From Paludibacteraceae bacterium (GTDB lineage: Bacteria; Bacteroidota; Bacteroidia; Bacteroidales; Paludibacteraceae): DNA of 64,000 nt. Below, piece by piece: positions 1 through 64,000 of the stretch. The DNA lies in contig JAFSTB010000014.1 in assembly GCA_017450685.1 (NCBI GenBank), positions 25,028-89,027 of the forward strand, read 5' to 3'. Both the position numbers and the translations under genes were made by a program. The notes below the pieces were generated by a model. It was not told where the DNA came from. It did not search any database and saw nothing but the letters and a program-made list of their open reading frames with translations. Every line of letters starts with the position of its first letter. Position 1 is the stretch's first letter.

Positions 1-510
1 GCGCATGGCGTAACCGACAGACAGATATTAGAGCAAGCACTATGCGAATTTTGTGCAAGAGTGACGGAGAAACTGCGTGATCAGAACAGCGTCTGCCAAC
101 AGATGATAGTGTTTGCACACACCTCACGCTTCTCCGACTATCCCACCACCATTCACAGTGCTCTCACTTTCACCACTCCGACCAATAACACACAAGAGAT
201 GACGCAGGCTATGCTACGAGCCGTCAGACAACAATGGAAAAGCAATACACCATATAAAAGAGCAGGAGTCATACTCACCGCCATCAAACAGGATAAAGGC
301 ATACAACAATCGCTTTTCGATACGCGCAACAGACAAAGAGACAACCAATTGCAACAGACTATGGACAACATAAACAAAAAAACGGGTAAGCGTACCATAG
401 CCTTCCTGCCTTCTATGCCTGCCGAGTCAACCAAACAACTATTCGATGTCGGTGCCAAAAGTCCTGCCTACACCACTAATATTAAAGAAATAGTGGTACT
501 CAAATGCTAA
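1..510 (+). CDS. umuC: Y-family DNA polymerase (UmuC-like), C-terminal part
   Basis: The reading frame is open from base 1, so the gene starts outside the window; 169 codons and the TAA stop are visible. Visible residues fit the little-finger region and the short C-terminal extension (DUF4113 type) of UmuC, the catalytic subunit of the error-prone translesion polymerase V: a YKRAGV stretch, then QQSLFD, and near the end a MDNINKKTG segment followed by RTIAFLP. The catalytic palm lies upstream and cannot be checked, nor can a umuD partner. In Bacteroidetes such genes are often SOS-controlled or on mobile elements, but nothing here shows which. The GTG at 61 is internal and is not proposed as a start. 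Confidence 0.82.
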   Translation, partial: AHGVTDRQILEQALCEFCARVTEKLRDQNSVCQQMIVFAHTSRFSDYPTTIHSALTFTTPTNNTQEMTQAMLRAVRQQWKSNTPYKRAGVILTAIKQDKGIQQSLFDTRNRQRDNQLQQTMDNINKKTGKRTIAFLPSMPAESTKQLFDVGAKSPAYTTNIKEIVVLKC

Positions 511-533
511 ATAGTTGATTAAGCGTACGGGAT

Positions 534-565
534 TTTGCTCAACAATGAAAAACGCCGTACCTTTG
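534..565 (+). promoter_or_regulatory. Bacteroidetes-type promoter of the M16 peptidase gene
   Basis: TTTG at 534-537 (-33), a 20-base gap, and TACCTTTG at 558-565 (-7, consensus TAnnTTTG). The predicted start of transcription is near 571, leaving a leader of about 25 bases before the ATG at 596. Confidence 0.75.
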
Positions 566-595
566 TAGCGAACACAACAAAAATACTAACCATAT

Positions 596-3394
596 ATGAA
601 AAAGTTTTTTTTCAGTTCAGTGCTGCTCTTGGCAGCCTTGTCGGGTTGGGCGCAAAAGCCTTTGCCCGTGGAAAAAGATGTTCGTATAGGTCATCTGGAC
701 AATGGTTTGACCTACTACATCCGTCACAACGAGACACCCAAACAGCGTTGCGAGTTCCATATCGCCCAAGCGGTGGGAGCCGTGTTGGAAGAAGATGACC
801 AAAACGGTTTGGCTCACTTCCTTGAACACATGGCTTTCAACGGAACGGAGCATTTTGCGGAGAAAGGAATAATCGAATACTTTGAGTCGATAGGTGTCAA
901 TTTCGGTGGTAACATCAACGCTTATACCTCTATTGATGAGACCGTCTATCGTTTGAGTGATGTACCCACTGTTCGTGAGGGTATCATTGATACGGCTTTG
1001 CTTGTTATGCACGACTGGGCATGCGGACTGCTGCTTGATGAGAAGGAGATAGATAACGAGCGTGGTGTCATACGCGAAGAGTGGCGTACACGTAATTCTG
1101 CCAACTATCGTATGTGGTCGAAAATGATGGGACTCAAATACCCGGGCACCCAATACGGCAAACGCGATGTGATAGGCGACACTGCCGTTATTAACAACTT
1201 CGCATACGATGCACTCAGAGCCTACTATAAGAAATGGTATGGTCCGGACAATCAAGCCATCATCGTGGTGGGTGATATCGATGTGGATCAGATTGAGCAG
1301 AAGATCAAAGCCTTATGGGCTAATGTGCCTGAACGCGCCAACAGAGGTGAGCGACCCTTATACACCGTGCCCTTCAACACAGAACCGCGTGTATGTATAG
1401 TGACCGACAAAGAAGCACAGTCGTCGTCGTTTGAGTTGGACTTTTTGCACGAACAGATGCCTAAAGAGTTGGAGAATACTGACTATGCTTATCGTCGCGG
1501 TATATGTCTCTCGCTCATCACCCGTATCATTGACAATCGTTTTTACGAGTTGTCGTTAGAGCCTGATGCTCCATTCAAATGGGGTGGTATAGGCTACGGT
1601 GAGGTGGTCAAACTGCGCGACGCTTTTATTGCTTCCATCGGTCCGAAAGAAGGACACGAACTGGAGTCCTACAAAGTGTTGCTTGAGCAGTTGGAGAAGA
1701 TGCAGAGGTATGGGTTCACACAATCAGAGTTAGAGCGTGCCAAAACCAATTATCTCAACAGTACGACCAACTCATACAACAGCCGAGGCACACGCGACAA
1801 TATATCCTACGCCAGAGAGTACATCCGCAATTTTGAAGACCATGAGTCTATCCCCGGCATCGAATGGGAGTATAATTTTGTGAAAGAGACGTTGCCCACT
1901 ATCACAGCCGAAGAACTGCTTGAGATTGCTCGCAAGTTTATGCATAATAACCCTATCATCTGTGTCACCGGTCCGGATAAAGAAGGCGTTGTCATCCCCA
2001 CCGAGCAGACATTGCTTTCGTTGTATAACGGTATGCCGTCATTAGATGTGACAGCACCTACTGAAGAAGTTCTGCCCACCACTTTGGTAAGAAAAGCACC
2101 TAAGGCAGGTAAGATAAAAAAGGTGGAAGAAGATCCGTTGCTCGGCACTACGGAATGGCTTTTGTCAAACGGCATCAAAGTGGTGTTCAAGCCCACTAAG
2201 TACGAAGAGAATCAGATCAGTCTGCATGCTTTTGCCAAAGGAGGCGGCACCTCTCTTTATGAAGGCGATGACCTTATCTCTGCCATTTATGCTGCTGATA
2301 TAGTCAGTTATATGGGTCTGGGCGAGTTCTCCAAGACCGATTTAAGCAAAGTGCTTACAGGCAAGAGTGCCGGTGCCGGTGTAAGGATGGGAACATTAGA
2401 AAAAGGTGTATGGGGCAGTTCTACAAAGAAAGACTTTGAGACTATGCTTCAACTGCTCTATCTGCGTTTCACTGCACCCCGTCGCGATGAGAAAGCCTTC
2501 ACCACATGGATGAACCAGACAAAGGATGCTTTGATTAACAAAGAGTTGAACCATAAGAGTATCTTCCGTGACTCTGTCTCACTGATGGCTTCCAACCACT
2601 CCGACCGCACCTTCATCCTCACACAGGACAAGTTGGAGAAAATAGACCTTGACAAGATGATGAAGATATACAAAGAGCGTTTCTCCAATCCTGCCGAGTT
2701 CACCTATATCATAGTAGGTGATATAAATCCTGAGGATGAAGCCGTGAAAAAAGCCGTCTGCCAATGGTTAGGTTCGCTCAAAACCAACAAACGCATTGAC
2801 AAGTATATCGACCATCAGGTGCGCGTGCCTCAAGGTATCCATAAAAACTATTTCTCTCGCAAGATGGAGATTCACCAAGCCACCAATCGTATTCAATACA
2901 CTGCATACGGCATCAACTATACGCTTGACAATGCGCTGAATATGGAGATGATTGGTCGTATTCTCTCCACTCGCTATTTAGAGTCTATACGTGAGCGTGA
3001 GGGTGGCAGTTATGGTGTAGGCTGCGGTGGTTGGATGGATCGTCTGCCGGTGCCGCGTGCCGTATTGGTAATGCAGTTTGATACCGACCCCGAAAAACAG
3101 GAACGACTGATGCAAATCATTCACGAGGAGGTGATGACCATTGTAGAGAACGGACCATTAGACAAAGACTTGCAGAAGGAGAAAGAGTCAATGCTCAAAG
3201 ACTTCCAAGAGAACAAAGAGAAGAACTGGTGGTGGCGTAATACGATAGAAGAGAACCTCAGATATGGAGGCAATGCACTTACCGAATACGTACCTGCCGT
3301 TAATCGTATCACCAAAGAGTCGGTGCAAACGATGCTGAAGCAACTGGTGGAAGCAGGCAATATGTTTGAAGTGGTGATGTTCCCCGAAAAGTAA
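596..3394 (+). CDS. M16 family zinc metallopeptidase, exported
   Basis: 932 residues: an N-terminal signal peptide (about residues 1-20, ending in GWAQ), an active M16 half and an inactive M16 half. The inverted zinc motif HxxEH is at residues 74-78 (HFLEH), and the distal zinc-ligand glutamate is probably E155 in NERGVIREEW, at the usual distance. This is the architecture of the periplasmic insulinase/pitrilysin-like peptidases common in Bacteroidetes, which degrade peptides or act in protein quality control. The ATG at 596 places the signal peptide at the very N-terminus and follows a good promoter. The gene is monocistronic and ends at a strong hairpin shared with the convergent gene. The exact substrate cannot be told. 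Confidence 0.93.
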   Translation: MKKFFFSSVLLLAALSGWAQKPLPVEKDVRIGHLDNGLTYYIRHNETPKQRCEFHIAQAVGAVLEEDDQNGLAHFLEHMAFNGTEHFAEKGIIEYFESIGVNFGGNINAYTSIDETVYRLSDVPTVREGIIDTALLVMHDWACGLLLDEKEIDNERGVIREEWRTRNSANYRMWSKMMGLKYPGTQYGKRDVIGDTAVINNFAYDALRAYYKKWYGPDNQAIIVVGDIDVDQIEQKIKALWANVPERANRGERPLYTVPFNTEPRVCIVTDKEAQSSSFELDFLHEQMPKELENTDYAYRRGICLSLITRIIDNRFYELSLEPDAPFKWGGIGYGEVVKLRDAFIASIGPKEGHELESYKVLLEQLEKMQRYGFTQSELERAKTNYLNSTTNSYNSRGTRDNISYAREYIRNFEDHESIPGIEWEYNFVKETLPTITAEELLEIARKFMHNNPIICVTGPDKEGVVIPTEQTLLSLYNGMPSLDVTAPTEEVLPTTLVRKAPKAGKIKKVEEDPLLGTTEWLLSNGIKVVFKPTKYEENQISLHAFAKGGGTSLYEGDDLISAIYAADIVSYMGLGEFSKTDLSKVLTGKSAGAGVRMGTLEKGVWGSSTKKDFETMLQLLYLRFTAPRRDEKAFTTWMNQTKDALINKELNHKSIFRDSVSLMASNHSDRTFILTQDKLEKIDLDKMMKIYKERFSNPAEFTYIIVGDINPEDEAVKKAVCQWLGSLKTNKRIDKYIDHQVRVPQGIHKNYFSRKMEIHQATNRIQYTAYGINYTLDNALNMEMIGRILSTRYLESIREREGGSYGVGCGGWMDRLPVPRAVLVMQFDTDPEKQERLMQIIHEEVMTIVENGPLDKDLQKEKESMLKDFQENKEKNWWWRNTIEENLRYGGNALTEYVPAVNRITKESVQTMLKQLVEAGNMFEVVMFPEK

Positions 3395-3414
3395 TCAGGT
3401 TCATACATGTCATT

Positions 3415-3452
3415 AAAGAAGGTGTGCCAATTAGTCTTGGCACACCTTCTTT
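3415..3452. terminator. Bidirectional terminator hairpin between convergent genes
   Basis: A perfect 16-bp inverted repeat (left arm 3415-3430, right arm 3437-3452) with a 6-base loop (TTAGTC). The outer bases give A/T-rich flanks on both sides, so it can serve the M16 gene on + and the surface-protein gene on -, whose stop codon begins only 2 bases away. Confidence 0.85.
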
Positions 3453-3453
3453 C

Positions 3454-6400
3454 TTACAGCACTGTCCATTTCTTGGTAAAGGTCTTACCCCCTTCAGATG
3501 TGAAGTGCAAGATATAAGTACCGGTGGGAACGGATGAGGGTAGGTTGATTTGCAGGTTGCTGTATCTATCTCCGTATTGTCCTTTAGCCACTTGCTTGCC
3601 ATCTACGCCATAGACATAATACTGACCTGATGTGTTGGTGCGGATAGATATATGTCTGTACTCGTTTTTGTTTTGCGCAGCGAGCGAGAGGTAGAGGTTC
3701 ACCTCGGTGTCATCAACCATTTCTATCGGGTAGTAGTAGCAAGTGCGCATTGTCTTACCGTCGTCAATGCGTGTTAATTCAGCCCAATAGGGGTCGCCTA
3801 TCTGCAAGGGTTCATATACATATCCGTTATGTTCGCCTTGTGCCTGCATTGTTTCGCCGTCGTGATACCATTGTATCTTGGAGAAGTCATAGCCTCCGTT
3901 GTAGGTGGCGTTCTGCACAAGAAGTACATCGTTCCACCGCTGCAAGATGACCCATTGAGGATAGAAAACGGAGAAGTGCAAAGTGGTATCTAACGAGTGG
4001 TTGAAGATATCTTCTATATGTACCATAACAGGATAGATATCCGGTCGGACATATAGAGTGGAGTCGTCGTTGGCAGGCATCGGTATGGTGAACACCACAG
4101 GTGAGGATATGTCATCGGGGAAGTGCATTCCTATCGTATCGCGGAAGCCTGCTTTTCGTGCTGCGGCATCGAAATAGAGGTCGCATCTTGCCGGTTTACC
4201 TTCCGCGATATGGAAGGTGATAGCCCAATCTTTGTCGTTAGCGCATGCCTCGTCTATATATGCGTCCATCACCACTTCGGGGTCGAACATTTGGATGTTG
4301 AGCGTATAGATGATACTGTCACATCCGTTGGCGTAATAGGCTGTATCGTGATAGATGCCCGAAGTGAGTATGTTCTCATATCCGTCGTGTCCGAGCCAAT
4401 GGTAGTGCTCGATGGAACTGATTGTAGCTTCTTCGTTCGATTCGGTGGCACGCAGTACAACCAGAGTGAGCGAATAGTGGGTATCGGGGTCTGAAAAGTC
4501 CTCATATACACCGTTATCCGTTATGTTGTCATATCCTGTGTGTCCCGTCCATTGGTATGGAAGGTCTGCTTCGCATACGGTGTCACGCTCTTCAATGAGT
4601 ATAGGATCGGTGCGTGGTATGACGGTGAGTGTTAACTCTTCGATGAGCATACAGTGTGTACCTGTCTCATAGGTTGTATCGCGATAGGTGTCAGCCTCTG
4701 TGAGGTTGCGATTGCCGAACCTGTATGTCTCACCTTCGGTGATGGTCTTGTCGGTATAGACAACGGGTGCAGGCAACATAGTGAGGGTGAGGGTGACGGT
4801 GGAGTCGCACTTACCTTCGCGTTGGAAGGTATGAGTATATACACCGGCGCTGGTGATTGGTTCATCGGCGAACATATATTGTCCGCCTTCGCAGAAGTTG
4901 TCTGCCACTTCTATTTCGGTGGCTTCACCGATAGTGAAAGTGAGAGTGGCAGTACTGTCGCAACCTGCGGCATTGGTATAGTGGTGTGTATAAACGTCGG
5001 CTTGTGTTATCTTTTCATCGTCGAACATGAAGGATTCACCTTCGCACACTTTGACGCTGAAGGCGTAGGCTGAAGGTTCGTTGACCACCAGATCCATTGT
5101 TACGAGGCTATCGCAACCCATATGGTTGACATAGTGTTTCTCATAGTGTCCGGCAGTGGTGAGGGTGGTATCGCACCATGGGAGTTGCTCACCTTTACAT
5201 ATAGTTCGGCTCATAGCATTGAGTGAGGGTTGAGCTACTTTAAGGTGTAATGTGATGGTGCTGTCGCAGTTAGCGGTGTTGGTGACTATCTGAGTGTAAT
5301 AGTTTTCCTCTGTGAGCGGAGTGCCGAAGAAGTAATATTTCTCGCCTTGGCAGATGGTCTCTTCTCTTTGTGCTTGAGTTGCTTTATTGACAGTCAGATG
5401 CAGTGTTACTATACTGTCGCACCCCGTGCTGCTTGTCAGTTGGTCTTGCACTTCGCCTTCACCTGTGAGTTCGTGTCCGTGCCAATAGAAGGGCAACTCA
5501 TTGTCGCATATAGTGGCGAAGGTGTCTGTTTGGGCAAAAGAGAGGACAAAGAAATGCAGGGTAATGATACTATCGCAACCTTGATAGCCGGTATAGTGGC
5601 GAACATAGGTGGCAGGTGTATTCACTGTCGTATCGCTGAATTCGTATGCTCCGCCTTCACATACAGCACGCGAGAGCTCTATATGTACAGGTTTGTTCAC
5701 CACCAGATCCATAGTGAGCAGGCTATCGCAACCTGCTGCATTGACAAGGTGTCGTTCATAGTGTCCGGCTTCGTATAGTTTGTCGCCACACCATTCCAAA
5801 GTGTCACCTTTGCATATAGTGTCGCGCATATTTTTGGTGGTTGAATGTAGCACTGTGAGCGTGAAGGTGACGGTGCTATCGCAGCCGTTTTGCGAAGTGT
5901 AGGTGTATTGATATTCACCTTCTGTTTCCAATTTACGCGAGTCCCACATATACGGCAGCATATAGTCGCATACGGTGTCTCTGTCGGTGGTGTTAAAAGT
6001 AGGCAGTACTGTTAGGTGCAGGCATACGGCGGAATCGGTGTTGAAATGCGACAAGGTATGGAAGGTATAGTCGCCTTGTGTGGTACAAACGGTGTCGGCT
6101 GTGTTGTTGAACGTGCGCCATGTGTAACTCTCGCCTTCGCATATAGAGGCATATTGGTGTGTAGCACCTTGTACGACATATAGTGTGAGTATATGTATGC
6201 TGTCGCAATAGGGTGCTTTGACCGTCTTGAGTGAGTCGTAAACGATGAGTGTGTCTATATGGTCGGATGAGAGTGTTTTTCCGTGCCATAGGTATTCGTC
6301 TCCTATATTGGTATAGGCTGTCTCTTTGATACGGTTATCCACCTGATGTGACCCTTCCACTGAGAACTCATAGTAGGCAGCGTAGGCTTTGACTTGTAGA

Positions 6401-8718
6401 TATTCCAAGGTGTAATATATACTATCGCAGCCGTTGGCGGTACGCATTGTGTCGCGATAGGTGCCGAAGTCGGAGAGCAACTCAAAGTCTTCATTGTTGT
6501 TATGTTCGGTGAAGCCCGGTATGAACCACGACTGCCCTTCGAAGACATTGCCGCACTGCAAGATAGTGTCGGGTGTCATGGTGACGGGTCGCACAACACG
6601 CAGAGAAAGGGTGTAGTAAGCACTGTCGCAACCGTCAGACACGGTGCGTACCGTATCTTTGTAGGTATAGGTATTATCCCCTGTGCGGCGAGAGGGTAGG
6701 GTGTCTTTTACTATGACAGTATGTGCGGCTGCCGTTCCCGATGCAAAAGTATATGACCATCCTTCACTCAGGTTGTTCAACTCATTTTCGCACACCGTTT
6801 GTGCTGAGTTGTCGGTTGAAATGGTGATAGTCTTAGCCACCATATATGTATTCTCTTCGCATCCTTGTGCCGAGGTGGTGGTATAGACACCTTGTGTACC
6901 TCCATTGATGTAGAGGTCGGCTTCGGACAGGATAGTCTCGGTGTGGCTTTTGTAGTGCCAAACGTATGGGAAGGAGCAGACGTGCACACTGTCGTAGTAC
7001 GTCTGTGCCGGCAGAACGGTCAGAGCGAGTGTGACGATGGAGTCGCAGTCTTTGACTGTTTTGAGCGTTACCTGCTTACCATTATCTCCTGCACCGGTGA
7101 TAGTGATACCGTTCCACTTATACGGTTCGGCGAGGTGCAACTGATTTTCGCAGACGGTGACAGGCTCTGTCACAGCATAAGAGGGATTGATAGTGAGATG
7201 ATAGGTGATAGTGGAATCGCAGTTGGTGTACTGTGTCTTACGCGCTTCCACTGCATCCATTGTGATAGTGGTGTTGGACTTAGCGGGTTTGGCTTGTGCG
7301 AAGGTATGCTCAGCCCATAAAGCGTCCACTTCCGTATCGCAAATGGTCAGTGTCTGTTCGTTATTATATGTTTGGTTGACGGTCAGTTGCAGCGGATAGA
7401 TAGTGCGAGGGCATCGCATACCGGTGCTGCTCAAGGTGGTGTAGTATTGTGTGGTGTCGGTGTATAAGCCTGAGGTTGTGAGGTTTTGGAATTTAGCGTG
7501 TCCTCGCCAACTATATGGTGTGTCGTCGCAGGTGCTGACGGCTGTCAGTGTTCTTATAGTGGGTATTTGTACGGTGAGTGTAAGGTGTGTGGTGCTGTCC
7601 GTCTCACCGTCGGCGGCTTTGCAGGTGTAATCGTAAGTGCCTGCTGCAGTGCACTCAATGCCGTTCCAAAGGAATGGTAACTCACATTCGCAGATGGTGA
7701 GTGCCTCATTGGCTTCTTTGCCACAGTCCGCAAAATTAGCCACGACGGTCATCTCACGGTCGAGCATTGTCAGCGAATAGGTGCCGTCACCGTTGTTCTT
7801 GACCAGCGTTGCATCCGCACCTGTCCAACCACGGAAACAGGTGTTGGCATCATTGGGAACGGGAGTGAGAGTTATCTCTTCATCGGTGATATGCATTTCG
7901 CAATCAGGCGATACGTGCAGTGTGCCGTTGCCAACGGTGGATGTGTTGAGACGGAAGACATCGGTGTTGACTTTTCTTCCTATAGTGACTAATGTCTCGC
8001 CACAGTCTTTTTCGTTGATTTCTATATACAGTTTGCCGCCTTCTCCTTCACCGACCAATATCTCTGCTCCGTTAAAAGCGGTGATATATTCGGTGCAACC
8101 GTAGTTGTAGTAGTAATGCGGGTCTAATGCCGGACCGCCGTATGTGGAGCAATATGAACTTACGGGACACACCCACACACTGCCTTTATCTTCATTCCAA
8201 AAAGAGTGTGTGGCATATCCCAAAAGCATCGGCTTGTCGCTTGGAGGCAAAACGGTACTTGTCCAACTATAGATAGAATAGGAAGTATTATAATTTATAT
8301 ACTTTGCTATGTTTAGTGCAGAGACTTCATAAATGCCTGCTTTCGGACCTAAGCAGTTGGCATATTGTTGTGTTTTGCCGGCTGTAGTACTTCCGCACCA
8401 GAAAAACATCTGTATATAGTTGTGCTTATTGGCTGAGCGTGACGACCAGGCACGAATGCGTATGAACTTATTATATATCCAGTCGGATGGCGGAATGGCA
8501 ACACCGGTTCTCGGATCATACCCGTTGTATTGCATCCAATAGTCGTCATCCACTGTTGTGTAGGTGTCGATCTGCACATTATCCATTTCGTAGAGGAACT
8601 GGTCTAATGAACCTTTTCTTTCCACCACAGGACAACAATTCTGTGCGGATACGGTGTATCCGTAATTGAGGAAGGTCAGGCAATATATGAAAGCAAGAAA
8701 GAGGTAGTTTCGTTTCAT
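3454..8718 (-). CDS. Giant Cys-repeat surface protein with T9SS-type sorting tail
   Basis: 1754 residues from the ATG at 8718. That start gives a clear signal peptide (MKRNYLFLAFIY... ending in VSAQ); the frame stays open to 9090, but that extension overlaps dapB and its promoter. Domains in order: a unique N-terminal region (about residues 25-335) with many Tyr, Trp and Cys; about 20 repeats of 45-70 residues (about 336-1478), each opening with [TV][IV]C.(N/G)EL/ES and closing with GCDSIVTLxLTV; a C-terminal module (RWNDVL, YNGG, QWYHDG, DDGKTMRTC); and a final about 70 residues ending in KTFTKKWTVL, resembling a T9SS type A sorting domain. It is probably exported across the outer membrane and anchored or released at the surface. 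Its function is unknown; adhesin or matrix protein is inference. Two relatives lie at 48391-56394. Confidence 0.88.
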   Translation of the reverse strand: MKRNYLFLAFIYCLTFLNYGYTVSAQNCCPVVERKGSLDQFLYEMDNVQIDTYTTVDDDYWMQYNGYDPRTGVAIPPSDWIYNKFIRIRAWSSRSANKHNYIQMFFWCGSTTAGKTQQYANCLGPKAGIYEVSALNIAKYINYNTSYSIYSWTSTVLPPSDKPMLLGYATHSFWNEDKGSVWVCPVSSYCSTYGGPALDPHYYYNYGCTEYITAFNGAEILVGEGEGGKLYIEINEKDCGETLVTIGRKVNTDVFRLNTSTVGNGTLHVSPDCEMHITDEEITLTPVPNDANTCFRGWTGADATLVKNNGDGTYSLTMLDREMTVVANFADCGKEANEALTICECELPFLWNGIECTAAGTYDYTCKAADGETDSTTHLTLTVQIPTIRTLTAVSTCDDTPYSWRGHAKFQNLTTSGLYTDTTQYYTTLSSTGMRCPRTIYPLQLTVNQTYNNEQTLTICDTEVDALWAEHTFAQAKPAKSNTTITMDAVEARKTQYTNCDSTITYHLTINPSYAVTEPVTVCENQLHLAEPYKWNGITITGAGDNGKQVTLKTVKDCDSIVTLALTVLPAQTYYDSVHVCSFPYVWHYKSHTETILSEADLYINGGTQGVYTTTSAQGCEENTYMVAKTITISTDNSAQTVCENELNNLSEGWSYTFASGTAAAHTVIVKDTLPSRRTGDNTYTYKDTVRTVSDGCDSAYYTLSLRVVRPVTMTPDTILQCGNVFEGQSWFIPGFTEHNNNEDFELLSDFGTYRDTMRTANGCDSIYYTLEYLQVKAYAAYYEFSVEGSHQVDNRIKETAYTNIGDEYLWHGKTLSSDHIDTLIVYDSLKTVKAPYCDSIHILTLYVVQGATHQYASICEGESYTWRTFNNTADTVCTTQGDYTFHTLSHFNTDSAVCLHLTVLPTFNTTDRDTVCDYMLPYMWDSRKLETEGEYQYTYTSQNGCDSTVTFTLTVLHSTTKNMRDTICKGDTLEWCGDKLYEAGHYERHLVNAAGCDSLLTMDLVVNKPVHIELSRAVCEGGAYEFSDTTVNTPATYVRHYTGYQGCDSIITLHFFVLSFAQTDTFATICDNELPFYWHGHELTGEGEVQDQLTSSTGCDSIVTLHLTVNKATQAQREETICQGEKYYFFGTPLTEENYYTQIVTNTANCDSTITLHLKVAQPSLNAMSRTICKGEQLPWCDTTLTTAGHYEKHYVNHMGCDSLVTMDLVVNEPSAYAFSVKVCEGESFMFDDEKITQADVYTHHYTNAAGCDSTATLTFTIGEATEIEVADNFCEGGQYMFADEPITSAGVYTHTFQREGKCDSTVTLTLTMLPAPVVYTDKTITEGETYRFGNRNLTEADTYRDTTYETGTHCMLIEELTLTVIPRTDPILIEERDTVCEADLPYQWTGHTGYDNITDNGVYEDFSDPDTHYSLTLVVLRATESNEEATISSIEHYHWLGHDGYENILTSGIYHDTAYYANGCDSIIYTLNIQMFDPEVVMDAYIDEACANDKDWAITFHIAEGKPARCDLYFDAAARKAGFRDTIGMHFPDDISSPVVFTIPMPANDDSTLYVRPDIYPVMVHIEDIFNHSLDTTLHFSVFYPQWVILQRWNDVLLVQNATYNGGYDFSKIQWYHDGETMQAQGEHNGYVYEPLQIGDPYWAELTRIDDGKTMRTCYYYPIEMVDDTEVNLYLSLAAQNKNEYRHISIRTNTSGQYYVYGVDGKQVAKGQYGDRYSNLQINLPSSVPTGTYILHFTSEGGKTFTKKWTVL
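4285..7710 (-). repeat. Array of about 20 Cys-containing protein repeats in the surface protein
   Basis: At protein level each unit has the pattern xxxIC-x2-ELPYxWxG, 20-40 variable residues, then GCDSxVTLxLTV. The paired cysteines (one near the start, one in the CDS motif) recur in most units; two or three units late in the array have lost the first or second cysteine. DNA identity between units is low to moderate, so this is an old array. Unit boundaries are approximate, read by eye. Confidence 0.8.
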
Positions 8719-8720
8719 AG

Positions 8721-8770
8721 GCTCAACATATTGAGCGGCAAAGTTAGCAATAATTTTATATAGAGAAAAG
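8721..8770 (-). promoter_or_regulatory. Promoter and palindrome of the giant surface-protein gene
   Basis: On the minus strand TAACTTTG (8746 to 8739) matches the -7 consensus. The -33 position (8770-8767) reads TTTT or TTTC rather than TTTG, a weak match. Between the -7 box and the ATG at 8718 lies a perfect palindrome GCTCAA-CATA-TTGAGC (8721-8736). It spans the predicted start of transcription, so the leader would be only about 15 bases and could fold onto the start codon region or bind a regulator. Confidence 0.5.
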
Positions 8771-8924
8771 AAAATCAAGCAAAAAGTTGCAATTTTCTTT
8801 GTGCTGCTGACATTTCTTGCAAAAAACACATAAGTAAATGTCATAAATGGTGAATATTGCGCAACCTGATAATCAAAGAGAAAGAGCCTATTATAGGGAA
8901 AAATCAACTTTTTACGGTCAAATT

Positions 8925-8956
8925 TTTGTGCAATTGTAGGAATAGGTGTAACTTTG
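8925..8956 (+). promoter_or_regulatory. Promoter of the dapB operon
   Basis: TTTG at 8925-8928, a 20-base gap, TAACTTTG at 8949-8956. The -33 box is the start of the word TTTGTGCAATTG, which recurs in other promoters of this window. Predicted leader is about 20 bases. Confidence 0.78.
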
Positions 8957-8982
8957 CGGGCTAATTTCATATACGGCATATA

Positions 8983-9645
8983 ATGCGTATTCTTCTTATC
9001 GGTTATGGCAAGATGGGTCACGCGGTGGAGCAGGTTGCTCTGCAGCGCGGACACACCATAGCAGGGCAAATAGACAAAGACAGTCTCCACTTATGGGATA
9101 GCATCGATTGTGATGTGGCGATAGAGTTTTCCACTCCCCCCACTGCTTTAGGCAATGTGCAGCGCGCTTTGCAAAAAGGCATACCGGTCGTTTCAGGCAC
9201 CACGGGTTGGGATGTTGACAGCCTGCTAAAAGGCTATCCGACGAGCGGTACGCCGTGGATATGGAGCCCTAACTACAGTATAGGCGTACAACTGTTCTTC
9301 CTGTTAAATAGGCAGTTAGCACGTCTCTTGCAGCCTTGGCAACAATATCGACCTGCCATCACCGAAACACACCATATACATAAGTTAGATAAGCCCAGCG
9401 GCACTGCCAAACATTTGGTTCAAGACTTGCAGGCGGAGGGCTATCCGTCAGTGTCTATCACTTCCATTCGTGCAGGCGAAGTGGCAGGTATTCATACCGT
9501 TGATTGGGATAGTGAGGAAGATACCATTACCATCAGCCATTCTGCCAAGTCGCGTGCCGGCTTTGCTTTAGGTGCAGTCATTGCTGCCGAATGGCTTCAA
9601 GGCAAGACAGGCGCACACACGATGGAAGAGGTGATGAATGGCTGA
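8983..9645 (+). CDS. dapB: 4-hydroxy-tetrahydrodipicolinate reductase
   Basis: 220 residues. DapB reduces the product of DapA with NAD(P)H in the diaminopimelate/lysine pathway, feeding peptidoglycan and lysine synthesis in the cytoplasm. The N-terminal dinucleotide-binding motif is GYGKMG (residues 7-12). The family signature is clear: THH at 129-131, then K-L-D-K-P-S-G-T-A (134-142), containing the catalytic His pair region and the substrate-binding Lys. It is shorter than the E. coli enzyme (273), mostly through a compact N-terminal half, as is usual in Bacteroidetes. First gene of a long operon; lepB follows after 30 bases, a common Bacteroidetes pairing. Confidence 0.95.
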   Translation: MRILLIGYGKMGHAVEQVALQRGHTIAGQIDKDSLHLWDSIDCDVAIEFSTPPTALGNVQRALQKGIPVVSGTTGWDVDSLLKGYPTSGTPWIWSPNYSIGVQLFFLLNRQLARLLQPWQQYRPAITETHHIHKLDKPSGTAKHLVQDLQAEGYPSVSITSIRAGEVAGIHTVDWDSEEDTITISHSAKSRAGFALGAVIAAEWLQGKTGAHTMEEVMNG

Positions 9646-9675
9646 TAATAAGAAACTTCTATATAACGAAAAATA

Positions 9676-11058
9676 ATGAAAGAAAGGATATGTCAAGTGC
9701 CTCTTAAGGGTTGGCTCAAGGGCTGCTTTTGGGGCTTACTATATGTGCTTTTTGTGCTGTGGGTGGCTTGGGGTGATTGGTCGTCACTCTGTTGGCTCGT
9801 TCTGCTGCCCGTGGTGGTGGATATGTTCACCACCAAACTCATACCCTGGTCGTGGTGGCATAGGTATAAGCCTTTGCCTGACAGTACCGGCAAAGAGACT
9901 AACCCCAAAGCCAATGCTCGGCTTTTTGTCGTCCTTTCGTGGATAGATGCTATCGTCTTTGCTTTGGTGGCTGTCTATTTTATCAATCTCTACCTTTTCC
10001 AGAACTATCAGATACCGTCTTCGTCATTGGAGAAGAGTCTTCGTGTAGGCGACTATTTGTTTGTCAGCAAGGCTTCCTACGGTCCGCGCGTACCTAATAC
10101 ACCTCTCTCTATGCCATTAGTGCAACACACCTTCCCTATATGGCTTGGCGGCGGAAAGAGTTACATTGAGCACCCGCAATGGGAATACAAGCGTCTTGCC
10201 GGATGGGACAGTCCGAAGAAAGGCGATATAGTGGTGTTCAATTTTCCTGCCGGTGACACTGTCTGCCTTAAGATGCAAAATCCCGACTACTATACTCTGT
10301 GCCATTATTATGGTAGGCGCACGGTATGGCAACGTGAGGATGTGTTCGGCAAGGTTGTCACTCGTCCGGTGGATAGACGTGAGAACTATGTCAAACGCTG
10401 TGTAGGCGCACCTGCCGACTCACTGATGATACGAGGAGGTGTCATCTATACCCGCACTACCTCTACCGACTGGCAGGCTGAACCCGCACGTGAAGGTCTG
10501 CAACGCAACTATCTTATTCAGACCGACGGACATCTGCTTTCATCTTCTTATCTGGATAAGATAGGTATATCCAAAGACGACAGACGGCAGGAGAAAACCG
10601 GTTTATACCATTTCCCGCTCACGCAGGCAATGCGACACGAGTTGGAGAAAAACCAACATATAATCAGCATTGTGGAAGAGACATCCCAATATGGAGGTGC
10701 CGTCTATCCGCTCGGACATAACGATTGGACACGAGATGACTACGGTCCTATCTACCTGCCGCAACGAGGCGACCAAGTGCTTATTGACAACAATAACTAT
10801 TGGCTCTACAAGCGTATAGCCGATGCCTACGAACATCAACCCATAGCCATTGGCGAGACATATACCTTCCGTATGAACTACTATTGGATGATGGGTGACA
10901 ACCGACATAACTCTGCCGACTCGCGCTATTGGGGGTTCGTACCCGAAGATCATATAGTTGGCAGACCTGTGTTCGTATGGCTGAGTATAGACAAAGACCG
11001 CCCTTGGCTGAAAGGACATATACGTTGGAATAGATTAGGTATGGGAGCTGCTGATTGA
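9676..11058 (+). CDS. lepB: Signal peptidase I
   Basis: 460 residues, larger than the E. coli protein (324), with an extra N-terminal membrane part. Two hydrophobic segments (about 17-30 and 37-50) precede a third (about 86-106) that leads into the periplasmic catalytic domain. The catalytic serine is probably S117 in IPSSSLEKSL, and the general-base lysine K240 in YVKRCVG. The conserved GDN motif (407-409) followed by R, S413 and D415 (box E) is present. A long insert of about 120 residues sits between the Lys box and box E. It removes signal peptides from exported proteins, which include many in this window. Confidence 0.94.
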   Translation: MKERICQVPLKGWLKGCFWGLLYVLFVLWVAWGDWSSLCWLVLLPVVVDMFTTKLIPWSWWHRYKPLPDSTGKETNPKANARLFVVLSWIDAIVFALVAVYFINLYLFQNYQIPSSSLEKSLRVGDYLFVSKASYGPRVPNTPLSMPLVQHTFPIWLGGGKSYIEHPQWEYKRLAGWDSPKKGDIVVFNFPAGDTVCLKMQNPDYYTLCHYYGRRTVWQREDVFGKVVTRPVDRRENYVKRCVGAPADSLMIRGGVIYTRTTSTDWQAEPAREGLQRNYLIQTDGHLLSSSYLDKIGISKDDRRQEKTGLYHFPLTQAMRHELEKNQHIISIVEETSQYGGAVYPLGHNDWTRDDYGPIYLPQRGDQVLIDNNNYWLYKRIADAYEHQPIAIGETYTFRMNYYWMMGDNRHNSADSRYWGFVPEDHIVGRPVFVWLSIDKDRPWLKGHIRWNRLGMGAAD

Positions 11059-11064
11059 GAACCG

Positions 11065-11592
11065 ATGGTCGTACCTACTGCATATATGGGCGGAGCAACC
11101 TATTTTGGGCAACTCCTTCGCAACGACTGCCAAATAGAGGTGATGGAGAGTTTTGAAAAACAGACCTTTCGCAACCGCTGTATCATACAAGATACTAACC
11201 GACAGGAAGTTTGCCTGACAGTGCCCGTAAGAAAAGCAGAACATAAACAACTCACACGCGATATAGAGATATCCTACCAGTCGCGCTGGCAACACCAACA
11301 CTTGATAACGCTGACTTCCGCTTTCAGAAATACACCCTATTTTGATTATTATGCCGACTATTTTCTGCCCCTTTACCGAACACCCGTCAAATGGTTGATA
11401 GACCTCAATGACCGGCTGACCAATATCATACTCTCGCTGTTAAGAAACGAACCACCTGAAAATATACAACCTCTGCCGCATACCACCGACTGGTGCGGCG
11501 AGACATGGACTGACCGACACCCGTGGCAAAAAGAAAAAAGTATTATAAATCTGCTCTTTGAATATGGTCCGCAGACCGTAAACTATATATGA
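11065..11592 (+). CDS. WbqC family protein
   Basis: 175 residues. Resembles the WbqC-like family: an N-terminal PTAYMGGATYFGQLL segment, a conserved CIIQDTNRQEVCLTVPV block and an ending region ALTS.FRNTPYFDYY. Family members occur in O-antigen and other glycan clusters, but no biochemical activity is firmly known to me. In Bacteroidetes it commonly sits directly after lepB, as here (6-base gap); it overlaps the next gene, ilvE, by four bases (ATGA), so translation is probably coupled. No signal peptide; cytoplasmic. Confidence 0.82.
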   Translation: MVVPTAYMGGATYFGQLLRNDCQIEVMESFEKQTFRNRCIIQDTNRQEVCLTVPVRKAEHKQLTRDIEISYQSRWQHQHLITLTSAFRNTPYFDYYADYFLPLYRTPVKWLIDLNDRLTNIILSLLRNEPPENIQPLPHTTDWCGETWTDRHPWQKEKSIINLLFEYGPQTVNYI

Positions 11593-12659
11593 CAATCAAT
11601 TGGCAATCGTTAGGATTCCATTACACCGAACCCGACTATATCATTCGTGCCGCTTATCACGGCAAATGGCAAAACGGTGGGTTAGTAGGCACTTGGGATG
11701 AGCCCTACGCCACCGACGATAAGACAATACGCCTCCACGTTAGTGCCACCTGTCTGCAATACGGACAAGAAGCCTTTGAAGGACTGAAAGCCTTTCGTGG
11801 CATAGATGGCAAGATACGCATCTTCCGCTGGCAAGAGAATGCCAAACGGATGCAACACTCTGCCAGAGCACTGAAGATGGCACCACCACCGACAGAGTTG
11901 TTTGGCAAAGCCATACTGTTGGCTCTACGGAAGAACCTTGCCTTCGTGCCTCCATACGAGACCGGCGCAACACTCTATTTCCGCCCGTTGCTCATAGGCA
12001 CAACACCAAGATTGGGAGTGGGACCGGGAAGAGACTTTGAGTTGATAATCATACCTACACCCATCGGTCCGTACTACGAGAAAGGGTTCAGTTGCACCTC
12101 TTTCATCGTCAACCGACATGTGGACAGAGCCGCACCGTTGGGCACAGGGCAATACAAAGTGGGAGGCAACTACGCTGCCTCATTCCGTGCCACCGAAGCC
12201 GCACACCTGCAGGGCTTCGATTGCCTCTTCACCGATGCTAAAACACATAAATACATAGATGAGTGCAGTGCAGCCAATTTTATCGGCATCAGGTGTCAGG
12301 AGGCTGAAGTGAACGGTTCAGAGCCTATGGTGGAATACCTAACGCCGCGTTCACGGGCTATCTTACCCTCTATCACCAACGACAGCCTGATGACCCTCGC
12401 TCGCGATAGAGGAATGAAGGTGACACGCCGACGCATACGAGTGGACGAACTCTCACAACTGAAAGAGGCAGCAGCCTGCGGCACCGCTTGCGTCATCTCA
12501 CCTATCGATAAAGTGATAGACGCTGACAAAAACACCATCTATACCTTCGGCAACAAGCCCGGCAAATACTGCACAATGCTATATAATGACTTGCAAGACA
12601 TTCAATACGGCAGAACCGAAGATAAATACGGTTGGTGCGAAGTAATAGACAATTGCTAA
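11589..12659 (+). CDS. ilvE: Branched-chain amino acid aminotransferase
   Basis: 356 residues, the length of the bacterial/eukaryotic BCAT subgroup of class IV PLP aminotransferases. It transfers the amino group between glutamate and Val, Leu and Ile. The PLP lysine is in GQYKVGGNYAASF; FEGLKAFRG near residue 60 and YIDECSAANF further on are typical BCAT blocks. The start ATG overlaps the stop of the upstream gene. No other branched-chain genes are adjacent, so the location reflects an operon of mixed housekeeping genes. Confidence 0.94.
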   Translation: MTINWQSLGFHYTEPDYIIRAAYHGKWQNGGLVGTWDEPYATDDKTIRLHVSATCLQYGQEAFEGLKAFRGIDGKIRIFRWQENAKRMQHSARALKMAPPPTELFGKAILLALRKNLAFVPPYETGATLYFRPLLIGTTPRLGVGPGRDFELIIIPTPIGPYYEKGFSCTSFIVNRHVDRAAPLGTGQYKVGGNYAASFRATEAAHLQGFDCLFTDAKTHKYIDECSAANFIGIRCQEAEVNGSEPMVEYLTPRSRAILPSITNDSLMTLARDRGMKVTRRRIRVDELSQLKEAAACGTACVISPIDKVIDADKNTIYTFGNKPGKYCTMLYNDLQDIQYGRTEDKYGWCEVIDNC

Positions 12660-12691
12660 CAACAATAATAACTCTTAAAACCCTTAACATT

Positions 12692-14266
12692 ATGTTCAAC
12701 AGTCACCCTAAAGGATTGATTCCTGCAGCGTTGGCCAATATGGGCGAACGTTTCGGTTATTACATTATGAACGCGGTGTTAGTGCTCTTTCTCTGCTCTA
12801 AGTTCGGCTTGAGCAATAGCGTAGCCACCGGTATCTATTCAGCCTTCTACTGCGGCATCTACATTCTGGCATTAGTAGGCGGTCTGATAGCCGACCGTAC
12901 ACAGAACTACAAGACCACCATTCAGTGGGGGTTGATAATCATGGCTTTAGGCTATGTCATTCTCTCTATTCCTATTATGGCAACGGGTGGCAACACCACA
13001 TGGCTGCTGACGCTCACCTGCTGCGCGCTCTTTATGATTGCGTTCGGTAATGGTTTGTTCAAGGGTAACCTGCAGGCTATCGTAGGTCAGATGTACGACA
13101 ACTTCGAGGCCGATGCCGCAAAGATCAGTCCGGAAGCCTTGGCAGAAGCCAAAACGAAAAGAGACCCCGGCTTCCAAATCTTCTATATGTTCATCAACGT
13201 GGGCGGTTTGGTAGCACCTTTCGTAGCACCTTATTTGCGCAGTTGGTGGCTCGGTGTCAATAGTTTAGCCTATAATGCCGACCTCCCCGCTCTCTGTCAC
13301 CAACTCATAAGCGAAGGTAGCAATATGGCTCCGGAAGCCATCGCCAAAACAACCGAACTGTTCGCCTCTATGGGTGTTGTTCTCCCTGAGATAATGGAAG
13401 AGGCACAAGCTGTTTGCCAAAACTACCTTAACGTGTTCAACACCGGCGTGCACTACTCTTTCATCGCTTCTGTGGCTGCAATGGTAATATCTCTGGTTAT
13501 CTTCATTGCTTACAAGAAGATCTTCCCCACACCTGCTAAAAAACAGACTGCTCAAGTGGTGGAATATACCGCTGAGGAACGTTTGGCAATGGCAACCGAG
13601 ATTAAGCAACGTCTGTTGGCTCTGTTTGCAGTACTGGTGATAGCAGTGTTCTTCTGGTGGTCGTTCCATCAAAACGGCACTTCGATGTCACTCTTCGCTC
13701 GTGACTTCGTCAATACCTCTATCTTCCCGCCTGAGATATGGCAAGCCGTCAATCCTTTCTTCGTCTGCCTGCTCACATTCCCTATCATGTGGCTCTTTGG
13801 CACCGCCTGGGGTAAGAAGATTTCCACTCCGCGCAAGATAGCCGTAGGTATGGGTATAGCTGCTATAGCATACCTGTTTATGACCTGCTATTGCTACAAT
13901 GCCGGTTATCCTTCAGCACACGACTTCACCGATGCTAAAGTGGTGGATGTCAATACAGCAGCAAGTATGAAAGCAGGCGCATGGGTGCTGATCGTCTATT
14001 ACTTCTTTATGACCGTAGCCGAACTCTTCATCTCACCTTTAGGACTCAGTTTCGTATCAAAGGTGGCTCCCAAGAACCTGTTAGGATTGTGTCAGGGTCT
14101 GTGGTTAGGCGCAACAGCCATTGGTAACGGACTGCTGTGGATAGGTCCGCTTATGTACGACAAGTTCCCGATATGGATATGCTGGAGCGTGTTTATGACT
14201 GTATGCCTTATCTCTATGGGTATAATGCTTGGTATGGTTAAATGGCTTGAAAAAGTGACGAAATGA
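12692..14266 (+). CDS. Peptide MFS transporter (POT family)
   Basis: 524 residues with about 12-14 hydrophobic segments. The first helix carries the proton-dependent oligopeptide transporter signature ANMGERFGYYIMNAVL, with the E-R-F-Y-Y residues of the POT ExxER motif region. It probably imports di- and tripeptides with protons across the inner membrane. The ATG at 12692 is chosen because it gives the family N-terminus (MFNSHPKGLIPAALANMGERF); upstream in-frame codons run back into ilvE. The last codons overlap the next gene by four bases (ATGA). Several polar insertions lie between the helices in the middle of the protein (around 13280-13430). Confidence 0.9.
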   Translation: MFNSHPKGLIPAALANMGERFGYYIMNAVLVLFLCSKFGLSNSVATGIYSAFYCGIYILALVGGLIADRTQNYKTTIQWGLIIMALGYVILSIPIMATGGNTTWLLTLTCCALFMIAFGNGLFKGNLQAIVGQMYDNFEADAAKISPEALAEAKTKRDPGFQIFYMFINVGGLVAPFVAPYLRSWWLGVNSLAYNADLPALCHQLISEGSNMAPEAIAKTTELFASMGVVLPEIMEEAQAVCQNYLNVFNTGVHYSFIASVAAMVISLVIFIAYKKIFPTPAKKQTAQVVEYTAEERLAMATEIKQRLLALFAVLVIAVFFWWSFHQNGTSMSLFARDFVNTSIFPPEIWQAVNPFFVCLLTFPIMWLFGTAWGKKISTPRKIAVGMGIAAIAYLFMTCYCYNAGYPSAHDFTDAKVVDVNTAASMKAGAWVLIVYYFFMTVAELFISPLGLSFVSKVAPKNLLGLCQGLWLGATAIGNGLLWIGPLMYDKFPIWICWSVFMTVCLISMGIMLGMVKWLEKVTK

Positions 14267-15039
14267 ACGAACAGATCCGACAAGCGGCAGCATATATAGA
14301 GTCTTTGGAGCAGCGTATTGCTGCTCTGGAGACTCGTCTCACAGCCGCCGAACAACAACACACGGTATCACAAACACTGATAGGTGTTTTGACGCAACGA
14401 CTGACAGTGGTGGAAAACCAACTCTCAGACGCTAATACACTCCTTTCTGAACTGCAATCACGACCGGCAACCGTTGCTACCACTAATACGGAAACAACTG
14501 AACCTGAAGTGGAAGTGGAACTGATAGTGGCAGACGAACCTCAGGAAGAGCCTATAGCACAACCGACAGAGGAAACAGTGGACGAACCTCAGGAAAATCC
14601 GATACAACCGGCACAAACGGAAGAAGAACCTCAGGAACAACCGATAGAAGAACAGGTTGAGCAAATAGTAGAGGAACCTGTTGCAGAGCCGACACTAATG
14701 GAGGAATCAGCACTAATGGATGAACCGGCACAAGTGGAAGAGAAGGTGAAAGAGGAAGAACAGGTGAAAGCAGCGGAGCCGCATCGCCCTGTACAGACAA
14801 CATTGTTTGGTTCGCCTGTGCAGGATATACGGCAAGCCATCTCATTAGGCGACCGCTTCCTTTTCCAGCGAGAACTCTTTGGCGGTAATGGCGAACAGAT
14901 GCAAAAAACGCTCGACGCTATCAATCAACTATCCTCGTTGGAAGAAGCAGAAACCTATATCGGCAAACACTTCTCGTGGAACAAAGAGAGTAGCACCACC
15001 GAACTGTTTATGAACGTTCTGCACCGTCGTTTCAGTTAA
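14263..15039 (+). CDS. Coiled-coil and Glu/Pro-rich protein with conserved C-terminal domain
   Basis: 258 residues, unrecognised function. Residues 1-65 are predicted coiled coil with heptad Leu/Ile (IESLEQRIAALETRL). Residues about 80-170 are acidic, built of short degenerate repeats such as DEPQEEPIAQPTEE. The last about 75 residues form a folded domain with DIRQAISLGDRFLFQREL and IGKHFSWNKES, a block I have seen in many Bacteroidetes hypothetical proteins. No signal peptide. Coupled to the transporter gene by an ATGA overlap and followed 10 bases later by rsmI. The C-terminal block may be a protein-binding domain; that is inference. Confidence 0.75.
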   Translation: MNEQIRQAAAYIESLEQRIAALETRLTAAEQQHTVSQTLIGVLTQRLTVVENQLSDANTLLSELQSRPATVATTNTETTEPEVEVELIVADEPQEEPIAQPTEETVDEPQENPIQPAQTEEEPQEQPIEEQVEQIVEEPVAEPTLMEESALMDEPAQVEEKVKEEEQVKAAEPHRPVQTTLFGSPVQDIRQAISLGDRFLFQRELFGGNGEQMQKTLDAINQLSSLEEAETYIGKHFSWNKESSTTELFMNVLHRRFS

Positions 15040-15049
15040 TCTTGAAGAT

Positions 15050-15712
15050 ATGTTGTACCTCGTTCCCACACCCGTAGGCAACCTTGAAGACATCACACTT
15101 CGTGCTTTGCGCGTATTGCGTGAGGTGTCGCTTATCTTGGCAGAGGATACGCGTACCACATCCGTCTTGCTCAAGCATTACGATATACATACGCCCCTTA
15201 AAAGCCATCATAAGTTCAACGAACATTCCACCGCCGAGGCTATGGCAGACCGTGCTGCCGTTGAAGATATAGCCTTGGTGAGCGATGCCGGCACACCGGG
15301 TATCAGCGACCCGGGTTTTATGCTCGTTCGCGCCTGCGTACAGAAAGGTGTGGAAGTGCAATGCCTGCCCGGTGCCACCGCTTTCGTACCTGCCCTGATA
15401 GACAGTTCCTTGCCTTGCGACAGGTTCTATTTCGAGGGGTTCTTGCCACAAAAGAAAGGTAGGCAAACGAGGTTGCAACTCTTAGCTGAACAAGAGCAGA
15501 CAATGGTCTTCTACGAATCGCCCTTCCGACTTACTAAAACCTTAGAGCAGTTGGCTGAAGTGTTGGGCAACGACCGACATGCTTCTGTCAGTCGGGAGAT
15601 AAGCAAGATACACGAACAGACGGTAAGAGGTACACTCGAAGAACTGGTGCAACACTTTACCCAAGTGCCACCTAAAGGAGAGATAGTATTGATAGTGAGT
15701 GGTAAAGAGTAA
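15050..15712 (+). CDS. rsmI: 16S rRNA (cytidine-1402-2'-O)-methyltransferase
   Basis: 220 residues, tetrapyrrole-methylase (SAM-binding) fold. RsmI adds a ribose methyl to C1402 in the decoding centre. Typical motifs: LVPTPVGNLEDITLRA at the N-terminus, AEDTRTT at about 34-40, SDAGTPGISDPG at about 80-91 (SAM site), and PGATAFVPAL. It is shorter than the E. coli protein (286), lacking the C-terminal extension, as in many Bacteroidetes. Starts 10 bases after the preceding gene. Confidence 0.94.
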   Translation: MLYLVPTPVGNLEDITLRALRVLREVSLILAEDTRTTSVLLKHYDIHTPLKSHHKFNEHSTAEAMADRAAVEDIALVSDAGTPGISDPGFMLVRACVQKGVEVQCLPGATAFVPALIDSSLPCDRFYFEGFLPQKKGRQTRLQLLAEQEQTMVFYESPFRLTKTLEQLAEVLGNDRHASVSREISKIHEQTVRGTLEELVQHFTQVPPKGEIVLIVSGKE

Positions 15713-15757
15713 AAAACAAAAAACATATCGGGAAGTCACGTTACGATTAGAATAAAG

Positions 15758-17254
15758 ATGAGCAATAAGACAGGAATGGTTTCGCTTGCTAAGGACACAG
15801 CCATCTATGGTGTATCGTCCATCTTGGGCAAGTTCCTTAATTGGCTGTTAGTGCCACTCTACACTTATGTGTTGGCAGAGCAAGCCGATTATGGTATCGT
15901 CACCAACCTTTACGCTTGGACAGCACTCCTATTGGTTATCCTTACCTATGGTATGGAAACAGGTTTCTTCCGCTTTGCCAATAAGGAAGGTGAAGATCCG
16001 ACAGCCGTCTATACCACCACACTGTTGTCGCTCTTCATCACCTCTTTTCTGTTTGCGTCGGTTTGTGTCTTGTGTCGTTATCCGATAGCCGCTGCGATGG
16101 GATATACGGGGCATGAGGAGTTTATAGCCTTGCTCGCCGTAGTGGTGGCTATGGATGCTTTTGCCTCTATTCCGTTTGCTTATCTCAGATACAAGAAACA
16201 GCCTCTACGTTTTGCAGCACTTAAACTGCTGTTCGTCTTCCTTAATATACTGCTCAATATCTTCCTGCTTGTCGTATGTCCGCGCCTGCAAGGAGATGCT
16301 CTCATCTCCTCTTGGTACGACCCCTCATACGGTGTGGGGTATGTGTTTGTGGCTAATATTATTGCCACGGCTGTACAGACTCTCTGCCTCTTACCTCTAT
16401 CACGCGGATACCGTCTCTCCACCGCCAACTATCAGTTATGGAAACGCCTGTTGCGTTACTCCTTGCCTTTGCTTGTGTTGGGCGTATGCGGCATAATGAA
16501 CCAGACTCTCGACCGTATCCTCTTCCCCTTCTTCTATTCCGGCGAGGACGCTCAGACGCAGTTGGGTATCTATGGCGCGTGCTTCAAAGTGGCTATGGTG
16601 ATGATGGTCTTCACACAGGCGTTCAGATATGCCTACGAACCGTTCGTCTTTTCCAAACATAAGGACCGACAATCAGTGGAAGCATACGCCGACGCAATGA
16701 AGTATTACATCCTCTTCTCGTACCTCATTCTGCTCGGCATGGTCTTCTATTTAGACATACTCAAACTGCTTATCGCACCATCATATTGGGAGGGACTGAC
16801 TATCGTGCCAATAGTGCTTTGGGCTTATATCTTTCAAGGCATCTATTTTAACCTTTCTTTCTGGTATAAACTGACCGACCGTACACGCTATGGCGCTTAC
16901 TTCTCTATTTTGGGTGTTGTCATCACTTTCGCCCTTCAGGCCATCTTCGTGCCGCGAATAGGTTATATAGCATCTGCCGCCTCATCCACTGTATGCTTCT
17001 TCTGCCTTATGACACTGTCCTACTTCGTGGGAAGAAAATATCTGGCAGTACCTTACGACCTCAAACGCATCGGACTATATACACTTCTCGTTGTGGCACT
17101 GCTCGCCGTTTTCAGCACTTTGCAAAAACATATAGGCATAACGAGCAGACTGTTCTTAGGTACATTACTGATAGGTGCTTATGTAGCGGTGTTAGTTAAG
17201 TTCGACTTCCCGCTTTCCGGACTGCCCATCGTAGGCAAGTATTTTAAGAAATAA
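15758..17254 (+). CDS. Polysaccharide/lipid-linked oligosaccharide flippase (MATE/MVF type)
   Basis: 498 residues, 14 or so hydrophobic segments, with the N-terminal pattern SLAKDTAIYGVSSILGKFLN typical of Bacteroidetes Wzx-like flippases. Such proteins move lipid-linked glycans across the inner membrane, for example for LPS or capsule. No glycosyltransferases are adjacent; instead it sits between rsmI and ribE. A second flippase of equal length but different sequence lies at 19700-21199 in the same operon. The substrate cannot be inferred. Confidence 0.85.
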   Translation: MSNKTGMVSLAKDTAIYGVSSILGKFLNWLLVPLYTYVLAEQADYGIVTNLYAWTALLLVILTYGMETGFFRFANKEGEDPTAVYTTTLLSLFITSFLFASVCVLCRYPIAAAMGYTGHEEFIALLAVVVAMDAFASIPFAYLRYKKQPLRFAALKLLFVFLNILLNIFLLVVCPRLQGDALISSWYDPSYGVGYVFVANIIATAVQTLCLLPLSRGYRLSTANYQLWKRLLRYSLPLLVLGVCGIMNQTLDRILFPFFYSGEDAQTQLGIYGACFKVAMVMMVFTQAFRYAYEPFVFSKHKDRQSVEAYADAMKYYILFSYLILLGMVFYLDILKLLIAPSYWEGLTIVPIVLWAYIFQGIYFNLSFWYKLTDRTRYGAYFSILGVVITFALQAIFVPRIGYIASAASSTVCFFCLMTLSYFVGRKYLAVPYDLKRIGLYTLLVVALLAVFSTLQKHIGITSRLFLGTLLIGAYVAVLVKFDFPLSGLPIVGKYFKK

Positions 17255-17273
17255 CATCAAACAACATAGATAT

Positions 17274-17891
17274 ATGTTTTCAGGAATAGTAGAAAAGATG
17301 GCTCAAGTCGTTAAGATTGAGCAGGAGCAAGGCAATAAGCATTTCACATTGCGTAACCCTTTCCCTGAGTCGATGGGTATAGATCAGAGTATCTCTCATA
17401 ACGGTGTATGTCTCACTGTCGTCAGTCATGAAGGTGACCTCTATACCGTCACCGCTATGCAAGAGACCTTGCGTCTTACCAACCTCGATAGTCTCAAGGT
17501 TGGAGATTGGGTCAACCTCGAACGCGCAATGTCGGTGGACAAACTGCTGGACGGACATATAGTGCAAGGACACGTTGACCAAACAGCCGTCTGCATCGAT
17601 GTACATGAGACCGACGGCAGTTGGTACTACCGCTTCGAATATGACAGCAGCGAAGAGATGATACGCCGAGGCTACTTCTGCGTGGATAAAGGGTCGGTGG
17701 CTATCAACGGCGTGAGCCTCACAGTATGTGAACCCGATGTGAAAAACGGGAAAGGATATGTGTCGGTGTGCATTATCCCTTTCACACACGAAGTGACAAA
17801 CTTCAAATATATAGAAGTAGGCACGCAAGTGAATATCGAATTTGATATAATAGGCAAGTATATAGCACGTATGAATCAACTAATAAAATAA
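17274..17891 (+). CDS. ribE: Riboflavin synthase, alpha subunit
   Basis: 205 residues, two tandem lumazine-binding barrels. It dismutates two 6,7-dimethyl-8-ribityllumazine molecules to riboflavin. The N-terminal MFSGIVE is diagnostic, and the second barrel restarts around GHIVQGHVDQ (about 97-106). SHNGVCLTVV and AINGVSLTVC are the matching conserved blocks of each half. Full length. No FMN riboswitch is visible in the 19 bases upstream; the gene is read from the operon promoter. Confidence 0.96.
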   Translation: MFSGIVEKMAQVVKIEQEQGNKHFTLRNPFPESMGIDQSISHNGVCLTVVSHEGDLYTVTAMQETLRLTNLDSLKVGDWVNLERAMSVDKLLDGHIVQGHVDQTAVCIDVHETDGSWYYRFEYDSSEEMIRRGYFCVDKGSVAINGVSLTVCEPDVKNGKGYVSVCIIPFTHEVTNFKYIEVGTQVNIEFDIIGKYIARMNQLIK

Positions 17892-17897
17892 TCGACT

Positions 17898-18407
17898 ATG
17901 AATGACATCAGTTTTCAATTAGGCTTACAGGTAGCACAAGTGTTGCAGCAATACGGCATACCGGCGTTAGACTACGATACTTTCCGCAAAGGTGTGGAAC
18001 AAGGACTGAATGCAGCCAAGGCAGTTAAAGCTGAAGGCGAGAAGTTCCTCGCGGAAAACGCCAAAAGGGCAGGAGTCAAAACAACCCAGTCAGGACTGCA
18101 ATACGAGGTGCTGGAAGCCACTCTCGGACAAAAACCGAAAGCCACCGACAAAGTGCGTGTGCACTATGAAGGTACACTAACCGACGGCACCGTCTTCGAC
18201 AGCAGTTACAAACGTGGCGAACCTATCACCTTCGGACTCAATCAAGTAATCAAAGGTTGGACGGAAGGGCTGCAACTAATGTCCGTCGGATCCAAGTATA
18301 AACTCTTCATCCCCTACCAATTAGGTTATGGCGAACAAGGCGCAGGCGGTAGCATACCCCCTTATGCCACACTCATCTTTACCGTCGAACTGCTCGGAAT
18401 AGAATAA
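17898..18407 (+). CDS. FKBP-type peptidyl-prolyl isomerase, short form
   Basis: 169 residues: a short N-terminal dimerisation part (residues 1-55) and a complete FKBP domain (about 75-169) with [34 protein letters not shown], and [19 protein letters not shown]. The FKBP pocket aromatics (Y, F, W) are in place. No signal peptide, so it is probably cytoplasmic, unlike its neighbour. Follows ribE by 6 bases. It accelerates proline cis-trans isomerisation during folding. Confidence 0.92.
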
Positions 18408-18433
18408 CAGAAACACAATAACTAACTAACAAA

Positions 18434-19681
18434 ATGAAAAAAATCACAATCCTCGCCATCTTTGCTATGGCATTGTTCGCTTGCACAAAGAAATATACAG
18501 TGCAAGAAGTTACACTCAACACCCAAAACGACTCAATGAACTATATTGTTGGTCTGCTTAATGGTCAGATGCTCCGTATGCAACACCTTGCAGAGGACAG
18601 CAGCGATGCCGTCATCGCTGAGTTCATCGACGCTCTCCAACGCGGATACGACGGACAAAAAGAAGAGCTGGATGAAATAGCCTCTATCGCTCGCAATGTG
18701 GGACAATCCATCAAAGCCTCCGAGAAAAAAGGTCTTGCCGACAATAAAGCCTGGACACTGAACGAACAACTGCTCTTTCAAGGCTTCGTTAATGCACTCT
18801 ACGAAGACACCACAATGATGTCGAAAGAAGAGGCACAAGAGTTCTTCCAAAAACAATACACCGCTTCTATGGGTTCGGAAGAGAAAGCCGGCAAACCTAA
18901 GACAGGCAAATGCCCGCAAAAAGTTAAAACAGTGGCACTCGTGACACTTAACGACAGCCTTAACTATGCTTTTGGCGTTCTCAACGGCAGCGAACTGAAG
19001 ATGTACGTCCTCTCCAACGACAGCAACTATGAAGATACTAAACGCTTCATCAAAGAGATGAACAAAGGTCTGGATTCAAAAGTCATTAACCCCCAATTGC
19101 ATAACGTGGGAGAACAGATAGGTAAGACCATCAAAGAGCAAGAACCCACTCTCTTGAATGAAGAGAAACTGACAGCCGACTTCGCTCTTATCAAACAAGG
19201 TTTCATCAACGGTTTATATGGAGATGAGAGCCAATTCACTCGCGAACAGGCAAGCGAATATGTGCAGAACACTATGAACACCCTTCGCTATGGCGACACC
19301 AAAGCCGAAGGCGAACAATTCCTTATGGAGAACAAAATGCGTGAAGGAGTGCAAGTGACAGAGAGCGGTCTGCAATATGAGGTGCTCAAACAAGGTAAAG
19401 GTCAACGCCCTGAAGCCACCGATAAAGTGAAAGTGCACTACCACGGCACCCTCATCGACGGTACCGTCTTCGACAGCAGTGTTGATCGCGGCGAACCCGC
19501 TACCTTCGGACTCAATCAAGTCATACCCGGTTGGACGGAAGGACTGCAACTGATGACCGTAGGTTCTAAATATAAATTCTATATCCCGCAAGAATTAGGC
19601 TATGGCAGTCGCAACGCCGGTTCTATTCCGCCTTTCTCAACCCTCATCTTCGAGGTTGAACTGCTCAGCATAGAGAAATAA
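18434..19681 (+). CDS. FKBP-type peptidyl-prolyl isomerase, lipoprotein with doubled N-domain
   Basis: 415 residues with a lipoprotein signal: hydrophobic residues 4-15, then LFAC-TKK, so a lipobox with Cys at residue 17. Two related N-terminal helical domains follow, each opening with LNDSxNYxxGxLNGxxLxM (about 34-54 and 173-193), and then one FKBP domain (about 320-415) with [18 protein letters not shown] and GYGSRNAGSIPPFSTLIF. FKBP_N domains normally dimerise; carrying two copies in one chain is unusual. A cell-envelope folding helper, probably arising by duplication of the adjacent gene, since the FKBP domains are closely alike. Confidence 0.9.
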   Translation: MKKITILAIFAMALFACTKKYTVQEVTLNTQNDSMNYIVGLLNGQMLRMQHLAEDSSDAVIAEFIDALQRGYDGQKEELDEIASIARNVGQSIKASEKKGLADNKAWTLNEQLLFQGFVNALYEDTTMMSKEEAQEFFQKQYTASMGSEEKAGKPKTGKCPQKVKTVALVTLNDSLNYAFGVLNGSELKMYVLSNDSNYEDTKRFIKEMNKGLDSKVINPQLHNVGEQIGKTIKEQEPTLLNEEKLTADFALIKQGFINGLYGDESQFTREQASEYVQNTMNTLRYGDTKAEGEQFLMENKMREGVQVTESGLQYEVLKQGKGQRPEATDKVKVHYHGTLIDGTVFDSSVDRGEPATFGLNQVIPGWTEGLQLMTVGSKYKFYIPQELGYGSRNAGSIPPFSTLIFEVELLSIEK

Positions 19682-19699
19682 CCGCATAAAAAGCATCTC

Positions 19700-21199
19700 G
19701 TGGGAATAATAGCACGACAAAGTATCAAAGGCACCATCGCAACGTATATAGGCGTTGCGGTGGGCTTTTTCACTACTTTCTTCGTCCTTACCCGTTTTCT
19801 CACTACCGAAGAAGTAGGCTTGGCTCGCGTACTGCTGGACGCAGCCACACTGTTCGTGGGATTGGCACAGTTAGGCACCTCATCGTCTATCATACGCTTC
19901 TTCCCCTATTTCAGCACCGACGACAAACGCTCACACGGCTTCTTCTTCTGGATGCTCATCGTACCCCTCGTAGGCTTCCTCTTCTTTGCAGCACTGTTTT
20001 GGCTGCTGCGCACACCCATCGAAACATGGTTCGGCGACAAATCGCCGATGTTCGTCGATTACTACTACTTCGTCCTTCCTCTTGCCTTCTTTATGCTCTT
20101 TGAGACAGTGGCTGAGACATGCTCCAACGTCACTATGCGCATCGTGCTGCCACGAACGGTAAGAGAAGTGGGAGTGCGGGTAGGACTGCTTATATGCTAC
20201 CTGCTCTACGCTTTCCGATACCTCTCAATGGACGGATTCGTAGTAGCACTATGCATCAACTATGCCTTGGCTGCAACCATCGACCTCATTTATTTCTTCC
20301 TTACCAACAAAGGCATATCTCTCAAGCCTGATATACTATTCCTCAAACAGAACCCTTCCTTGGTGCGCAACTACCTGCTTTATACACTTTTCCTTATCGT
20401 CTCTGCTCTCGCTTCCGTTCTTGCACCGGCTCTCTCATCGTTCTTTATAACAGCGAAGATGGGTCTGTCCTTTACAGGTATCTTCGCCATAGCCACCTAT
20501 ATGGCAACAGTAGTGGGTATCCCCTATCGCTCACTCACCGCTATCGCCGCACCACAACTTGCCGATAGCCTCAAAAAACAAGACACACAGCAGACCGCCA
20601 CTCTGCTCAAACAAGTGACAAACAACACACTGCTCGTCAGTTGCACCATCTTCCTGCTCATTTGGCTTAATATAGACCTTATCTATCACATCCTGCCTAA
20701 TGGCACTACCTACGTTGCAGCACGAACAGATGTCTTCATCCTCTCGCTCAGCCAATTGCTGCTCGCCACTTTCTCTTTCTCCCTCTCCACACTCAACTAC
20801 GGCAAGTACTACGCTTTCTCACTCCTCTTCTCCACCATACTGACTATCACCGCCATAGCCTTCAACCAATGGCTCGTTCCTGTTTGGGGTATGCACGGAG
20901 CAGCAATGAGCAACCTGCTCTCCTATGCCATCTATTTCGCCTGCATCCTCACCACCGTCAGACTGACAATGAAACAGCACCCATTCTGCATATCACAACT
21001 AATAACCATAGCACTCTTTGCCGCTATCATCATCGTCAATGAGGTGGTGCTGAATAGTATGTCGGAAATGAATATATGGTTAAGCAGCGTGGTGAGAACG
21101 ACTCTGTTCATTGGTTTATACCTTTTCGTGGCTTACTTCAAACAACTATCCCCGGAAATAAATGCGTTACTTCGTTCGCTTTTCATACATAGGCACTGA
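19700..21199 (+). CDS. Second polysaccharide flippase-like membrane protein
   Basis: 499 residues, GTG start at 19700 giving MGIIARQSIKGTIATYIG, a flippase-type N-terminus. About 14 hydrophobic segments. Belongs to the MOP (MATE/MVF) exporter superfamily, like the protein at 15758-17254 but only distantly similar. The 3' end overlaps truA by 38 bases in a different frame. No upstream ATG fits; the GTG lies 18 bases after the FKBP stop. The exported substrate is unknown. Confidence 0.84.
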   Translation: MGIIARQSIKGTIATYIGVAVGFFTTFFVLTRFLTTEEVGLARVLLDAATLFVGLAQLGTSSSIIRFFPYFSTDDKRSHGFFFWMLIVPLVGFLFFAALFWLLRTPIETWFGDKSPMFVDYYYFVLPLAFFMLFETVAETCSNVTMRIVLPRTVREVGVRVGLLICYLLYAFRYLSMDGFVVALCINYALAATIDLIYFFLTNKGISLKPDILFLKQNPSLVRNYLLYTLFLIVSALASVLAPALSSFFITAKMGLSFTGIFAIATYMATVVGIPYRSLTAIAAPQLADSLKKQDTQQTATLLKQVTNNTLLVSCTIFLLIWLNIDLIYHILPNGTTYVAARTDVFILSLSQLLLATFSFSLSTLNYGKYYAFSLLFSTILTITAIAFNQWLVPVWGMHGAAMSNLLSYAIYFACILTTVRLTMKQHPFCISQLITIALFAAIIIVNEVVLNSMSEMNIWLSSVVRTTLFIGLYLFVAYFKQLSPEINALLRSLFIHRH

Positions 21200-21911
21200 C
21201 TTTCACGGTTCGCAGACACAACCTAATGCAGTCACCGTTCAAGAAGTGTTGGAACAAGCCTTCTTCACTATTATGCGCACCTCTGTCTCCCTCACCTTTG
21301 CAGGGCGCACCGATGCCGGTGTTCATGCGGAAGAGATGTATGCACACTTCGACATTGATAACCCCATCGACACACATAACATGTCTGCACGGCTCAACAA
21401 CCTGCTGCCTCACTCCATCGCCGTCTATGACATCTTCCCCGTTAAAGAAGACCTGCATGCACGCTTCTCTGCCAAGGCACGCACCTATGAGTATCGAATA
21501 GTAACATATAAGTCCCCCTTCTTGCACGGACGCACGGCACGACTGACACCTAACCTCGACGTCGATACTATGAACGAAGCCGCCTCACTGCTGCTCGGCA
21601 AACACGACTTCGCATCCTTCTGCCGTGTACATACAGATGTCAAAACAACATTATGCAACATAACACACGCACAATGGACAATAACTCATAACCCTTCACC
21701 GCAACAACCCTCCGCCATCTTTACCATCACTGCCGACCGATTTCTGAGAAATATGGTTCGCGCCATCGTCGGCACAATGCTTGACATAGGGCGACACAAA
21801 ATATCCGCTGCTGATTTTCAGACTATTATTCACGCTCGCAACCGTTGCGCAGCCGGACAATCAGCACCGGCGGAAGGTTTATTTCTGACACATATAGAGT
21901 ATGATTTCTAA
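21162..21911 (+). CDS. truA: tRNA pseudouridine synthase A
   Basis: 249 residues. Makes pseudouridine at positions 38-40 of the tRNA anticodon arm. The catalytic aspartate is D51 in FAGRTDAGVHA; the N-terminal RFSYIGTDFHGSQTQPN and the later RFLRNMVRAIVGTM block are typical. Full length. Its start lies inside the 3' end of the flippase gene (38-base overlap), so translation is likely coupled. Last gene of the long operon that begins at dapB. Confidence 0.95.
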   Translation: MRYFVRFSYIGTDFHGSQTQPNAVTVQEVLEQAFFTIMRTSVSLTFAGRTDAGVHAEEMYAHFDIDNPIDTHNMSARLNNLLPHSIAVYDIFPVKEDLHARFSAKARTYEYRIVTYKSPFLHGRTARLTPNLDVDTMNEAASLLLGKHDFASFCRVHTDVKTTLCNITHAQWTITHNPSPQQPSAIFTITADRFLRNMVRAIVGTMLDIGRHKISAADFQTIIHARNRCAAGQSAPAEGLFLTHIEYDF

Positions 21912-21918
21912 ATAAATA

Positions 21919-21950
21919 TTTGTGTGTGTCAAATTATTGCCGTAACTTTG
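21919..21950 (+). promoter_or_regulatory. Promoter of secG
   Basis: TTTG at 21919-21922, a 20-base gap, TAACTTTG at 21943-21950. The -33 box lies in a small inverted repeat, ATTTG (21918-21922) and CAAAT (21930-21934) around a GT run. The predicted leader is about 35 bases. Confidence 0.78.
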
Positions 21951-21991
21951 CGGCTCAAATGCGCATTATTAACTAATTATCCAATAAAGAT

Positions 21992-22333
21992 ATGTATCTA
22001 TTTCTTACCATTCTTATTGTTTTTTTAGCCATTCTGCTTATTCTTCTTGTGTTGGTGCAGAATAGTAAAGGTGGTGGTTTGGCATCCGGTTTTGCTTCTG
22101 GCAACCAAGTGATGGGCGCACCTCGTACTGCCGACTTCCTTGAGAAAGCCAGTTGGACTCTCACTGCCTGCATCATCGTGCTGAGCATTCTGGCTGTAGG
22201 TTTCAGCAAAGGTAACAGCAGCGATGCTGACAACACCAGTGCTATATATGAGCAAGTGGAAGAAGCCAACTCTGCTCTGCCACAGCAAGAAGCACCGGCC
22301 GACACTGAAGCAGAAACACCTGCCGAGAACTAA
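21992..22333 (+). CDS. secG: Preprotein translocase subunit SecG
   Basis: 113 residues: two membrane helices (about 3-23 and 52-71) separated by the conserved NSKGGGLASGFASGNQ and MGAPRTADFLEKASW loops, then an acidic, Glu/Ala-rich tail of about 35 residues. SecG is the small subunit of the SecYEG channel and increases the efficiency of protein export across the inner membrane. Monocistronic with its own promoter; the downstream gene converges on it. Confidence 0.93.
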   Translation: MYLFLTILIVFLAILLILLVLVQNSKGGGLASGFASGNQVMGAPRTADFLEKASWTLTACIIVLSILAVGFSKGNSSDADNTSAIYEQVEEANSALPQQEAPADTEAETPAEN

Positions 22334-22343
22334 ACCTGCGTAA

Positions 22344-22359
22344 CAACACGCCGGTGTTG
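22344..22359. terminator. Small hairpin between secG and a convergent gene
   Basis: CAACAC (22344-22349), GCCG loop, GTGTTG (22354-22359). The stem is only 6 bp and there is no T-run, so as a terminator it is weak; it is the only structure seen in the 47-base gap between the convergent genes. Confidence 0.35.
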
Positions 22360-22380
22360 GACGAACGGCAGAATATTCTT

Positions 22381-23178
22381 TTAGAAAGAAGAGGACGCTT
22401 GTCTTGAACGTAGTACTCCGCCTATAACGCTCAATAGCATATACACGGGGTACACCACCTCAAGCAGCAAGGCTATCCAAAGAGAGATGTTAGCATCTCT
22501 CTTTTTTATTAGAGCCCGCTCGAATGGAAACTTGATAAACATAACAAGAGGACAGACGAATTGCAACAGGTTAGCCGCCACCACTATAGCCCCGCAACGC
22601 CTGATGTCTTTATCCGTGTAACTACCCGCCTTACCTGCCCATCGCATACGTTGGCGTATAAAAGCAGAAAGATTGCTGCATGGATGGACGCGAGCTGTGG
22701 CATCTAAACTATCATAAACGGCTACTTTGAGCTCTCTTCGCTTAAAGGATTCGAGCAGGTACATATCGTCGCCGGAGGGTTGTTCAAGGTGCAAGTCGGC
22801 ATAACTCTCCAACCACCTGTCGCGTTTCACTATCAGGTTAGCACCGCTGCACATCACTGCTCTGCCTTTCTGAGCCGTCTCAATAGTCAGTTGCTGAATA
22901 GCAGCATATTCGGCTTGTTGCAAACGCTCCACCATACTGCCGTTGACTAAGGTCATAGCAAGTGGCAGAATAAGCATATCAGGATAACCGTATCCCTTCA
23001 ACACTTCCAACATACCTTGTGGAGAGAGAGTAGGCGGCTCTATATCATCGTCTTGCAACCACACATAGTCGCTATCAACCTCAGAGATGAGTTTGTGAAG
23101 AGCATATTTCTTCCCATTACCCTCATCGTTGATGCCTCTCTTGGGAACAACAACTGATATGGTGAGCGGCTCGTTCAT
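22381..23178 (-). CDS. GT2-like glycosyltransferase, short at the N-terminus
   Basis: 265 residues. The visible core is GT2: GKKYALHKLI (donor-binding region), WLQDDD (the DxD-like metal site, about residues 40-45), a SGDDMYLL block and RQRMRWAGK (the Q-x-x-R-W acceptor motif). Two C-terminal membrane segments follow. The first 50-60 residues of a usual GT2 fold, with the first nucleotide-binding strand, are absent: the protein begins nearly at the GK motif. The start ATG overlaps the aroA stop by four bases, so no longer form is possible in this frame. Either a compact variant or a 5'-truncated gene kept in frame. Confidence 0.7.
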   Translation of the reverse strand: MNEPLTISVVVPKRGINDEGNGKKYALHKLISEVDSDYVWLQDDDIEPPTLSPQGMLEVLKGYGYPDMLILPLAMTLVNGSMVERLQQAEYAAIQQLTIETAQKGRAVMCSGANLIVKRDRWLESYADLHLEQPSGDDMYLLESFKRRELKVAVYDSLDATARVHPCSNLSAFIRQRMRWAGKAGSYTDKDIRRCGAIVVAANLLQFVCPLVMFIKFPFERALIKKRDANISLWIALLLEVVYPVYMLLSVIGGVLRSRQASSSF

Positions 23179-24239
23179 AATGTTTGTTGGTTCAGTTGTT
23201 GCAGTTGTTGAGCAAACAGGGGATATGACTTTTTAATACATTCCGTGTCGTCCGCTTCATAGTCGGCAGCGAGTAGTGCCATAGCGATACGATGGTCGGC
23301 GTATGACGGTAGTGACTGATGTGTAGAAGCGACTGCTTGCGTACTTCTATCTTTTTTATCTAAGGTTGCGCATATCTCTTTGATGGCTTGCAGTCGGTCG
23401 CTCTCCTTGAATGGCAGTCGTTCCGTGCCGGTGGCTGTGAGCCTTACTCCCAGACGGTGGCAGGTGAGAGCAACGGCTGGATAGAGATCGGGACATCGGC
23501 TGAAATCAACATCCAATGCTTTCACCATACAATGTGTGCCGATTAGTATAGCCCCTTCTGTCACATAGCGTGTTATAACCCCTAATGGCTCAAAGATAGC
23601 CGCTGCTTGTTTGTCTCCTTGCCTTGACAGGCCATTCACCCCGCTTAGTAAGATGTCTGTTCCTGCGTGTAAGGCGACCCACTCGTACCAAAAAGCAGCC
23701 GACGACCAGTCTGCCTCAATAGGTTGACGGATAAGCGTGTCATAGTGGTCAATGCAATATTCGGTGAGGGCGATATATGGTGAGTGCGAATCGGTTTGCA
23801 CCTTCATTCCTATCAGTCTCAACGCCGACACGAACTGTGTGGATAGCGGATGATAGACCGTCACCGTCTGTGGCTCTAACGTCTGACCTTTGATAAGCAG
23901 TGGCGGGAAACCCGTCTCGCCTTTGTATTCGATGTCAGCTCCTATCCGTTGCAATGCTTCCACCAGCTGTCCTATTGGCCGTTGTTTCATCCGTTCGTTG
24001 CCGGTAAGCAACACCTCAACACCCTCTTTGATAGCAAAATACGCGGTAAGGAAACGCATTGCAGTACCGCAGTTGCCTACATCGATTGTTGTTGCTGTGT
24101 GGTCTAACGCCTTATGCAGCACTCTCACATCATCGGGCATAGTGTCGTCCACCGACAAAAGAATATCGCCATACATCGCCTGCAGGATAAGCAGGCGGTT
24201 GGCGATACTCTTACATATGGGTAAGTGGACGGTAAACAT
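23175..24239 (-). CDS. aroA: 3-phosphoshikimate 1-carboxyvinyltransferase (EPSP synthase), short variant
   Basis: 354 residues, shorter than usual (about 410-430). Transfers enolpyruvate from PEP to shikimate-3-phosphate in the chorismate pathway. The N-terminal substrate motif is present but altered: P-I-C-K-S-I-A-N-R (residues 7-15) where PGSKSxSNR is usual; the key Lys, second Ser and Asn-Arg remain. NCGTAMRFL (the NxGTxxR motif), ERMKQRPIGQL and the C-terminal SYADHRIAMALL are all there. It overlaps the M49 gene end by one base and the downstream glycosyltransferase by four. Probably active, but worth a check. Confidence 0.9.
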   Translation of the reverse strand: MFTVHLPICKSIANRLLILQAMYGDILLSVDDTMPDDVRVLHKALDHTATTIDVGNCGTAMRFLTAYFAIKEGVEVLLTGNERMKQRPIGQLVEALQRIGADIEYKGETGFPPLLIKGQTLEPQTVTVYHPLSTQFVSALRLIGMKVQTDSHSPYIALTEYCIDHYDTLIRQPIEADWSSAAFWYEWVALHAGTDILLSGVNGLSRQGDKQAAAIFEPLGVITRYVTEGAILIGTHCMVKALDVDFSRCPDLYPAVALTCHRLGVRLTATGTERLPFKESDRLQAIKEICATLDKKDRSTQAVASTHQSLPSYADHRIAMALLAADYEADDTECIKKSYPLFAQQLQQLNQQTL

Positions 24240-26224
24240 CAGTTGATGTCAGGTAGTGGCGAATAGCATTGCGAATAGCGCAGGTGTTGCTCCACATACC
24301 CTTCTGAATAACTGATGGAGACATCAGTTATCTTGCCTTCACCATCGTAAGCGGGAGTATAGACAGGATTGACGAACCCTTTATATGGTGCAAGATTGAG
24401 TTTCTGATAGCGAGCCAATATCTCTTTATGCAGGTCTTGATTAACCTTCACGGCGTAGGTCTCCACTAGTTGTTTGGCAGCCTCGTAGTCGCCCTCGGAA
24501 GTGATACGTTGTATCTCGCGAAGCAGTTCGCCATACAGACGGCGCAAACCCTCATAGTCGTTGATTTGCATATAGTGTTTGCCATCTTTTTCCACTATTG
24601 CCACCTCGCTGTTGGTGGCGTGTTCCAGCACCCAATTGGCTATCAGTTGTCGGTTACGCATGTGAGCCTCTTCGATGTCTTTACCGGGCTCAATACGAAC
24701 GAGTTGTGTCATTGCACCGTTCATCATCTGTTGGTAATAGCCGGCTTTGTAGGCATCTTGATTAGGCATCAACCCCAGTTCCACCAATTTCGGGTCAGCA
24801 AGATAATAGAGTCCGAACAGGTCGGCACGTGTCTCTTCTATGGTCGAACCATGTTCTTTAAGGTCGTCTTTGCTCACACCGGGCATCAGTTTGCCGCTTC
24901 CGTGTCCGACACACTCGTGCAAGTCGGTGTGCAGGTCACCGCACAAGACACCGTATTGCTCATATAAACGGCGTATATCATCGTCAATCATAAACTCCTG
25001 ATCAAAGCCGTTGCCTTTGGCGGCTTCCGAATAGGCATGAGCCAGATTGTCGATAGTAACGGACTTGCTGCCATACTCTTTTCTTATCCAATTGGCATTA
25101 GGCAGGTTTATACCTATAGGTGTGGCAGGATAGCAATCGCCGCCGAGCATAGCGGCTGTGATAACCTTAGCACTGACACCTTTCACCTCCTCTTTCTTAT
25201 ACTTGGGGTCGGTGGTAGAGTGGTTCTCAAACCATTGAGCGTTCTCGGAAATAGTCTTGGTGCGCTTGGTGGCTTCTATGTCTTTGAAGTTGACGAGCGA
25301 CTCCCAAGTGCCTGTGATTCCCAAAGGGTCGGAATAGGTCTCAGTGAAACCGTTCACATAATCGACGCGACTGTTAAGGTCACGCACCCAAGCGATGCAG
25401 TACTCGTTGAATAACTCCAAGTCGCCTGTCTCGTTATAGGCAATCATCTTCTCTATAGCCACGCGTTGCTCTTCTGTCTCTGCATAGGGTAACGCTTTCT
25501 TCAAGTTCTCCACCACTTTCTCCAAGGCAGCCGAGTACAGACCTCCCACCTTATACACGTTTTCTTGTATCTCACCCTGCTCATCTTTCACCAACCGTGA
25601 GTTGAGACCAATCCATAAAGGTTCGGCAGAATCGTCTTTGTGTTCAGCGTACCACTGCTCGGCTTCAGCCTGTGTTACACCATCACCGTAATAGTTGCCT
25701 GCGGAGTTGAGAATAAGGTCCATACCGTCGGTCTGACACATGCGCTTAGCCATCAGCGAAGGAACGAACATCACATCTTTTACCTCTTCGTCCAGACTTA
25801 CACCACATTCTGTCAAAGCCTTATCAAACCACTGACGGTCAAATTCCGGCAAAAACTTATCTTCCGAATAGTGGTGGTGAATACCATTGGAGAACCACAC
25901 ACGCTTGAGGTACTTCTCCAAAAGCACAAACTGCGGGTCTTGCTTATCAGCGTAGTGGCAATACACCTGTTCCAATGCGCGGCGAATACGCAGATTATAA
26001 CGGCAGTTCTGGTCATAGACGATGTCACGCCCCCATAGAGCCGCCTCACTCAAATAGTAAAGCAACGACTTCTGTTGCACGCTGAGCGAGTCATAGTCAG
26101 GTACTTGATAACGAAGTACCTCCAAATCATAAAACTTATCCACGTTGTAACTGAATGATTGTTCTTGCTTATGGCAACCTACCATTGCCACTGCTGCAAA
26201 GAAAAATAGAACTGACTTTTTCAT
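24239..26224 (-). CDS. M49 dipeptidyl peptidase III-like lipoprotein
   Basis: 661 residues with a lipoprotein signal (hydrophobic residues 4-15, Cys at 17 in MVGCHK). The zinc motif is HECVGH at 436-441, the six-residue HExxxH form that marks family M49, followed by EETRAD (463-468) with the third zinc-ligand Glu. Bacteroides DPP III has the same kind of motif (HECLGH). It removes dipeptides from the N-termini of peptides; the lipobox suggests an envelope location. Ends one base into aroA; the upstream nucleoside phosphorylase gene stops 23 bases before its ATG. Confidence 0.92.
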   Translation of the reverse strand: MKKSVLFFFAAVAMVGCHKQEQSFSYNVDKFYDLEVLRYQVPDYDSLSVQQKSLLYYLSEAALWGRDIVYDQNCRYNLRIRRALEQVYCHYADKQDPQFVLLEKYLKRVWFSNGIHHHYSEDKFLPEFDRQWFDKALTECGVSLDEEVKDVMFVPSLMAKRMCQTDGMDLILNSAGNYYGDGVTQAEAEQWYAEHKDDSAEPLWIGLNSRLVKDEQGEIQENVYKVGGLYSAALEKVVENLKKALPYAETEEQRVAIEKMIAYNETGDLELFNEYCIAWVRDLNSRVDYVNGFTETYSDPLGITGTWESLVNFKDIEATKRTKTISENAQWFENHSTTDPKYKKEEVKGVSAKVITAAMLGGDCYPATPIGINLPNANWIRKEYGSKSVTIDNLAHAYSEAAKGNGFDQEFMIDDDIRRLYEQYGVLCGDLHTDLHECVGHGSGKLMPGVSKDDLKEHGSTIEETRADLFGLYYLADPKLVELGLMPNQDAYKAGYYQQMMNGAMTQLVRIEPGKDIEEAHMRNRQLIANWVLEHATNSEVAIVEKDGKHYMQINDYEGLRRLYGELLREIQRITSEGDYEAAKQLVETYAVKVNQDLHKEILARYQKLNLAPYKGFVNPVYTPAYDGEGKITDVSISYSEGYVEQHLRYSQCYSPLPDIN

Positions 26225-26247
26225 AATTTTTTGTTTTTCCTCTTTTT

Positions 26248-27123
26248 TCAGATACGTTCGAGCACTGTTTGTACCAATTGTGCGATGCGCGGTTTATAGT
26301 CGGTATTGGCGGCTTCCACCTTACGTTGTGCAATAACGCAACAAACGGTCATAGCCTTATGTCCCATGTGCAGGGCCAAACCGGCGATACACGAACCTTC
26401 CATCTCATAATTGGTAATACGCTGACCATCATAGCGGAAAGCAGATATACGTTCGTTGATATCCTCTACGGCAATAGGTACACGAAGTACTCTGCCTTGC
26501 GGACCGTAGAAACCGTTGGCGGCTATGGTGCAACCACGCATCATATCGTCTTTGCCTATGCGATTGACCAAGTCCTCGTCGGCTTTCACTATGTATGGCA
26601 CTGCCGCTTTGGCGGGATAGTGTATGAACTCGGTTAAGGCTTTCTCAAAACCAAGGTCGGAGATCTTATCTCGGTCATGATAGAATGCCAACACTCCGTC
26701 AAAACCGATGGACTTTTCGCTTATAAGGAAAGTGCCCAACGGTATATCTTCTTGCATACCGCCGCAAGTACCCACGCGCACTATCTCAAGCGAACGCTTT
26801 TGAGGGTTTTCCGTACGGGTGGAAAAATCGATGTTGGCAAGAGCATCTATCTCGTTCATCACTATATCACAATTGTCGGTACCTATGCCGGTGGAGATAC
26901 ACGATATGCGTTTGCCTTTATATCGACCGGTGATAGTGTGAAACTCACGACTCTGAACATCACATTCTATGCTACCTTCGTCGAAAAAGGAAGCCACCAT
27001 ATTAACGCGGTCTTGGTCGCCTACAAGCACTATCTTATCGGCAAGGAACTCAGGTTTCAAATGCAGATGAAAAGCCGAACCGTCGGCATTGATAATCAAC
27101 TGACTGGCAGGAAAAATCTTCAT
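26248..27123 (-). CDS. Nucleoside phosphorylase (uridine phosphorylase-like)
   Basis: 291 residues, PNP/UDP phosphorylase family 1. RVGTCGGMQEDIPLGTFL (phosphate-binding glycine stretch) and YEMEGSCIAGLALHMGHKA (the E-M-E ribose-binding motif) are clear. It cleaves nucleosides with phosphate to base and ribose-1-phosphate for salvage; base specificity cannot be assigned, although length and the N-terminal LIINADGSAFHLHLKP fit the Bacteroidetes proteins usually labelled uridine phosphorylase. Cytoplasmic. Gap of 28 bases to the upstream gene. Confidence 0.88.
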   Translation of the reverse strand: MKIFPASQLIINADGSAFHLHLKPEFLADKIVLVGDQDRVNMVASFFDEGSIECDVQSREFHTITGRYKGKRISCISTGIGTDNCDIVMNEIDALANIDFSTRTENPQKRSLEIVRVGTCGGMQEDIPLGTFLISEKSIGFDGVLAFYHDRDKISDLGFEKALTEFIHYPAKAAVPYIVKADEDLVNRIGKDDMMRGCTIAANGFYGPQGRVLRVPIAVEDINERISAFRYDGQRITNYEMEGSCIAGLALHMGHKAMTVCCVIAQRKVEAANTDYKPRIAQLVQTVLERI

Positions 27124-27151
27124 AATAAACAGTTTGAAAAGTTATACCTGA

Positions 27152-27457
27152 TTATGCTTCACCGCCGCCAAACGACATCGGAATAGTCGATCCCGGAGCA
27201 GGCTGACCTTGTATCTGTATCTTACCGAATTGTTGCTCGTACTTGCTGATATTGTCCTGTAAAGCGAACATCAGTTTTTTGGCATGCTCGGGAGTAAGGA
27301 TGATGCGCGACTTAACATTAGCCTGTTTCAGTCCGGGCATCATGCGAACAAAGTCAACAACGAACTCCGACGAAGAGTGAGCAATGATAGCCAAATTAGC
27401 GTATGTCCCCTCTGCCATCTCAGGAGAGAGATTGATATTCAGTTTTTTCTCTTCCAT
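27152..27457 (-). CDS. DUF3467 family protein
   Basis: 101 residues. Matches the small DUF3467 family: INLSPEMAEGTYANLAIIAHSSSEFVVDF-type N-terminus, then SRIILTPEHAKKLMFAL, ending in a Pro/Gly-rich tail. The fold and function are unknown to me; in other bacteria homologues are found near RNA polymerase genes in Bacteroidetes. Here it lies between a glycosyltransferase and the nucleoside phosphorylase, probably co-transcribed. Confidence 0.85.
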   Translation of the reverse strand: MEEKKLNINLSPEMAEGTYANLAIIAHSSSEFVVDFVRMMPGLKQANVKSRIILTPEHAKKLMFALQDNISKYEQQFGKIQIQGQPAPGSTIPMSFGGGEA

Positions 27458-27481
27458 AGTTATAATCTTTTAAGTTGTTTT

Positions 27482-28636
27482 TTACCAGTATCTGTTTTTT
27501 TGTTTGGGCAGCCACATTATCCACAGTGTGATAAGCGGATAGAGCCAGTCCCACAACATCAATTCCGTTCCCACGGCAGGCACACCCAAACGTTTTGCGC
27601 TGACGTTATACACTATCCATTGCAGGCACCAACGCATAAGAAACAGTCCCGCAGCCGCTATTTGCAATACAGGTGTTCCTACTATGAGCAATGCCGCTAT
27701 GCCTGCATACCACAGCATACGCGTCAGCGGTTCCAACCCTATGCGCAAGCGACTGCCTATACGGTAGCGAGGTGCAACGCTCAAATGACGCTTGCGCTGC
27801 TGCCACCAGTCGCTCCACTTACTCTCAGGCACCGACCAAGTCAGACTGTCACGTGTGCAGACAACCGACGTATTCCGACCTTGAGCCAAACGATTGACCA
27901 GCAGGTCGTCATCACCTGCCTGCTCATTGGTGAAACCCACAAAACCGTTATTGAGAACAAAGAGCGACTTCTTATAAGCGAGGTTTCTGCCTACGCCCAT
28001 ATACGGATGACCTGCTACTGCCATACCCATATACTGCAAGCCGGTGAGCAACGTCTCGTATTGGATAAGACGGTTAAGGAATGTGTGACGGTGAAAATAT
28101 GCACCATAACCCAATACTATATCGGTCTTCTCGTTGTCAAACCCCCGAACCATCTCTTTTATCCAGTGGGGGGAGGCAGGACAGCAGTCGGCATCGGTAA
28201 GCAGCAGATAGTCATACTTAGCGGCTTTAACTCCTAAGGTGATGGCTAACTTCTTGCTACTGATCACTTTGGCTTGTTGCGGCACAAAGGTGAGGTGCAG
28301 GTCCTTATATCGTGTGGCATAGTCGTCCAACACCTCTTGCGTATCGTCTTCTGACCCGTCGTTGACCACTATGACCTCAAACAAAGGGTAGTCCTGTTCC
28401 AATAATGCGTGTAGGTAGGTGCGGATATTCTCAGCCTCGTTTTTGGCAGCCACTATCACCGACACTCCTTTCACTTGCTCATTATCAGGTTTTTCTGACG
28501 AATCCTTTGGCTTAACGCATGAGCGGCGGAGAAGCATATACCGCATAAGGAAATAGAGTTGATACAACCCTACGACTGCAAGAACCGCCAATATCGCTTG
28601 CAGCGTGTCAGATATGGAATACCACCACTGTATCAT
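27482..28636 (-). CDS. GT2 family membrane glycosyltransferase
   Basis: 384 residues. An N-terminal membrane helix (about 8-32), a cytosolic GT2 domain (about 55-280) with SVIVAAKNEAENI, VVNDGSEDDT, the LLTDADC metal site and WWQQRKRHLS in the acceptor-motif position, then two or three C-terminal helices (about 295-380). This layout fits processive or lipid-linked glycan-forming transferases of the inner membrane. The sugar is unknown. The neighbouring gene begins 7 bases upstream, so it is in an operon. Confidence 0.87.
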   Translation of the reverse strand: MIQWWYSISDTLQAILAVLAVVGLYQLYFLMRYMLLRRSCVKPKDSSEKPDNEQVKGVSVIVAAKNEAENIRTYLHALLEQDYPLFEVIVVNDGSEDDTQEVLDDYATRYKDLHLTFVPQQAKVISSKKLAITLGVKAAKYDYLLLTDADCCPASPHWIKEMVRGFDNEKTDIVLGYGAYFHRHTFLNRLIQYETLLTGLQYMGMAVAGHPYMGVGRNLAYKKSLFVLNNGFVGFTNEQAGDDDLLVNRLAQGRNTSVVCTRDSLTWSVPESKWSDWWQQRKRHLSVAPRYRIGSRLRIGLEPLTRMLWYAGIAALLIVGTPVLQIAAAGLFLMRWCLQWIVYNVSAKRLGVPAVGTELMLWDWLYPLITLWIMWLPKQKNRYW

Positions 28637-28642
28637 TGTTTT

Positions 28643-29614
28643 TTAGTATTCAAATACCCAATGCAGATTATCTACCCATAGTGTGTTACCGTCGTGACCG
28701 ACAAAGGCTTCGCAGCAACCGGACGAGAGGTTGATGATGACATGTGTAGGCAATGTTCCCTCTTTCGCCCAACCTACCTCTTGAATAGGCACAATCTTTC
28801 CTTGTTTATTCATCGCACGACGTACATTATTGAGTTTTACATCGTTGGTATATTGTTTATATATAGGCGATGTTGTTATGTCTCCGTAGAGCAATCGTAG
28901 AGTGTGATTATTTTGCCATTGCGGCACATCTTCCTTAAACCGTTCGTAGCCTGTAGCCACCCGTTCGGCATAGATATTGCCTTCGGCATCCTCCCAGCGT
29001 CGCTGCAACACCACAAAAGCGTGACCTTCATCGTGACCCGCTATCTCTTTGGGTTTACCCACTCCGCCTTTGGCATAGAGAAGAGTATTGTCGGGAGAGA
29101 TAACTGCTTTGTAATCAAACATTAGAGCAGTAGGTGTTTGAGTGAAAGGCACTCCGAAGTCGATGTTCTGATATGGGTCTTTCTGTGTGCGGATAGGTTC
29201 AATGGTTCTGCCGGTGAACAACGTACCTGCTACCAGCACTCTTAGGTCGAACATCCCCAATGCACGCACCACCTCCAACTTACTATCCATACGACAACAA
29301 TAGCCGTTAGTTGTATCTCTATATTCTGGCGTTAGTGTGCCACTGCCTTTCTCTACACCCATCACCTTGGCGTAAGCATTGCTCACACTCCATATATTGC
29401 CGTTCTTGCCATACTCAAAGGGCGAATTGGTACGGATGGTGTCGGTGGGAGCAACAGCATATAGTACAGAGGTCTTGCCACCCACTATAGCCGACTCTTT
29501 GATATAACGCACTGCCCACTGCTCAAAATCAGCAAAAGGGATAGGCTCAATACGCTGAGCCTGCAAAGACACGGAAACAATGATAAGGAGAACGGATAAA
29601 AGGTTATGTCTCAT
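28643..29614 (-). CDS. Exported PCMD-type (putative carbohydrate metabolism domain) protein
   Basis: 323 residues with a signal peptide (MRHNLLSVLLIIVSVSLQAQ). The body has features of the Bacteroidetes PCMD domain: an N-terminal DFEQWAVRY..E block, NIWSVSNAYAKV (usually W-x-T-x-N), SKLEVVRALGMF, and a C-terminal half ending VIINLSSGCCEAFVGHDGNTLWVDNL. PCMD proteins form beta-sandwich envelopes; the name is structural and no enzyme activity is established. Probably periplasmic or surface. Lies between a glycosyltransferase gene and a coiled-coil membrane protein. Confidence 0.78.
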   Translation of the reverse strand: MRHNLLSVLLIIVSVSLQAQRIEPIPFADFEQWAVRYIKESAIVGGKTSVLYAVAPTDTIRTNSPFEYGKNGNIWSVSNAYAKVMGVEKGSGTLTPEYRDTTNGYCCRMDSKLEVVRALGMFDLRVLVAGTLFTGRTIEPIRTQKDPYQNIDFGVPFTQTPTALMFDYKAVISPDNTLLYAKGGVGKPKEIAGHDEGHAFVVLQRRWEDAEGNIYAERVATGYERFKEDVPQWQNNHTLRLLYGDITTSPIYKQYTNDVKLNNVRRAMNKQGKIVPIQEVGWAKEGTLPTHVIINLSSGCCEAFVGHDGNTLWVDNLHWVFEY

Positions 29615-29629
29615 AGTATTGCTGCAAGG

Positions 29630-30505
29630 TTATTTACTCAGTGTAAAACTATATTGTCCTACGTGCTGACTATCGATGAAGAAGTCGGCTGTATATTTGC
29701 CGGTCTGCAGTATCTCTTCCACTATCCAATACATAGTGCCTGACACCGACTCACCTGCATACTCAATCTCCTGACTGATAGAGGATTCCAACTGTCCGCT
29801 TTCGAAGTTGAATCGCTGCGGATTGTTCTTGAGCATCACCTCTCCGTCCGGACGGGTAAGACGCATATAGACTTGCTTCAGTCCCGGTTCGCACGTGATG
29901 TTCTTGCCTAAGGTATAAGTGAACTGCATCTTCTGTATTTGCGAGAACTGCTTCGTTTTCTTGTCGCGTTTGTTGAGCATTGTGGCATCAAAACCTGTCA
30001 CTTCTAATCGTGCGGCACGTGTCACCGTCTCTGTCAGATGAGTGTTCTTCTGTTGCAACTCATTGTTCTGCTGCTGTATCTGTTGGTTCTGACGACGATA
30101 GGTGCGGTTCTCTTTCTCCAACCGCTCGTTGGTGCGGTTGAGCGAGTCAATCTGATGAACATAACCCACCATTACCGACCTTACCGTTGCCAACTCTTTC
30201 TTCAACTCCGCTATACGGCGAGCATTGGTCACTTTCGTTATGCGCAACTCTTCCAATAGGTCGTGAACACGCTGTTGCTCAATGGCCAACTGCTCCTGCA
30301 AAGAGTCGTTGCGGATATCCATCTGCTGATAACCATCGAACTGTATAGACAGATCTTCATACTCGTCCGTCAGTTGCTCTTTCTCAAACTCCAGTATCTC
30401 CACCATCTCCTGCATCTGTTGCATCTTGTGGAAATAAAGGACTGCCAAACCAATGACCAATGCCAATAACAGCAACGCAATAGCAAAGGTTAATTTCTTT
30501 TTCAT
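29630..30505 (-). CDS. Membrane-anchored coiled-coil protein
   Basis: 291 residues, unrecognised. One membrane helix (residues 5-25), then a long coiled coil (about 28-165) rich in Gln, Glu and Leu heptads, then a beta-rich C-terminal domain (about 170-291) with KMQFTYTLGKNITCEPG and VYMRLTRPDGEVM. The domain would face the periplasm. Similar proteins occur beside cell-wall genes in Bacteroidetes, and this one starts 10 bases from murF, so a role in envelope organisation is plausible but not shown. Confidence 0.8.
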   Translation of the reverse strand: MKKKLTFAIALLLLALVIGLAVLYFHKMQQMQEMVEILEFEKEQLTDEYEDLSIQFDGYQQMDIRNDSLQEQLAIEQQRVHDLLEELRITKVTNARRIAELKKELATVRSVMVGYVHQIDSLNRTNERLEKENRTYRRQNQQIQQQNNELQQKNTHLTETVTRAARLEVTGFDATMLNKRDKKTKQFSQIQKMQFTYTLGKNITCEPGLKQVYMRLTRPDGEVMLKNNPQRFNFESGQLESSISQEIEYAGESVSGTMYWIVEEILQTGKYTADFFIDSQHVGQYSFTLSK

Positions 30506-30515
30506 TGATCTCTTG

Positions 30516-31778
30516 TTATAATACTTCTAATAGTTTTTCCAAGCCGACACTATGACTCCCTTTCAGCAATATATGCTTACCTTCCAACGGCTCTTTTTGC
30601 AATGCGTCATACAGCGACTGTGTATCATCGTAGATGATATAAGGTGCAGTGGTATCGCGCCATTCTTTACCTACTAATATCACCTCTTCAGCCTTCCGTT
30701 CGGCTAACATATTGACGATATTCTGGTGTGCCAACTTGCTATGCACACCCAGTTCGCGCATAGCTCCAAGTATATATACCGCCGGAGTCTTATCGTCAGT
30801 TATGGTAGTGAATGACTCAATAGCCGCTTGCATCGAGGTGGGGTTGGCATTGTAGGCATCCACCACTAATCGGTTCTTTTTCGTCTGCATCGCCTGCGAA
30901 CGGTTGTTGGACGGTTTATACGAGCGCACTGCCTCCAATGCTTCTTCGTGTGAGACACCGAAATAGCCACCCACGCAGATGGCAGCACTCACGTTCTCTG
31001 CATTGTAGCCTCCCACCAACTGCACTCCTTCAGGCAACACACCTCTGCGATAACCCACAACGGATAATGAACAGGAGGCAAATTGTTGCTTCGCATCTTC
31101 CAACATCTGTCTTAGTGAAGGGTTATCCTCATTAAGGAAAACGGTACCGTTATGTTGGCATAGGTAGTCGTACAACTCTTTTTTCGTCTGTTTGACACCT
31201 TCGGGCGAACCGAAACCCTCTAAATGCGCCTCACCTACATTGGTTATCAGTCCGTAGTTAGGGCATGCTATCTCCACCAACTCATTGATGTCGCCGGGGT
31301 GGGATGCTCCCATCTCCACTATTGCCAACTCGTGCTCACGGCGCAACTGCAACAACGTCAGTGGAACGCCGATGGCATTATTCAAGTTACCTTGCGTATA
31401 ATGAACATTATACTTGCGGCTCAACACTGCTGCCAACAACTCTTTGGTTGTGGTTTTGCCGTTAGTGCCGGTGATGCCGATAACGGGTTTATTGAGGTGT
31501 TGTCGCCATGTGCGGGCGAGGTCTTGCAAAGCGAGCAAGGAGTTATCCACTCTCACTATCTGCCCTTTGTATTCGCGTTTTTGTGAGCAGGTGGCAGGTA
31601 TCTCTTCATCCACTATGGCGTAGGCAGCCCCTTTCTCTATGGCCTGTGTGGCAAAGAGGTTGCCGTTGAAACGCTCACCCTTCAATGCGAAAAACACACA
31701 GCCGGGAGTGATGTTCCGGCTGTCTGTTGTAACGCACAAAAAGTCAGTATTACTTTTTATTAGGAAGTTCCAATCCAT
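30516..31778 (-). CDS. murF: UDP-N-acetylmuramoyl-tripeptide--D-alanyl-D-alanine ligase
   Basis: 420 residues. Adds D-Ala-D-Ala to UDP-MurNAc-tripeptide, the last cytoplasmic step of peptidoglycan precursor synthesis. The ATP P-loop is GITGTNGKTTT (101-111); GNLNNAIGVPLTLL, EMGASHPGDI and DAYNANPTSM are all characteristic MurF blocks. Slightly shorter than the E. coli enzyme (452). Its ATG lies 29 bases inside the 3' end of the MFS gene. No other mur genes are nearby. Confidence 0.95.
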   Translation of the reverse strand: MDWNFLIKSNTDFLCVTTDSRNITPGCVFFALKGERFNGNLFATQAIEKGAAYAIVDEEIPATCSQKREYKGQIVRVDNSLLALQDLARTWRQHLNKPVIGITGTNGKTTTKELLAAVLSRKYNVHYTQGNLNNAIGVPLTLLQLRREHELAIVEMGASHPGDINELVEIACPNYGLITNVGEAHLEGFGSPEGVKQTKKELYDYLCQHNGTVFLNEDNPSLRQMLEDAKQQFASCSLSVVGYRRGVLPEGVQLVGGYNAENVSAAICVGGYFGVSHEEALEAVRSYKPSNNRSQAMQTKKNRLVVDAYNANPTSMQAAIESFTTITDDKTPAVYILGAMRELGVHSKLAHQNIVNMLAERKAEEVILVGKEWRDTTAPYIIYDDTQSLYDALQKEPLEGKHILLKGSHSVGLEKLLEVL

Positions 31779-33126
31779 ATCCTTTACGTTTGTCTTCCAC
31801 CTTCAGAGCAAGGCTAAGCAAGAATGCCATAACACCGAAAGAGGCAAATACAATCATAGGCACAAGATAACCGTTAGTGAGTACACGCAACTGACCTATC
31901 AGCAGCGGCACCAGAAACAAACCGATGTTCTGTACCCAGAAAATCAAACAATAAGCCGAACCTAAAATCTTCTCGTCAATAATCTTCGGTACGCTGGGCC
32001 ACATTGAGGCAGGTACGAGTGAGAAACTGACACCAAGCACCAGAATAGTGCAAAGAGCAAGAGCCTTACTCGGATAAACAGGTAGCAGGAAAGCAAAGAT
32101 ACTGTGGCAGATAATCATGATAACCGAACCTACCAACATCATCGTGGCACCTTTACCTTTGTTGTCGATAAACGCTCCAAGGAAAGGAGTGAGGCACATC
32201 GCCAGAATCGGGAACCACTTGAACAGACCTGAAGCCTCTTTATTGGTAATATCTAATGTCTCTTCCAAGAAATTAGTGGCAAAACGTTGGAAGGGGAAGA
32301 TGGCGGAATAATAGAGTACGCAGAGCAATGCAATGATCCAGAACATCTTCGATGTCAATATCTTTCCTAAGTCGCTAATATGGAACTCATCTTCGGGGTC
32401 TTTCGTTGCGGGTGTTTCACCTATTGCAATGAGTTGTTTGTCGAAGCGTGCGTCCATAACAGTGAAGACGGTGAAGTTGAGCAATCCCACTATAAGCAGC
32501 AGCGAGGCGAACAACAGAGGAGCGGCAACGCTATTGACACCGTTAACGGCAAAACTCTCACTGATGATAGGAGATAACCACATAGCGGCGAAAACGCCTA
32601 AACGTGCAATGGACATCTCCAGTCCCATAGCCAGTGCCATCTCTTTGCCTTTGAACCACTTAGCCAAGATCTTACTTACGGTGGTACCTGCCATCTCGCA
32701 GCCGCAACCGAAGATCATAAATCCGAACATAGCCATCTTTGCCGAAGCAGGCATAGTCACCCACCATGAGCCGAGCCAAGTGGCAAAGGCTGTCGTCTGA
32801 AACCAGTCGGATATACCCAGATACTTGATTCCTGCTCCAATCACCATTAAGGAAGCGGACAACAAACCGGTGAAACGCACTCCCATAGCATCAAGTATGA
32901 TACCCGCTACTATGAGAAAACCTACCACATTGAGAGCATATTCACCTGCGGCATAAGTGCCAAACACACCCTGATCCCAACCTAAGGTGTCGTTAAGAAG
33001 TGATGCCAAAGGTGAGAGGATATCCACAAACATATAGGCAAAGAACATCATCGATGCCACAAGTATTAGTACCGTCCAACGTGCTGCTGCCGAGTCACGA
33101 AGGGTCTGTTGCAGTTTTTCCACCAT
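31750..33126 (-). CDS. MFS transporter
   Basis: 458 residues, about 12 membrane helices. MFS signatures include the loop after helix 2 (GIILDAMGVRFTG) and a matching loop in the second half (GAFIDNKGKG). It resembles Bacteroidetes MFS proteins of the NarK/oxalate:formate antiporter wider group; the substrate is unknown. The 3' end overlaps murF by 29 bases. A possible 44-residue upstream gene overlaps its start by 32 bases, so expression may be coupled. Confidence 0.86.
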   Translation of the reverse strand: MVEKLQQTLRDSAAARWTVLILVASMMFFAYMFVDILSPLASLLNDTLGWDQGVFGTYAAGEYALNVVGFLIVAGIILDAMGVRFTGLLSASLMVIGAGIKYLGISDWFQTTAFATWLGSWWVTMPASAKMAMFGFMIFGCGCEMAGTTVSKILAKWFKGKEMALAMGLEMSIARLGVFAAMWLSPIISESFAVNGVNSVAAPLLFASLLLIVGLLNFTVFTVMDARFDKQLIAIGETPATKDPEDEFHISDLGKILTSKMFWIIALLCVLYYSAIFPFQRFATNFLEETLDITNKEASGLFKWFPILAMCLTPFLGAFIDNKGKGATMMLVGSVIMIICHSIFAFLLPVYPSKALALCTILVLGVSFSLVPASMWPSVPKIIDEKILGSAYCLIFWVQNIGLFLVPLLIGQLRVLTNGYLVPMIVFASFGVMAFLLSLALKVEDKRKGYGLELPNKK

Positions 33127-33229
33127 AACTATTTGATTTATTGAATGTATATGAACGTTTCTTCTTTAGCCATTCAGCCTTTTTCTTCTCATATTCGGCA
33201 TAGTGGCTCTCCAAATAACCGTCTGCCAT
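33095..33229 (-). CDS. Candidate microprotein, 44 residues, overlapping the MFS start
   Basis: ATG at 33229 on the minus strand opens a frame of 44 codons that stops with TGA at 33095. The product begins MADGYLESHYAEYEKKKAEW and continues LKKKRSYTF. Charged, helical, no signal peptide. Small Bacteroidetes proteins that begin MAD-x-YLE and are Lys/Glu-rich are often (and probably wrongly) labelled dehydrogenase, and this looks like one. The frame overlaps the MFS gene by 32 bases, so ribosomes could pass from one to the other. The codons are ordinary for this genome. A real but unproven gene. Confidence 0.5.
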   Translation of the reverse strand: MADGYLESHYAEYEKKKAEWLKKKRSYTFNKSNSYGGKTATDPS

Positions 33230-33268
33230 ACCAATGGATAATGAATAATTGACAGTTGTAACTGTTAA

Positions 33269-33766
33269 TTATTTAATTCCCAGTTCTTTCTTTACGGATT
33301 CCATCACGTTGGTGGCAGAAGGGGCGGTATAAACCAGTACTGACTGTGACGAATTGAAGATATAGGTAAATCCTTCTCTATCGCCTACTGCCTGTATGGC
33401 TTTGAGCATCTTCTCTTGAATAGGCACAAACATCTCTTGTTGCTTCATCTGAGCATCTTGTTGCAACTGCTGATATGTGTTCTGGATGCGTTGTTGAAGG
33501 TTAAGCAACTCATCTTCTTGTATCTGCTGCATAGCCTCCGTCATACCGGCACGCTTCTGCTCATAGTCTGCAACTTTCTTCTTCAACTCCTCCTGCATTC
33601 CCACTATCATATTCTCATATTGCTTGTTCAAACTGTCAATACGAGCCTCAGCCACTTTAACCTCAGGCATCAACTGCAACAACTCGGATGTATTAACATA
33701 GCCGAACTTCTGAGCATTCACTAACATAGGCAATACCAATGCCATTAAAACAAAAATCTTCTTCAT
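33269..33766 (-). CDS. OmpH/Skp family periplasmic chaperone (copy 1)
   Basis: 165 residues with a signal peptide (MKKIFVLMALVLPMLVNAQ). FGYVNTSELLQLMPEVKVAE opens the mature protein, followed by a long Gln/Glu/Lys coiled coil (about 40-120) and a C-terminal strand region (FTYIFNSSQSVLVY). Skp-like trimers hold unfolded outer-membrane proteins in the periplasm for the BAM complex, whose central gene bamA is two genes upstream. A second copy lies at 33841-34359. Confidence 0.9.
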   Translation of the reverse strand: MKKIFVLMALVLPMLVNAQKFGYVNTSELLQLMPEVKVAEARIDSLNKQYENMIVGMQEELKKKVADYEQKRAGMTEAMQQIQEDELLNLQQRIQNTYQQLQQDAQMKQQEMFVPIQEKMLKAIQAVGDREGFTYIFNSSQSVLVYTAPSATNVMESVKKELGIK

Positions 33767-33790
33767 AAATATTATTTTTAGTTATTCATT

Positions 33791-33830
33791 ATTCTGTACT
33801 CTGTATTCTGTATTCTGTACTCTGTACTCT
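33791..33830. repeat. Heptamer tandem repeat between the two skp genes
   Basis: Nearly six copies of the 7-base unit A(T/C)TCTGT: ATTCTGT, ACTCTGT, ATTCTGT, ATTCTGT, ACTCTGT, then ACTCT. All units differ only at the second position. It fills most of the 74-base gap between the two genes and is outside any reading frame I would propose. Confidence 0.9.
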
Positions 33831-33840
33831 CAACAAACGT

Positions 33841-34359
33841 CTATTTTGCTCCTAAGCGGTTGAGAACCAAATCAGAGATGTCTAATTTATTAGCCATATA
33901 GATAAGTGAAGGATCGGCGCTGCGGTCTTTTACTATCTCGTATTTTTTTTCCATTGCCACGGCTTGTATGGCAGTGAAGATCTCGTCTTGTATCGGTTTG
34001 AGCAGAGCCTCGCGTTTCTTTTTCAACTCACCTTCTTCGCCGAAATACTTGCGGCGTAACTCCAGCACCTGTTGCTCTTTATCCAGTATTTCCTTTTCGC
34101 GTTCTTTGCGCATGGCTTCACTCAAGAAGATCTGCTCTGTCTGGTAGTTAGCCACCAGCACTTTGGCTTCCTGGTCGGCGGCATCCACCTCTTTCTGCCA
34201 GCGTTTAGCCACCAGCATCAACTGCTCATTGGCGGACTCATATTGGGGCAGGTTCTTCAATATATACTGCATATCCACGTATGCCACTGAAAAATCTTTC
34301 GCCTCTGCAAACACGCTTAACAAAACTACCACTAAGGATAACACTAAACATCTTTTCAT
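33841..34359 (-). CDS. OmpH/Skp family periplasmic chaperone (copy 2)
   Basis: 172 residues; signal peptide to about residue 20 (LSVFAEA). FSVAYVDMQYILKNLPQYESANEQL-type start of the mature protein, coiled coil (about 45-130), and C-terminal KYEIVKDRSADPSLIYM. The same family as copy 1 but diverged, with a shared layout, so an old tandem duplication. Lies directly downstream of bamA (63-base gap), the standard order in Bacteroidetes. Confidence 0.9.
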   Translation of the reverse strand: MKRCLVLSLVVVLLSVFAEAKDFSVAYVDMQYILKNLPQYESANEQLMLVAKRWQKEVDAADQEAKVLVANYQTEQIFLSEAMRKEREKEILDKEQQVLELRRKYFGEEGELKKKREALLKPIQDEIFTAIQAVAMEKKYEIVKDRSADPSLIYMANKLDISDLVLNRLGAK

Positions 34360-34422
34360 ATCTGTATGATTTTAGCCTCTTCTATAATCTGTTAGTTACA
34401 TAATCTGTGCCAAACCGTTTTT

Positions 34423-37083
34423 CTACAACTCTTGTCCGAGCACGAAGTGGAACTGGCTGCCTCCGTATGCGCGACTACCGTTGATGTCGTCGAAGCCCCA
34501 TCCCCAGTCTATACCCAGCAGACCGAACATCTGTAAGAACACGCGGACACCTACACCTGCCGAACGCTTCAAGTTGAAGGGATTGAAACTCTTGATGTCG
34601 GCAAAGCAGTTACCTGCTTCCACAAAACCTAATGCCCAAATGGTTGCACTCTGTTGCAGAATAATAGGGTAGCGCAACTCCATAGTGAACTTGTTATACA
34701 CATAACCCATGTTTCTGCCGGTCACGGCATCATAAGGAGTGAGTGAACCGGAAGCGTAACCGCGCATAGAGATATATTCGGTGGAGTAACTTGAATAGCC
34801 GGTAGTACCGTCACCGCCCATATAGAAAGTCTCGAAGGGCGATTTGGTATAGGTGTTGTAATGCCCAAGATATCCCCAGTCGGCGCGAGCCATCAACACT
34901 AACTTGCTATCAGGAGTGAGAGGTGTGAACACTTTTCCAGACAGTTTGAGTTTGTAGTACTCAATCAACCGATACCGGTCATTGGTTGACATATTGGCCA
35001 GAGTGGAGTTGGACGTTCCTTTCAGTGCCGTATATGGCGGTGTCAGTTTGACTCCAACCACGAATTGCGAACCGCGACGAGTGTAGATAGGGTTATCTAT
35101 ACTGGAACGTGACAGTTGCAGATTAAGTGCAAAATTATGGCAATAGCCGTCCGACACCAACAGGTAAGGCCAGTTCTTCATCATATAGACCTGATAACTG
35201 AGTTCAGCATAGAATGAGAAATAGTCATCGGGCCATCTAAGACGTTTACCGTAACCCACGCTCACACCCACCGTGCGAAGATACTTATTGGGGTCTGCCT
35301 CCGACTCCTGTAACTGTTGGTAATAGTTGGAGTTGCCCGTATAGTAGTATGACGAATAGTAGTTGTTATACAGGTTTTGATAAGCCTTGTAGTAGCGGTC
35401 GGAATAGCCTGTTTGCGAAGCAAAGAAAGCACTTACGCTGAGTGAGTTAGGACGTTTGCCGCCCAACCACGGCTCCATAAAACTTACGCTGACAGAGTTG
35501 TAATATATACCATTGGTACGGGCATTGATAGAGAACGTCTGTCCTTCACCTTGAGGCACTATGCGATAGGCTTTTTTGTTGAAGAGGTTTTGGATGGCAA
35601 AGTTGGTGAATTTGAGTCCGATGCTACCCACCAGACCCGTTGCACCCCAACCGAGGGAGAACTCTATCTGGTCGCTCGACTTGGTGGTCAGGTTATAAGT
35701 TATATCCACCGTTCCTTCTTCCGGATTAGGTTCGATGTCGGGTTGCAGTTTTTCGGGGTCGAAATGTCCCATTTGTGCCAACTCACGCAGCGAACGCATT
35801 ATATCAGACTGACTATATAACTGTCCGGGCTTGGTGTATAACTCACGCCTTACCACATGCTCATAAACGCGTGTGTTGCCTACTATCTCTATGCGATTGA
35901 TAGTGGCAGGTTTACCTTCATAGATGCGCATCTCAAAATCAATGGAGTCGCCGTCGATATTAACTTCCACCGGATCGACATTAAAGAAGAGATAACCTTC
36001 ATCAGTATATAGTTTGGCTACTGCGTCATCATCTTCCGTCAGACGTTTATTGAGTTGTTTAAGGTTGTAGGTGTCACCTCTCTTGATGCCTAACACACGG
36101 TCAAGATAGTCGTAGGGATAGATGGTGTTTCCCACCCATTTGATGTCACGCACATAGTATTTCTCACCTTCATACACATCCAAATACACGTCCACACGGG
36201 TGGAGTCTTCGGGATTGACACGAACGCTGTCGCTCACGATATAAGCATCACGATAACCTAATTCGTTGTATTTTTCAATTACTAATTTCTTATCGTTCTC
36301 GTACTCTTTCTCAACGAATTTTTTAGTGCGGAAGAGGTTGATGATGTTATTATCGTTGGTCTTCTTCATCGCACGGTTAATCTTATTATGGCTCAGGGCT
36401 TTATTACCAGAGATATAGATATGAGCCACTTTCGTTTTGACTTGTTTATCCACGTTGACCAGTACGCGAACATAGCCATAGCGGTCGGGGTCTTCGCGTT
36501 GAAGGATAGTCACTTTGGCATTATGGAATCCTTTTTCAGCGTAATATTTCTCTATCAGTTTCTTAGCGCGGTCGGCAAGGTTAGGTGTCATCTGATTGCC
36601 TTTGGCAAGTCCCACTTTCACTTCCAGATCTTCTCTCTCGCTTTTCTTCATTCCTCGGAAGTCGAGTTCGGAGATACGTGGTCGTTGCTTTAGTTGTATC
36701 TCCAGCCACACTTTTGTGTCTGTCATTTTTGTTGCCACTATCTTGACTTCGGAGAATAGCCCTTGTTTCCAGAAGCGTCGTACCGACTTGGTTATCTGGT
36801 CGCCCGGCACTTCTATCTTGTCGCCTACAGCCAAACCTGAGAAGCCGATAAGCACATAGTCTTCATAACTGTCGGCACCTGTCACTTTGATATCTGCTAT
36901 CTCGTAGGTGCGATGACGAAAACCATATTCGATGTTTGGTTTTGCGGCAGTTTTTGTGCTGTCGGCAGGGTTAGTTACTGCTACGCTGTCGGCGGGTTGA
37001 GTTATTGCTACGCTGTCGGTAACGGCGTAGGCACTAATAGAAAGCAGCGTTGCCAATAGGATATATATAAGTCTGTTTTTCAC
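34423..37083 (-). CDS. bamA: Outer membrane protein assembly factor BamA
   Basis: 886 residues: signal peptide (1-20), a short Asp/Ala/Thr linker, five POTRA domains (about 55-450) with repeats such as [15 protein letters not shown] and the later [20 protein letters not shown], and a 16-strand beta-barrel (about 480-886). The C-terminus ends in a Phe-rich strand ([11 protein letters not shown]). It inserts beta-barrel proteins into the outer membrane. Overlaps uppS by four bases, and the two skp genes follow: the conserved Bacteroidetes order with porG at the head. Confidence 0.95.
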
Positions 37084-37802
37084 GCTTGTACTTGTTCACT
37101 TGTTTTTCCGTATCGCCGTTCACGACGTTGATAATCGCGTATGGCGGTCTCAAAAGCCTCTTGGGTAAACTCCGGCCATAGACAGTCGGTAAAATATAAC
37201 TCGCTATATGCAGCCTGCCATAGCAGGAAATTGCTTATTCTCTGTTCTCCGCCGGTGCGAATAATGAGGTCGGGGTCGGGCATATCGGCGGTGGTCAGGT
37301 TCTCAGTCATTGTCTGTTCGGTTATCTGCTCGATGTTCAATGAGCCTTCCGTCACTTGCCGTGCCACTTTGCGCAGTGCCTCCGTCAGTTCCCAACGCGC
37401 TGAATAACTGAGTGCTATCACCAACCTTAGACCTGTATTGGAAGCCGTCTTGTCCATACAGTCTTCAAACTTCTGTCGAGCTTTGTCCGGCAGCCGTTGC
37501 ATATCGCCTATGGTGAGCAGACGGACATTGTTTTTCATCAGTGTGTCAGTCTCTTGTGCTATCGTATCCACGAGCAAGGTCATCAGGGCATCCACTTCCT
37601 CTTTGGGGCGATTCCAATTCTCTGTGGAGAAGGTGTAGAGGGTGAGATACTCAATACCCCAACGTGCAGCTGCTTCCGTTATCAGATGAACGGTGTGAAC
37701 GCCTTGCTTATGACCGAACATACGCTTCAAGCCTTGCCGTTTAGCCCAACGACCGTTACCATCCATTATTATCGCCACATGACGAGGTACTTGTCCTTCC
37801 AT
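37080..37802 (-). CDS. uppS: Isoprenyl transferase (undecaprenyl diphosphate synthase)
   Basis: 240 residues, cis-prenyltransferase. It elongates farnesyl diphosphate to the C55 carrier lipid for peptidoglycan and O-antigen. The catalytic aspartate is D14 in [32 protein letters not shown] and [22 protein letters not shown] are diagnostic. Full length. Overlaps bamA by four bases and follows porG after 21 bases. Confidence 0.96.
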
Positions 37803-37823
37803 AATAGTCTGTCTTTTATGTTA

Positions 37824-38507
37824 TTACGGACACGTGCGGCACACTTTCTTATCTTTGAAGAAGGCTATTGCCAATCCGGCTACCAATTGCCCCGTTACAT
37901 CCATATTCATCACATTAGCCCCGTTTAAGCCATACGTGTTGCTATACTCACTGATGTTCTCTAAGTTATCCCCGAAATAGACATCATGTTCCCATGCCAA
38001 ATGCACTGTCAGATGTTCCGTACACCGCCATTTCATACCCACGATGAACGGCAGATAGCCTGACACTTTTTTGAAACTTGAATGTGTACTCACTCCTATG
38101 CCCAATGCTATGTACGGTGTTATGGGACTGATACGGCTGTCGTAGCGCATCTTGCCGTAGGGTAGGAAGTTGAATTCCGTCACCACGTCCACGTTCACCA
38201 ATCGGTTGGTCCACATACCCTTGCTCTTATCAGCAAAACCCGTGCCATCCGGCAGATAACCCGTTATTCGCTGTGTCATACCTTTGGCGCGTAACGACCA
38301 GCGACGGTCAAACTGATAGCGGAAATACAATCCATACACTTCTCGCACATTTTGGAAAATACGACGACCGGCATCACCAACATAATAACCGCAACCACCG
38401 TCTATACCTAACTCGATATGATAAATACGGTGATCCACTTGCGCAGTAACTGTGGCAATACCCACAAAAAGCAGTAATAGGATATTTATCAGCCGTTTCG
38501 TTGACAA
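37824..38507 (-). CDS. porG: PorG-like outer membrane protein (DUF6089 type), T9SS accessory
   Basis: 227 residues from the TTG at 38507, giving the signal peptide LSTKRLINILLLLFVGIATVTAQ. An upstream in-frame ATG (38549) lies inside the -7 box of the perfect promoter on this strand, and so cannot be transcribed; GTG at 38525 is the other option. The mature protein is a small beta-barrel: IELGIDGGCGYYVGD, LYFRYQFDRRWSLRAKG, and near the end HLAWEHDVYFGDNLENIS. This family includes P. gingivalis PorG, which is needed for T9SS; its order porG-uppS-bamA-skp is the same. The last residues KKVCRTCP are Cys-rich. T9SS cargo is encoded elsewhere in the window. Confidence 0.8.
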   Translation of the reverse strand: MSTKRLINILLLLFVGIATVTAQVDHRIYHIELGIDGGCGYYVGDAGRRIFQNVREVYGLYFRYQFDRRWSLRAKGMTQRITGYLPDGTGFADKSKGMWTNRLVNVDVVTEFNFLPYGKMRYDSRISPITPYIALGIGVSTHSSFKKVSGYLPFIVGMKWRCTEHLTVHLAWEHDVYFGDNLENISEYSNTYGLNGANVMNMDVTGQLVAGLAIAFFKDKKVCRTCP

Positions 38508-38523
38508 GGTCTTATATGATTGC

Positions 38524-38578
38524 ACCTTTGTGCGCACAATAGCGCACAAAGGTACGGCATTTATTTCGCTTACGCAAA
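38524..38578 (-). promoter_or_regulatory. Promoter of porG with a perfect 12-bp palindrome
   Basis: On the minus strand TTTG (38578-38575), a 20-base gap, TACCTTTG (38554-38547). A perfect inverted repeat with 12-bp arms (38524-38535 and 38542-38553) and a 6-base spacer covers the -7 box and the predicted start of transcription. Its arms contain GTGCGC/GCGCAC. Confidence 0.78.
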
Positions 38579-38593
38579 TATACCTGCAAATTC

Positions 38594-39109
38594 TTAATTT
38601 TGAGTACTCTCCACACCCGAACCGAACTCACGATAATCATGCAGACTCAGGTTGTCGCTCACAATCTTAACCGAACACAACCGTTCAAACCCCAATGCGG
38701 CTATATATGCCAACTCCATGTCAAAGACACAGTTCTTATAAGGCGATTGCAAGACAAAGTCACAGGAAGAGTAACATTTTGCTTCAAGAGGTTCTATGTC
38801 GTTGTCTTTTAGCATCTTCAGTGCATCTGTGGATAGGTGAAGGGTGGGTTCGTTATAAGTAACATTAGGGTGGTGCAGACTTACTTCGTTTACACATACC
38901 ACGCTGCCGATGGCAAAGTTGGCACTGCCGGCATAACCGATATTAAGCAGTGGTGTATCACGTGGCACATCGCGCAAAGAGCGGACAATATTCAGTGCGC
39001 CGACACCGGTCACTAACACTTCATAATCGCTGCTTGTCTCACATTGGGGAAGATATTGTGCAAGCAGTTTGCGCTCACCTTCTTCTGCTATCAATACAAG
39101 TGTTTTCAT
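38594..39109 (-). CDS. Nucleoside phosphorylase-fold protein (nucleosidase-like), short
   Basis: 171 residues. The pattern TLVLIAEEGERKLL, VTGVGALNIVRSL, LLNIGYAGSANFAIGSVV and VFDMELAYIAALGFERLCSVKIVSDN matches the PNP superfamily of 5'-methylthioadenosine/futalosine-type hydrolases, with E in the D-M-E-L-A position as the ribose-binding residue. It is about 50 residues shorter than MTA/SAH nucleosidase. No signal peptide. Located beside glycosyltransferases; substrate unclear. Confidence 0.7.
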   Translation of the reverse strand: MKTLVLIAEEGERKLLAQYLPQCETSSDYEVLVTGVGALNIVRSLRDVPRDTPLLNIGYAGSANFAIGSVVCVNEVSLHHPNVTYNEPTLHLSTDALKMLKDNDIEPLEAKCYSSCDFVLQSPYKNCVFDMELAYIAALGFERLCSVKIVSDNLSLHDYREFGSGVESTQN

Positions 39110-39122
39110 CGTTTTAATATCA

Positions 39123-40898
39123 TTATTTGTTTATCATCGCTTTTATTCTATCGAAAAGGTAGGCTTGATATGTCACTTTCATCGCGGGATTGACATAGTG
39201 TCTGCCATACCCTTTCTCGTGCATTTGTCGGCACAAAGCATAGTGCTCGCATCTGACTTCCACGCGGTTGTCGTTGTTGGGCAAGACCTCATAGCGGCAG
39301 CCTTGCCAAGCCTCAAACGTATAGATTGCCAGTCCGCCAAAAGCCGAATAGACAGGCTGCATAGGCATCCCTTTATCTAAATGTGCCCAACGATATTGCT
39401 TAGCCCGTATAGACTCTTCCGTTTGTGGCTGCTCTTCCTCGCCCCATTCCACCAAAGCATAAGTGTCGTTGAAGCGACGGCGGAAAAAGGCAGAGGGCGA
39501 ATAGATGACACCATTGGCAGACACCATATCCCATTCGTGGGCAAGAGCAAAGGATGAGAGTACACCATCTAAAGATATTTGCCCCACATCCAAATCCACT
39601 ACCAACACATAGTCGGCTTGCAACTGATGCTCAACGATATAATCGACATACTGTTGCCTGTATCGCGCCATCTTGCTGATACGTTTATGGCTGAAAAAAG
39701 GATTGCCGTTTACCTCTTGTGCCGTTGGAATAGTGGCTTGTCGGGCAGTGTCGGTCATAGAGGCATATACGGCATCGTTAGTCTGCATCCATTCGGTAAG
39801 CAACTGTTTAGTAGCATCTTTGCTGTCGTTCTCGAAGAGGATAACCTTGGCTTCTTTCGCTATTTGTGTCAGGACATCTATGCAAGGTCGGTTGCGACGC
39901 AGACCTGCTGCGCAGTCGCGTACTATACCGCAGATGATAAGTCGGGAAGAGGATAGTCGTTCTCTGCCTCTCTCCACCTGTTCACGCCAACGCTGACCTT
40001 GACCGAAAACCGACTGCAGGTAACACCATGCCTTGTTGAACTTAGTGTAATAGCGTTTGTATAACTTCACTATGGCTTGACGCGCTTCGTGTGTCTCTTC
40101 CACCTGATTAGGCATAGACAGCGGTCGCTCAGAAAAGAGGGTAGTGGGGAAGAGGTCGCCTATGCCATAGTGTGTTCCTGAACCGTCCGTACCTGAATGT
40201 TTGACTAACGAGTGACCGGCGTTAAGCGACAACTGACCACGAAGAAAAGCAGAGGCACGCCAACGTATAGCCCACGAATTGACTTTGCCTTCCACTTGCC
40301 GACGCAGCATACGAAGGAAAGGGTAACTGCCGTCAAAGTCAAAACTATAAGCCAATTGCCTGCTTTCTATCTCTTTTAACAGTTGGTTTCCGTCTTTTTC
40401 AAAGTGTTGCCACGCTCTTCGCCATGTAGCCCAACCCCAACTGTCGGTGTGACGAACAAAATAGGTGTCATGGTCATATCCCTTCAGATCGTAGGTATGA
40501 CCGTTGATGCAGACAACACGCTCATCGTCAGCATATAAGGTCAGAGCCTCGTTCATAAACCGCAAAAAATATGGCGACACCACCAAATCGTCTTCCAGCA
40601 CAATAACGCGGTCGTAACGCTTAAATATGTCGCTTACTCCGTCTATCACGTTTGCAGCCAAACCTATATTAGTGTCTCTTTCCACTATGGTGAGAGTACG
40701 AAAACAGTGCTTGTGCATGAGTGAGTGTATGTATCGTCTTACCCCATCTACGCGTGCTTGATCGGAAGCACTCTTACCTCCGTCCGAGAAGATGAAAGCA
40801 TCCGTTTGAGCAGTCTGAGGGTTAAGCAACAGACTGTCAATCAATGCTCTTAGATGAGTGAGACGATTATATGTGAAGATGACTATCGGGGCTTGCAT
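39123..40898 (-). CDS. Two-domain glycosyltransferase (GNT-I/GT2-like plus a second GT-A domain)
   Basis: 591 residues from the ATG at 40898, which sits one base after the stop of the upstream gene. N-terminal domain (about 1-310): IVIFTYNRLTHLRAL, DAFIFSDGG, VLEDDLVVSPYFLRFM (metal site) and WGWATWRRAW, a GT2-type domain. C-terminal domain (about 322-591): IICGIVRDCAAGLRRN, ILFENDSKDATKQLL and VVDLDVG (DxD) resemble cryptococcal CAP59-type mannosyltransferases (GT69). Both appear complete, so this is a fusion that could add two sugars in succession. Cytoplasmic, no membrane helices. The acceptor is unknown; partner gene at 40900-41712. Confidence 0.78.
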   Translation of the reverse strand: MQAPIVIFTYNRLTHLRALIDSLLLNPQTAQTDAFIFSDGGKSASDQARVDGVRRYIHSLMHKHCFRTLTIVERDTNIGLAANVIDGVSDIFKRYDRVIVLEDDLVVSPYFLRFMNEALTLYADDERVVCINGHTYDLKGYDHDTYFVRHTDSWGWATWRRAWQHFEKDGNQLLKEIESRQLAYSFDFDGSYPFLRMLRRQVEGKVNSWAIRWRASAFLRGQLSLNAGHSLVKHSGTDGSGTHYGIGDLFPTTLFSERPLSMPNQVEETHEARQAIVKLYKRYYTKFNKAWCYLQSVFGQGQRWREQVERGRERLSSSRLIICGIVRDCAAGLRRNRPCIDVLTQIAKEAKVILFENDSKDATKQLLTEWMQTNDAVYASMTDTARQATIPTAQEVNGNPFFSHKRISKMARYRQQYVDYIVEHQLQADYVLVVDLDVGQISLDGVLSSFALAHEWDMVSANGVIYSPSAFFRRRFNDTYALVEWGEEEQPQTEESIRAKQYRWAHLDKGMPMQPVYSAFGGLAIYTFEAWQGCRYEVLPNNDNRVEVRCEHYALCRQMHEKGYGRHYVNPAMKVTYQAYLFDRIKAMINK

Positions 40899-40899
40899 A

Positions 40900-41712
40900 T
40901 TAAGTGGTGACCTCAATCAACTCTTTGTTTCCTATCAGAGCCGCCATCTGACCAAACGAACTGCCTTTACTGCCATAGATGCGTTCGGTAGCAGAGAGGA
41001 TATACATATCTATAACGGCGTTTTGTATGCCTACCTTACTCCCGCGTCCTAATAAGCCGTTTCGGGTGATAAGACGGTTGCCATATCTGCTTTTCAAATC
41101 CTGCTTCTCGCGCTCGTCATCCGATGCCAAGTAAACGGATATGTCATCATCCAAGTGGTCAATAACCTTTTGAAAAGCATCAGTAGGCGATTGACTGATG
41201 GATTGTTGATGGTCGGTGCGACGTATATGCATTCCCACTACACGAGAGGGGAAGTCTGCTGTTGCTCGGTCAATGGCATTACGCAGACTTGCAACCGGAC
41301 GGAAAAAGGAAAGCGATATATCTTGTTCTCTATAAAAGGCTTTACAACTTGCCATCCAAGCATTGTGAACGTTGGAGAGAAAAGAGAAGTCAACCTCTTT
41401 ATATCCTAACACATCTTCGTATATGCACTTGTCAAACTGCCATTGTTCGTACAAGCGAGGTAAAAAGAGATTCTTCTTACGAGGTCTGTCCAATAAGTAG
41501 TAAGCCCATCGTTTCTCATCTCTTACCTCACAAGTCAAGGGTTCAAATATATCTGCAAACTTGCACCCCATCCCCCAATCCTGATACCATCCGATAGTGA
41601 GTTTGACCTTGTGGTCTTCGGCTAAACGAATGGCTGATGACATAGCGCGCATACGGTTGCCTAAACCGCCGACAGGAACAAAATAAATGCCTGAAAAGGA
41701 AGGAGTTTGCAT
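40900..41712 (-). CDS. Fucosyltransferase-fold (GT11/NodZ-like) glycosyltransferase
   Basis: 270 residues. GGLGNRMRAMSSAI near residue 14 and VVGMHIRRTDH near 160 correspond to the GDP-binding motifs of the alpha-1,2/1,6-fucosyltransferase and O-FucT superfamily; the Arg in HIRRTD contacts the donor phosphate. A further match is AVIDMYILSATERIYGSKGSSFGQMA, the C-terminal block. So the donor may be GDP-fucose, but the superfamily has other members. The start ATG at 41712 lies in the promoter of the divergent sirtuin gene. Operon with the fused transferase. Confidence 0.75.
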   Translation of the reverse strand: MQTPSFSGIYFVPVGGLGNRMRAMSSAIRLAEDHKVKLTIGWYQDWGMGCKFADIFEPLTCEVRDEKRWAYYLLDRPRKKNLFLPRLYEQWQFDKCIYEDVLGYKEVDFSFLSNVHNAWMASCKAFYREQDISLSFFRPVASLRNAIDRATADFPSRVVGMHIRRTDHQQSISQSPTDAFQKVIDHLDDDISVYLASDDEREKQDLKSRYGNRLITRNGLLGRGSKVGIQNAVIDMYILSATERIYGSKGSSFGQMAALIGNKELIEVTT

Positions 41713-41737
41713 ATACAGATAATTATCAATACCTTTG
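41706..41737 (+). promoter_or_regulatory. Promoter of the sirtuin gene
   Basis: TTTG at 41706-41709, a 20-base gap, TACCTTTG at 41730-41737. The -33 box overlaps the first codons of the divergent transferase gene on the minus strand, so the two genes share only 59 bases. Confidence 0.75.
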
Positions 41738-41771
41738 CTGCCGTTATGGACAACTGTTAATGTACTTTGCT

Positions 41772-42470
41772 ATGAATAAAATCGTTGTTTTCACCGGTGC
41801 CGGTATCAGTGCCGAAAGCGGATTAGGCACTTTCCGCGATTCAGACGGACTATGGGAGAAATATCGTGTGGAAGATATATGCACCCACGAGGCTTGGGAA
41901 CGTAATCCGCAACTATGTGTTGACTTCTACAATGCTCGTCGTCGCGACGCTCTCAATGCTCAACCCAATGCTGCTCATCTTGCTATTGCAAGGCTTCAGC
42001 AAGCACTGCCGCAAACACGCATCATCACACAGAATATTGACGACTTGCATGAACGCGCCGACTGCACTGATGTCATACACTTGCACGGTGAGATCACCAA
42101 ACTGCGTTCATCTGTCAATGAGACAGCCACCGTCCCATTGCAAGGGTGGGAACAACACTATGGAGATCGTCACCCTGATGGCTCACTGCTTAGACCGTAT
42201 ATAGTCTTTTTCAACGAGGGTGTGCCTTATTTCCCCGTCGCGTGTGAGATAGCCTCCACTGCCGACATCTTAGTGGTGGTAGGCACCAGCCTGAACGTCT
42301 ATCCGGCAGCGTCACTATTGCAATACGCTCCTTCCGACTGCCCTATCTACTTCGTTGACCCGGGACAACCGGAGTTCGGTATCTACCGCAACCGTATCAC
42401 TCATATCCGCCAAAAAGCCACTATCGGCGTTCCACCCTTAGTGGAACAACTGTTGCACTCCTATCTCTAA
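41772..42470 (+). CDS. cobB: Sirtuin-type NAD-dependent protein deacylase, zinc cysteines absent
   Basis: 232 residues from the ATG at 41772 (MNKIVVF); another ATG at 41760 is also after the predicted transcription start. NAD-binding motifs are clear: FTGAGISAESGLGTFRDSDGLW and TQNIDDLHERAD; the catalytic His is in HLHGE. The small zinc module, which usually has four cysteines in two CxxC pairs, has none here: after HGEITKLRSSV the corresponding segment has no Cys. Many Bacteroidetes cobB proteins lack them too. The usual FGE motif near the middle reads FNE. It removes acyl groups from lysines in cytoplasmic proteins. Its stop overlaps the convergent gene by four bases. Confidence 0.9.
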   Translation: MNKIVVFTGAGISAESGLGTFRDSDGLWEKYRVEDICTHEAWERNPQLCVDFYNARRRDALNAQPNAAHLAIARLQQALPQTRIITQNIDDLHERADCTDVIHLHGEITKLRSSVNETATVPLQGWEQHYGDRHPDGSLLRPYIVFFNEGVPYFPVACEIASTADILVVVGTSLNVYPAASLLQYAPSDCPIYFVDPGQPEFGIYRNRITHIRQKATIGVPPLVEQLLHSYL

Positions 42471-42889
42471 GACGACTTCTTGTTGCGTTGCTCCCGCACG
42501 ATAAACAATGCCTCCTCACGAACATCGGAAGGCAATGCTATGTCGCGCTGTTGCATACTTCTCACCCAACCTGTCACATCCGTCTCACGCAGCGAACGAA
42601 AGACCTCGCGGATGGCTAATTCCTGAATGTCAGTTAATTGCTCAACGGGAATATGTGCGTAGGCATCCAACTCCTCATCATCGTAGTAGTCCGGCACAGG
42701 CTTATATACCTGTTCGCGCTCACATACTAAGTGCTGTCCGCAACACTCACCCTCAATGTTCTGCCGCTCGCGTTGCGCCACTTCAGCATCATCTGAGGCA
42801 CGCTGCTCTGGCGACTGACAACGGGCACGCCATTCAAACAACACAAGAATGACGATGCCCAACAGTACAAATAAAATAAGCGGAAGCAT
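42467..42889 (-). CDS. Small membrane-anchored protein with a Cys-rich segment
   Basis: 140 residues, unrecognised function. One N-terminal helix (MLPLILFVLLGIVILVLFEW), then a charged segment with GECCGQHLVCEREQ (three Cys and a His close together, a possible metal or disulfide site), then DYYDDEELDAYAHIP and a helical C-terminal half (AIREVFRSLRETDVTGW). I have seen Bacteroidetes hypothetical proteins with this ECCG-H-C layout. Last gene of the minus-strand operon after the zinc-ribbon gene; converges with the sirtuin with a 4-base overlap. Confidence 0.7.
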   Translation of the reverse strand: MLPLILFVLLGIVILVLFEWRARCQSPEQRASDDAEVAQRERQNIEGECCGQHLVCEREQVYKPVPDYYDDEELDAYAHIPVEQLTDIQELAIREVFRSLRETDVTGWVRSMQQRDIALPSDVREEALFIVREQRNKKSS

Positions 42890-42913
42890 AGTTGAGACCT
42901 CAGTCCGCCTTTT

Positions 42914-43660
42914 TTACATTTCCGAGTCAACCAATATACGTCCGCAGAACTCACAAACGATGATTTTCTTACGCTGACGTATATCCAACTGACGCTGTGC
43001 AGGTATTTTGGAGTGGCAACCGCCGCAACTGTCACGCTCAATCTTCACCACTGCCAATCCGTTATGGGCGTTCTTGCGAATACGCTTGAAGGCTGTCAGC
43101 AGACGCTCGTCGATGTTCGACTCCAACTCTGCCGAACGAAGCATCAACGACTCCGTCTCTGCCTTCGTCTCACTCAGAATAGAATCCAACTCCGAACGCT
43201 TTTGGTTCAGATCGACCGTCTTCTCCTCCATATCGCTCACCGTCTTCACCTTATCGGCTTGACGTGCTTCCAAATCAGAGGTGTAATTCTTAATCTTCTT
43301 CTGACTGAGTTCGATATCCAACTGCTGATACTCAATCTCTTTCGAGAGGTTGTCGTACTCGCGGTTGTTGCGAACGTTGTTCTGTTGCTCTTTGTAGCGA
43401 GCAATGCTGGCGTTGGCGTTCTCAATACGCACACGATGGTCGGAGATCTGGGTCTCCAACTCCTTGATCTCAGTCTCAATATTGCTCAAACGGGTCTTCA
43501 GACCTTCCACCTCATCGTTCATATCCTTCACTTCTTGAGGCAGTTCGCCTGCTAATATGCGCAGGTCATCAATCTTGGAATCAACCTGTTGCAACTCATA
43601 CAGAGCCTTGAGTTTCTCCTCAATGGAGAGTTCTCGCTTTTCTTCTTCTTTTTTTGCCAT
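42914..43660 (-). CDS. Coiled-coil protein with C4 zinc ribbon (CT398/zf-RING_7 type)
   Basis: 248 residues. Residues 1-190 form a long antiparallel coiled-coil hairpin (ELQQVDSKIDDLRILAGELP, then KTRLSNIETEIKELET), and residues about 200-240 a zinc ribbon with CGGCHSKIP and CEFCGRILVD (two CxxC pairs). Homologues bind RNA polymerase sigma54 or the flagellar export apparatus in some bacteria; in Bacteroidetes, which have no flagella, the role is not known to me. Next to the Nif3 gene, a common arrangement in this phylum. Confidence 0.88.
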   Translation of the reverse strand: MAKKEEEKRELSIEEKLKALYELQQVDSKIDDLRILAGELPQEVKDMNDEVEGLKTRLSNIETEIKELETQISDHRVRIENANASIARYKEQQNNVRNNREYDNLSKEIEYQQLDIELSQKKIKNYTSDLEARQADKVKTVSDMEEKTVDLNQKRSELDSILSETKAETESLMLRSAELESNIDERLLTAFKRIRKNAHNGLAVVKIERDSCGGCHSKIPAQRQLDIRQRKKIIVCEFCGRILVDSEM

Positions 43661-43680
43661 AATATATAATATTTTCGTTT

Positions 43681-44466
43681 TTACATCACTTTAACGGGTG
43701 TGGCATCCTTTTTCGATATGCAGGTATTGACAACCGGTTCGAGCAGTTCTTGCAGCACCTCTCTCACAAACTGTTCACTCACCCAATGGTCCATATCCAC
43801 TACACCTATTCTTCCTACTGCGGCTTGCATATCGTGATAACGTATGTCTGCCGAGACATAGACATCGGCTTTTTGGCGTATAGCCTCGCCTATGAACTCA
43901 CCGCCGGCACCACCGCATAACGCTATCGTCTGCACCTCTTTATATATAGGTGGCACATAACTGAGCATAGGTGCGCCAAAGGCTTTCTTCACTTCGGCTA
44001 ACCAGTCGGTAAACATCACCGGCTGCGGCAAAGAACCAATCACACCTAACCCGTGTTCTTGTCCCTCGCGCTGTTCATCTGCCGACGAACAGAGGATACG
44101 GTAGTTATGCAAACCGCAACGCTCAGCCATCTTGCCGCTTACCCCGCGAAGATAACTATCCATCGCCGTATGTGTTGAATAGACGGCTATGCCGTGCAAC
44201 AAAGCAAAAGCCACACAACGTTCCACCGGTGTCTGACCGGTTATATGCTTCAAGCCGTGAAAAAGCAACGGGTGGTGCGACACCACAAGGTTGCACCCCC
44301 GCTCTAAGGCTTCTTCAAGAACGGCTTCGGTTATATCCACCGTCAGCAACACAGATTGTATCTCTGCGTCACCTTTGCCAATCTGCAACCCCGAATTATC
44401 CCACGCCTCTTGCCACTTCAAAGGAGCTGCCGACTCTATGATATCTGTTATCTCACTTAATAACAA
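43681..44466 (-). CDS. Nif3-like dinuclear metal center protein
   Basis: 261 residues, the short form without the inserted PII-like domain (the long form has about 360). Metal ligands: LQIGK, VVSHHPLLFHG (His-His pair, about 59-69) and DMDHWVSEQFVREVL with a His near the C-terminus and Glu. The N-terminal half opens MLLSEITDIIESAAPLKWQEAWDN-type, as in GTP cyclohydrolase 1 type 2/YbgI. A toroidal hexamer; activity unsettled. The zinc-ribbon gene follows 20 bases later. Confidence 0.92.
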   Translation of the reverse strand: MLLSEITDIIESAAPLKWQEAWDNSGLQIGKGDAEIQSVLLTVDITEAVLEEALERGCNLVVSHHPLLFHGLKHITGQTPVERCVAFALLHGIAVYSTHTAMDSYLRGVSGKMAERCGLHNYRILCSSADEQREGQEHGLGVIGSLPQPVMFTDWLAEVKKAFGAPMLSYVPPIYKEVQTIALCGGAGGEFIGEAIRQKADVYVSADIRYHDMQAAVGRIGVVDMDHWVSEQFVREVLQELLEPVVNTCISKKDATPVKVM

Positions 44467-44502
44467 TAATGAGAATATGCGATTTGATAAGTTACTTACT
44501 TT

Positions 44503-45048
44503 TTATCCTTTCTTTGCGCCCACGCCTGTTTTGGCACTCGCTTTGGCAGCTGCTTTCTGCGTCTTAACCTGCTGAGTGGCAGCCTTCTTTTGCTCTTTCT
44601 TCTCCTCTTGCTTAACCTCCGCTTTTGCCGACTTATTCTCTTCTTCCTCTTCTTGTTGAGGCGTAAAATCAGTGAAACCGGCTGCTATGAGGATATTATA
44701 CCAAGAGATAAGTTTGCGTATGTCGCTGGGATAAACACGGTCGCGATCAAAATCCTCCACCACTTCACCAAAGAACGAACGCAAGGTGTCATTGTCCGCT
44801 TTCTTGGCATCCAACTCTATTGCCTTCCACTCATATTTGACGCCTAAACGTTGCAATACCTCATGCAATGGCAGGTCGTCGGAAGTGGTGAACATAGTGA
44901 TGTCGTTAAGCGACACTAAACGGTCACGTGTGTAGGCAGGAAGACGCTTACCGTCAATAAGCGACTCCACAATAAGCATATTTTGGCCACGAGAGATAAG
45001 ACGATACAATCCGGGCTTACCCGATATGGAAAGAATCTGTTTTAACAT
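44503..45048 (-). CDS. DUF5606 family protein
   Basis: 181 residues. Residues 1-125 match this Bacteroidetes family: LKQILSISGKPGLYRLIS, VVESLIDGKRLPA-like VESLIDGKRLPAY, RDRLVSLNDI and DFTPQQEEE. The last about 55 residues are a Lys/Ala/Glu-rich low-complexity tail (KSAKAEVKQEEKKEQ and repeated AAAK), basic and possibly nucleic-acid or ribosome binding (inference). First gene of the minus-strand operon, with a perfect promoter. Confidence 0.88.
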   Translation of the reverse strand: MLKQILSISGKPGLYRLISRGQNMLIVESLIDGKRLPAYTRDRLVSLNDITMFTTSDDLPLHEVLQRLGVKYEWKAIELDAKKADNDTLRSFFGEVVEDFDRDRVYPSDIRKLISWYNILIAAGFTDFTPQQEEEEENKSAKAEVKQEEKKEQKKAATQQVKTQKAAAKASAKTGVGAKKG

Positions 45049-45078
45049 ATTCGATTAAATTAAAAATCTTACACGCCG

Positions 45079-45110
45079 CAAAGGTACGGCGTTTTGTGCA
45101 ATTGCGCAAA
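45079..45110 (-). promoter_or_regulatory. Promoter of the DUF5606 operon with near-perfect 18-bp palindrome
   Basis: On the minus strand TTTG (45110-45107), a 20-base gap, TACCTTTG (45086-45079). The -33 box is one end of an 18-bp near-perfect palindrome (45093-45110) reading TTTGYGCAATTGCRCAAA on both strands, one mismatched pair only. Confidence 0.8.
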
Positions 45111-45246
45111 CATTGTGACAAAAACTTAACGCACACCCTTATTTATCAGGACTTCAGCGCGAAACGCACAAACCTGTATTCGCGTCTTTGTGCAAATATA
45201 TGCGCACTTTTTTCGCAAAAATATCGTCATAATCGGAAATTTGCCG

Positions 45247-45254
45247 TACCTTTG
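45247..45254 (+). promoter_or_regulatory. -7 box just upstream of smpB
   Basis: TACCTTTG at 45247-45254 matches the -7 consensus exactly, but the -33 position (45223-45226) reads ATCG, a weak match. The predicted start of transcription is at about 45260, on the GTG proposed as the smpB start. Confidence 0.45.
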
Positions 45255-45258
45255 CAAC

Positions 45259-45705
45259 GTGCGTTGGAAAAGTAACATACGAATAAAAAACCGTCGTGCC
45301 ACTTTCGACTACCTCGTTCTTGACCGATATACAGCAGGTATTCAGCTCTACGGCACCGAAATCAAATCCATACGCGAGGGGCATGCCTCCCTCGTGGACA
45401 CCTATTGTATGTTCGTGGCAGGCGAACTGTGGGTTAAACAGATGCATATAGCACAGTACCAATTCGGTTCGTATGCCAATCATGAAACCAAACGCGACCG
45501 CAAACTGCTGCTCAACCGTAAGGAACTGCGCAAACTGGAAAGGCAAACAAAAGAAACGGGCAAAACAATCATACCCTTAGTGCTCTTTATCAATGATAAA
45601 GGGCTGGCTAAACTGGAAATCGGACTATGCCAAGGCAAACATAGTTACGACAAACGACAGGCACTGAAAGAAAAAGATGCCAAAAGAGAATTGCAAAGAC
45701 TATAA
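45259..45705 (+). CDS. smpB: SsrA-binding protein SmpB
   Basis: 148 residues from the GTG at 45259 ([18 protein letters not shown]). Family alignment supports this start, since most SmpB proteins begin 8-12 residues before the IKNKRATFDY block. No ATG is available; GTG at 45190 and TTG at 45241 would add 23 or 6 residues and would start upstream of the predicted transcript. [32 protein letters not shown] and the Lys-rich C-terminal tail are typical. With tmRNA it rescues stalled ribosomes. The tmRNA gene is not seen in the window. Confidence 0.9.
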
Positions 45706-45751
45706 GGACGAAAGACGTTCTGCTTAATATTCAACCCTCAAACCTTCTGTT

Positions 45752-47089
45752 ATGAACACTACTATCTTCACCGAACAAGACATTGCTCAATTGGAGCAAA
45801 GAGGTATCACTCTGAAAGAAGCCCAACAACAACTCCAACACCTTAAAGAAGGTTTCCCTGATTTGGATATAGTAGCGCCGGCTACCATTAGCAACCAAGG
45901 TGTCAGACGGCTCACCGTAGCCCAACAAGACCACTATGTTCAACTATGGCAGGACTATGTTAAACAAGGGCACTCCATTGCTAAGTTCGTACCTGCCTCA
46001 GGAGCAGCCTCGCGTATGTTCAAAGACCTATACGCTTATCTCAACGACCCTGCTCAAGACAACGAACCTACATCAGCCGCCGTGCGAGAGTTCCTCGCTT
46101 CCATCGACAGGTTCGCTTTTGCTCCGCTGCTTAAAGATAAACACGGAAAAGAGGCTGTCCGTTGTCTGCTGGAAGAGAATAGATACGGTCAGCTGCCTAA
46201 AGGGCTGTTGCTCTTCCATACATATAAAGACGGTGCCAGAACGCCGGCTGCCGAACACTTGGCAGAAGGTGCTATGGTGATGGGGCAGGACGGACAAACC
46301 GTGAAAGTGCATTTCACTGTCAGTCATGAACATCTGCCGCTGTTCCGACAACATATAGCACAGATCCTACCCGACCTGCAACGCAAATATAATGTGCAGT
46401 ATGATGTCACATTCTCTGAGCAGTCGCCAAGCACCGACACCATAGCAGCCAACGCCGACGGCACACCTTTCCGTAATGCCGACGGCACGTTGCTCTTCCG
46501 TCCGGGGGGACACGGAGCACTAATAGAAAACCTCGCTAAGATAGATGCTGACATCATCTTTATAAAAAACATCGACAATATCGTTCCCGACCGCCTCAAA
46601 CGCAAAATCGTTCATTGGAAGCAAGTGATTGCCGGTGTCTTGGTGGAAGAGATGCAAAAAGGCATACACCAACGTCCTATACGCGTCTGCGGCGTTGTAC
46701 GCAACACGGGTGAACCCGGCGGAGGACCCTTCCTCGTGAAAGAACAAGACGGCTCCATCAGCCGACAGATATTGGAGTCAAGCCAGATAAAGGAGAAGTC
46801 GTTATTGGAACACTCTAAGTTCTTCAATCCTGTGGATTTAGTATGTTCAACGCGTGATGCACAAGGACAGACTTATCAATTGCGCGACTTCGTGGACGAG
46901 AACACCGGCTTCATATCCGAAAAGTCGAAAGACGGCAAAGAACTCAAAGCATTGGAACTTCCGGGACTGTGGAACGGGGCTATGTCTAAATGGGAAACAG
47001 TGTTCGTGGAAGTGCCAATCAGCACTTTCAACCCCGTCAAGACGGTCAATGACCTGCTGCGCAAACAACACCAACCTAAATATAAATAG
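45752..47089 (+). CDS. DUF4301 family protein
   Basis: 445 residues. Bacteroidetes-specific family; characteristic segments are EGFPDLDIVAPATI, IAKFVPASGAASRMFKDLY (about 70-88), LPKGLLLFHTYKDGARTPAAEHL and RVCGVVRNTGEPGGGPFLV. The VPASGAASRMFKDL and the late HGALIENLAKIDADIIF blocks resemble UDP-sugar pyrophosphorylase-like folds, so a nucleotidyltransferase fold is possible (inference). No signal peptide. Preceded by smpB (46-base gap), followed by the CYTH gene after 5 bases. Confidence 0.9.
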   Translation: MNTTIFTEQDIAQLEQRGITLKEAQQQLQHLKEGFPDLDIVAPATISNQGVRRLTVAQQDHYVQLWQDYVKQGHSIAKFVPASGAASRMFKDLYAYLNDPAQDNEPTSAAVREFLASIDRFAFAPLLKDKHGKEAVRCLLEENRYGQLPKGLLLFHTYKDGARTPAAEHLAEGAMVMGQDGQTVKVHFTVSHEHLPLFRQHIAQILPDLQRKYNVQYDVTFSEQSPSTDTIAANADGTPFRNADGTLLFRPGGHGALIENLAKIDADIIFIKNIDNIVPDRLKRKIVHWKQVIAGVLVEEMQKGIHQRPIRVCGVVRNTGEPGGGPFLVKEQDGSISRQILESSQIKEKSLLEHSKFFNPVDLVCSTRDAQGQTYQLRDFVDENTGFISEKSKDGKELKALELPGLWNGAMSKWETVFVEVPISTFNPVKTVNDLLRKQHQPKYK

Positions 47090-47094
47090 GTGCG

Positions 47095-47586
47095 ATGGAC
47101 AATACCAACCACAAAAACATCGAAATAGAGCGTAAGTTCCTCGTCAAAGACGACTCATACCAACAGTCAGCCACCCGAAGTATTCTTATTGAGCAGGGCT
47201 ACCTTGCACTCAACGAACGTTGCTCCGTCAGGGTGCGACTATGGGATGACAAAGGGTTTATCACCATCAAGTCCAAGGCCGTCAGAGGGTCGTTCTCGCG
47301 CTATGAGTTTGAGAAAGAGATACCTGCCTCTGAAGCCGAACAACTGCTTGCATTGGCTATGCCGGGCAAGATACAAAAACGCCGGTGGATTGTACCTATC
47401 GATAATAACCTTACCTGCGAGGTGGATGAGTTCTTTGGCGAAAACAAAGGGTTGGTGTTGGCTGAGATAGAGTTGGAAAGCGAACAACAGACGTTCATAA
47501 TGCCTTCATTTATAAGTGAAGAAGTGACCTTTGACCCGCGCTATTTCAATTCCTATCTTTGTCAAAAACCATATAGTACGTGGTAA
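47095..47586 (+). CDS. CYTH domain protein (class IV adenylate cyclase/thiamine triphosphatase superfamily)
   Basis: 163 residues. NIEIERKFLV at residues 7-16 is the ExExK metal/triphosphate motif; RCSVRVRLWDD, FITIKSKAVRGSFSRYEFEKEI and VDEFFGENKGLVLAEIELE complete the tunnel fold. Stand-alone CYTH proteins of this size hydrolyse inorganic or organic triphosphates (e.g. tripolyphosphate); cyclase activity is less likely. Co-transcribed with DUF4301. Confidence 0.92.
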   Translation: MDNTNHKNIEIERKFLVKDDSYQQSATRSILIEQGYLALNERCSVRVRLWDDKGFITIKSKAVRGSFSRYEFEKEIPASEAEQLLALAMPGKIQKRRWIVPIDNNLTCEVDEFFGENKGLVLAEIELESEQQTFIMPSFISEEVTFDPRYFNSYLCQKPYSTW

Positions 47587-47601
47587 TTTTTTGTAAAAAA
47601 G

Positions 47602-47643
47602 TGCGCAAAGATTTGCACAATTGAAATATGTGCCGTACTTTTG
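47602..47643 (+). promoter_or_regulatory. Promoter of tRNA-Leu/rpsU
   Basis: TTTG at 47612-47615, a 20-base gap, TACTTTTG at 47636-47643. An inverted repeat TGCGCAAA (47602-47609) and TTTGCACA (47612-47619), one mismatch, surrounds the -33 box. The -7 box ends 20 bases before the tRNA; the transcript should start near 47649. Confidence 0.78.
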
Positions 47644-47663
47644 CACGCTTTTTCAGTTAAAAA

Positions 47664-47745
47664 GCCCAGGTGGCGGAATCGGTAGACGCGCTGGTCTCAA
47701 ACACCAGTGGAGCAATCCGTGCCGGTTCGACCCCGGCCCTGGGTA
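47664..47745 (+). tRNA. tRNA-Leu (anticodon CAA)
   Basis: 82 bases without CCA. Acceptor GCCCAGG pairs with CCTGGGT (G-U at 1-72, discriminator A). D arm GCG/CGC, anticodon stem CTGGT/ACCAG with loop CTCAAAC (anticodon CAA, reads UUG), a 13-base variable region (class II, as expected for Leu) and T arm GCCGG-TTCGACC-CCGGC. The 3' CCA is not encoded. Confidence 0.95.
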
Positions 47746-47816
47746 CACTTAAAGGTCAGGCAACAGACTTAAACAGTTGCTATCCCTCGAAAAGGCTGAT
47801 TGCCTTGTGAGAAAAC

Positions 47817-47828
47817 AGAAAGGTGGTG
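47817..47828 (+). promoter_or_regulatory. Extended Shine-Dalgarno sequence of rpsU
   Basis: AGAAAGGTGGTG matches 11 of 12 positions of the full complement (AGAAAGGAGGTG) of the 16S 3' end, ending 7 bases before the ATG at 47836. Strong SDs are rare in this window. Known background: in Bacteroidetes the anti-SD is largely hidden on the ribosome with help from bS21, the product of this gene. Confidence 0.75.
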
Positions 47829-47835
47829 TCATGCA

Positions 47836-48030
47836 ATGATCGTAGTACCGGTAAAAGAAGGCGAGAATATCGAACGCGCCATTAAGAAATTCAAACGTAA
47901 ATTCGATAAGACGGGTGTTATTAAAGAGCTCCGTAGCCGTCAGCAATTCAACAAACCCAGCGAGTTGAAACGCAAAAAAATGATGCACGCTATCTATGTT
48001 CAGCAGTTGCATGCTCACGAAGAGATGTAA
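47836..48030 (+). CDS. rpsU: 30S ribosomal protein bS21
   Basis: 64 residues, MIVVPVKEGENIERAIKKFK at the start, then a basic helix (FDKTGVIKELRSRQQF) and RKKMMHAIYVQQLHAHEEM at the end. Full length for Bacteroidetes, where bS21 is small. The ATG at 47836 is fixed by the strong SD and by the family N-terminus. It is probably co-transcribed with tRNA-Leu (90-base spacer). The terminator 71 bases downstream closes the unit. Confidence 0.95.
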   Translation: MIVVPVKEGENIERAIKKFKRKFDKTGVIKELRSRQQFNKPSELKRKKMMHAIYVQQLHAHEEM

Positions 48031-48101
48031 TAGAGAACACCAACGAACGCTCTGAAGAGGTATGGCAGACATACACTTCAAGAGGGATTACAAACAAAAA
48101 G

Positions 48102-48126
48102 GACAAGTCGGAAGGCTTGTCTTTTT
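48102..48126 (+). terminator. Rho-independent terminator after rpsU
   Basis: Stem GACAAG (48102-48107) and CTTGTC (48116-48121), 8-base loop, followed by five T residues and a T-rich stretch. Confidence 0.75.
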
Positions 48127-48180
48127 CGCTTTTCTTTGTCTTTTTTTTGTTTCCTTCTGCGGCTATAATGGCAAAGCAAA

Positions 48181-48218
48181 GAGGCTGTAACGATGTTATA
48201 AAGCGGCTCAACAGCCTC
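48181..48218. other. Unassigned 8-bp stem with 22-base loop
   Basis: GAGGCTGT (48181-48188) pairs with ACAGCCTC (48211-48218). It lies in the 360-base gap between rpsU and the surface-protein operon, after the rpsU terminator and before the operon promoter. No gene is visible around it: a possible small RNA, second terminator or decayed element. Confidence 0.35.
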
Positions 48219-48271
48219 GGTAAGGAAAACGCAAAATGTGAAAAATAGCTGTAAATAAGTGAAAAAACGCA

Positions 48272-48319
48272 ATAAATTGCGCAATTGTTTGCGCAATTTA
48301 TCATTTTTCCATAACTTTG
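48272..48319 (+). promoter_or_regulatory. Promoter with perfect 12-bp palindrome upstream of the surface-protein operon
   Basis: TTTG at 48288-48291, a 20-base gap, TAACTTTG at 48312-48319. A perfect inverted repeat (arms 48272-48283 and 48290-48301, 6-base loop, arm sequence ATAAATTGCGCA) covers the -33 box. A repressor or activator site is likely. The predicted leader is about 65 bases to the ATG at 48391. Confidence 0.75.
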
Positions 48320-48390
48320 CCGCCTAATGTGATATAAAGGAATCGCATCTTTGTACTTAAAACTGGAAGAATCTAATTATAAAAGTGTTA

Positions 48391-51300
48391 ATGTTTCGCA
48401 AATTAGTTAATATTGTATTAACGCTCTTGCCATTTCTTTTTTATAGTATGGATATATGCTCTCAAAATATATCTGTACACTTTGACTATAACGAGATGTT
48501 AGATACTCAGGTTGAACCATATCGTTCTGATGGATATTGGTATTTTTGCAATAATTTAGTTATAGTGTCTGCAAAAAAAGCAAATGGTGATGGAATTCAG
48601 TTGGATTTCAATAGAGAGACTGATGACTATTATTATGGATATGATAGAGGTTGTACTAATGACAGAGAGATGGATGGTCCGGTGGCAGATACATATCCGT
48701 TATATAAATCGCAAGTTCAAAATTTAAATGGCACCTATGCTTGGGTATGTCCGAGTGTAGATGCTGTATTAGTGTATAATGAGCAACAAGTCCGAATAAA
48801 TGGTCGCAATCAAACTATGAAGACCGGTGTTTATTCAGCAGTTAAGGTTAATGGTACTACTTATTATATTAGATATGGATCTGTTCAAGTGTCTCAAAAT
48901 AACGTTGAAGGAATGTTCATCGAGTCCGTAGGAGTTAGAGATTATAACAATACACGGGATATTTACTTTACCATAGGCAATCGCTCTGAGCAAAGCCATA
49001 CTTTTGATAACGGTAAATTGACGAATAATGGTTCGACTTTTACAATGTCCGGTAATGATGGTTCCACAAATACTAATATTTCCATAAACAAAACATTAAC
49101 CACTGGAAGTTCAATATTTACTAAAACTAATGTAAATTTAGCAAATACTTCTCTTATATACGAAGGGAATACTATAGCCATATCTGATGTTTCCGGAAGC
49201 ATAGATTATGATGGCAAAAATTGCACGATGCGTGCTACCATTAGAGATAGTAGAGAAAATGTATATTGCCTGACATTAGTGAAAAATACTAATGCTATTG
49301 AGTACAACGACACTATTTGTGCGGGTGATGTGTATGATATTGACGAGTTGATTGATAGGCATGCTGATGTGGATTGTCCGGTTGCTGAATTGGCATTACT
49401 CACCGAAACACCTTACACTCCCAACCCTAACAAGCGAATAGATAAGAGCGCTGTATGGTCAGGCACTATCTATAATAACGACGATGAAGAGGTGGAGTGT
49501 GTAGTCAATGTATATACCATCTCGGTCAATAACACGACGGAAAGTAAGACCTTCTGCTACGATGAGGACGACCTGACGGAGATAACTGCTTTCTGGAACA
49601 GTCATACCCTCGTTGACCCTTCAACAGGCAATGCCGTAGCCCTGCCGACAGGCATAACAGCGAAAACTCAGATAACGGCTGAGGAAAAGAAAAACACCAC
49701 TATCGGCACTTACACCTGCACCTCAACCACCACTTACAATATCACCATCATCCCTGTTAACAAGACCACTGATACACAGTGGATATGCAGCACGGAATTG
49801 GCCATTGACGGCTTTGAGTGGCACGGCAATGTATATTATGCCAAACCGGCGGTGGCACCCACATACAGCACCACCAATGCCGACGGCTGCAACGACATAA
49901 CCGTTTTGGACTTAAACGTTTGTCAAGCACAGACCTTTATCGACACCAAAACCGTTTGCTCATTATCGACATTCTCCTACGTTTGGGATCGTAAGTCGTC
50001 GGCGGTGACCAACAAGACGCAAGCCGACATTAAGACCTTCACCTACGAAGGGACAACATACAACGTTGTTGACTCACTGTTCGTTGCTAAGACTGATTGT
50101 GGTGAGGCTTATTGCGAGGATGCCTACTATCTGGCAGTACAGTCCTTGTCAGACCCGCTGCAGTTTGTTCAGTCAGCCGTGATATGTGCCACCGAGTGGG
50201 ATGACCTCTCAGGCGGGTATGTACATACTTTTGCCAATAGTCATACTATCACTGTCACCGATACTCTGGCAGGAGAGAAAGTAGGTATTGACACCTATCG
50301 TTATCGTGATACGGAGCAGAACACCGATGGCTGCGATATAGCCCATTATACTCTCGATCTGCGGGTGGTGCGACCTCGTACAATGCAGACCGACACTATA
50401 CGTCAGTGTAGTAATGATATGGAGGCTAAGTCGTGGCTCATTGACGGTTGGGCAGAGCATAACGACAAAGAGGAGTTCCAATGGTTGGAAGCAGCTGTGT
50501 CGAAAGCCGATACGATGTACTACGACACACTGCGCAACGCTGCAGGCTGTGACAGTATATACTACTCGCTGTGTTATATTCAAGACACTGCCTACGTTGA
50601 GACACCTGCCTCTTTTTTTACCCCTTATTCCGACTACCGCAAGAAAGATACCGTCTATGTTAATCTCAACACCGCCTATACATGGGAGGGCAGACCGCAA
50701 GCCACTGACAAGGAGGGTGTCTTTACCGATCAGGTGGTTCTTTCCTCGTCGCACGGTTGCGACAGTGTGCGCGTACTCACTCTATGTGTGCTGCAAAGCG
50801 AAGAGCATATCTATCAAACCGTATGTGCCGGCGATATGCCTTACATTTGGCAACACACTGACGGTGCAGACAACACCTGCTATTCCGCCGGCATTTACGA
50901 ATACAACTCAAAGACTTGGCAGAATACCGACTCGACGGCTATCCTGCACTTGACAGTGCTAACACCCGTTGATAGCACATATAGCAAGGCTATAATGGCA
51001 GGCGATACCTATAACGATAGTCACTTCGCCGGTCTGACCGCTGCCGACACTTACACTACTTCACTCAAGTACGACAACACCGACTGCGACAGCGTTGTCT
51101 ATCGTTTGACACTCACTATCACCCAGCCCGAAGTGAAGGACACCGAATATGCCGTCATCTGTTCCAATGAGGGCGGGTATGAATGGAAGATTGACAATTG
51201 GACTGAACATAATCTGAAGTTCGACCACGTGTTGGAAGCCGGACGGTACCTTGATACCCTGCGTTCAGTGACCGGTCGAGACAGTGTATATTATTCGTTG

Positions 51301-54126
51301 CAACTGACCGTCTATCCCGCCTACACACTGCAAAACGGCGTTACGCCGGAATACGATGTCGATTCGCGCGTGCGCGATACTATATATATAAACAAAGGTG
51401 ATACCTACTATTTTGAGTCGCTTGATCAGGTGCTGGACGAAGAAGGTACATATATAGGTTTCGACAAGACCCGTATCACCCACTGCGATAGCGTCACTAT
51501 CCTCACGCTATATGTGCTTAATAATAAGGAAGATGTCCATGCAACTATCTGTTCTGACGCACTACCGTATATATGGCAACACACCGACGGAGAAGATGGT
51601 GTGTATAACGCATCAGGCGACTATGAATATCTCACTCTGACTACTCACGGCACCGACTCCATCGTCACACTTCATCTGACTGTCAATACCGCCTACAACT
51701 TAACCGACGGCGCAACAATATGTTACAGCGAGTTGGCTGATTTCCGCTGGGGTGATGTTGCTTTCACCGATGTGATAACCGACAACACCGGCTCTACGCA
51801 GACAGCCACCAAAGTGAAGACCTTTACCACTGTATGCGGCTGCGATAGTATAGTGACCTATACCCTCACCGTCAAACCTACTTTTGAACTTACCGACCAA
51901 GCCACTATATGCTATAATGAATTAGCCGATTTCCGTTGGGAAGGAGAGTCCTTCACCGACCTAATAACCGACAACACAGGTGTTCGTCAGACAGCCATCA
52001 AAACCAAGACCCTGAACACGGTCAACGGCTGCGATAGCATAGTTGCTTTCACTCTGACAGTCAATCCTATAAAGAGCGGTGTCGATCAAGTCACTATCTG
52101 CTCGTCTGAGTTGCCCTATCGCTGGAATGGCTACACCATCGCTTCGGCGGCTGATGCTGAAGGCAAGAATATCATACTCACCACCACTGACGGTTGCGAT
52201 AGCGTGGTGTCGCTTGCACTCACCATTAACAATGCCTACACCGACATAACCGACGATGCCACAATCTGTTATAATGAGTTAGCCTCTTTCCGTTGGGAAG
52301 GTGAGGCTTTCGACGGACTGATAACCGCCAACACCGGCACCATACAGACGGCTACACTGACCAAGACATTGACCACGGTTGCCACCGATTGCGATAGTAC
52401 CGTCACCTTCACTCTGACTGTCAATCCGACCTTCGCTGTGGAAGATGGTGCCACTATATGTTATAGCGAACTGGCTTCCTTCACTTGGGAAAATGAGACC
52501 TTTACCGACCTTATCAGTAGCAACACCGGTAAGACGCAACAAGTGACGAAGACGAAGAACCTCACTACCGTCAATGGCTGCGATAGCATAGTCAGTTTCA
52601 CGCTAACCGTTCATCCTACCTTCGAACGGAGTATGACACAGACGATATGCGATAGCGAACTGCCATATACCATCGGTCAGGAGGTGTTCACCAAAGGAGA
52701 GACACGAGTACTCAACCTTAAGTCGGTGAACGATTGTGACAGTATCGTGACCATCACCCTCGTTGTCCTTCCCACCTACACCGGCATAACCGACGGCACT
52801 TCTATCTGTTATGATGAGTTAACCTCTTTCCGTTGGGAGGGTGAGACGTTCAGCGGACTGATAACCGCCAACACCGGCACCACACAGACGGCTTCACTGA
52901 CTAAGACACTACGCACCTATAATGACTGCGATAGTACCGTCACTTTCACCCTTACCGTCAATCCGACCTACGAGGTGACCGATGCACGCACAATTTGCGA
53001 AAGTGAACTGCCCTACCGTTGGGAAGGCAATGTGTTCAACACCGATGCCACACGCACACAGACACTGACAACAGTCAATGGCTGCGACTCAATAGTACAT
53101 TTCTCTTTGACGGTGCAACGCACAACGATAAAGACCCTCTCCGACGAGGTATGCGACAATAAGTTGCCATACGTATGGACTACCTATCACGAACAATATC
53201 TGACCGAAGCAGGTACATACAGAGACGTGGAAAAGAGCAGCATGGGTTGCGATAGCGTCATACATATACTCAACCTATCCGTCTTCTCAACACCCGTCAT
53301 TGGAAATGCCGTTGTGGCTAATCAGAATATATGTCCTGACAAAGAGAACCTGCAGATAGAGTTCACTTACACCTATGGCAGACCAAACACCTACGAAGTA
53401 GTGTTCGATGCCAATGCCATCGAGCAGAACTTCACCGATCAAGAAGGTGTCATCTTAGCCAACGGTACTACCTATATCAATGTAGGTATTCCGTATGATG
53501 TCACTTCCGATTATAATACCTATCCGAAAGCCGACTACTATAACGCAACACTGCGAGTGACCGACCAATGTGAGAAAGTGACCGAATATCCGTTGTCCTT
53601 CACTCTTTTATACCCCGCTTCACTCATCAAACAGAAATGGAACGACGTGCTGGCTATCTACAACGAGAAATATAACGGCGGTATGACCTTCTCCAATATC
53701 CGTTGGTATCACAATGGCAATTATGTTGTAGGTCAAGGCGATAACCACTCGTATATATATGAGACACCTCATCTCTCTTATGGTGAGCCTTATTGGGTTG
53801 AACTAACACGCGCCGACGACGGTAAGACTTTCCGCACCTGCGAGTTCTACCCCGAACAAAAAGCCTCTGCTCCTGAACGCAACGGCGAACGTGTACGCAT
53901 AAGACAAGAAGAGCAGAACAACAGCCGAACCATCCTTATCGAAACAGATATAGAAGGAACGTATATGGTGTATGATATCACCGGCAAACAGTTGCAGAAG
54001 GGTAGGTTTAACAACCTTACTGACAACCATATACGCCTTGATAGATATTGCACCGAAGGTACTTATCTGATCTATTTCCGCGGAGATGAGGGTGAGACGG
54101 AAGTGAAGAAGTGGTTAGTAAAATAA
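48391..54126 (+). CDS. Giant Cys-repeat surface protein with T9SS-type sorting tail (second locus)
   Basis: 1911 residues from the ATG at 48391 (a GTG two codons earlier is less likely). Signal peptide to about residue 27 (FYSMDICSQN). Residues 28-300: a unique Tyr/Asn-rich region encoded by AT-rich DNA (20-33 GC bases per 60 less than later). Then about 21 repeats (about 307-1633), of which units such as TICYNELADFRWEGESFTD ... GCDSIVAFTLTVNP form a closely related subset; the C-terminal module KQKWNDVL, YNGG, NIRWYHNG, DDGKTFRTC; and a tail with YDITGKQLQKGRF ... EVKKWLVK like a T9SS type A sorting domain. It is the first gene of an operon with three other envelope genes. Role unknown; an adhesive or structural surface fibre is inference. 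Confidence 0.88.
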   Translation: MFRKLVNIVLTLLPFLFYSMDICSQNISVHFDYNEMLDTQVEPYRSDGYWYFCNNLVIVSAKKANGDGIQLDFNRETDDYYYGYDRGCTNDREMDGPVADTYPLYKSQVQNLNGTYAWVCPSVDAVLVYNEQQVRINGRNQTMKTGVYSAVKVNGTTYYIRYGSVQVSQNNVEGMFIESVGVRDYNNTRDIYFTIGNRSEQSHTFDNGKLTNNGSTFTMSGNDGSTNTNISINKTLTTGSSIFTKTNVNLANTSLIYEGNTIAISDVSGSIDYDGKNCTMRATIRDSRENVYCLTLVKNTNAIEYNDTICAGDVYDIDELIDRHADVDCPVAELALLTETPYTPNPNKRIDKSAVWSGTIYNNDDEEVECVVNVYTISVNNTTESKTFCYDEDDLTEITAFWNSHTLVDPSTGNAVALPTGITAKTQITAEEKKNTTIGTYTCTSTTTYNITIIPVNKTTDTQWICSTELAIDGFEWHGNVYYAKPAVAPTYSTTNADGCNDITVLDLNVCQAQTFIDTKTVCSLSTFSYVWDRKSSAVTNKTQADIKTFTYEGTTYNVVDSLFVAKTDCGEAYCEDAYYLAVQSLSDPLQFVQSAVICATEWDDLSGGYVHTFANSHTITVTDTLAGEKVGIDTYRYRDTEQNTDGCDIAHYTLDLRVVRPRTMQTDTIRQCSNDMEAKSWLIDGWAEHNDKEEFQWLEAAVSKADTMYYDTLRNAAGCDSIYYSLCYIQDTAYVETPASFFTPYSDYRKKDTVYVNLNTAYTWEGRPQATDKEGVFTDQVVLSSSHGCDSVRVLTLCVLQSEEHIYQTVCAGDMPYIWQHTDGADNTCYSAGIYEYNSKTWQNTDSTAILHLTVLTPVDSTYSKAIMAGDTYNDSHFAGLTAADTYTTSLKYDNTDCDSVVYRLTLTITQPEVKDTEYAVICSNEGGYEWKIDNWTEHNLKFDHVLEAGRYLDTLRSVTGRDSVYYSLQLTVYPAYTLQNGVTPEYDVDSRVRDTIYINKGDTYYFESLDQVLDEEGTYIGFDKTRITHCDSVTILTLYVLNNKEDVHATICSDALPYIWQHTDGEDGVYNASGDYEYLTLTTHGTDSIVTLHLTVNTAYNLTDGATICYSELADFRWGDVAFTDVITDNTGSTQTATKVKTFTTVCGCDSIVTYTLTVKPTFELTDQATICYNELADFRWEGESFTDLITDNTGVRQTAIKTKTLNTVNGCDSIVAFTLTVNPIKSGVDQVTICSSELPYRWNGYTIASAADAEGKNIILTTTDGCDSVVSLALTINNAYTDITDDATICYNELASFRWEGEAFDGLITANTGTIQTATLTKTLTTVATDCDSTVTFTLTVNPTFAVEDGATICYSELASFTWENETFTDLISSNTGKTQQVTKTKNLTTVNGCDSIVSFTLTVHPTFERSMTQTICDSELPYTIGQEVFTKGETRVLNLKSVNDCDSIVTITLVVLPTYTGITDGTSICYDELTSFRWEGETFSGLITANTGTTQTASLTKTLRTYNDCDSTVTFTLTVNPTYEVTDARTICESELPYRWEGNVFNTDATRTQTLTTVNGCDSIVHFSLTVQRTTIKTLSDEVCDNKLPYVWTTYHEQYLTEAGTYRDVEKSSMGCDSVIHILNLSVFSTPVIGNAVVANQNICPDKENLQIEFTYTYGRPNTYEVVFDANAIEQNFTDQEGVILANGTTYINVGIPYDVTSDYNTYPKADYYNATLRVTDQCEKVTEYPLSFTLLYPASLIKQKWNDVLAIYNEKYNGGMTFSNIRWYHNGNYVVGQGDNHSYIYETPHLSYGEPYWVELTRADDGKTFRTCEFYPEQKASAPERNGERVRIRQEEQNNSRTILIETDIEGTYMVYDITGKQLQKGRFNNLTDNHIRLDRYCTEGTYLIYFRGDEGETEVKKWLVK
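49309..53290 (+). repeat. Array of about 21 Cys-containing protein repeats, partly duplicated at DNA level
   Basis: Units of 45-70 residues ending in CDSxVTxxLTV. Two segments, around 52269-52420 and 52809-52960, are nearly identical DNA exactly 540 bases (180 codons, three units) apart, so the array has recently grown by block duplication. Unit boundaries are approximate. Confidence 0.8.
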
Positions 54127-54138
54127 ATTTCACACTAT

Positions 54139-56394
54139 ATGAAACGCTCAATCGTTAAATGTTTGTTGATAGGAGCATTGTTCTCCTCCGGGTTAGTGCA
54201 GCGTATTGATGCACAGTGTTTGGATATGAGTGATCTTGGCAGCAAAAGCACTTTTGCCATACGTTGCTTCGATTATCATTTAGTGAAAAAAAACAACGGA
54301 GATATGGAGATGTTCTCTTGGGTGGATACCGACGGAGCCGTCACTTGGTCGCCTGACGATCACCCACGGCAGACCTACATATCTCAGATGGGCAAAGACG
54401 ACTGGTGCAACGAACTGAACACCTTGTATAAGGAGGGGACACAGAGTATTCGTATCGCCACCAACGAATATAAGGAAACAGATATGGCATTAGGTGCCGC
54501 CTGTGCCAACTATATAGACATAACGGAAGATAACTGCCTTATCTATGTTCACTATGCAGCCGTGATGCATAACCCGGGTCATGAGATAGCGTCCCAACCC
54601 GGATTTGAGGAATTTGCGCAGCCGAACATCAAGTTCACCGTTACCAACTGGAAACCCGACGGCAAATCGCAATTGGTGTCTTGCCCTTACCTCTATCTCT
54701 ATTCCAATATAGAGGCAAAGAAAGATGATTGGCACAAAGCCAAAGATGCTGCCGGCAAAGATATCATCTGGCACGATTGGACCACCGAATTGTTCGATTT
54801 CTCATCGTTCATAGGTGAGCGTATGATCATCCAAGCCACTGTTTTAGACTGCTCCGAATCAGACTACGATTCTAAAAACAGACGTATCACTCTGTGCACC
54901 GACCGCCACCGCGCACGCGTCTATTATACCATCGAATGTGCACCCAAACAGATAGTCAGTGAAGGTGCTTGTGCAACAGCCGACAGTATGTATCTCACTG
55001 CACCTGACCTGTATAAAGGCTATCGCTGGTACAACAAACAGACACCCGAACAGACTCTGAGCGAACAACAAACGTACGCTTTCGTAAGAGACAAAGCCGA
55101 CGCTACTTACGTCTGCGAACTGACCGATATGTGCGACAATAAGACACAGATAGAACAGCTCGTCTATGCACCGCGATATGTGGATGTTGTGCCCGATGAG
55201 TTGCATTTCGGTGAGATCTACGAATGGCATATCACAGTGGGCGGACAAGATGTGCTCTACAACACCTATACTCACTCAACAAAAGATACAATGCGTGTTA
55301 AACACGTGGGCACCGAGTGCGATAGTATCATCTATTGCCTTGATTTACATATCAATGGTGACCCGTGCGAACTGATAGAGATTGAGCATATACAAGATAA
55401 GGTGTCGCTCGAAGGAGAGTCCGAATATCTGTGGGAACGCAACGGTCAGACCTACTACCAGTCAACGAAAGATACCTTCGTGCTGAAAAGCCAATACGCT
55501 TGCGACAGTATCTACTATTATCTCGACTTGCAGATGTCGGCAACAGGCGCTTTCCGCTTTGTGGAACAAGAGGTATGTGCCGACTCGGCTCACCTGCTCA
55601 TCGAGTCGCTTAATAACGAAGTGCCCATACTGACTTACTCACTGTCCTTCGACAATAAGGCTCAAAAAGCAGGGTTTATAGATGTGCCGGAAACAGTAAT
55701 GCCCGCCGATAACATCATCGTCATTGATATGCCTGTTGACGCTGTTTTAGACACCGACAATAAGTCATATACACGTCCGGGCAAATATAGTGTCACCATT
55801 ACGGAAACCAACTCCTTAGGTGAGACACACGAACATAACCTATCCTTCTCCATCCTTTACCCCTCTGCCATCATCGGGCAAAGATGGAACGATGTGCTCT
55901 ATATCCTTAACGACCAATATAATGGCGGCTATGAGATAAGTCGCGTCAAATGGTATAAGAACAACGATATCGAACTGCCTTCTCGCGGTACACACGGTGC
56001 CTACTACTCAGAGAGTTATATCAATGGCAACTACGAGGAGAAAGAGTTTAATTTCATCGACACCTATTACGCAAAAATAACCCGAAGCGGCGAAAGCGAA
56101 GAAGTATGTACCTGCCGACACACTCCCAAACAACAAACGGGAGATATGAATGATACAGAGGTGGTAGAGATAACACCTGCCTTAGTAGGAGCACGCCGCG
56201 CTATCAACATCAGTGCTAATAGCAACGGTGTCTATCGACTGTATGATATAAGCGGCAGATGCTTACAATCAGGCGATTATACTAATGCTCAGCATAATAC
56301 TATCGTATTGCCCGCCGCTGCAAAAGGTACATTCATCTTACTCTTGCAACCGGACAATGGCAAACAAGTGTCCAAAAAACTGATGATTGATTAA
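54139..56394 (+). CDS. T9SS-sorted surface protein, short relative of the giant repeat proteins
   Basis: 751 residues. Signal peptide to about residue 26 (VQRIDAQ). A unique N-terminal part (about 27-280) with Cys and Trp, including FDYHLVKKNNGDMEMFSW and DWTTELFDFSSFIGER; then only two or three repeat units ending CDSIIYCLDLHI and CDSIYYYLDLQM; then the shared C-terminal module (GQRWNDVL, YNGG, VKWYKNN) and a sorting tail (RLYDISGRCLQSGDYT ... KKLMID). Starts 12 bases after the giant gene's stop, so co-transcribed. It reads like a shortened version: same ends, few repeats. It could cap or anchor the long protein (inference). Confidence 0.86.
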   Translation: MKRSIVKCLLIGALFSSGLVQRIDAQCLDMSDLGSKSTFAIRCFDYHLVKKNNGDMEMFSWVDTDGAVTWSPDDHPRQTYISQMGKDDWCNELNTLYKEGTQSIRIATNEYKETDMALGAACANYIDITEDNCLIYVHYAAVMHNPGHEIASQPGFEEFAQPNIKFTVTNWKPDGKSQLVSCPYLYLYSNIEAKKDDWHKAKDAAGKDIIWHDWTTELFDFSSFIGERMIIQATVLDCSESDYDSKNRRITLCTDRHRARVYYTIECAPKQIVSEGACATADSMYLTAPDLYKGYRWYNKQTPEQTLSEQQTYAFVRDKADATYVCELTDMCDNKTQIEQLVYAPRYVDVVPDELHFGEIYEWHITVGGQDVLYNTYTHSTKDTMRVKHVGTECDSIIYCLDLHINGDPCELIEIEHIQDKVSLEGESEYLWERNGQTYYQSTKDTFVLKSQYACDSIYYYLDLQMSATGAFRFVEQEVCADSAHLLIESLNNEVPILTYSLSFDNKAQKAGFIDVPETVMPADNIIVIDMPVDAVLDTDNKSYTRPGKYSVTITETNSLGETHEHNLSFSILYPSAIIGQRWNDVLYILNDQYNGGYEISRVKWYKNNDIELPSRGTHGAYYSESYINGNYEEKEFNFIDTYYAKITRSGESEEVCTCRHTPKQQTGDMNDTEVVEITPALVGARRAINISANSNGVYRLYDISGRCLQSGDYTNAQHNTIVLPAAAKGTFILLLQPDNGKQVSKKLMID

Positions 56395-56400
56395 AGGAGG
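56393..56400 (+). promoter_or_regulatory. Strong Shine-Dalgarno sequence deciding the OmpA-family start
   Basis: AAAGGAGG at 56393-56400. The ATG at 56409 is 8 bases after it, ideal spacing, while the ATG at 56403 is only 2 bases away. So the start is set at 56409. Confidence 0.7.
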
Positions 56401-56408
56401 ATATGGAT

Positions 56409-57863
56409 ATGAAAAACAATACGACTATGCGTAAAGTCATTTCAATAATGTTGTTAGCCACCCTGTCGTTGGCATTTGCTCAGGCCGAAGAGGCAACGTC
56501 TGTAACCATCAATGCCCACCAACAGGCTAAGCAAGAATGGAATAAACCCGTTCACTATTTCGGCATCGGACTCAAAGCCGGTTATAGCCAGTTCAGTCAA
56601 GGTTTTAACAAGTCGGACAACCAACATCTGCTCAATAGCAGTATGAAAGTGCCGGGTGGAGCAAACGCCGGACTGGAGCTGAAATATAAACTGGAATACA
56701 AATTGTTCCGCTTCACCGTCGGAGTGGATGCCACCTATGCCGGAAGTAGTATGAAAGGTGATATAGCATATCAATACGGAATGCTTAAACCTTCAACGGA
56801 TATGACCTACTTCTATAACTTCGGCAGTATGAAAGAGCAACAACATACATTTGAGGTAGGCGTACCTATTATGTTCGGTGCTAACTTCCGTGGCTTCTAT
56901 GCTATGGCAGGTATGCGTATAGGACTGCCGGTGATGAAAACCTATACCCTCAATACCGATATGGAAACAACCATCAAAGACCATCGCGGTATTGACATAT
57001 ACACCGATATGGAAAACCATAAGTTGGTGACACGCTCGTATAAGAACAGCGATAAGGGTCTGAACATCAGTATGATCAACCCGCAGGTGGCTTTGGAGGT
57101 AGGATATAATCTCGACCCCTTCATCAAACGCAATAATCAGTTCGAATGGAAACCCGGAGCCAAACCTTCCTTCGCCCAATTGCTGCACTACGAGATAGCA
57201 CTGTATGCCAACGTCGGCGTGATGAACTACCACAAAAACAGCGAAGACCGCAATCAGTTCTTCGAACTCAACGACGACAAAGTGTCGGTCAAAGATATCC
57301 ACTCACTCACCGACGATGCTCAACTCAAGAAAGGCAATCTGCTGCCGTGGAACATAGGCGTTAAGTTCAGCATCTACTACGAACGCTACAACAAACCTGT
57401 GGAGAAAGTGGCACGCAAACGCCGTCCAAGACCAAAGAAAGAGAAGAAAGAAGAAGTGATACAAGTAGTGGAAGAACCCAAAGATACCATCGTATATAGC
57501 GGCGAAACAATACAGAAAGGTGATACCATCATTATGGATAACCTCTACTTCGATACCGATAAGAGTACTATCCGCAGCGCCAGCGATGCGTCGCTCAACG
57601 AGTTGGCTTCACTGCTGCAATCACACCCCACAATGAAGATCACACTCGTAGGTCACACCGATAATGTGGGTAAAGCCGACTATAATATGCGACTCAGTAA
57701 AGCCCGCGTCGAAAGCGTACGCAATGCCCTCATACAGAGAGGCATAGACGGCAACCGCATTAAGACCGTAGGAAAGGGTATGACCGAACCTATTGCAGAT
57801 AATAAGACCAAAGAAGGTCGCGCACAAAACCGCCGCGTGGAAATAGTGATTGACGAGGAATAA
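56409..57863 (+). CDS. OmpA-family outer membrane protein with N-terminal beta-barrel
   Basis: 484 residues. Signal peptide (about 1-28 after MRKVISIMLLATLSLAFAQA). Barrel region (about 45-345) with alternating aromatic strands such as HYFGIGLKAGYSQF; then a Lys/Arg-rich linker (RKRRPRPKKEKKEE) and a complete OmpA C-terminal domain (about 380-484): NLYFDTDKSTIRSASDASL, LVGHTDNVGKADYNM, LSKARVESVRNAL, GRAQNRRVEIVI. The OmpA domain binds peptidoglycan, so the protein ties the outer membrane to the wall. In an operon with two T9SS-sorted proteins it may help to assemble or hold them at the surface (inference). The strong SD suggests high translation. Confidence 0.88.
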   Translation: MKNNTTMRKVISIMLLATLSLAFAQAEEATSVTINAHQQAKQEWNKPVHYFGIGLKAGYSQFSQGFNKSDNQHLLNSSMKVPGGANAGLELKYKLEYKLFRFTVGVDATYAGSSMKGDIAYQYGMLKPSTDMTYFYNFGSMKEQQHTFEVGVPIMFGANFRGFYAMAGMRIGLPVMKTYTLNTDMETTIKDHRGIDIYTDMENHKLVTRSYKNSDKGLNISMINPQVALEVGYNLDPFIKRNNQFEWKPGAKPSFAQLLHYEIALYANVGVMNYHKNSEDRNQFFELNDDKVSVKDIHSLTDDAQLKKGNLLPWNIGVKFSIYYERYNKPVEKVARKRRPRPKKEKKEEVIQVVEEPKDTIVYSGETIQKGDTIIMDNLYFDTDKSTIRSASDASLNELASLLQSHPTMKITLVGHTDNVGKADYNMRLSKARVESVRNALIQRGIDGNRIKTVGKGMTEPIADNKTKEGRAQNRRVEIVIDEE

Positions 57864-57921
57864 GAATTCAACCGATTAACTACCTATAATCAATATCTCA
57901 GAATAGATAACAACAACAGAT

Positions 57922-58872
57922 ATGAATACAAAAAAATGTTTAGTCTTGCTCTTCTCTGCAATGCTGACACTCACAGCATTGGCTGAAGGCAATTTAGGAG
58001 CGCACAATTTCATTATTTGGGCTAACGGTGGAGTCACCAACTATGTAGGCTCTATTCCTAACGCCACCTCACAATTAGGCGGTGGCGGCGGATTAGGTCT
58101 CGGCTACGAATGGCGCGACCAGATCTTCCTCCTCCAAACAGGTTTGGGCTTTAGGTATGCCCAGTCAGGCTTCAAATGTGACTATATGGTATATGAAGTG
58201 CCGCAATGTACCGACTCCGAAGGCGATGCTCTTACCTACCAGTACCTCGAACGGGGAAGAAAAGACCAATATACGCAACTCACAGCACAGATACCTCTCT
58301 TAGTGGGAGCACACTTCTCCTATTTCTACTTCCTCGGCGGTGCTAAAATCAATATCGACGTTATGCGTAAGGCAGAAGTGAAGGCTAACTATGCCACACA
58401 AGGTGTCTATGACATACTCATCGACCCGCTGGCAAACATGAACAACCACCGGTTCTATACCAATGTGCCGCTCTCTACCACCAACAAATCGTCACTCAAA
58501 GCCAATATAGCCGCTTCGCTTGAGATAGGTGCTGAGTTCAATCTGGGTGAAACACGCAGCGGCGACACCTTTATGCGTGTGGCTGCCTTTGCCGACTTCA
58601 ACATGCTCGACGACAGAAAAACATCCTCATCGTCTATGCTGCGTATGGGCAACGTGCCCCGTATGAACGTTGACAGAGAAGATATGATGAAATATGTGTC
58701 GCAACAAGACTACCTCAACTCCTCAACGGCTGAAAATGCTATACGACAACTATATGCCGGTGTCAAACTGACCGTCCTCTTCTCTACCGATGTCAAGTAC
58801 GGATGCGTTGTTTGTCAAGGTGGCTATCCCTCACGCCGTGACCTCAGACGTGGTAGCCGTATTCAACACTGA
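57922..58872 (+). CDS. Outer membrane beta-barrel protein
   Basis: 316 residues with a signal peptide (KCLVLLFSAMLTLTALAEG). The mature protein has barrel-like alternation: FIIWANGGVTNYVGS, GGGLGLGYEWRDQIFLLQTG, IPLLVGAHFSYFYFLGGAKI, IAASLEIGAEFNLGE and RQLYAGVKLTVLFS. A C-terminal extension includes CVVCQGGYPSRRDLRRGSR, basic and with two Cys, possibly facing the periplasm. It has no OmpA domain. Follows the OmpA-family gene by 58 bases; the operon ends at a hairpin 28 bases later. Its family is not clear to me; partner of the surface proteins is inference. Confidence 0.78.
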   Translation: MNTKKCLVLLFSAMLTLTALAEGNLGAHNFIIWANGGVTNYVGSIPNATSQLGGGGGLGLGYEWRDQIFLLQTGLGFRYAQSGFKCDYMVYEVPQCTDSEGDALTYQYLERGRKDQYTQLTAQIPLLVGAHFSYFYFLGGAKINIDVMRKAEVKANYATQGVYDILIDPLANMNNHRFYTNVPLSTTNKSSLKANIAASLEIGAEFNLGETRSGDTFMRVAAFADFNMLDDRKTSSSSMLRMGNVPRMNVDREDMMKYVSQQDYLNSSTAENAIRQLYAGVKLTVLFSTDVKYGCVVCQGGYPSRRDLRRGSRIQH

Positions 58873-58900
58873 TAATGTGTCCGCTTCAACAACAAGAAAG

Positions 58901-58930
58901 ACAAGGCTCACGCAATGACGTGAGCCTTGT
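58901..58930 (+). terminator. Terminator hairpin of the surface-protein operon
   Basis: Perfect 12-bp stem: ACAAGGCTCACG (58901-58912), loop CAATGA, CGTGAGCCTTGT (58919-58930). No T-run follows, but the stem is strong. The remaining bases to 59073 hold nothing I can assign. Confidence 0.75.
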
Positions 58931-59073
58931 TCGGTAGATATTAGGTCCGTTTCCTACCATAACGCAAACCTCTATCATAGCCGGCCGGACTATATGATGA
59001 CGGACGAACAAGTGAACCGGCTGATAAGCCTGAGGACAGTGGAAGTGGGAACGATTGGAATTTTGAGTTGAGA

Positions 59074-59979
59074 TTAAAACGTGTGGCCGCGCAGGTACTC
59101 GCCCGGAGTGATGCCCGTTTTGTTCTTGAACATACGCGTGAAATGATGCGGGTAATTGAAGCCGAGCATATAAGCCGTTTCGCTGATGCTACGACCGCTC
59201 ATGAGAATATTCTTTGCCATACGGATGATGTACGACTGGATATATTCCTTGGCGGAAGCGCCTGTCGCTTGCCTCACCAAATCGCCGAAATAACCCGCCG
59301 AATGCGCCATCTCTGATGCGCAATACGCTACAGTCGGCAAACCTTTCTCTGTTTGCCTACTTTCGTAATAATACTTGTCTAACAAAGCGTGAAAACGTTT
59401 CAGCACATCCTGCTCAGAGGCTCTAACACGGGCATTCATCCGCCAATAGGCACGCTGGCAGTAATCCAAGATCAGCCGCAGATAGCCCACCACTATATTA
59501 CGCAGCGCAGAACTGTCCCTATGCGCTTTCAATTCCTCTCTTAAACCGCTCAGAAGCGTCTCGATTGCATTCCACTCCTTCGGCTCTAATGATAGCGAAT
59601 CGGTAAAGAAATATGAGAAGAAATTATACTCCGAGATGTGCGCATCGAGGTCTGTTTTGCTCATCAACTCCTGCGACCATAACACCGCCCAGCCGTTCAG
59701 AAAAAGAGGATTGCCGTCATCCTCTTTGCCTCCTATCTGACCCGGTGCTACTGCAATAACTGACCATTCACTCACCTGCACAGACCGCACACCGTAGGAC
59801 AAGTTCTGCGGAAACTCACGCTGTATGAACAACCCATATACGCCATAACTGTTCATACTTGACCGAATGCCATTTTCCAGTTCATCGAAATGAACTACAC
59901 TAATAAGCGGGTGTAGCACTTCCGCATCCAAATGTTGTGCATACACATTCGGCTCGCGTATGTTAAGAACTTTTTTCAT
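59074..59979 (-). CDS. AraC-family transcriptional regulator
   Basis: 301 residues. N-terminal effector-binding half (about 1-175), C-terminal double helix-turn-helix DNA-binding domain (about 200-301) with YIIRMAKNILMSGRSISETAY and MLGFNYPHHFTRMFKNKTGITPGEYL, the AraC signature. Unlike many AraC proteins the N-terminal half is not clearly a cupin. Its promoter is perfect and it is divergent from the redox cluster starting at 60156, so it very likely controls that cluster. A single copy of the DNA-binding domain suggests it binds as a dimer. Confidence 0.9.
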   Translation of the reverse strand: MKKVLNIREPNVYAQHLDAEVLHPLISVVHFDELENGIRSSMNSYGVYGLFIQREFPQNLSYGVRSVQVSEWSVIAVAPGQIGGKEDDGNPLFLNGWAVLWSQELMSKTDLDAHISEYNFFSYFFTDSLSLEPKEWNAIETLLSGLREELKAHRDSSALRNIVVGYLRLILDYCQRAYWRMNARVRASEQDVLKRFHALLDKYYYESRQTEKGLPTVAYCASEMAHSAGYFGDLVRQATGASAKEYIQSYIIRMAKNILMSGRSISETAYMLGFNYPHHFTRMFKNKTGITPGEYLRGHTF

Positions 59980-59997
59980 AACGCAGAAATTTTCTTA

Positions 59998-60029
59998 CAA
60001 AAGTACAATTTTTCTTTCAAATATGCAAA
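59998..60029 (-). promoter_or_regulatory. Promoter of the AraC-family gene
   Basis: On the minus strand TTTG (60029-60026), a 20-base gap, TACTTTTG (60005-59998), about 19 bases before the ATG at 59979. Confidence 0.75.
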
Positions 60030-60121
60030 AATGGCAGTAGAAAAATGATATTTTTCTGTATTTTCTGCAAAATTGGTAGATATTGAGCAGATTTATGTTA
60101 TTCTATATCCGCCAAAGACAG

Positions 60122-60129
60122 TAATTTTG
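60122..60129 (+). promoter_or_regulatory. -7 box of the redox cluster, -33 box poor
   Basis: TAATTTTG at 60122-60129 is a good -7 match. The -33 position (60098-60101) reads TTAT, so the promoter probably needs an activator, which fits the divergent AraC-family gene. Confidence 0.45.
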
Positions 60130-60155
60130 CAACCGGAATAGTAAAGGCATATATT

Positions 60156-60689
60156 ATGAAACACTTTTTTACCCTTTTAGCAGCTATGAGCACTATGACC
60201 ATTATGGCACAGACTTCCATCACCATCACCGTTGGCGGACAGACCTTTGCTGCAACGCTCGCAGACTCCGAAACAGGCAAAGCCTTTGCTGCGTTGTTAC
60301 CACTGACCATAACAATGAACGAACTGAACGGCAATGAGAAATACCATTACCTGAGTTCTTCCCTCCCAACAGATAGTTACACCCCCGGCACTATCCACAC
60401 CGGCGATCTGATGCTTTACGGCAACAACTGTGTTGTCCTCTTCTACGAGACTTTCAATAGTTCATATTCCTATACCCGTATCGGCTCCATAGACAACCCT
60501 TCCGGTCTTGCTGCCGCTCTCGGCTCAGGTAATGTCTCCGTCCGATTTGAGAAAAGAACATCAACAGACCTCACACAAAATGTACAAAGGGACAATGCTA
60601 CATGTACAAAGGTCATGGAGAATGGTGTCCTCTATATAAAGCACCAAGAGATGAAGTACAATGTACAAGGTACGAAAGTAAGTAAATAG
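60156..60689 (+). CDS. Exported cyclophilin-like fold protein
   Basis: 177 residues with a signal peptide (FFTLLAAMSTMTIMAQ). The body (about 20-135) matches the cyclophilin-like domain of small Bacteroidetes exported proteins: ITITVGGQTFAATLADSE, TGKAFAALLPLTITMNELNG, SSLPTDSYTPGTIHTGDLML and SIDNPSGLAAALGSGNVSV. The remaining 45 residues are Gln/Lys-rich and less conserved. Whether it has prolyl-isomerase activity is unknown. Such proteins often sit with flavodoxin-like reductases under AraC control, as here. Only 2 bases separate it from the hydrolase. Confidence 0.82.
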   Translation: MKHFFTLLAAMSTMTIMAQTSITITVGGQTFAATLADSETGKAFAALLPLTITMNELNGNEKYHYLSSSLPTDSYTPGTIHTGDLMLYGNNCVVLFYETFNSSYSYTRIGSIDNPSGLAAALGSGNVSVRFEKRTSTDLTQNVQRDNATCTKVMENGVLYIKHQEMKYNVQGTKVSK

Positions 60690-60691
60690 AT

Positions 60692-61858
60692 ATGAAAATG
60701 AAAAAACTATTCACCCTTGCACTCGCAGCACTCGCTCTCGCTGCCTGCAATAAACCCAATGAACAAATGGTAAATGAACAAATGAACAAATGGGACAAAG
60801 TGTTCCCGTTAAGCGAACAAGTAAGCCACCAAAAGGTAAGTTTCCAAAACCAATACGGTTTCACGCTGGTGGCAGATTTATACACACCGAAGTTTGTCAG
60901 TCCGCAGGACGGTCGGTCAGCGGAGCGGTCTGTCAGTGAAACGGTCTGTCAGCAAGGCGGTCTTCCCGCTATCGCGGTCTCCGGTCCTTTCGGTGCGACG
61001 AAAGAGCAGTGCTCCGGTCTGTATGCCATGAAGATGGCTGAACGCGGGTTTATTGCCCTTGCTTTTGACCCTTCCTTTACAGGTGAGAGTTCGGGTGAAC
61101 CGCGTCGTACGGCGTCGCCTGATATCAACACCGAGGATTTCATGGCGGCAGTGGATTTCCTTTCCAAACTGCCCGAAGTGGATGCCAATCGCATCGGTAT
61201 CATCGGTATCTGCGGATGGGGCGGTATTGCCCTCAACACCGCTGCGGCTGATACGCGCATCAAAGCGACGGTGGCTTCGACGATGTACGACATGACGCGT
61301 GTTGGCGGCAATGGTTATTTCGACTCCGCAGACAACGAACAGGCTCGTTACGAAGCGCGTCAAACCCTTGCTGCCCAACGTCTGGCTGACCCTCAAGCCA
61401 TGGCAGGAGGTGTCATTGACCCGCTGCCGGACGATGTGCCGCAGTTCGTCAAGGACTACTTCGATTACTACAAGACCCCGCGTGGCTACCATGCGCGCAG
61501 CGGTAACTCGAATGACGGCTGGCGTGTCATCGGTACGCAGGCTTATGCCAACAGCCGTTTCCTGTACTATATCAACGAGATCCGTTCGGCTGTTCTAATC
61601 ATGCACGGCGCGGACGCCCACAGCCGTTATTTCGGCGAAGCGGCATACCACTACATGGTGGACGGCAAGGCGGACGGCTACAAGACCGTAGTGGCACCTA
61701 ATCCCTGTCCCGAAAACAAAGAGTTGCTGATTATTCCCGACGCATCCCATTGTGATCTCTATGACGGCGGCTTCACCGAACCGGCAGGACAAGGCGAACC
61801 CAAGAACCTCATCCCGTGGAATAAGTTGGCTGAGTTCTTTAACAAGAATCTTAAGTAA
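60692..61858 (+). CDS. Alpha/beta hydrolase lipoprotein
   Basis: 388 residues. Lipoprotein signal with Cys at 19 in LALAACNKP. The domain (about 55-385) is alpha/beta hydrolase of the dienelactone-hydrolase/esterase type: FALVADLY-like start, MKMAERGFIALAFDPSFTGESSG, nucleophile-elbow GICGWGG (about residues 174-180) where Cys may replace the usual Ser, and late Asp and His (ADAHSRYFG, IPDASHCDLY). The Cys elbow is seen in dienelactone hydrolases. A short stretch around residue 75-90 is encoded by a 16-base tandem repeat (60909-60966). Overlaps nothing; followed by the reductase after 9 bases. Natural substrate unknown. Confidence 0.84.
   Translation: MKMKKLFTLALAALALAACNKPNEQMVNEQMNKWDKVFPLSEQVSHQKVSFQNQYGFTLVADLYTPKFVSPQDGRSAERSVSETVCQQGGLPAIAVSGPFGATKEQCSGLYAMKMAERGFIALAFDPSFTGESSGEPRRTASPDINTEDFMAAVDFLSKLPEVDANRIGIIGICGWGGIALNTAAADTRIKATVASTMYDMTRVGGNGYFDSADNEQARYEARQTLAAQRLADPQAMAGGVIDPLPDDVPQFVKDYFDYYKTPRGYHARSGNSNDGWRVIGTQAYANSRFLYYINEIRSAVLIMHGADAHSRYFGEAAYHYMVDGKADGYKTVVAPNPCPENKELLIIPDASHCDLYDGGFTEPAGQGEPKNLIPWNKLAEFFNKNLK
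60909..60966 (+). repeat. 16-base tandem repeat inside the hydrolase gene
   Basis: Units of 16 bases at 60909-60924, 60925-60940, 60941-60956 and a partial one to 60966, each built on (A/G)CGGTC(T/G)GTCAG. The period is not a multiple of three, so each unit is read in a different frame, yet the gene remains open. The corresponding protein segment is a surface loop candidate. Confidence 0.8.
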
Positions 61859-61867
61859 AAAGCAGAT

Positions 61868-62401
61868 ATGAAAGTAGTTGTATTGTCAACCTCTCTCCGT
61901 GCGGGATCTAACAGCCACGCGTTGGCGGAGCAGTTTGCGGAAGGCGCCAAGAGTGCCGGACATGAAGTGGAACTCATATCCTTGCGAGGCAAGGAGATTA
62001 AGTTCTGTATCGGTTGCCTCAAATGCCAGGAGACAGGCGCATGCGTGTTCAAGGACGATGTGCCGGCGATCATGGATAGTGTACTCAACGCGGATGTCGT
62101 TTGCTGGGCAACGCCAATCTATTATTACGAGATGTCGGGACAGATGAAGACGCTCATCGACCGAATGAACGCCATGTACCCGAAGGATTACCGTTTCCGC
62201 GACATCTACCTGCTGACCACGGCTGCCGAGGACGAGGACTATGTGCCACAACGCGCCGAGAGCGGTCTGCAAGGATGGATCGACTGTTATGAAAAATGTG
62301 CGCTCAAAGCCCATCTTTTCTGCGGCGGTGTGAATGACCCGCGTGAGATAAGCGGCCACGCTAAACTGCAAGAAGCGTACGAAATGGGCAAGAACGTATG
62401 A
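61868..62401 (+). CDS. NAD(P)H-dependent flavin oxidoreductase (flavodoxin-like fold)
   Basis: 177 residues. VVVLSTSLRAGSNSHALAEQF at the N-terminus is the FMN phosphate loop, and FCIGCLKCQETGACVFKDD (Cys-x-x-Cys and a third Cys, about 47-60) marks the iron-sulfur flavoprotein-like NADPH reductases; WATPIYYYEMSGQMKTLIDR is also typical. It probably reduces quinones, nitro compounds or disulfides. Overlaps the next gene by four bases. A relative starts at 63770. Confidence 0.88.
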   Translation: MKVVVLSTSLRAGSNSHALAEQFAEGAKSAGHEVELISLRGKEIKFCIGCLKCQETGACVFKDDVPAIMDSVLNADVVCWATPIYYYEMSGQMKTLIDRMNAMYPKDYRFRDIYLLTTAAEDEDYVPQRAESGLQGWIDCYEKCALKAHLFCGGVNDPREISGHAKLQEAYEMGKNV

Positions 62402-63738
62402 GAAAAATCTTCACCCTTGCATTGGCGGCATTCATGTTCGCGGCGTGCACAAAACATAATGACAAAATGGTAAATGACCAAATGGTAAATGGTTTGTCGG
62501 ACTACCATGCGCACGCCATTCCCGATTCGTACCGCCAACTGGTGGCGAAGCATGGCATGGCGCTTGACGAAGGCTTTCCCTTGCCGCAGTGGTCGGCAGA
62601 GGCACATCTGCAGATGATGGCGGAAGCCGGTATTGACAGAGCCATCCTGACGCTCCCTGCGCCGCACCCATATTTCGGGAATCAAACCGAGTGTACCGCA
62701 GCGTGCAGACAGTTCAACGAGGAACTGGCAGCCCTCAGCCTAACGTCTAACATCACTGGCGGTCAAACCTCTAACTTCTCTTTCGCCGCCACGCTCCCTC
62801 TGCCGGACGTGCAAGCCGCTATCGCCGAAGCCCGCTACGCGCTGGACACACTCGGCGCGGTGGGTGTACGTTTAGCCACGAACGTCTATGGTCAGTACCT
62901 CGGCGACAGTGTGTTAGACCCGCTGATGCAGTTCCTCTCCGACCGCCACGCGCTGGTCATCCTCCATCCGCACAAGCCTTCGCCGGTTAACGGAAAAGTC
63001 ATGTCCCAGACGCCCCTTGCCATGCAGGAGTACCTCTCCGAGACCACGCGGACGGTCTGCAACATGATCAGCCGCAACATCTTTGCACGCTATCCGGGAA
63101 TGCGCGTCGTAGTGCCGCACGCAGGGGCATACCTGCCGATAGCGATACCGCGAATGCGCTCGCTCTATCCCGTCATGCGCAAGAACGGTCTGGTGGGCGA
63201 GATAGACTTCGACGCGAACCTCCGCAGCCTCTATTTTGATTTGACAGGTTCGCCTTCCGACGAGACCGTTCAGGCACTCCTCACACTCACCACACCCGAC
63301 CACCTGCTTTACGGCACCGACTACCCGTACGTCGCCCAACAAATCATCCAAGCAAACATCGAAAGAATGAAAAACTATCTGAACAGACCAAGCGACAAAG
63401 AACAAAGCACCACGGACATGATGGTCCGCATCGCAGAGATTGAAGTACACGACAACTATTTGTCCGACTACCTCGCCGCCGCGCATAATGTCGGCACCAA
63501 GTCCGTAGAGACCGAACCGGGAGTGATCTGTATCTTCCCGATGCAGGTGAAGGAGCAGCAGAACACTATCCGCATCGTGGAAATCTACCGCGACCAAGAG
63601 GCGTATCAGTCCCACCTTCAGACGCCGCATTTCCTCGACTACAAACAAGGCACGCTCCACATGGTCAAGTCGCTGAAACTGGTGGACACCAAAGCTCTTG
63701 CTCCCGAGGTGATGCCACTCATATTTAATAAGTATTAA
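62398..63738 (+). CDS. Amidohydrolase fused to an ABM monooxygenase-like domain, lipoprotein
   Basis: 446 residues. Lipoprotein signal with Cys at 16 in MFAACTK. Residues about 35-335 are an amidohydrolase 2-type TIM barrel: DYHAHAIPDSYR (HxH), LILHPHKPS-like VILHPHKPS, VVPHAGAYLP and LYGTDYPY (metal Asp), the layout of aminocarboxymuconate-semialdehyde decarboxylase-like enzymes. Residues about 355-446 resemble an antibiotic-biosynthesis monooxygenase (ABM) domain: GVICIFPMQVKEQQNTIRIV, EIYRDQEAYQSHLQTPHFLD. One chain joins a hydrolase or decarboxylase with a quinol-monooxygenase-like domain. GC content here is high (a sample line gave 67%). Located between two flavodoxin reductases. Confidence 0.84.
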   Translation: MRKIFTLALAAFMFAACTKHNDKMVNDQMVNGLSDYHAHAIPDSYRQLVAKHGMALDEGFPLPQWSAEAHLQMMAEAGIDRAILTLPAPHPYFGNQTECTAACRQFNEELAALSLTSNITGGQTSNFSFAATLPLPDVQAAIAEARYALDTLGAVGVRLATNVYGQYLGDSVLDPLMQFLSDRHALVILHPHKPSPVNGKVMSQTPLAMQEYLSETTRTVCNMISRNIFARYPGMRVVVPHAGAYLPIAIPRMRSLYPVMRKNGLVGEIDFDANLRSLYFDLTGSPSDETVQALLTLTTPDHLLYGTDYPYVAQQIIQANIERMKNYLNRPSDKEQSTTDMMVRIAEIEVHDNYLSDYLAAAHNVGTKSVETEPGVICIFPMQVKEQQNTIRIVEIYRDQEAYQSHLQTPHFLDYKQGTLHMVKSLKLVDTKALAPEVMPLIFNKY

Positions 63739-63769
63739 CAGCAAATATTACACATAAATAAAATACATT

Positions 63770-64000
63770 ATGAACGTATTAATTCTTCAGGGCTCACCGA
63801 GAGCTAAAGGTAACACCGCCTGGATGGCGGAAGAGTACAAGAACGCAGCAGAGGCTGCAGGTCACAACGTAACCATCGTCAATGTGGGACACAAGCACAT
63901 CGCCGGCTGTCTGGCATGCGAATACTGCCACGGCAAGGGCAACGGTGCCTGCATCCAGAAAGACGACATGCAGGAGCTCTATCCGCTCATGGCGGAGGCG
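63770..64000 (+). CDS. NAD(P)H-dependent flavodoxin-like oxidoreductase, N-terminal part
   Basis: 77 residues to the window edge, so the gene continues. LILQGSPRAKGNTAWMAEEY is the FMN-binding loop and HIAGCLACEYCHGKGNGACI the Cys-rich segment of the same subfamily as 61868-62401. Starts 31 bases after the fusion gene. Its end cannot be seen. Confidence 0.88.
   Translation, partial: MNVLILQGSPRAKGNTAWMAEEYKNAAEAAGHNVTIVNVGHKHIAGCLACEYCHGKGNGACIQKDDMQELYPLMAEA

What the first reader, a model, noticed from the sequence alone, without database searches (positions are those of the whole stretch)
48272..58930. Surface operon: giant repeat protein, short relative, OmpA-type barrel and second barrel under one promoter
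Seen: four co-directional genes with signal peptides and small gaps (12, 14 and 58 bases), one promoter and one end hairpin. Two products have T9SS-type tails, one binds peptidoglycan through an OmpA domain, one is a plain barrel. Inferred: a surface assembly in which the barrels anchor or export the long protein. The related giant at 3454-8718 has no such neighbours, so it may use the same partners. This is the best candidate here for an undescribed system.
Basis: partly seen in the sequence, partly recalled or inferred. Interest (0 to 1): 0.82.

Follow-up and report, generated by a model that had tools for sequence, protein, structure and literature searches.

The report
Surface adhesins with cysteine-tailed barrel partners
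In uncultured rumen and gut bacteria, giant repeat-built surface proteins are often encoded right beside their own outer-membrane barrel proteins, whose tails carry a pair of cysteines like the pair that in a gliding bacterium hooks adhesins onto a moving track, so these bacteria may hold or even move adhesins in a similar way with different parts.

Summary
The four genes are real: giant (48391-54126), short relative, OmpA-tailed barrel and second barrel (57922-58872), behind one Bacteroidetes-type promoter. The order tail gene, OmpA-barrel, barrel recurs in 10 relatives. The commoner unit is smaller: a protein with a type IX secretion (T9SS)-type tail beside a barrel of the 57922-58872 family. 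The window's genome holds four more such pairs, and the association spans many genera of the family. The barrels end in a twin cysteine after the last strand (64 of 67 in the genus sample; 17 of 486 other ORFs), like SprF and PorG of Flavobacterium johnsoniae, which are disulfide-bonded to the GldK track. This genome's PorK keeps the reactive cysteine. Yet the barrels are neither PorP/SprF nor PorG by any sequence test, and the tails look type A, not type B. OmpA-tailed homologues lack the cysteines (0 of 15). Best reading: cognate carriers with two alternative periplasmic tethers, peptidoglycan (OmpA) or PorK track (cysteines), working like SprB-SprF but built on another barrel family. Order, linkage and motif are shown; binding, export and movement are inferred.

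The parts
48272..48301 (.). inverted repeat overlapping the -33 promoter element
48288..48319 (+). Bacteroidetes-type promoter match TTTG-N20-TAACTTTG (consensus recalled)
   Evidence: 11 matches in the window, 1.02 expected
48391..54126 (+). giant surface protein, 1911 aa, 18 repeat hits, pre-tail domain (WNDVL region) and T9SS type A-like tail
54139..56394 (+). short relative, 751 aa, same pre-tail domain and tail, one repeat hit
56403..57863 (+). OmpA-tailed barrel, 486 aa; barrel part homologous to the next gene; no C-terminal cysteines
57546..57833 (+). OmpA (peptidoglycan-binding type) domain of that protein, residues 382-477
57922..58872 (+). twin-cysteine outer-membrane barrel, 316 aa
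58804..58815 (+). codons of the twin-cysteine motif C295-V-V-C298 behind the last strand
   Evidence: both columns invariant in two chosen alignments of 26
58901..58930 (.). hairpin between the operon and the convergent AraC-type gene
3454..8718 (-). related giant with the same tail type and no barrel neighbour
37824..38549 (-). PorG of this genome, C-tail KKVCRTCP with the same kind of twin cysteine

Best explanation
The locus encodes two T9SS-exported repeat adhesins and two homologous outer-membrane barrels that act as their carriers and anchors. The barrel at 57922-58872 takes up the tail region of an exported giant and ties it, through a twin-cysteine periplasmic tail, by a disulfide to the reactive cysteine of PorK on the moving PorK/PorN track. 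The barrel at 56403-57863 does the same with a static tether, its OmpA domain bound to peptidoglycan. Many giants in these genomes have a private twin-cysteine barrel; giants without one may share a lone copy. Shown: gene order, repeated linkage, co-divergence, near-invariant twin cysteine, its absence from OmpA-tailed homologues, presence of PorP-K-L-M-N, PorG and the PorK cysteine. Inferred: export by T9SS, carrier role, disulfide to PorK, and any movement.
For: Linkage: 28 of 67 non-OmpA barrels in the genus sample lie directly beside a tail/repeat gene, 14 more beside an OmpA-barrel; 9 of those 28 overlap the tail gene by four bases. In the window's own genome all 5 non-OmpA barrels found by BLAST sit in such a place. 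Family-wide: 59 of 120 listed barrel matches start within 700 bases of a tail match on the same strand, in every case tail first; counts correlate over 61 genomes. Twin cysteine in the last 60 residues: 64 of 67 barrels, 0 of 15 OmpA-barrels, 17 of 486 other ORFs of 200 aa or more, 4 of 102 of these with signal-like starts, 9 of 65 tail/repeat proteins; in 30 named loci 26 of 27 barrels (the other is cut off) and 0 of 13 OmpA-barrels. Of the family loci fetched, 18 of 18 non-OmpA barrels over 150 bits. Precedent: SprF and PorG C-tail cysteines are disulfide-bonded to GldK Cys343 (PMC12635249: abstract, passages, first part of the Discussion). PorK of this genome aligns KGCF onto P. gingivalis PorK Cys356 (position counted by hand); 15 of 15 genus PorK ORFs found in 20 stretches have that cysteine. 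The genome's PorG ends in the same CxxC type, as do 9 of 9 genus PorG tails read. Co-divergence: tail-barrel Mantel r 0.90 over 27 pairs, re-pairing within genomes as high in 11 of 5000. Precedent for a static variant: five F. johnsoniae operons with a PorE homologue, a type B substrate and a SprF-like shuttle (PMC12618676 Discussion).
Against: No binding, export or localisation datum exists. The barrels are not PorP/SprF or PorG by Pfam, NCBIfam or profile comparison. The tails match type A, for which the known shuttle is PorV (PorV from the abstract of PMC12618676). 25 of 67 genus barrels have neither kind of neighbour. Several tail proteins have no barrel beside them (3454-8718, two sets on C31, one on C29), and 64 of 123 listed family tails had none within 700 bases. 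Three genus barrels lack the cysteines; so do, in this genome, a 465-aa barrel beside a repeat giant and a weak 249-aa barrel match with no tail neighbour. Co-divergence can come from inheritance as a block alone, and only 5 genomes with 14 pairs inform the within-genome test. Strand number, hence the periplasmic place of the tail, was not tested.
Confidence: 0.52

Rival explanations
1. The barrels are private carriers or anchors of the giants, but the twin cysteines do something else: an internal disulfide, metal binding or a redox switch in the periplasm. Nothing is tied to PorK and nothing moves.
For: Linkage and co-divergence hold without the PorK step. The spacing varies between CxC (13) and CxxC (50) among 65 genus barrels. 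Three genus barrels lack the motif.
Against: The same genome's PorG has the same CxxC tail and PorK keeps the target cysteine. Number and spacing also vary among PorG tails, of which two were shown to matter (PMC12635249 passages). The motif lies just after the last strand, where SprF and PorG have theirs.
Confidence: 0.22
2. The tail proteins go out by the usual type A route (PorV, PorU, attachment to A-LPS or release); the barrels are separate receptors, porins or adhesin partners that are only co-expressed.
For: Tails match TIGR04183 in 14 of 18 and type B in none. Lone barrels and barrel-less tail proteins exist.
Against: Barrels co-diverge with the tail and pre-tail of their neighbour within genomes, and barrel number tracks tail number across genera. 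An OmpA-tethered homologue sits in the same operons.
Confidence: 0.16
3. Chance or general clustering of surface genes: tail genes and barrels are both common and often fall together.
For: Both families are multi-copy here. The 60 genus stretches were chosen because they hold barrels.
Against: 59 of 120 barrel matches next to a tail match, always tail first, in 27 of 40 genomes; stop-start overlaps; three-gene order conserved in 10 relatives.
Confidence: 0.03

Closest known systems
SprB-SprF of Flavobacterium johnsoniae (type B CTD adhesin with PorP/SprF-family carrier)
   Same: Giant repeat adhesin (SprB size and repeats recalled) encoded beside its own outer-membrane barrel; twin cysteine in the barrel's C-tail; PorK/GldK target cysteine present.
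   Different: Barrel shows no PorP/SprF homology; tails are type A-like; genomes of this genus hold only one PorP/SprF protein each (23 of 23).
PorG (NF052316, DUF6089)
   Same: Outer-membrane barrel with a cysteine C-tail; in this genus the tail is CxxC like most of the barrels'.
   Different: A separate gene in the same genome (window 37824-38549); profile comparison with the barrels gives 4.6% probability over 22 columns, last strand and tail only.
PorE-PorP-PG1035 complex and the five PorE-type operons of F. johnsoniae
   Same: T9SS substrate, barrel and OmpA-type peptidoglycan binder go together; proposed static anchor (PMC9143113 abstract; PMC12618676 Discussion).
   Different: Here the OmpA domain is fused to a barrel of the same family as the twin-cysteine barrel; the PorE model NF052230 is far below its cut-off (80.7 against 600 bits).

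Membership tests
PorP/SprF family | match to PF11751 or TIGR03519 | tested here: not met
   no hit in P0004 or in 26 aligned relatives at the thresholds used; hhalign 42% over 17 columns only
PorP/SprF family | gene next to a T9SS-tail protein (many members) | tested here: met
PorP/SprF family | twin-cysteine C-tail as in SprF | tested here: met
   not shared by all PorP/SprF proteins (12 of 12 PorP/SprF tails read lack it)
PorP/SprF family | required for export and anchoring of its partner | not testable with these tools
   needs mutants
PorP/SprF family | fold and number of strands | not tested
   structure prediction switched off
PorG | match to NF052316 or PF19573 | tested here: not met
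   in this genome PF19573 finds only the separate gene P0006 (over that cut-off, but 102.6 bits against 130 for NF052316)
Type B CTD proteins | match to TIGR04131 | tested here: not met
   0 of 18 tails at E up to 0.01; one type B match in the whole genome, place not listed
Type A CTD proteins | match to TIGR04183 | tested here: met
   14 of 18 at E up to 0.01; full-length P0001 and P0002 just below the cut-off, P0005 above it
Type A CTD proteins | carried by PorV and processed by PorU | not tested
   neither gene was searched for; function needs mutants
OmpA family (P0003) | PF00691 domain | tested here: met
   86.6 bits, cut-off 27.2
PorE | NF052230 over cut-off | tested here: not met
   80.7 against 600 bits

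The most novel reading that the evidence does not exclude
Uncultured gut and rumen Paludibacteraceae, a group not known as gliders (recalled), hook their giant adhesins by disulfides onto a moving PorK track through a barrel family that is neither SprF nor PorG. They thus have powered surface adhesins, and a static OmpA-tethered twin of the carrier; the two tethers have been exchanged on one barrel fold.
Probability: 0.3. Interest if true: 0.9.

Novelty: new variant of a known kind. Interest (0 to 1): 0.72.

Why it matters
In late 2025 the adhesin carrier SprF and the T9SS part PorG were found to be disulfide-bonded to a moving track, which its authors call, to their knowledge, without analogy (PMC12635249 Discussion). 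Here a third barrel family, unrelated by sequence tests, carries the same kind of tail and is paired many times over with T9SS-tailed proteins, in gut bacteria; the same authors propose that most commensals lost gliding and keep the track only to power export. If right, covalent hooking to the track is a general plug-in, type A-like substrates can have private carriers, and moving adhesins may reach beyond the classical gliders. The system may also stand in for the PorP/SprF expansion: in the family, 31 genomes with at most one PorP hold on average 4.4 tail and 3.2 barrel matches, 23 genomes with five or more hold 2.0 and 1.6; but the 7 genomes with two to four hold the fewest (0.4 and 0.1), so the relation is not simple.

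Tried and rejected
Rejected: barrel as a PorP/SprF member (no family hit; hhalign 42% over 17 columns); barrel as a PorG expansion (4.6%, and PorG is a separate gene); tails as type B (one of 18 also matches the type C model NF033708). Solved structures gave nothing usable for P0004 (best E 0.069), the barrel profile (best 0.34) or the tail profile (best 0.012, a short stretch of chains named protease, collagenase and PKD domain). The VAPB_antitox match in the giant (20.4 bits, cut-off 27.9) is below cut-off. 'GldJ shows gliding' was not adopted: the GldJ-like protein scores 356 bits against a cut-off of 458. The negative relation of tails to PorP number is weak (rho -0.33, P 0.009; by genus -0.40, P 0.02; barrels to PorP -0.24, P 0.06), so 'replacement of SprF' is only a suggestion; the barrel counts there include OmpA-tailed and weak matches. 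Co-divergence was not taken as proof of binding. Rows dropped: the odd pair L108_3 before the profile comparison and the co-divergence test; the window's own genome, barrel rows weaker than 6e-8, tail rows weaker than about 6e-7, and what searches did not list. The 60 stretches behind searches are the best-placed matches, not all of them; the 26 rows of alignment A1 were chosen by me. A first gene list lost two barrels and one OmpA-barrel to overlapping spurious ORFs (L074, L104); it gave 79 barrel genes, 63 of 65 and 0 of 14. One search repeats it with family hits kept first (82, 64 of 67, 0 of 15) and its counts are used here; the tree still rests on the 79. Searches of the paper library (open-licence papers only, listings looked at, three papers opened) showed me no description of twin-cysteine barrels other than SprF and PorG.
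Full report
What is there. Four co-directional genes lie at 48391-58872 behind one Bacteroidetes-type promoter match. The first two products share a conserved pre-tail domain (WNDVL region) and a type IX secretion tail with each other and with the giant at 3454-8718. The third has an OmpA domain. The fourth has no usable family match of its own, but 7 of 26 aligned relatives match OMP_b-brl_2. The barrel part of the third gene is homologous to the fourth (profile comparison 100%). The genome is a 1.81-Mb draft in 37 contigs, 85.6% complete. Relatives found by protein are titled Paludibacteraceae or uncultured Bacteroidales, many from rumen or gut.

The unit is a pair, repeated. In the same genome BLAST found five barrels without OmpA domain. 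Besides the window's, they lie beside tail proteins of 694, 2431, 3241 and 2484 residues; in the last case the barrel comes first. Over 67 stretches (window, 6 of its own genome, 60 of same-genus genomes) 82 barrel genes were found: 15 OmpA-tailed and 67 without, of which 28 are next to a tail or repeat gene, 14 next to an OmpA-barrel and 25 next to neither. Nine of the 28 overlap the tail gene by four bases. Of the 25, 20 lie between relatives of this genome's metG and diadenylate cyclase genes and one more beside metG (these two gene names are my reading, no family search). A first count (79 genes) had lost three genes; see Tried and rejected. In the tree of those 79, the window's barrel and four orthologues (100/100) join a 24-row group that holds 22 of the neighbour-less barrels (join 99/95), and the OmpA-barrels form one group (97/90). 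In the window's genome metG and the cyclase gene are adjacent with no barrel between them, so the lone copy seems to have its counterpart in the four-gene operon here.

Gene order. Tail gene, OmpA-barrel, barrel, contiguous and in that order: stretches of 6 of 36 same-genus relatives (L051, L052, L053, L054, L062, L103) and 8 of 30 named loci (L159-L166). Four of the latter (L161, L162, L165, L166) have the contig lengths of the former, so 10 distinct relatives. In L159, L164 and L103 the tail gene is cut by the contig end. The mirror order barrel, OmpA-barrel, tail, tail occurs in L074, L086, L100, L104 and L110; OmpA-barrels with a tail neighbour but no barrel next to them occur in L088, L179, L183-L185 and L187.

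Reach. In 61 genomes of the same family (33 genera), 46 have the tail domain and 42 a barrel match. Of 120 listed barrel matches outside the window's genome, 59 start within 700 bases of a tail match on the same strand (28 of 75 in frames under 440 aa, 31 of 45 in longer, OmpA-sized ones), in 27 of 40 genomes; 59 of 123 listed tails have such a neighbour. Barrel and tail numbers correlate (rho 0.79; by genus 0.86), as type B and PorP numbers do (0.95). Over the order, 30 of 198 genomes have a match, the 29 others all at 110 bits or less.

The cysteines. C295 and C298 are invariant in my 26-row varied alignment at 27% mean identity and in a second one. C-x-C or C-x-x-C in the last 60 residues: 64 of 67 barrels, 0 of 15 OmpA-barrels, 17 of 486 other ORFs of 200 residues or more, 4 of 102 of these with signal-like starts, 9 of 65 tail or repeat proteins. 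The three exceptions (L100, L104, L110) all sit next to an OmpA-barrel. In the named loci 26 of 27 (the other is cut off). Of family and order loci fetched, all 18 non-OmpA barrels over 150 bits have it (two of them same-genus), one of the weaker ones (L247), and the remaining weaker ones do not. SprF and PorG of F. johnsoniae have C-x-C in the periplasmic C-tail, bonded to GldK Cys343 (PMC12635249; I saw the abstract, passages and the first of two parts of the Discussion). This genome has PorP-K-L-M-N together, PorK aligned KGCF onto Cys356 of P. gingivalis PorK (15 of 15 PorK ORFs found in 20 stretches have the cysteine), and a PorG that ends KKVCRTCP. PorG tails read: 9 of 9 in the genus are CxxC; of 8 from other families, 7 have one cysteine and 1 has CxC. 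A GldJ-like lipoprotein is also present, below the family cut-off.

Not SprF, not PorG, not type B. There is one PorP/SprF protein per genome in 23 of 23 genus genomes and one type B match in the window's genome. Profile comparison finds no relation of the barrels to PorP or PorG beyond the last strand. Tails: type A in 14 of 18, type B in none, at E up to 0.01.

Do the partners go together? Over 27 pairs in 18 genomes, tail and barrel distances correlate (last 85 residues r 0.90; pre-tail 0.83); re-pairing within genomes, which moves 14 pairs of 5 genomes, reaches this in 11 and 3 of 5000. This fits cognate pairs but also plain inheritance as a block.

How it most likely works. The giants leave through the T9SS. 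Each is received by its barrel, which stays as its anchor. The barrel's tail then decides the tether: the twin cysteine to PorK on the track, or the OmpA domain to peptidoglycan. The split into moving and static anchors has a precedent in F. johnsoniae, where static pairs sit in operons with a PorE homologue and moving ones do not (PMC12618676 Discussion; PMC9143113 abstract). Here both tether types sit on one barrel family, and in the window in one operon. Everything after gene order and sequence is inference.

Results against. Lone barrels; barrel-less tail proteins; three genus barrels without cysteines; in this genome a sixth pair (C29, 1233-aa repeat protein plus a 465-aa barrel) without the cysteines and a weak 249-aa barrel match with no tail neighbour; and type A-like tails that by known rules should use PorV.

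Noticed in passing
window 37824-38549 (-), with 37080-37802, 34423-37083, 33841-34359 and 33269-33766: PorG lies in one run with an undecaprenyl diphosphate synthase, BamA and two OmpH-like genes; its tail has CxxC where 7 of 8 PorG tails read from other families have one cysteine.
   Followed up: partly
L254:4306-6054 (G000 contig 30): A GldJ-like lipoprotein (356 bits, cut-off 458) besides PorK, in a genome of a group not known to glide (recalled).
   Followed up: partly
L255:6845-11962 (G000 contig 29): Another pair: a 1233-aa repeat protein and a 465-aa barrel, 18 bases apart, whose barrel lacks the twin cysteine and any OmpA hit.
   Followed up: partly
whole window, e.g. 45079-45110, 47612-47643, 48288-48319: TTTG-N18-22-TANNTTTG occurs 11 times against 1.02 expected; some -33 boxes sit in a TTTGCGCAATT or TTTGCACAATT context, at 48272-48301 inside an inverted repeat.
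   Followed up: no
L080:8389-9456, L055:10394-11380 and 19 others of the genus sample: A lone twin-cysteine barrel beside metG, in 20 of 21 also beside a diadenylate cyclase gene; candidate shared carrier for giants that lack a private barrel.
   Followed up: partly
L183, L184, L185, L187: OmpA-barrels of 717-727 residues with tail proteins beside them and no second barrel next to them.
   Followed up: no
L100, L104, L110: Three barrels next to OmpA-barrels have lost the twin cysteine; L100 and L110 end in a similar basic tail.
   Followed up: no
window 60156-63738 (+): Downstream run: cyclophilin-like protein, a hydrolase, an FMN reductase-like flavoprotein and an amidohydrolase with a monooxygenase-type domain, beyond the convergent AraC-type gene 59074-59979.
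   Followed up: no
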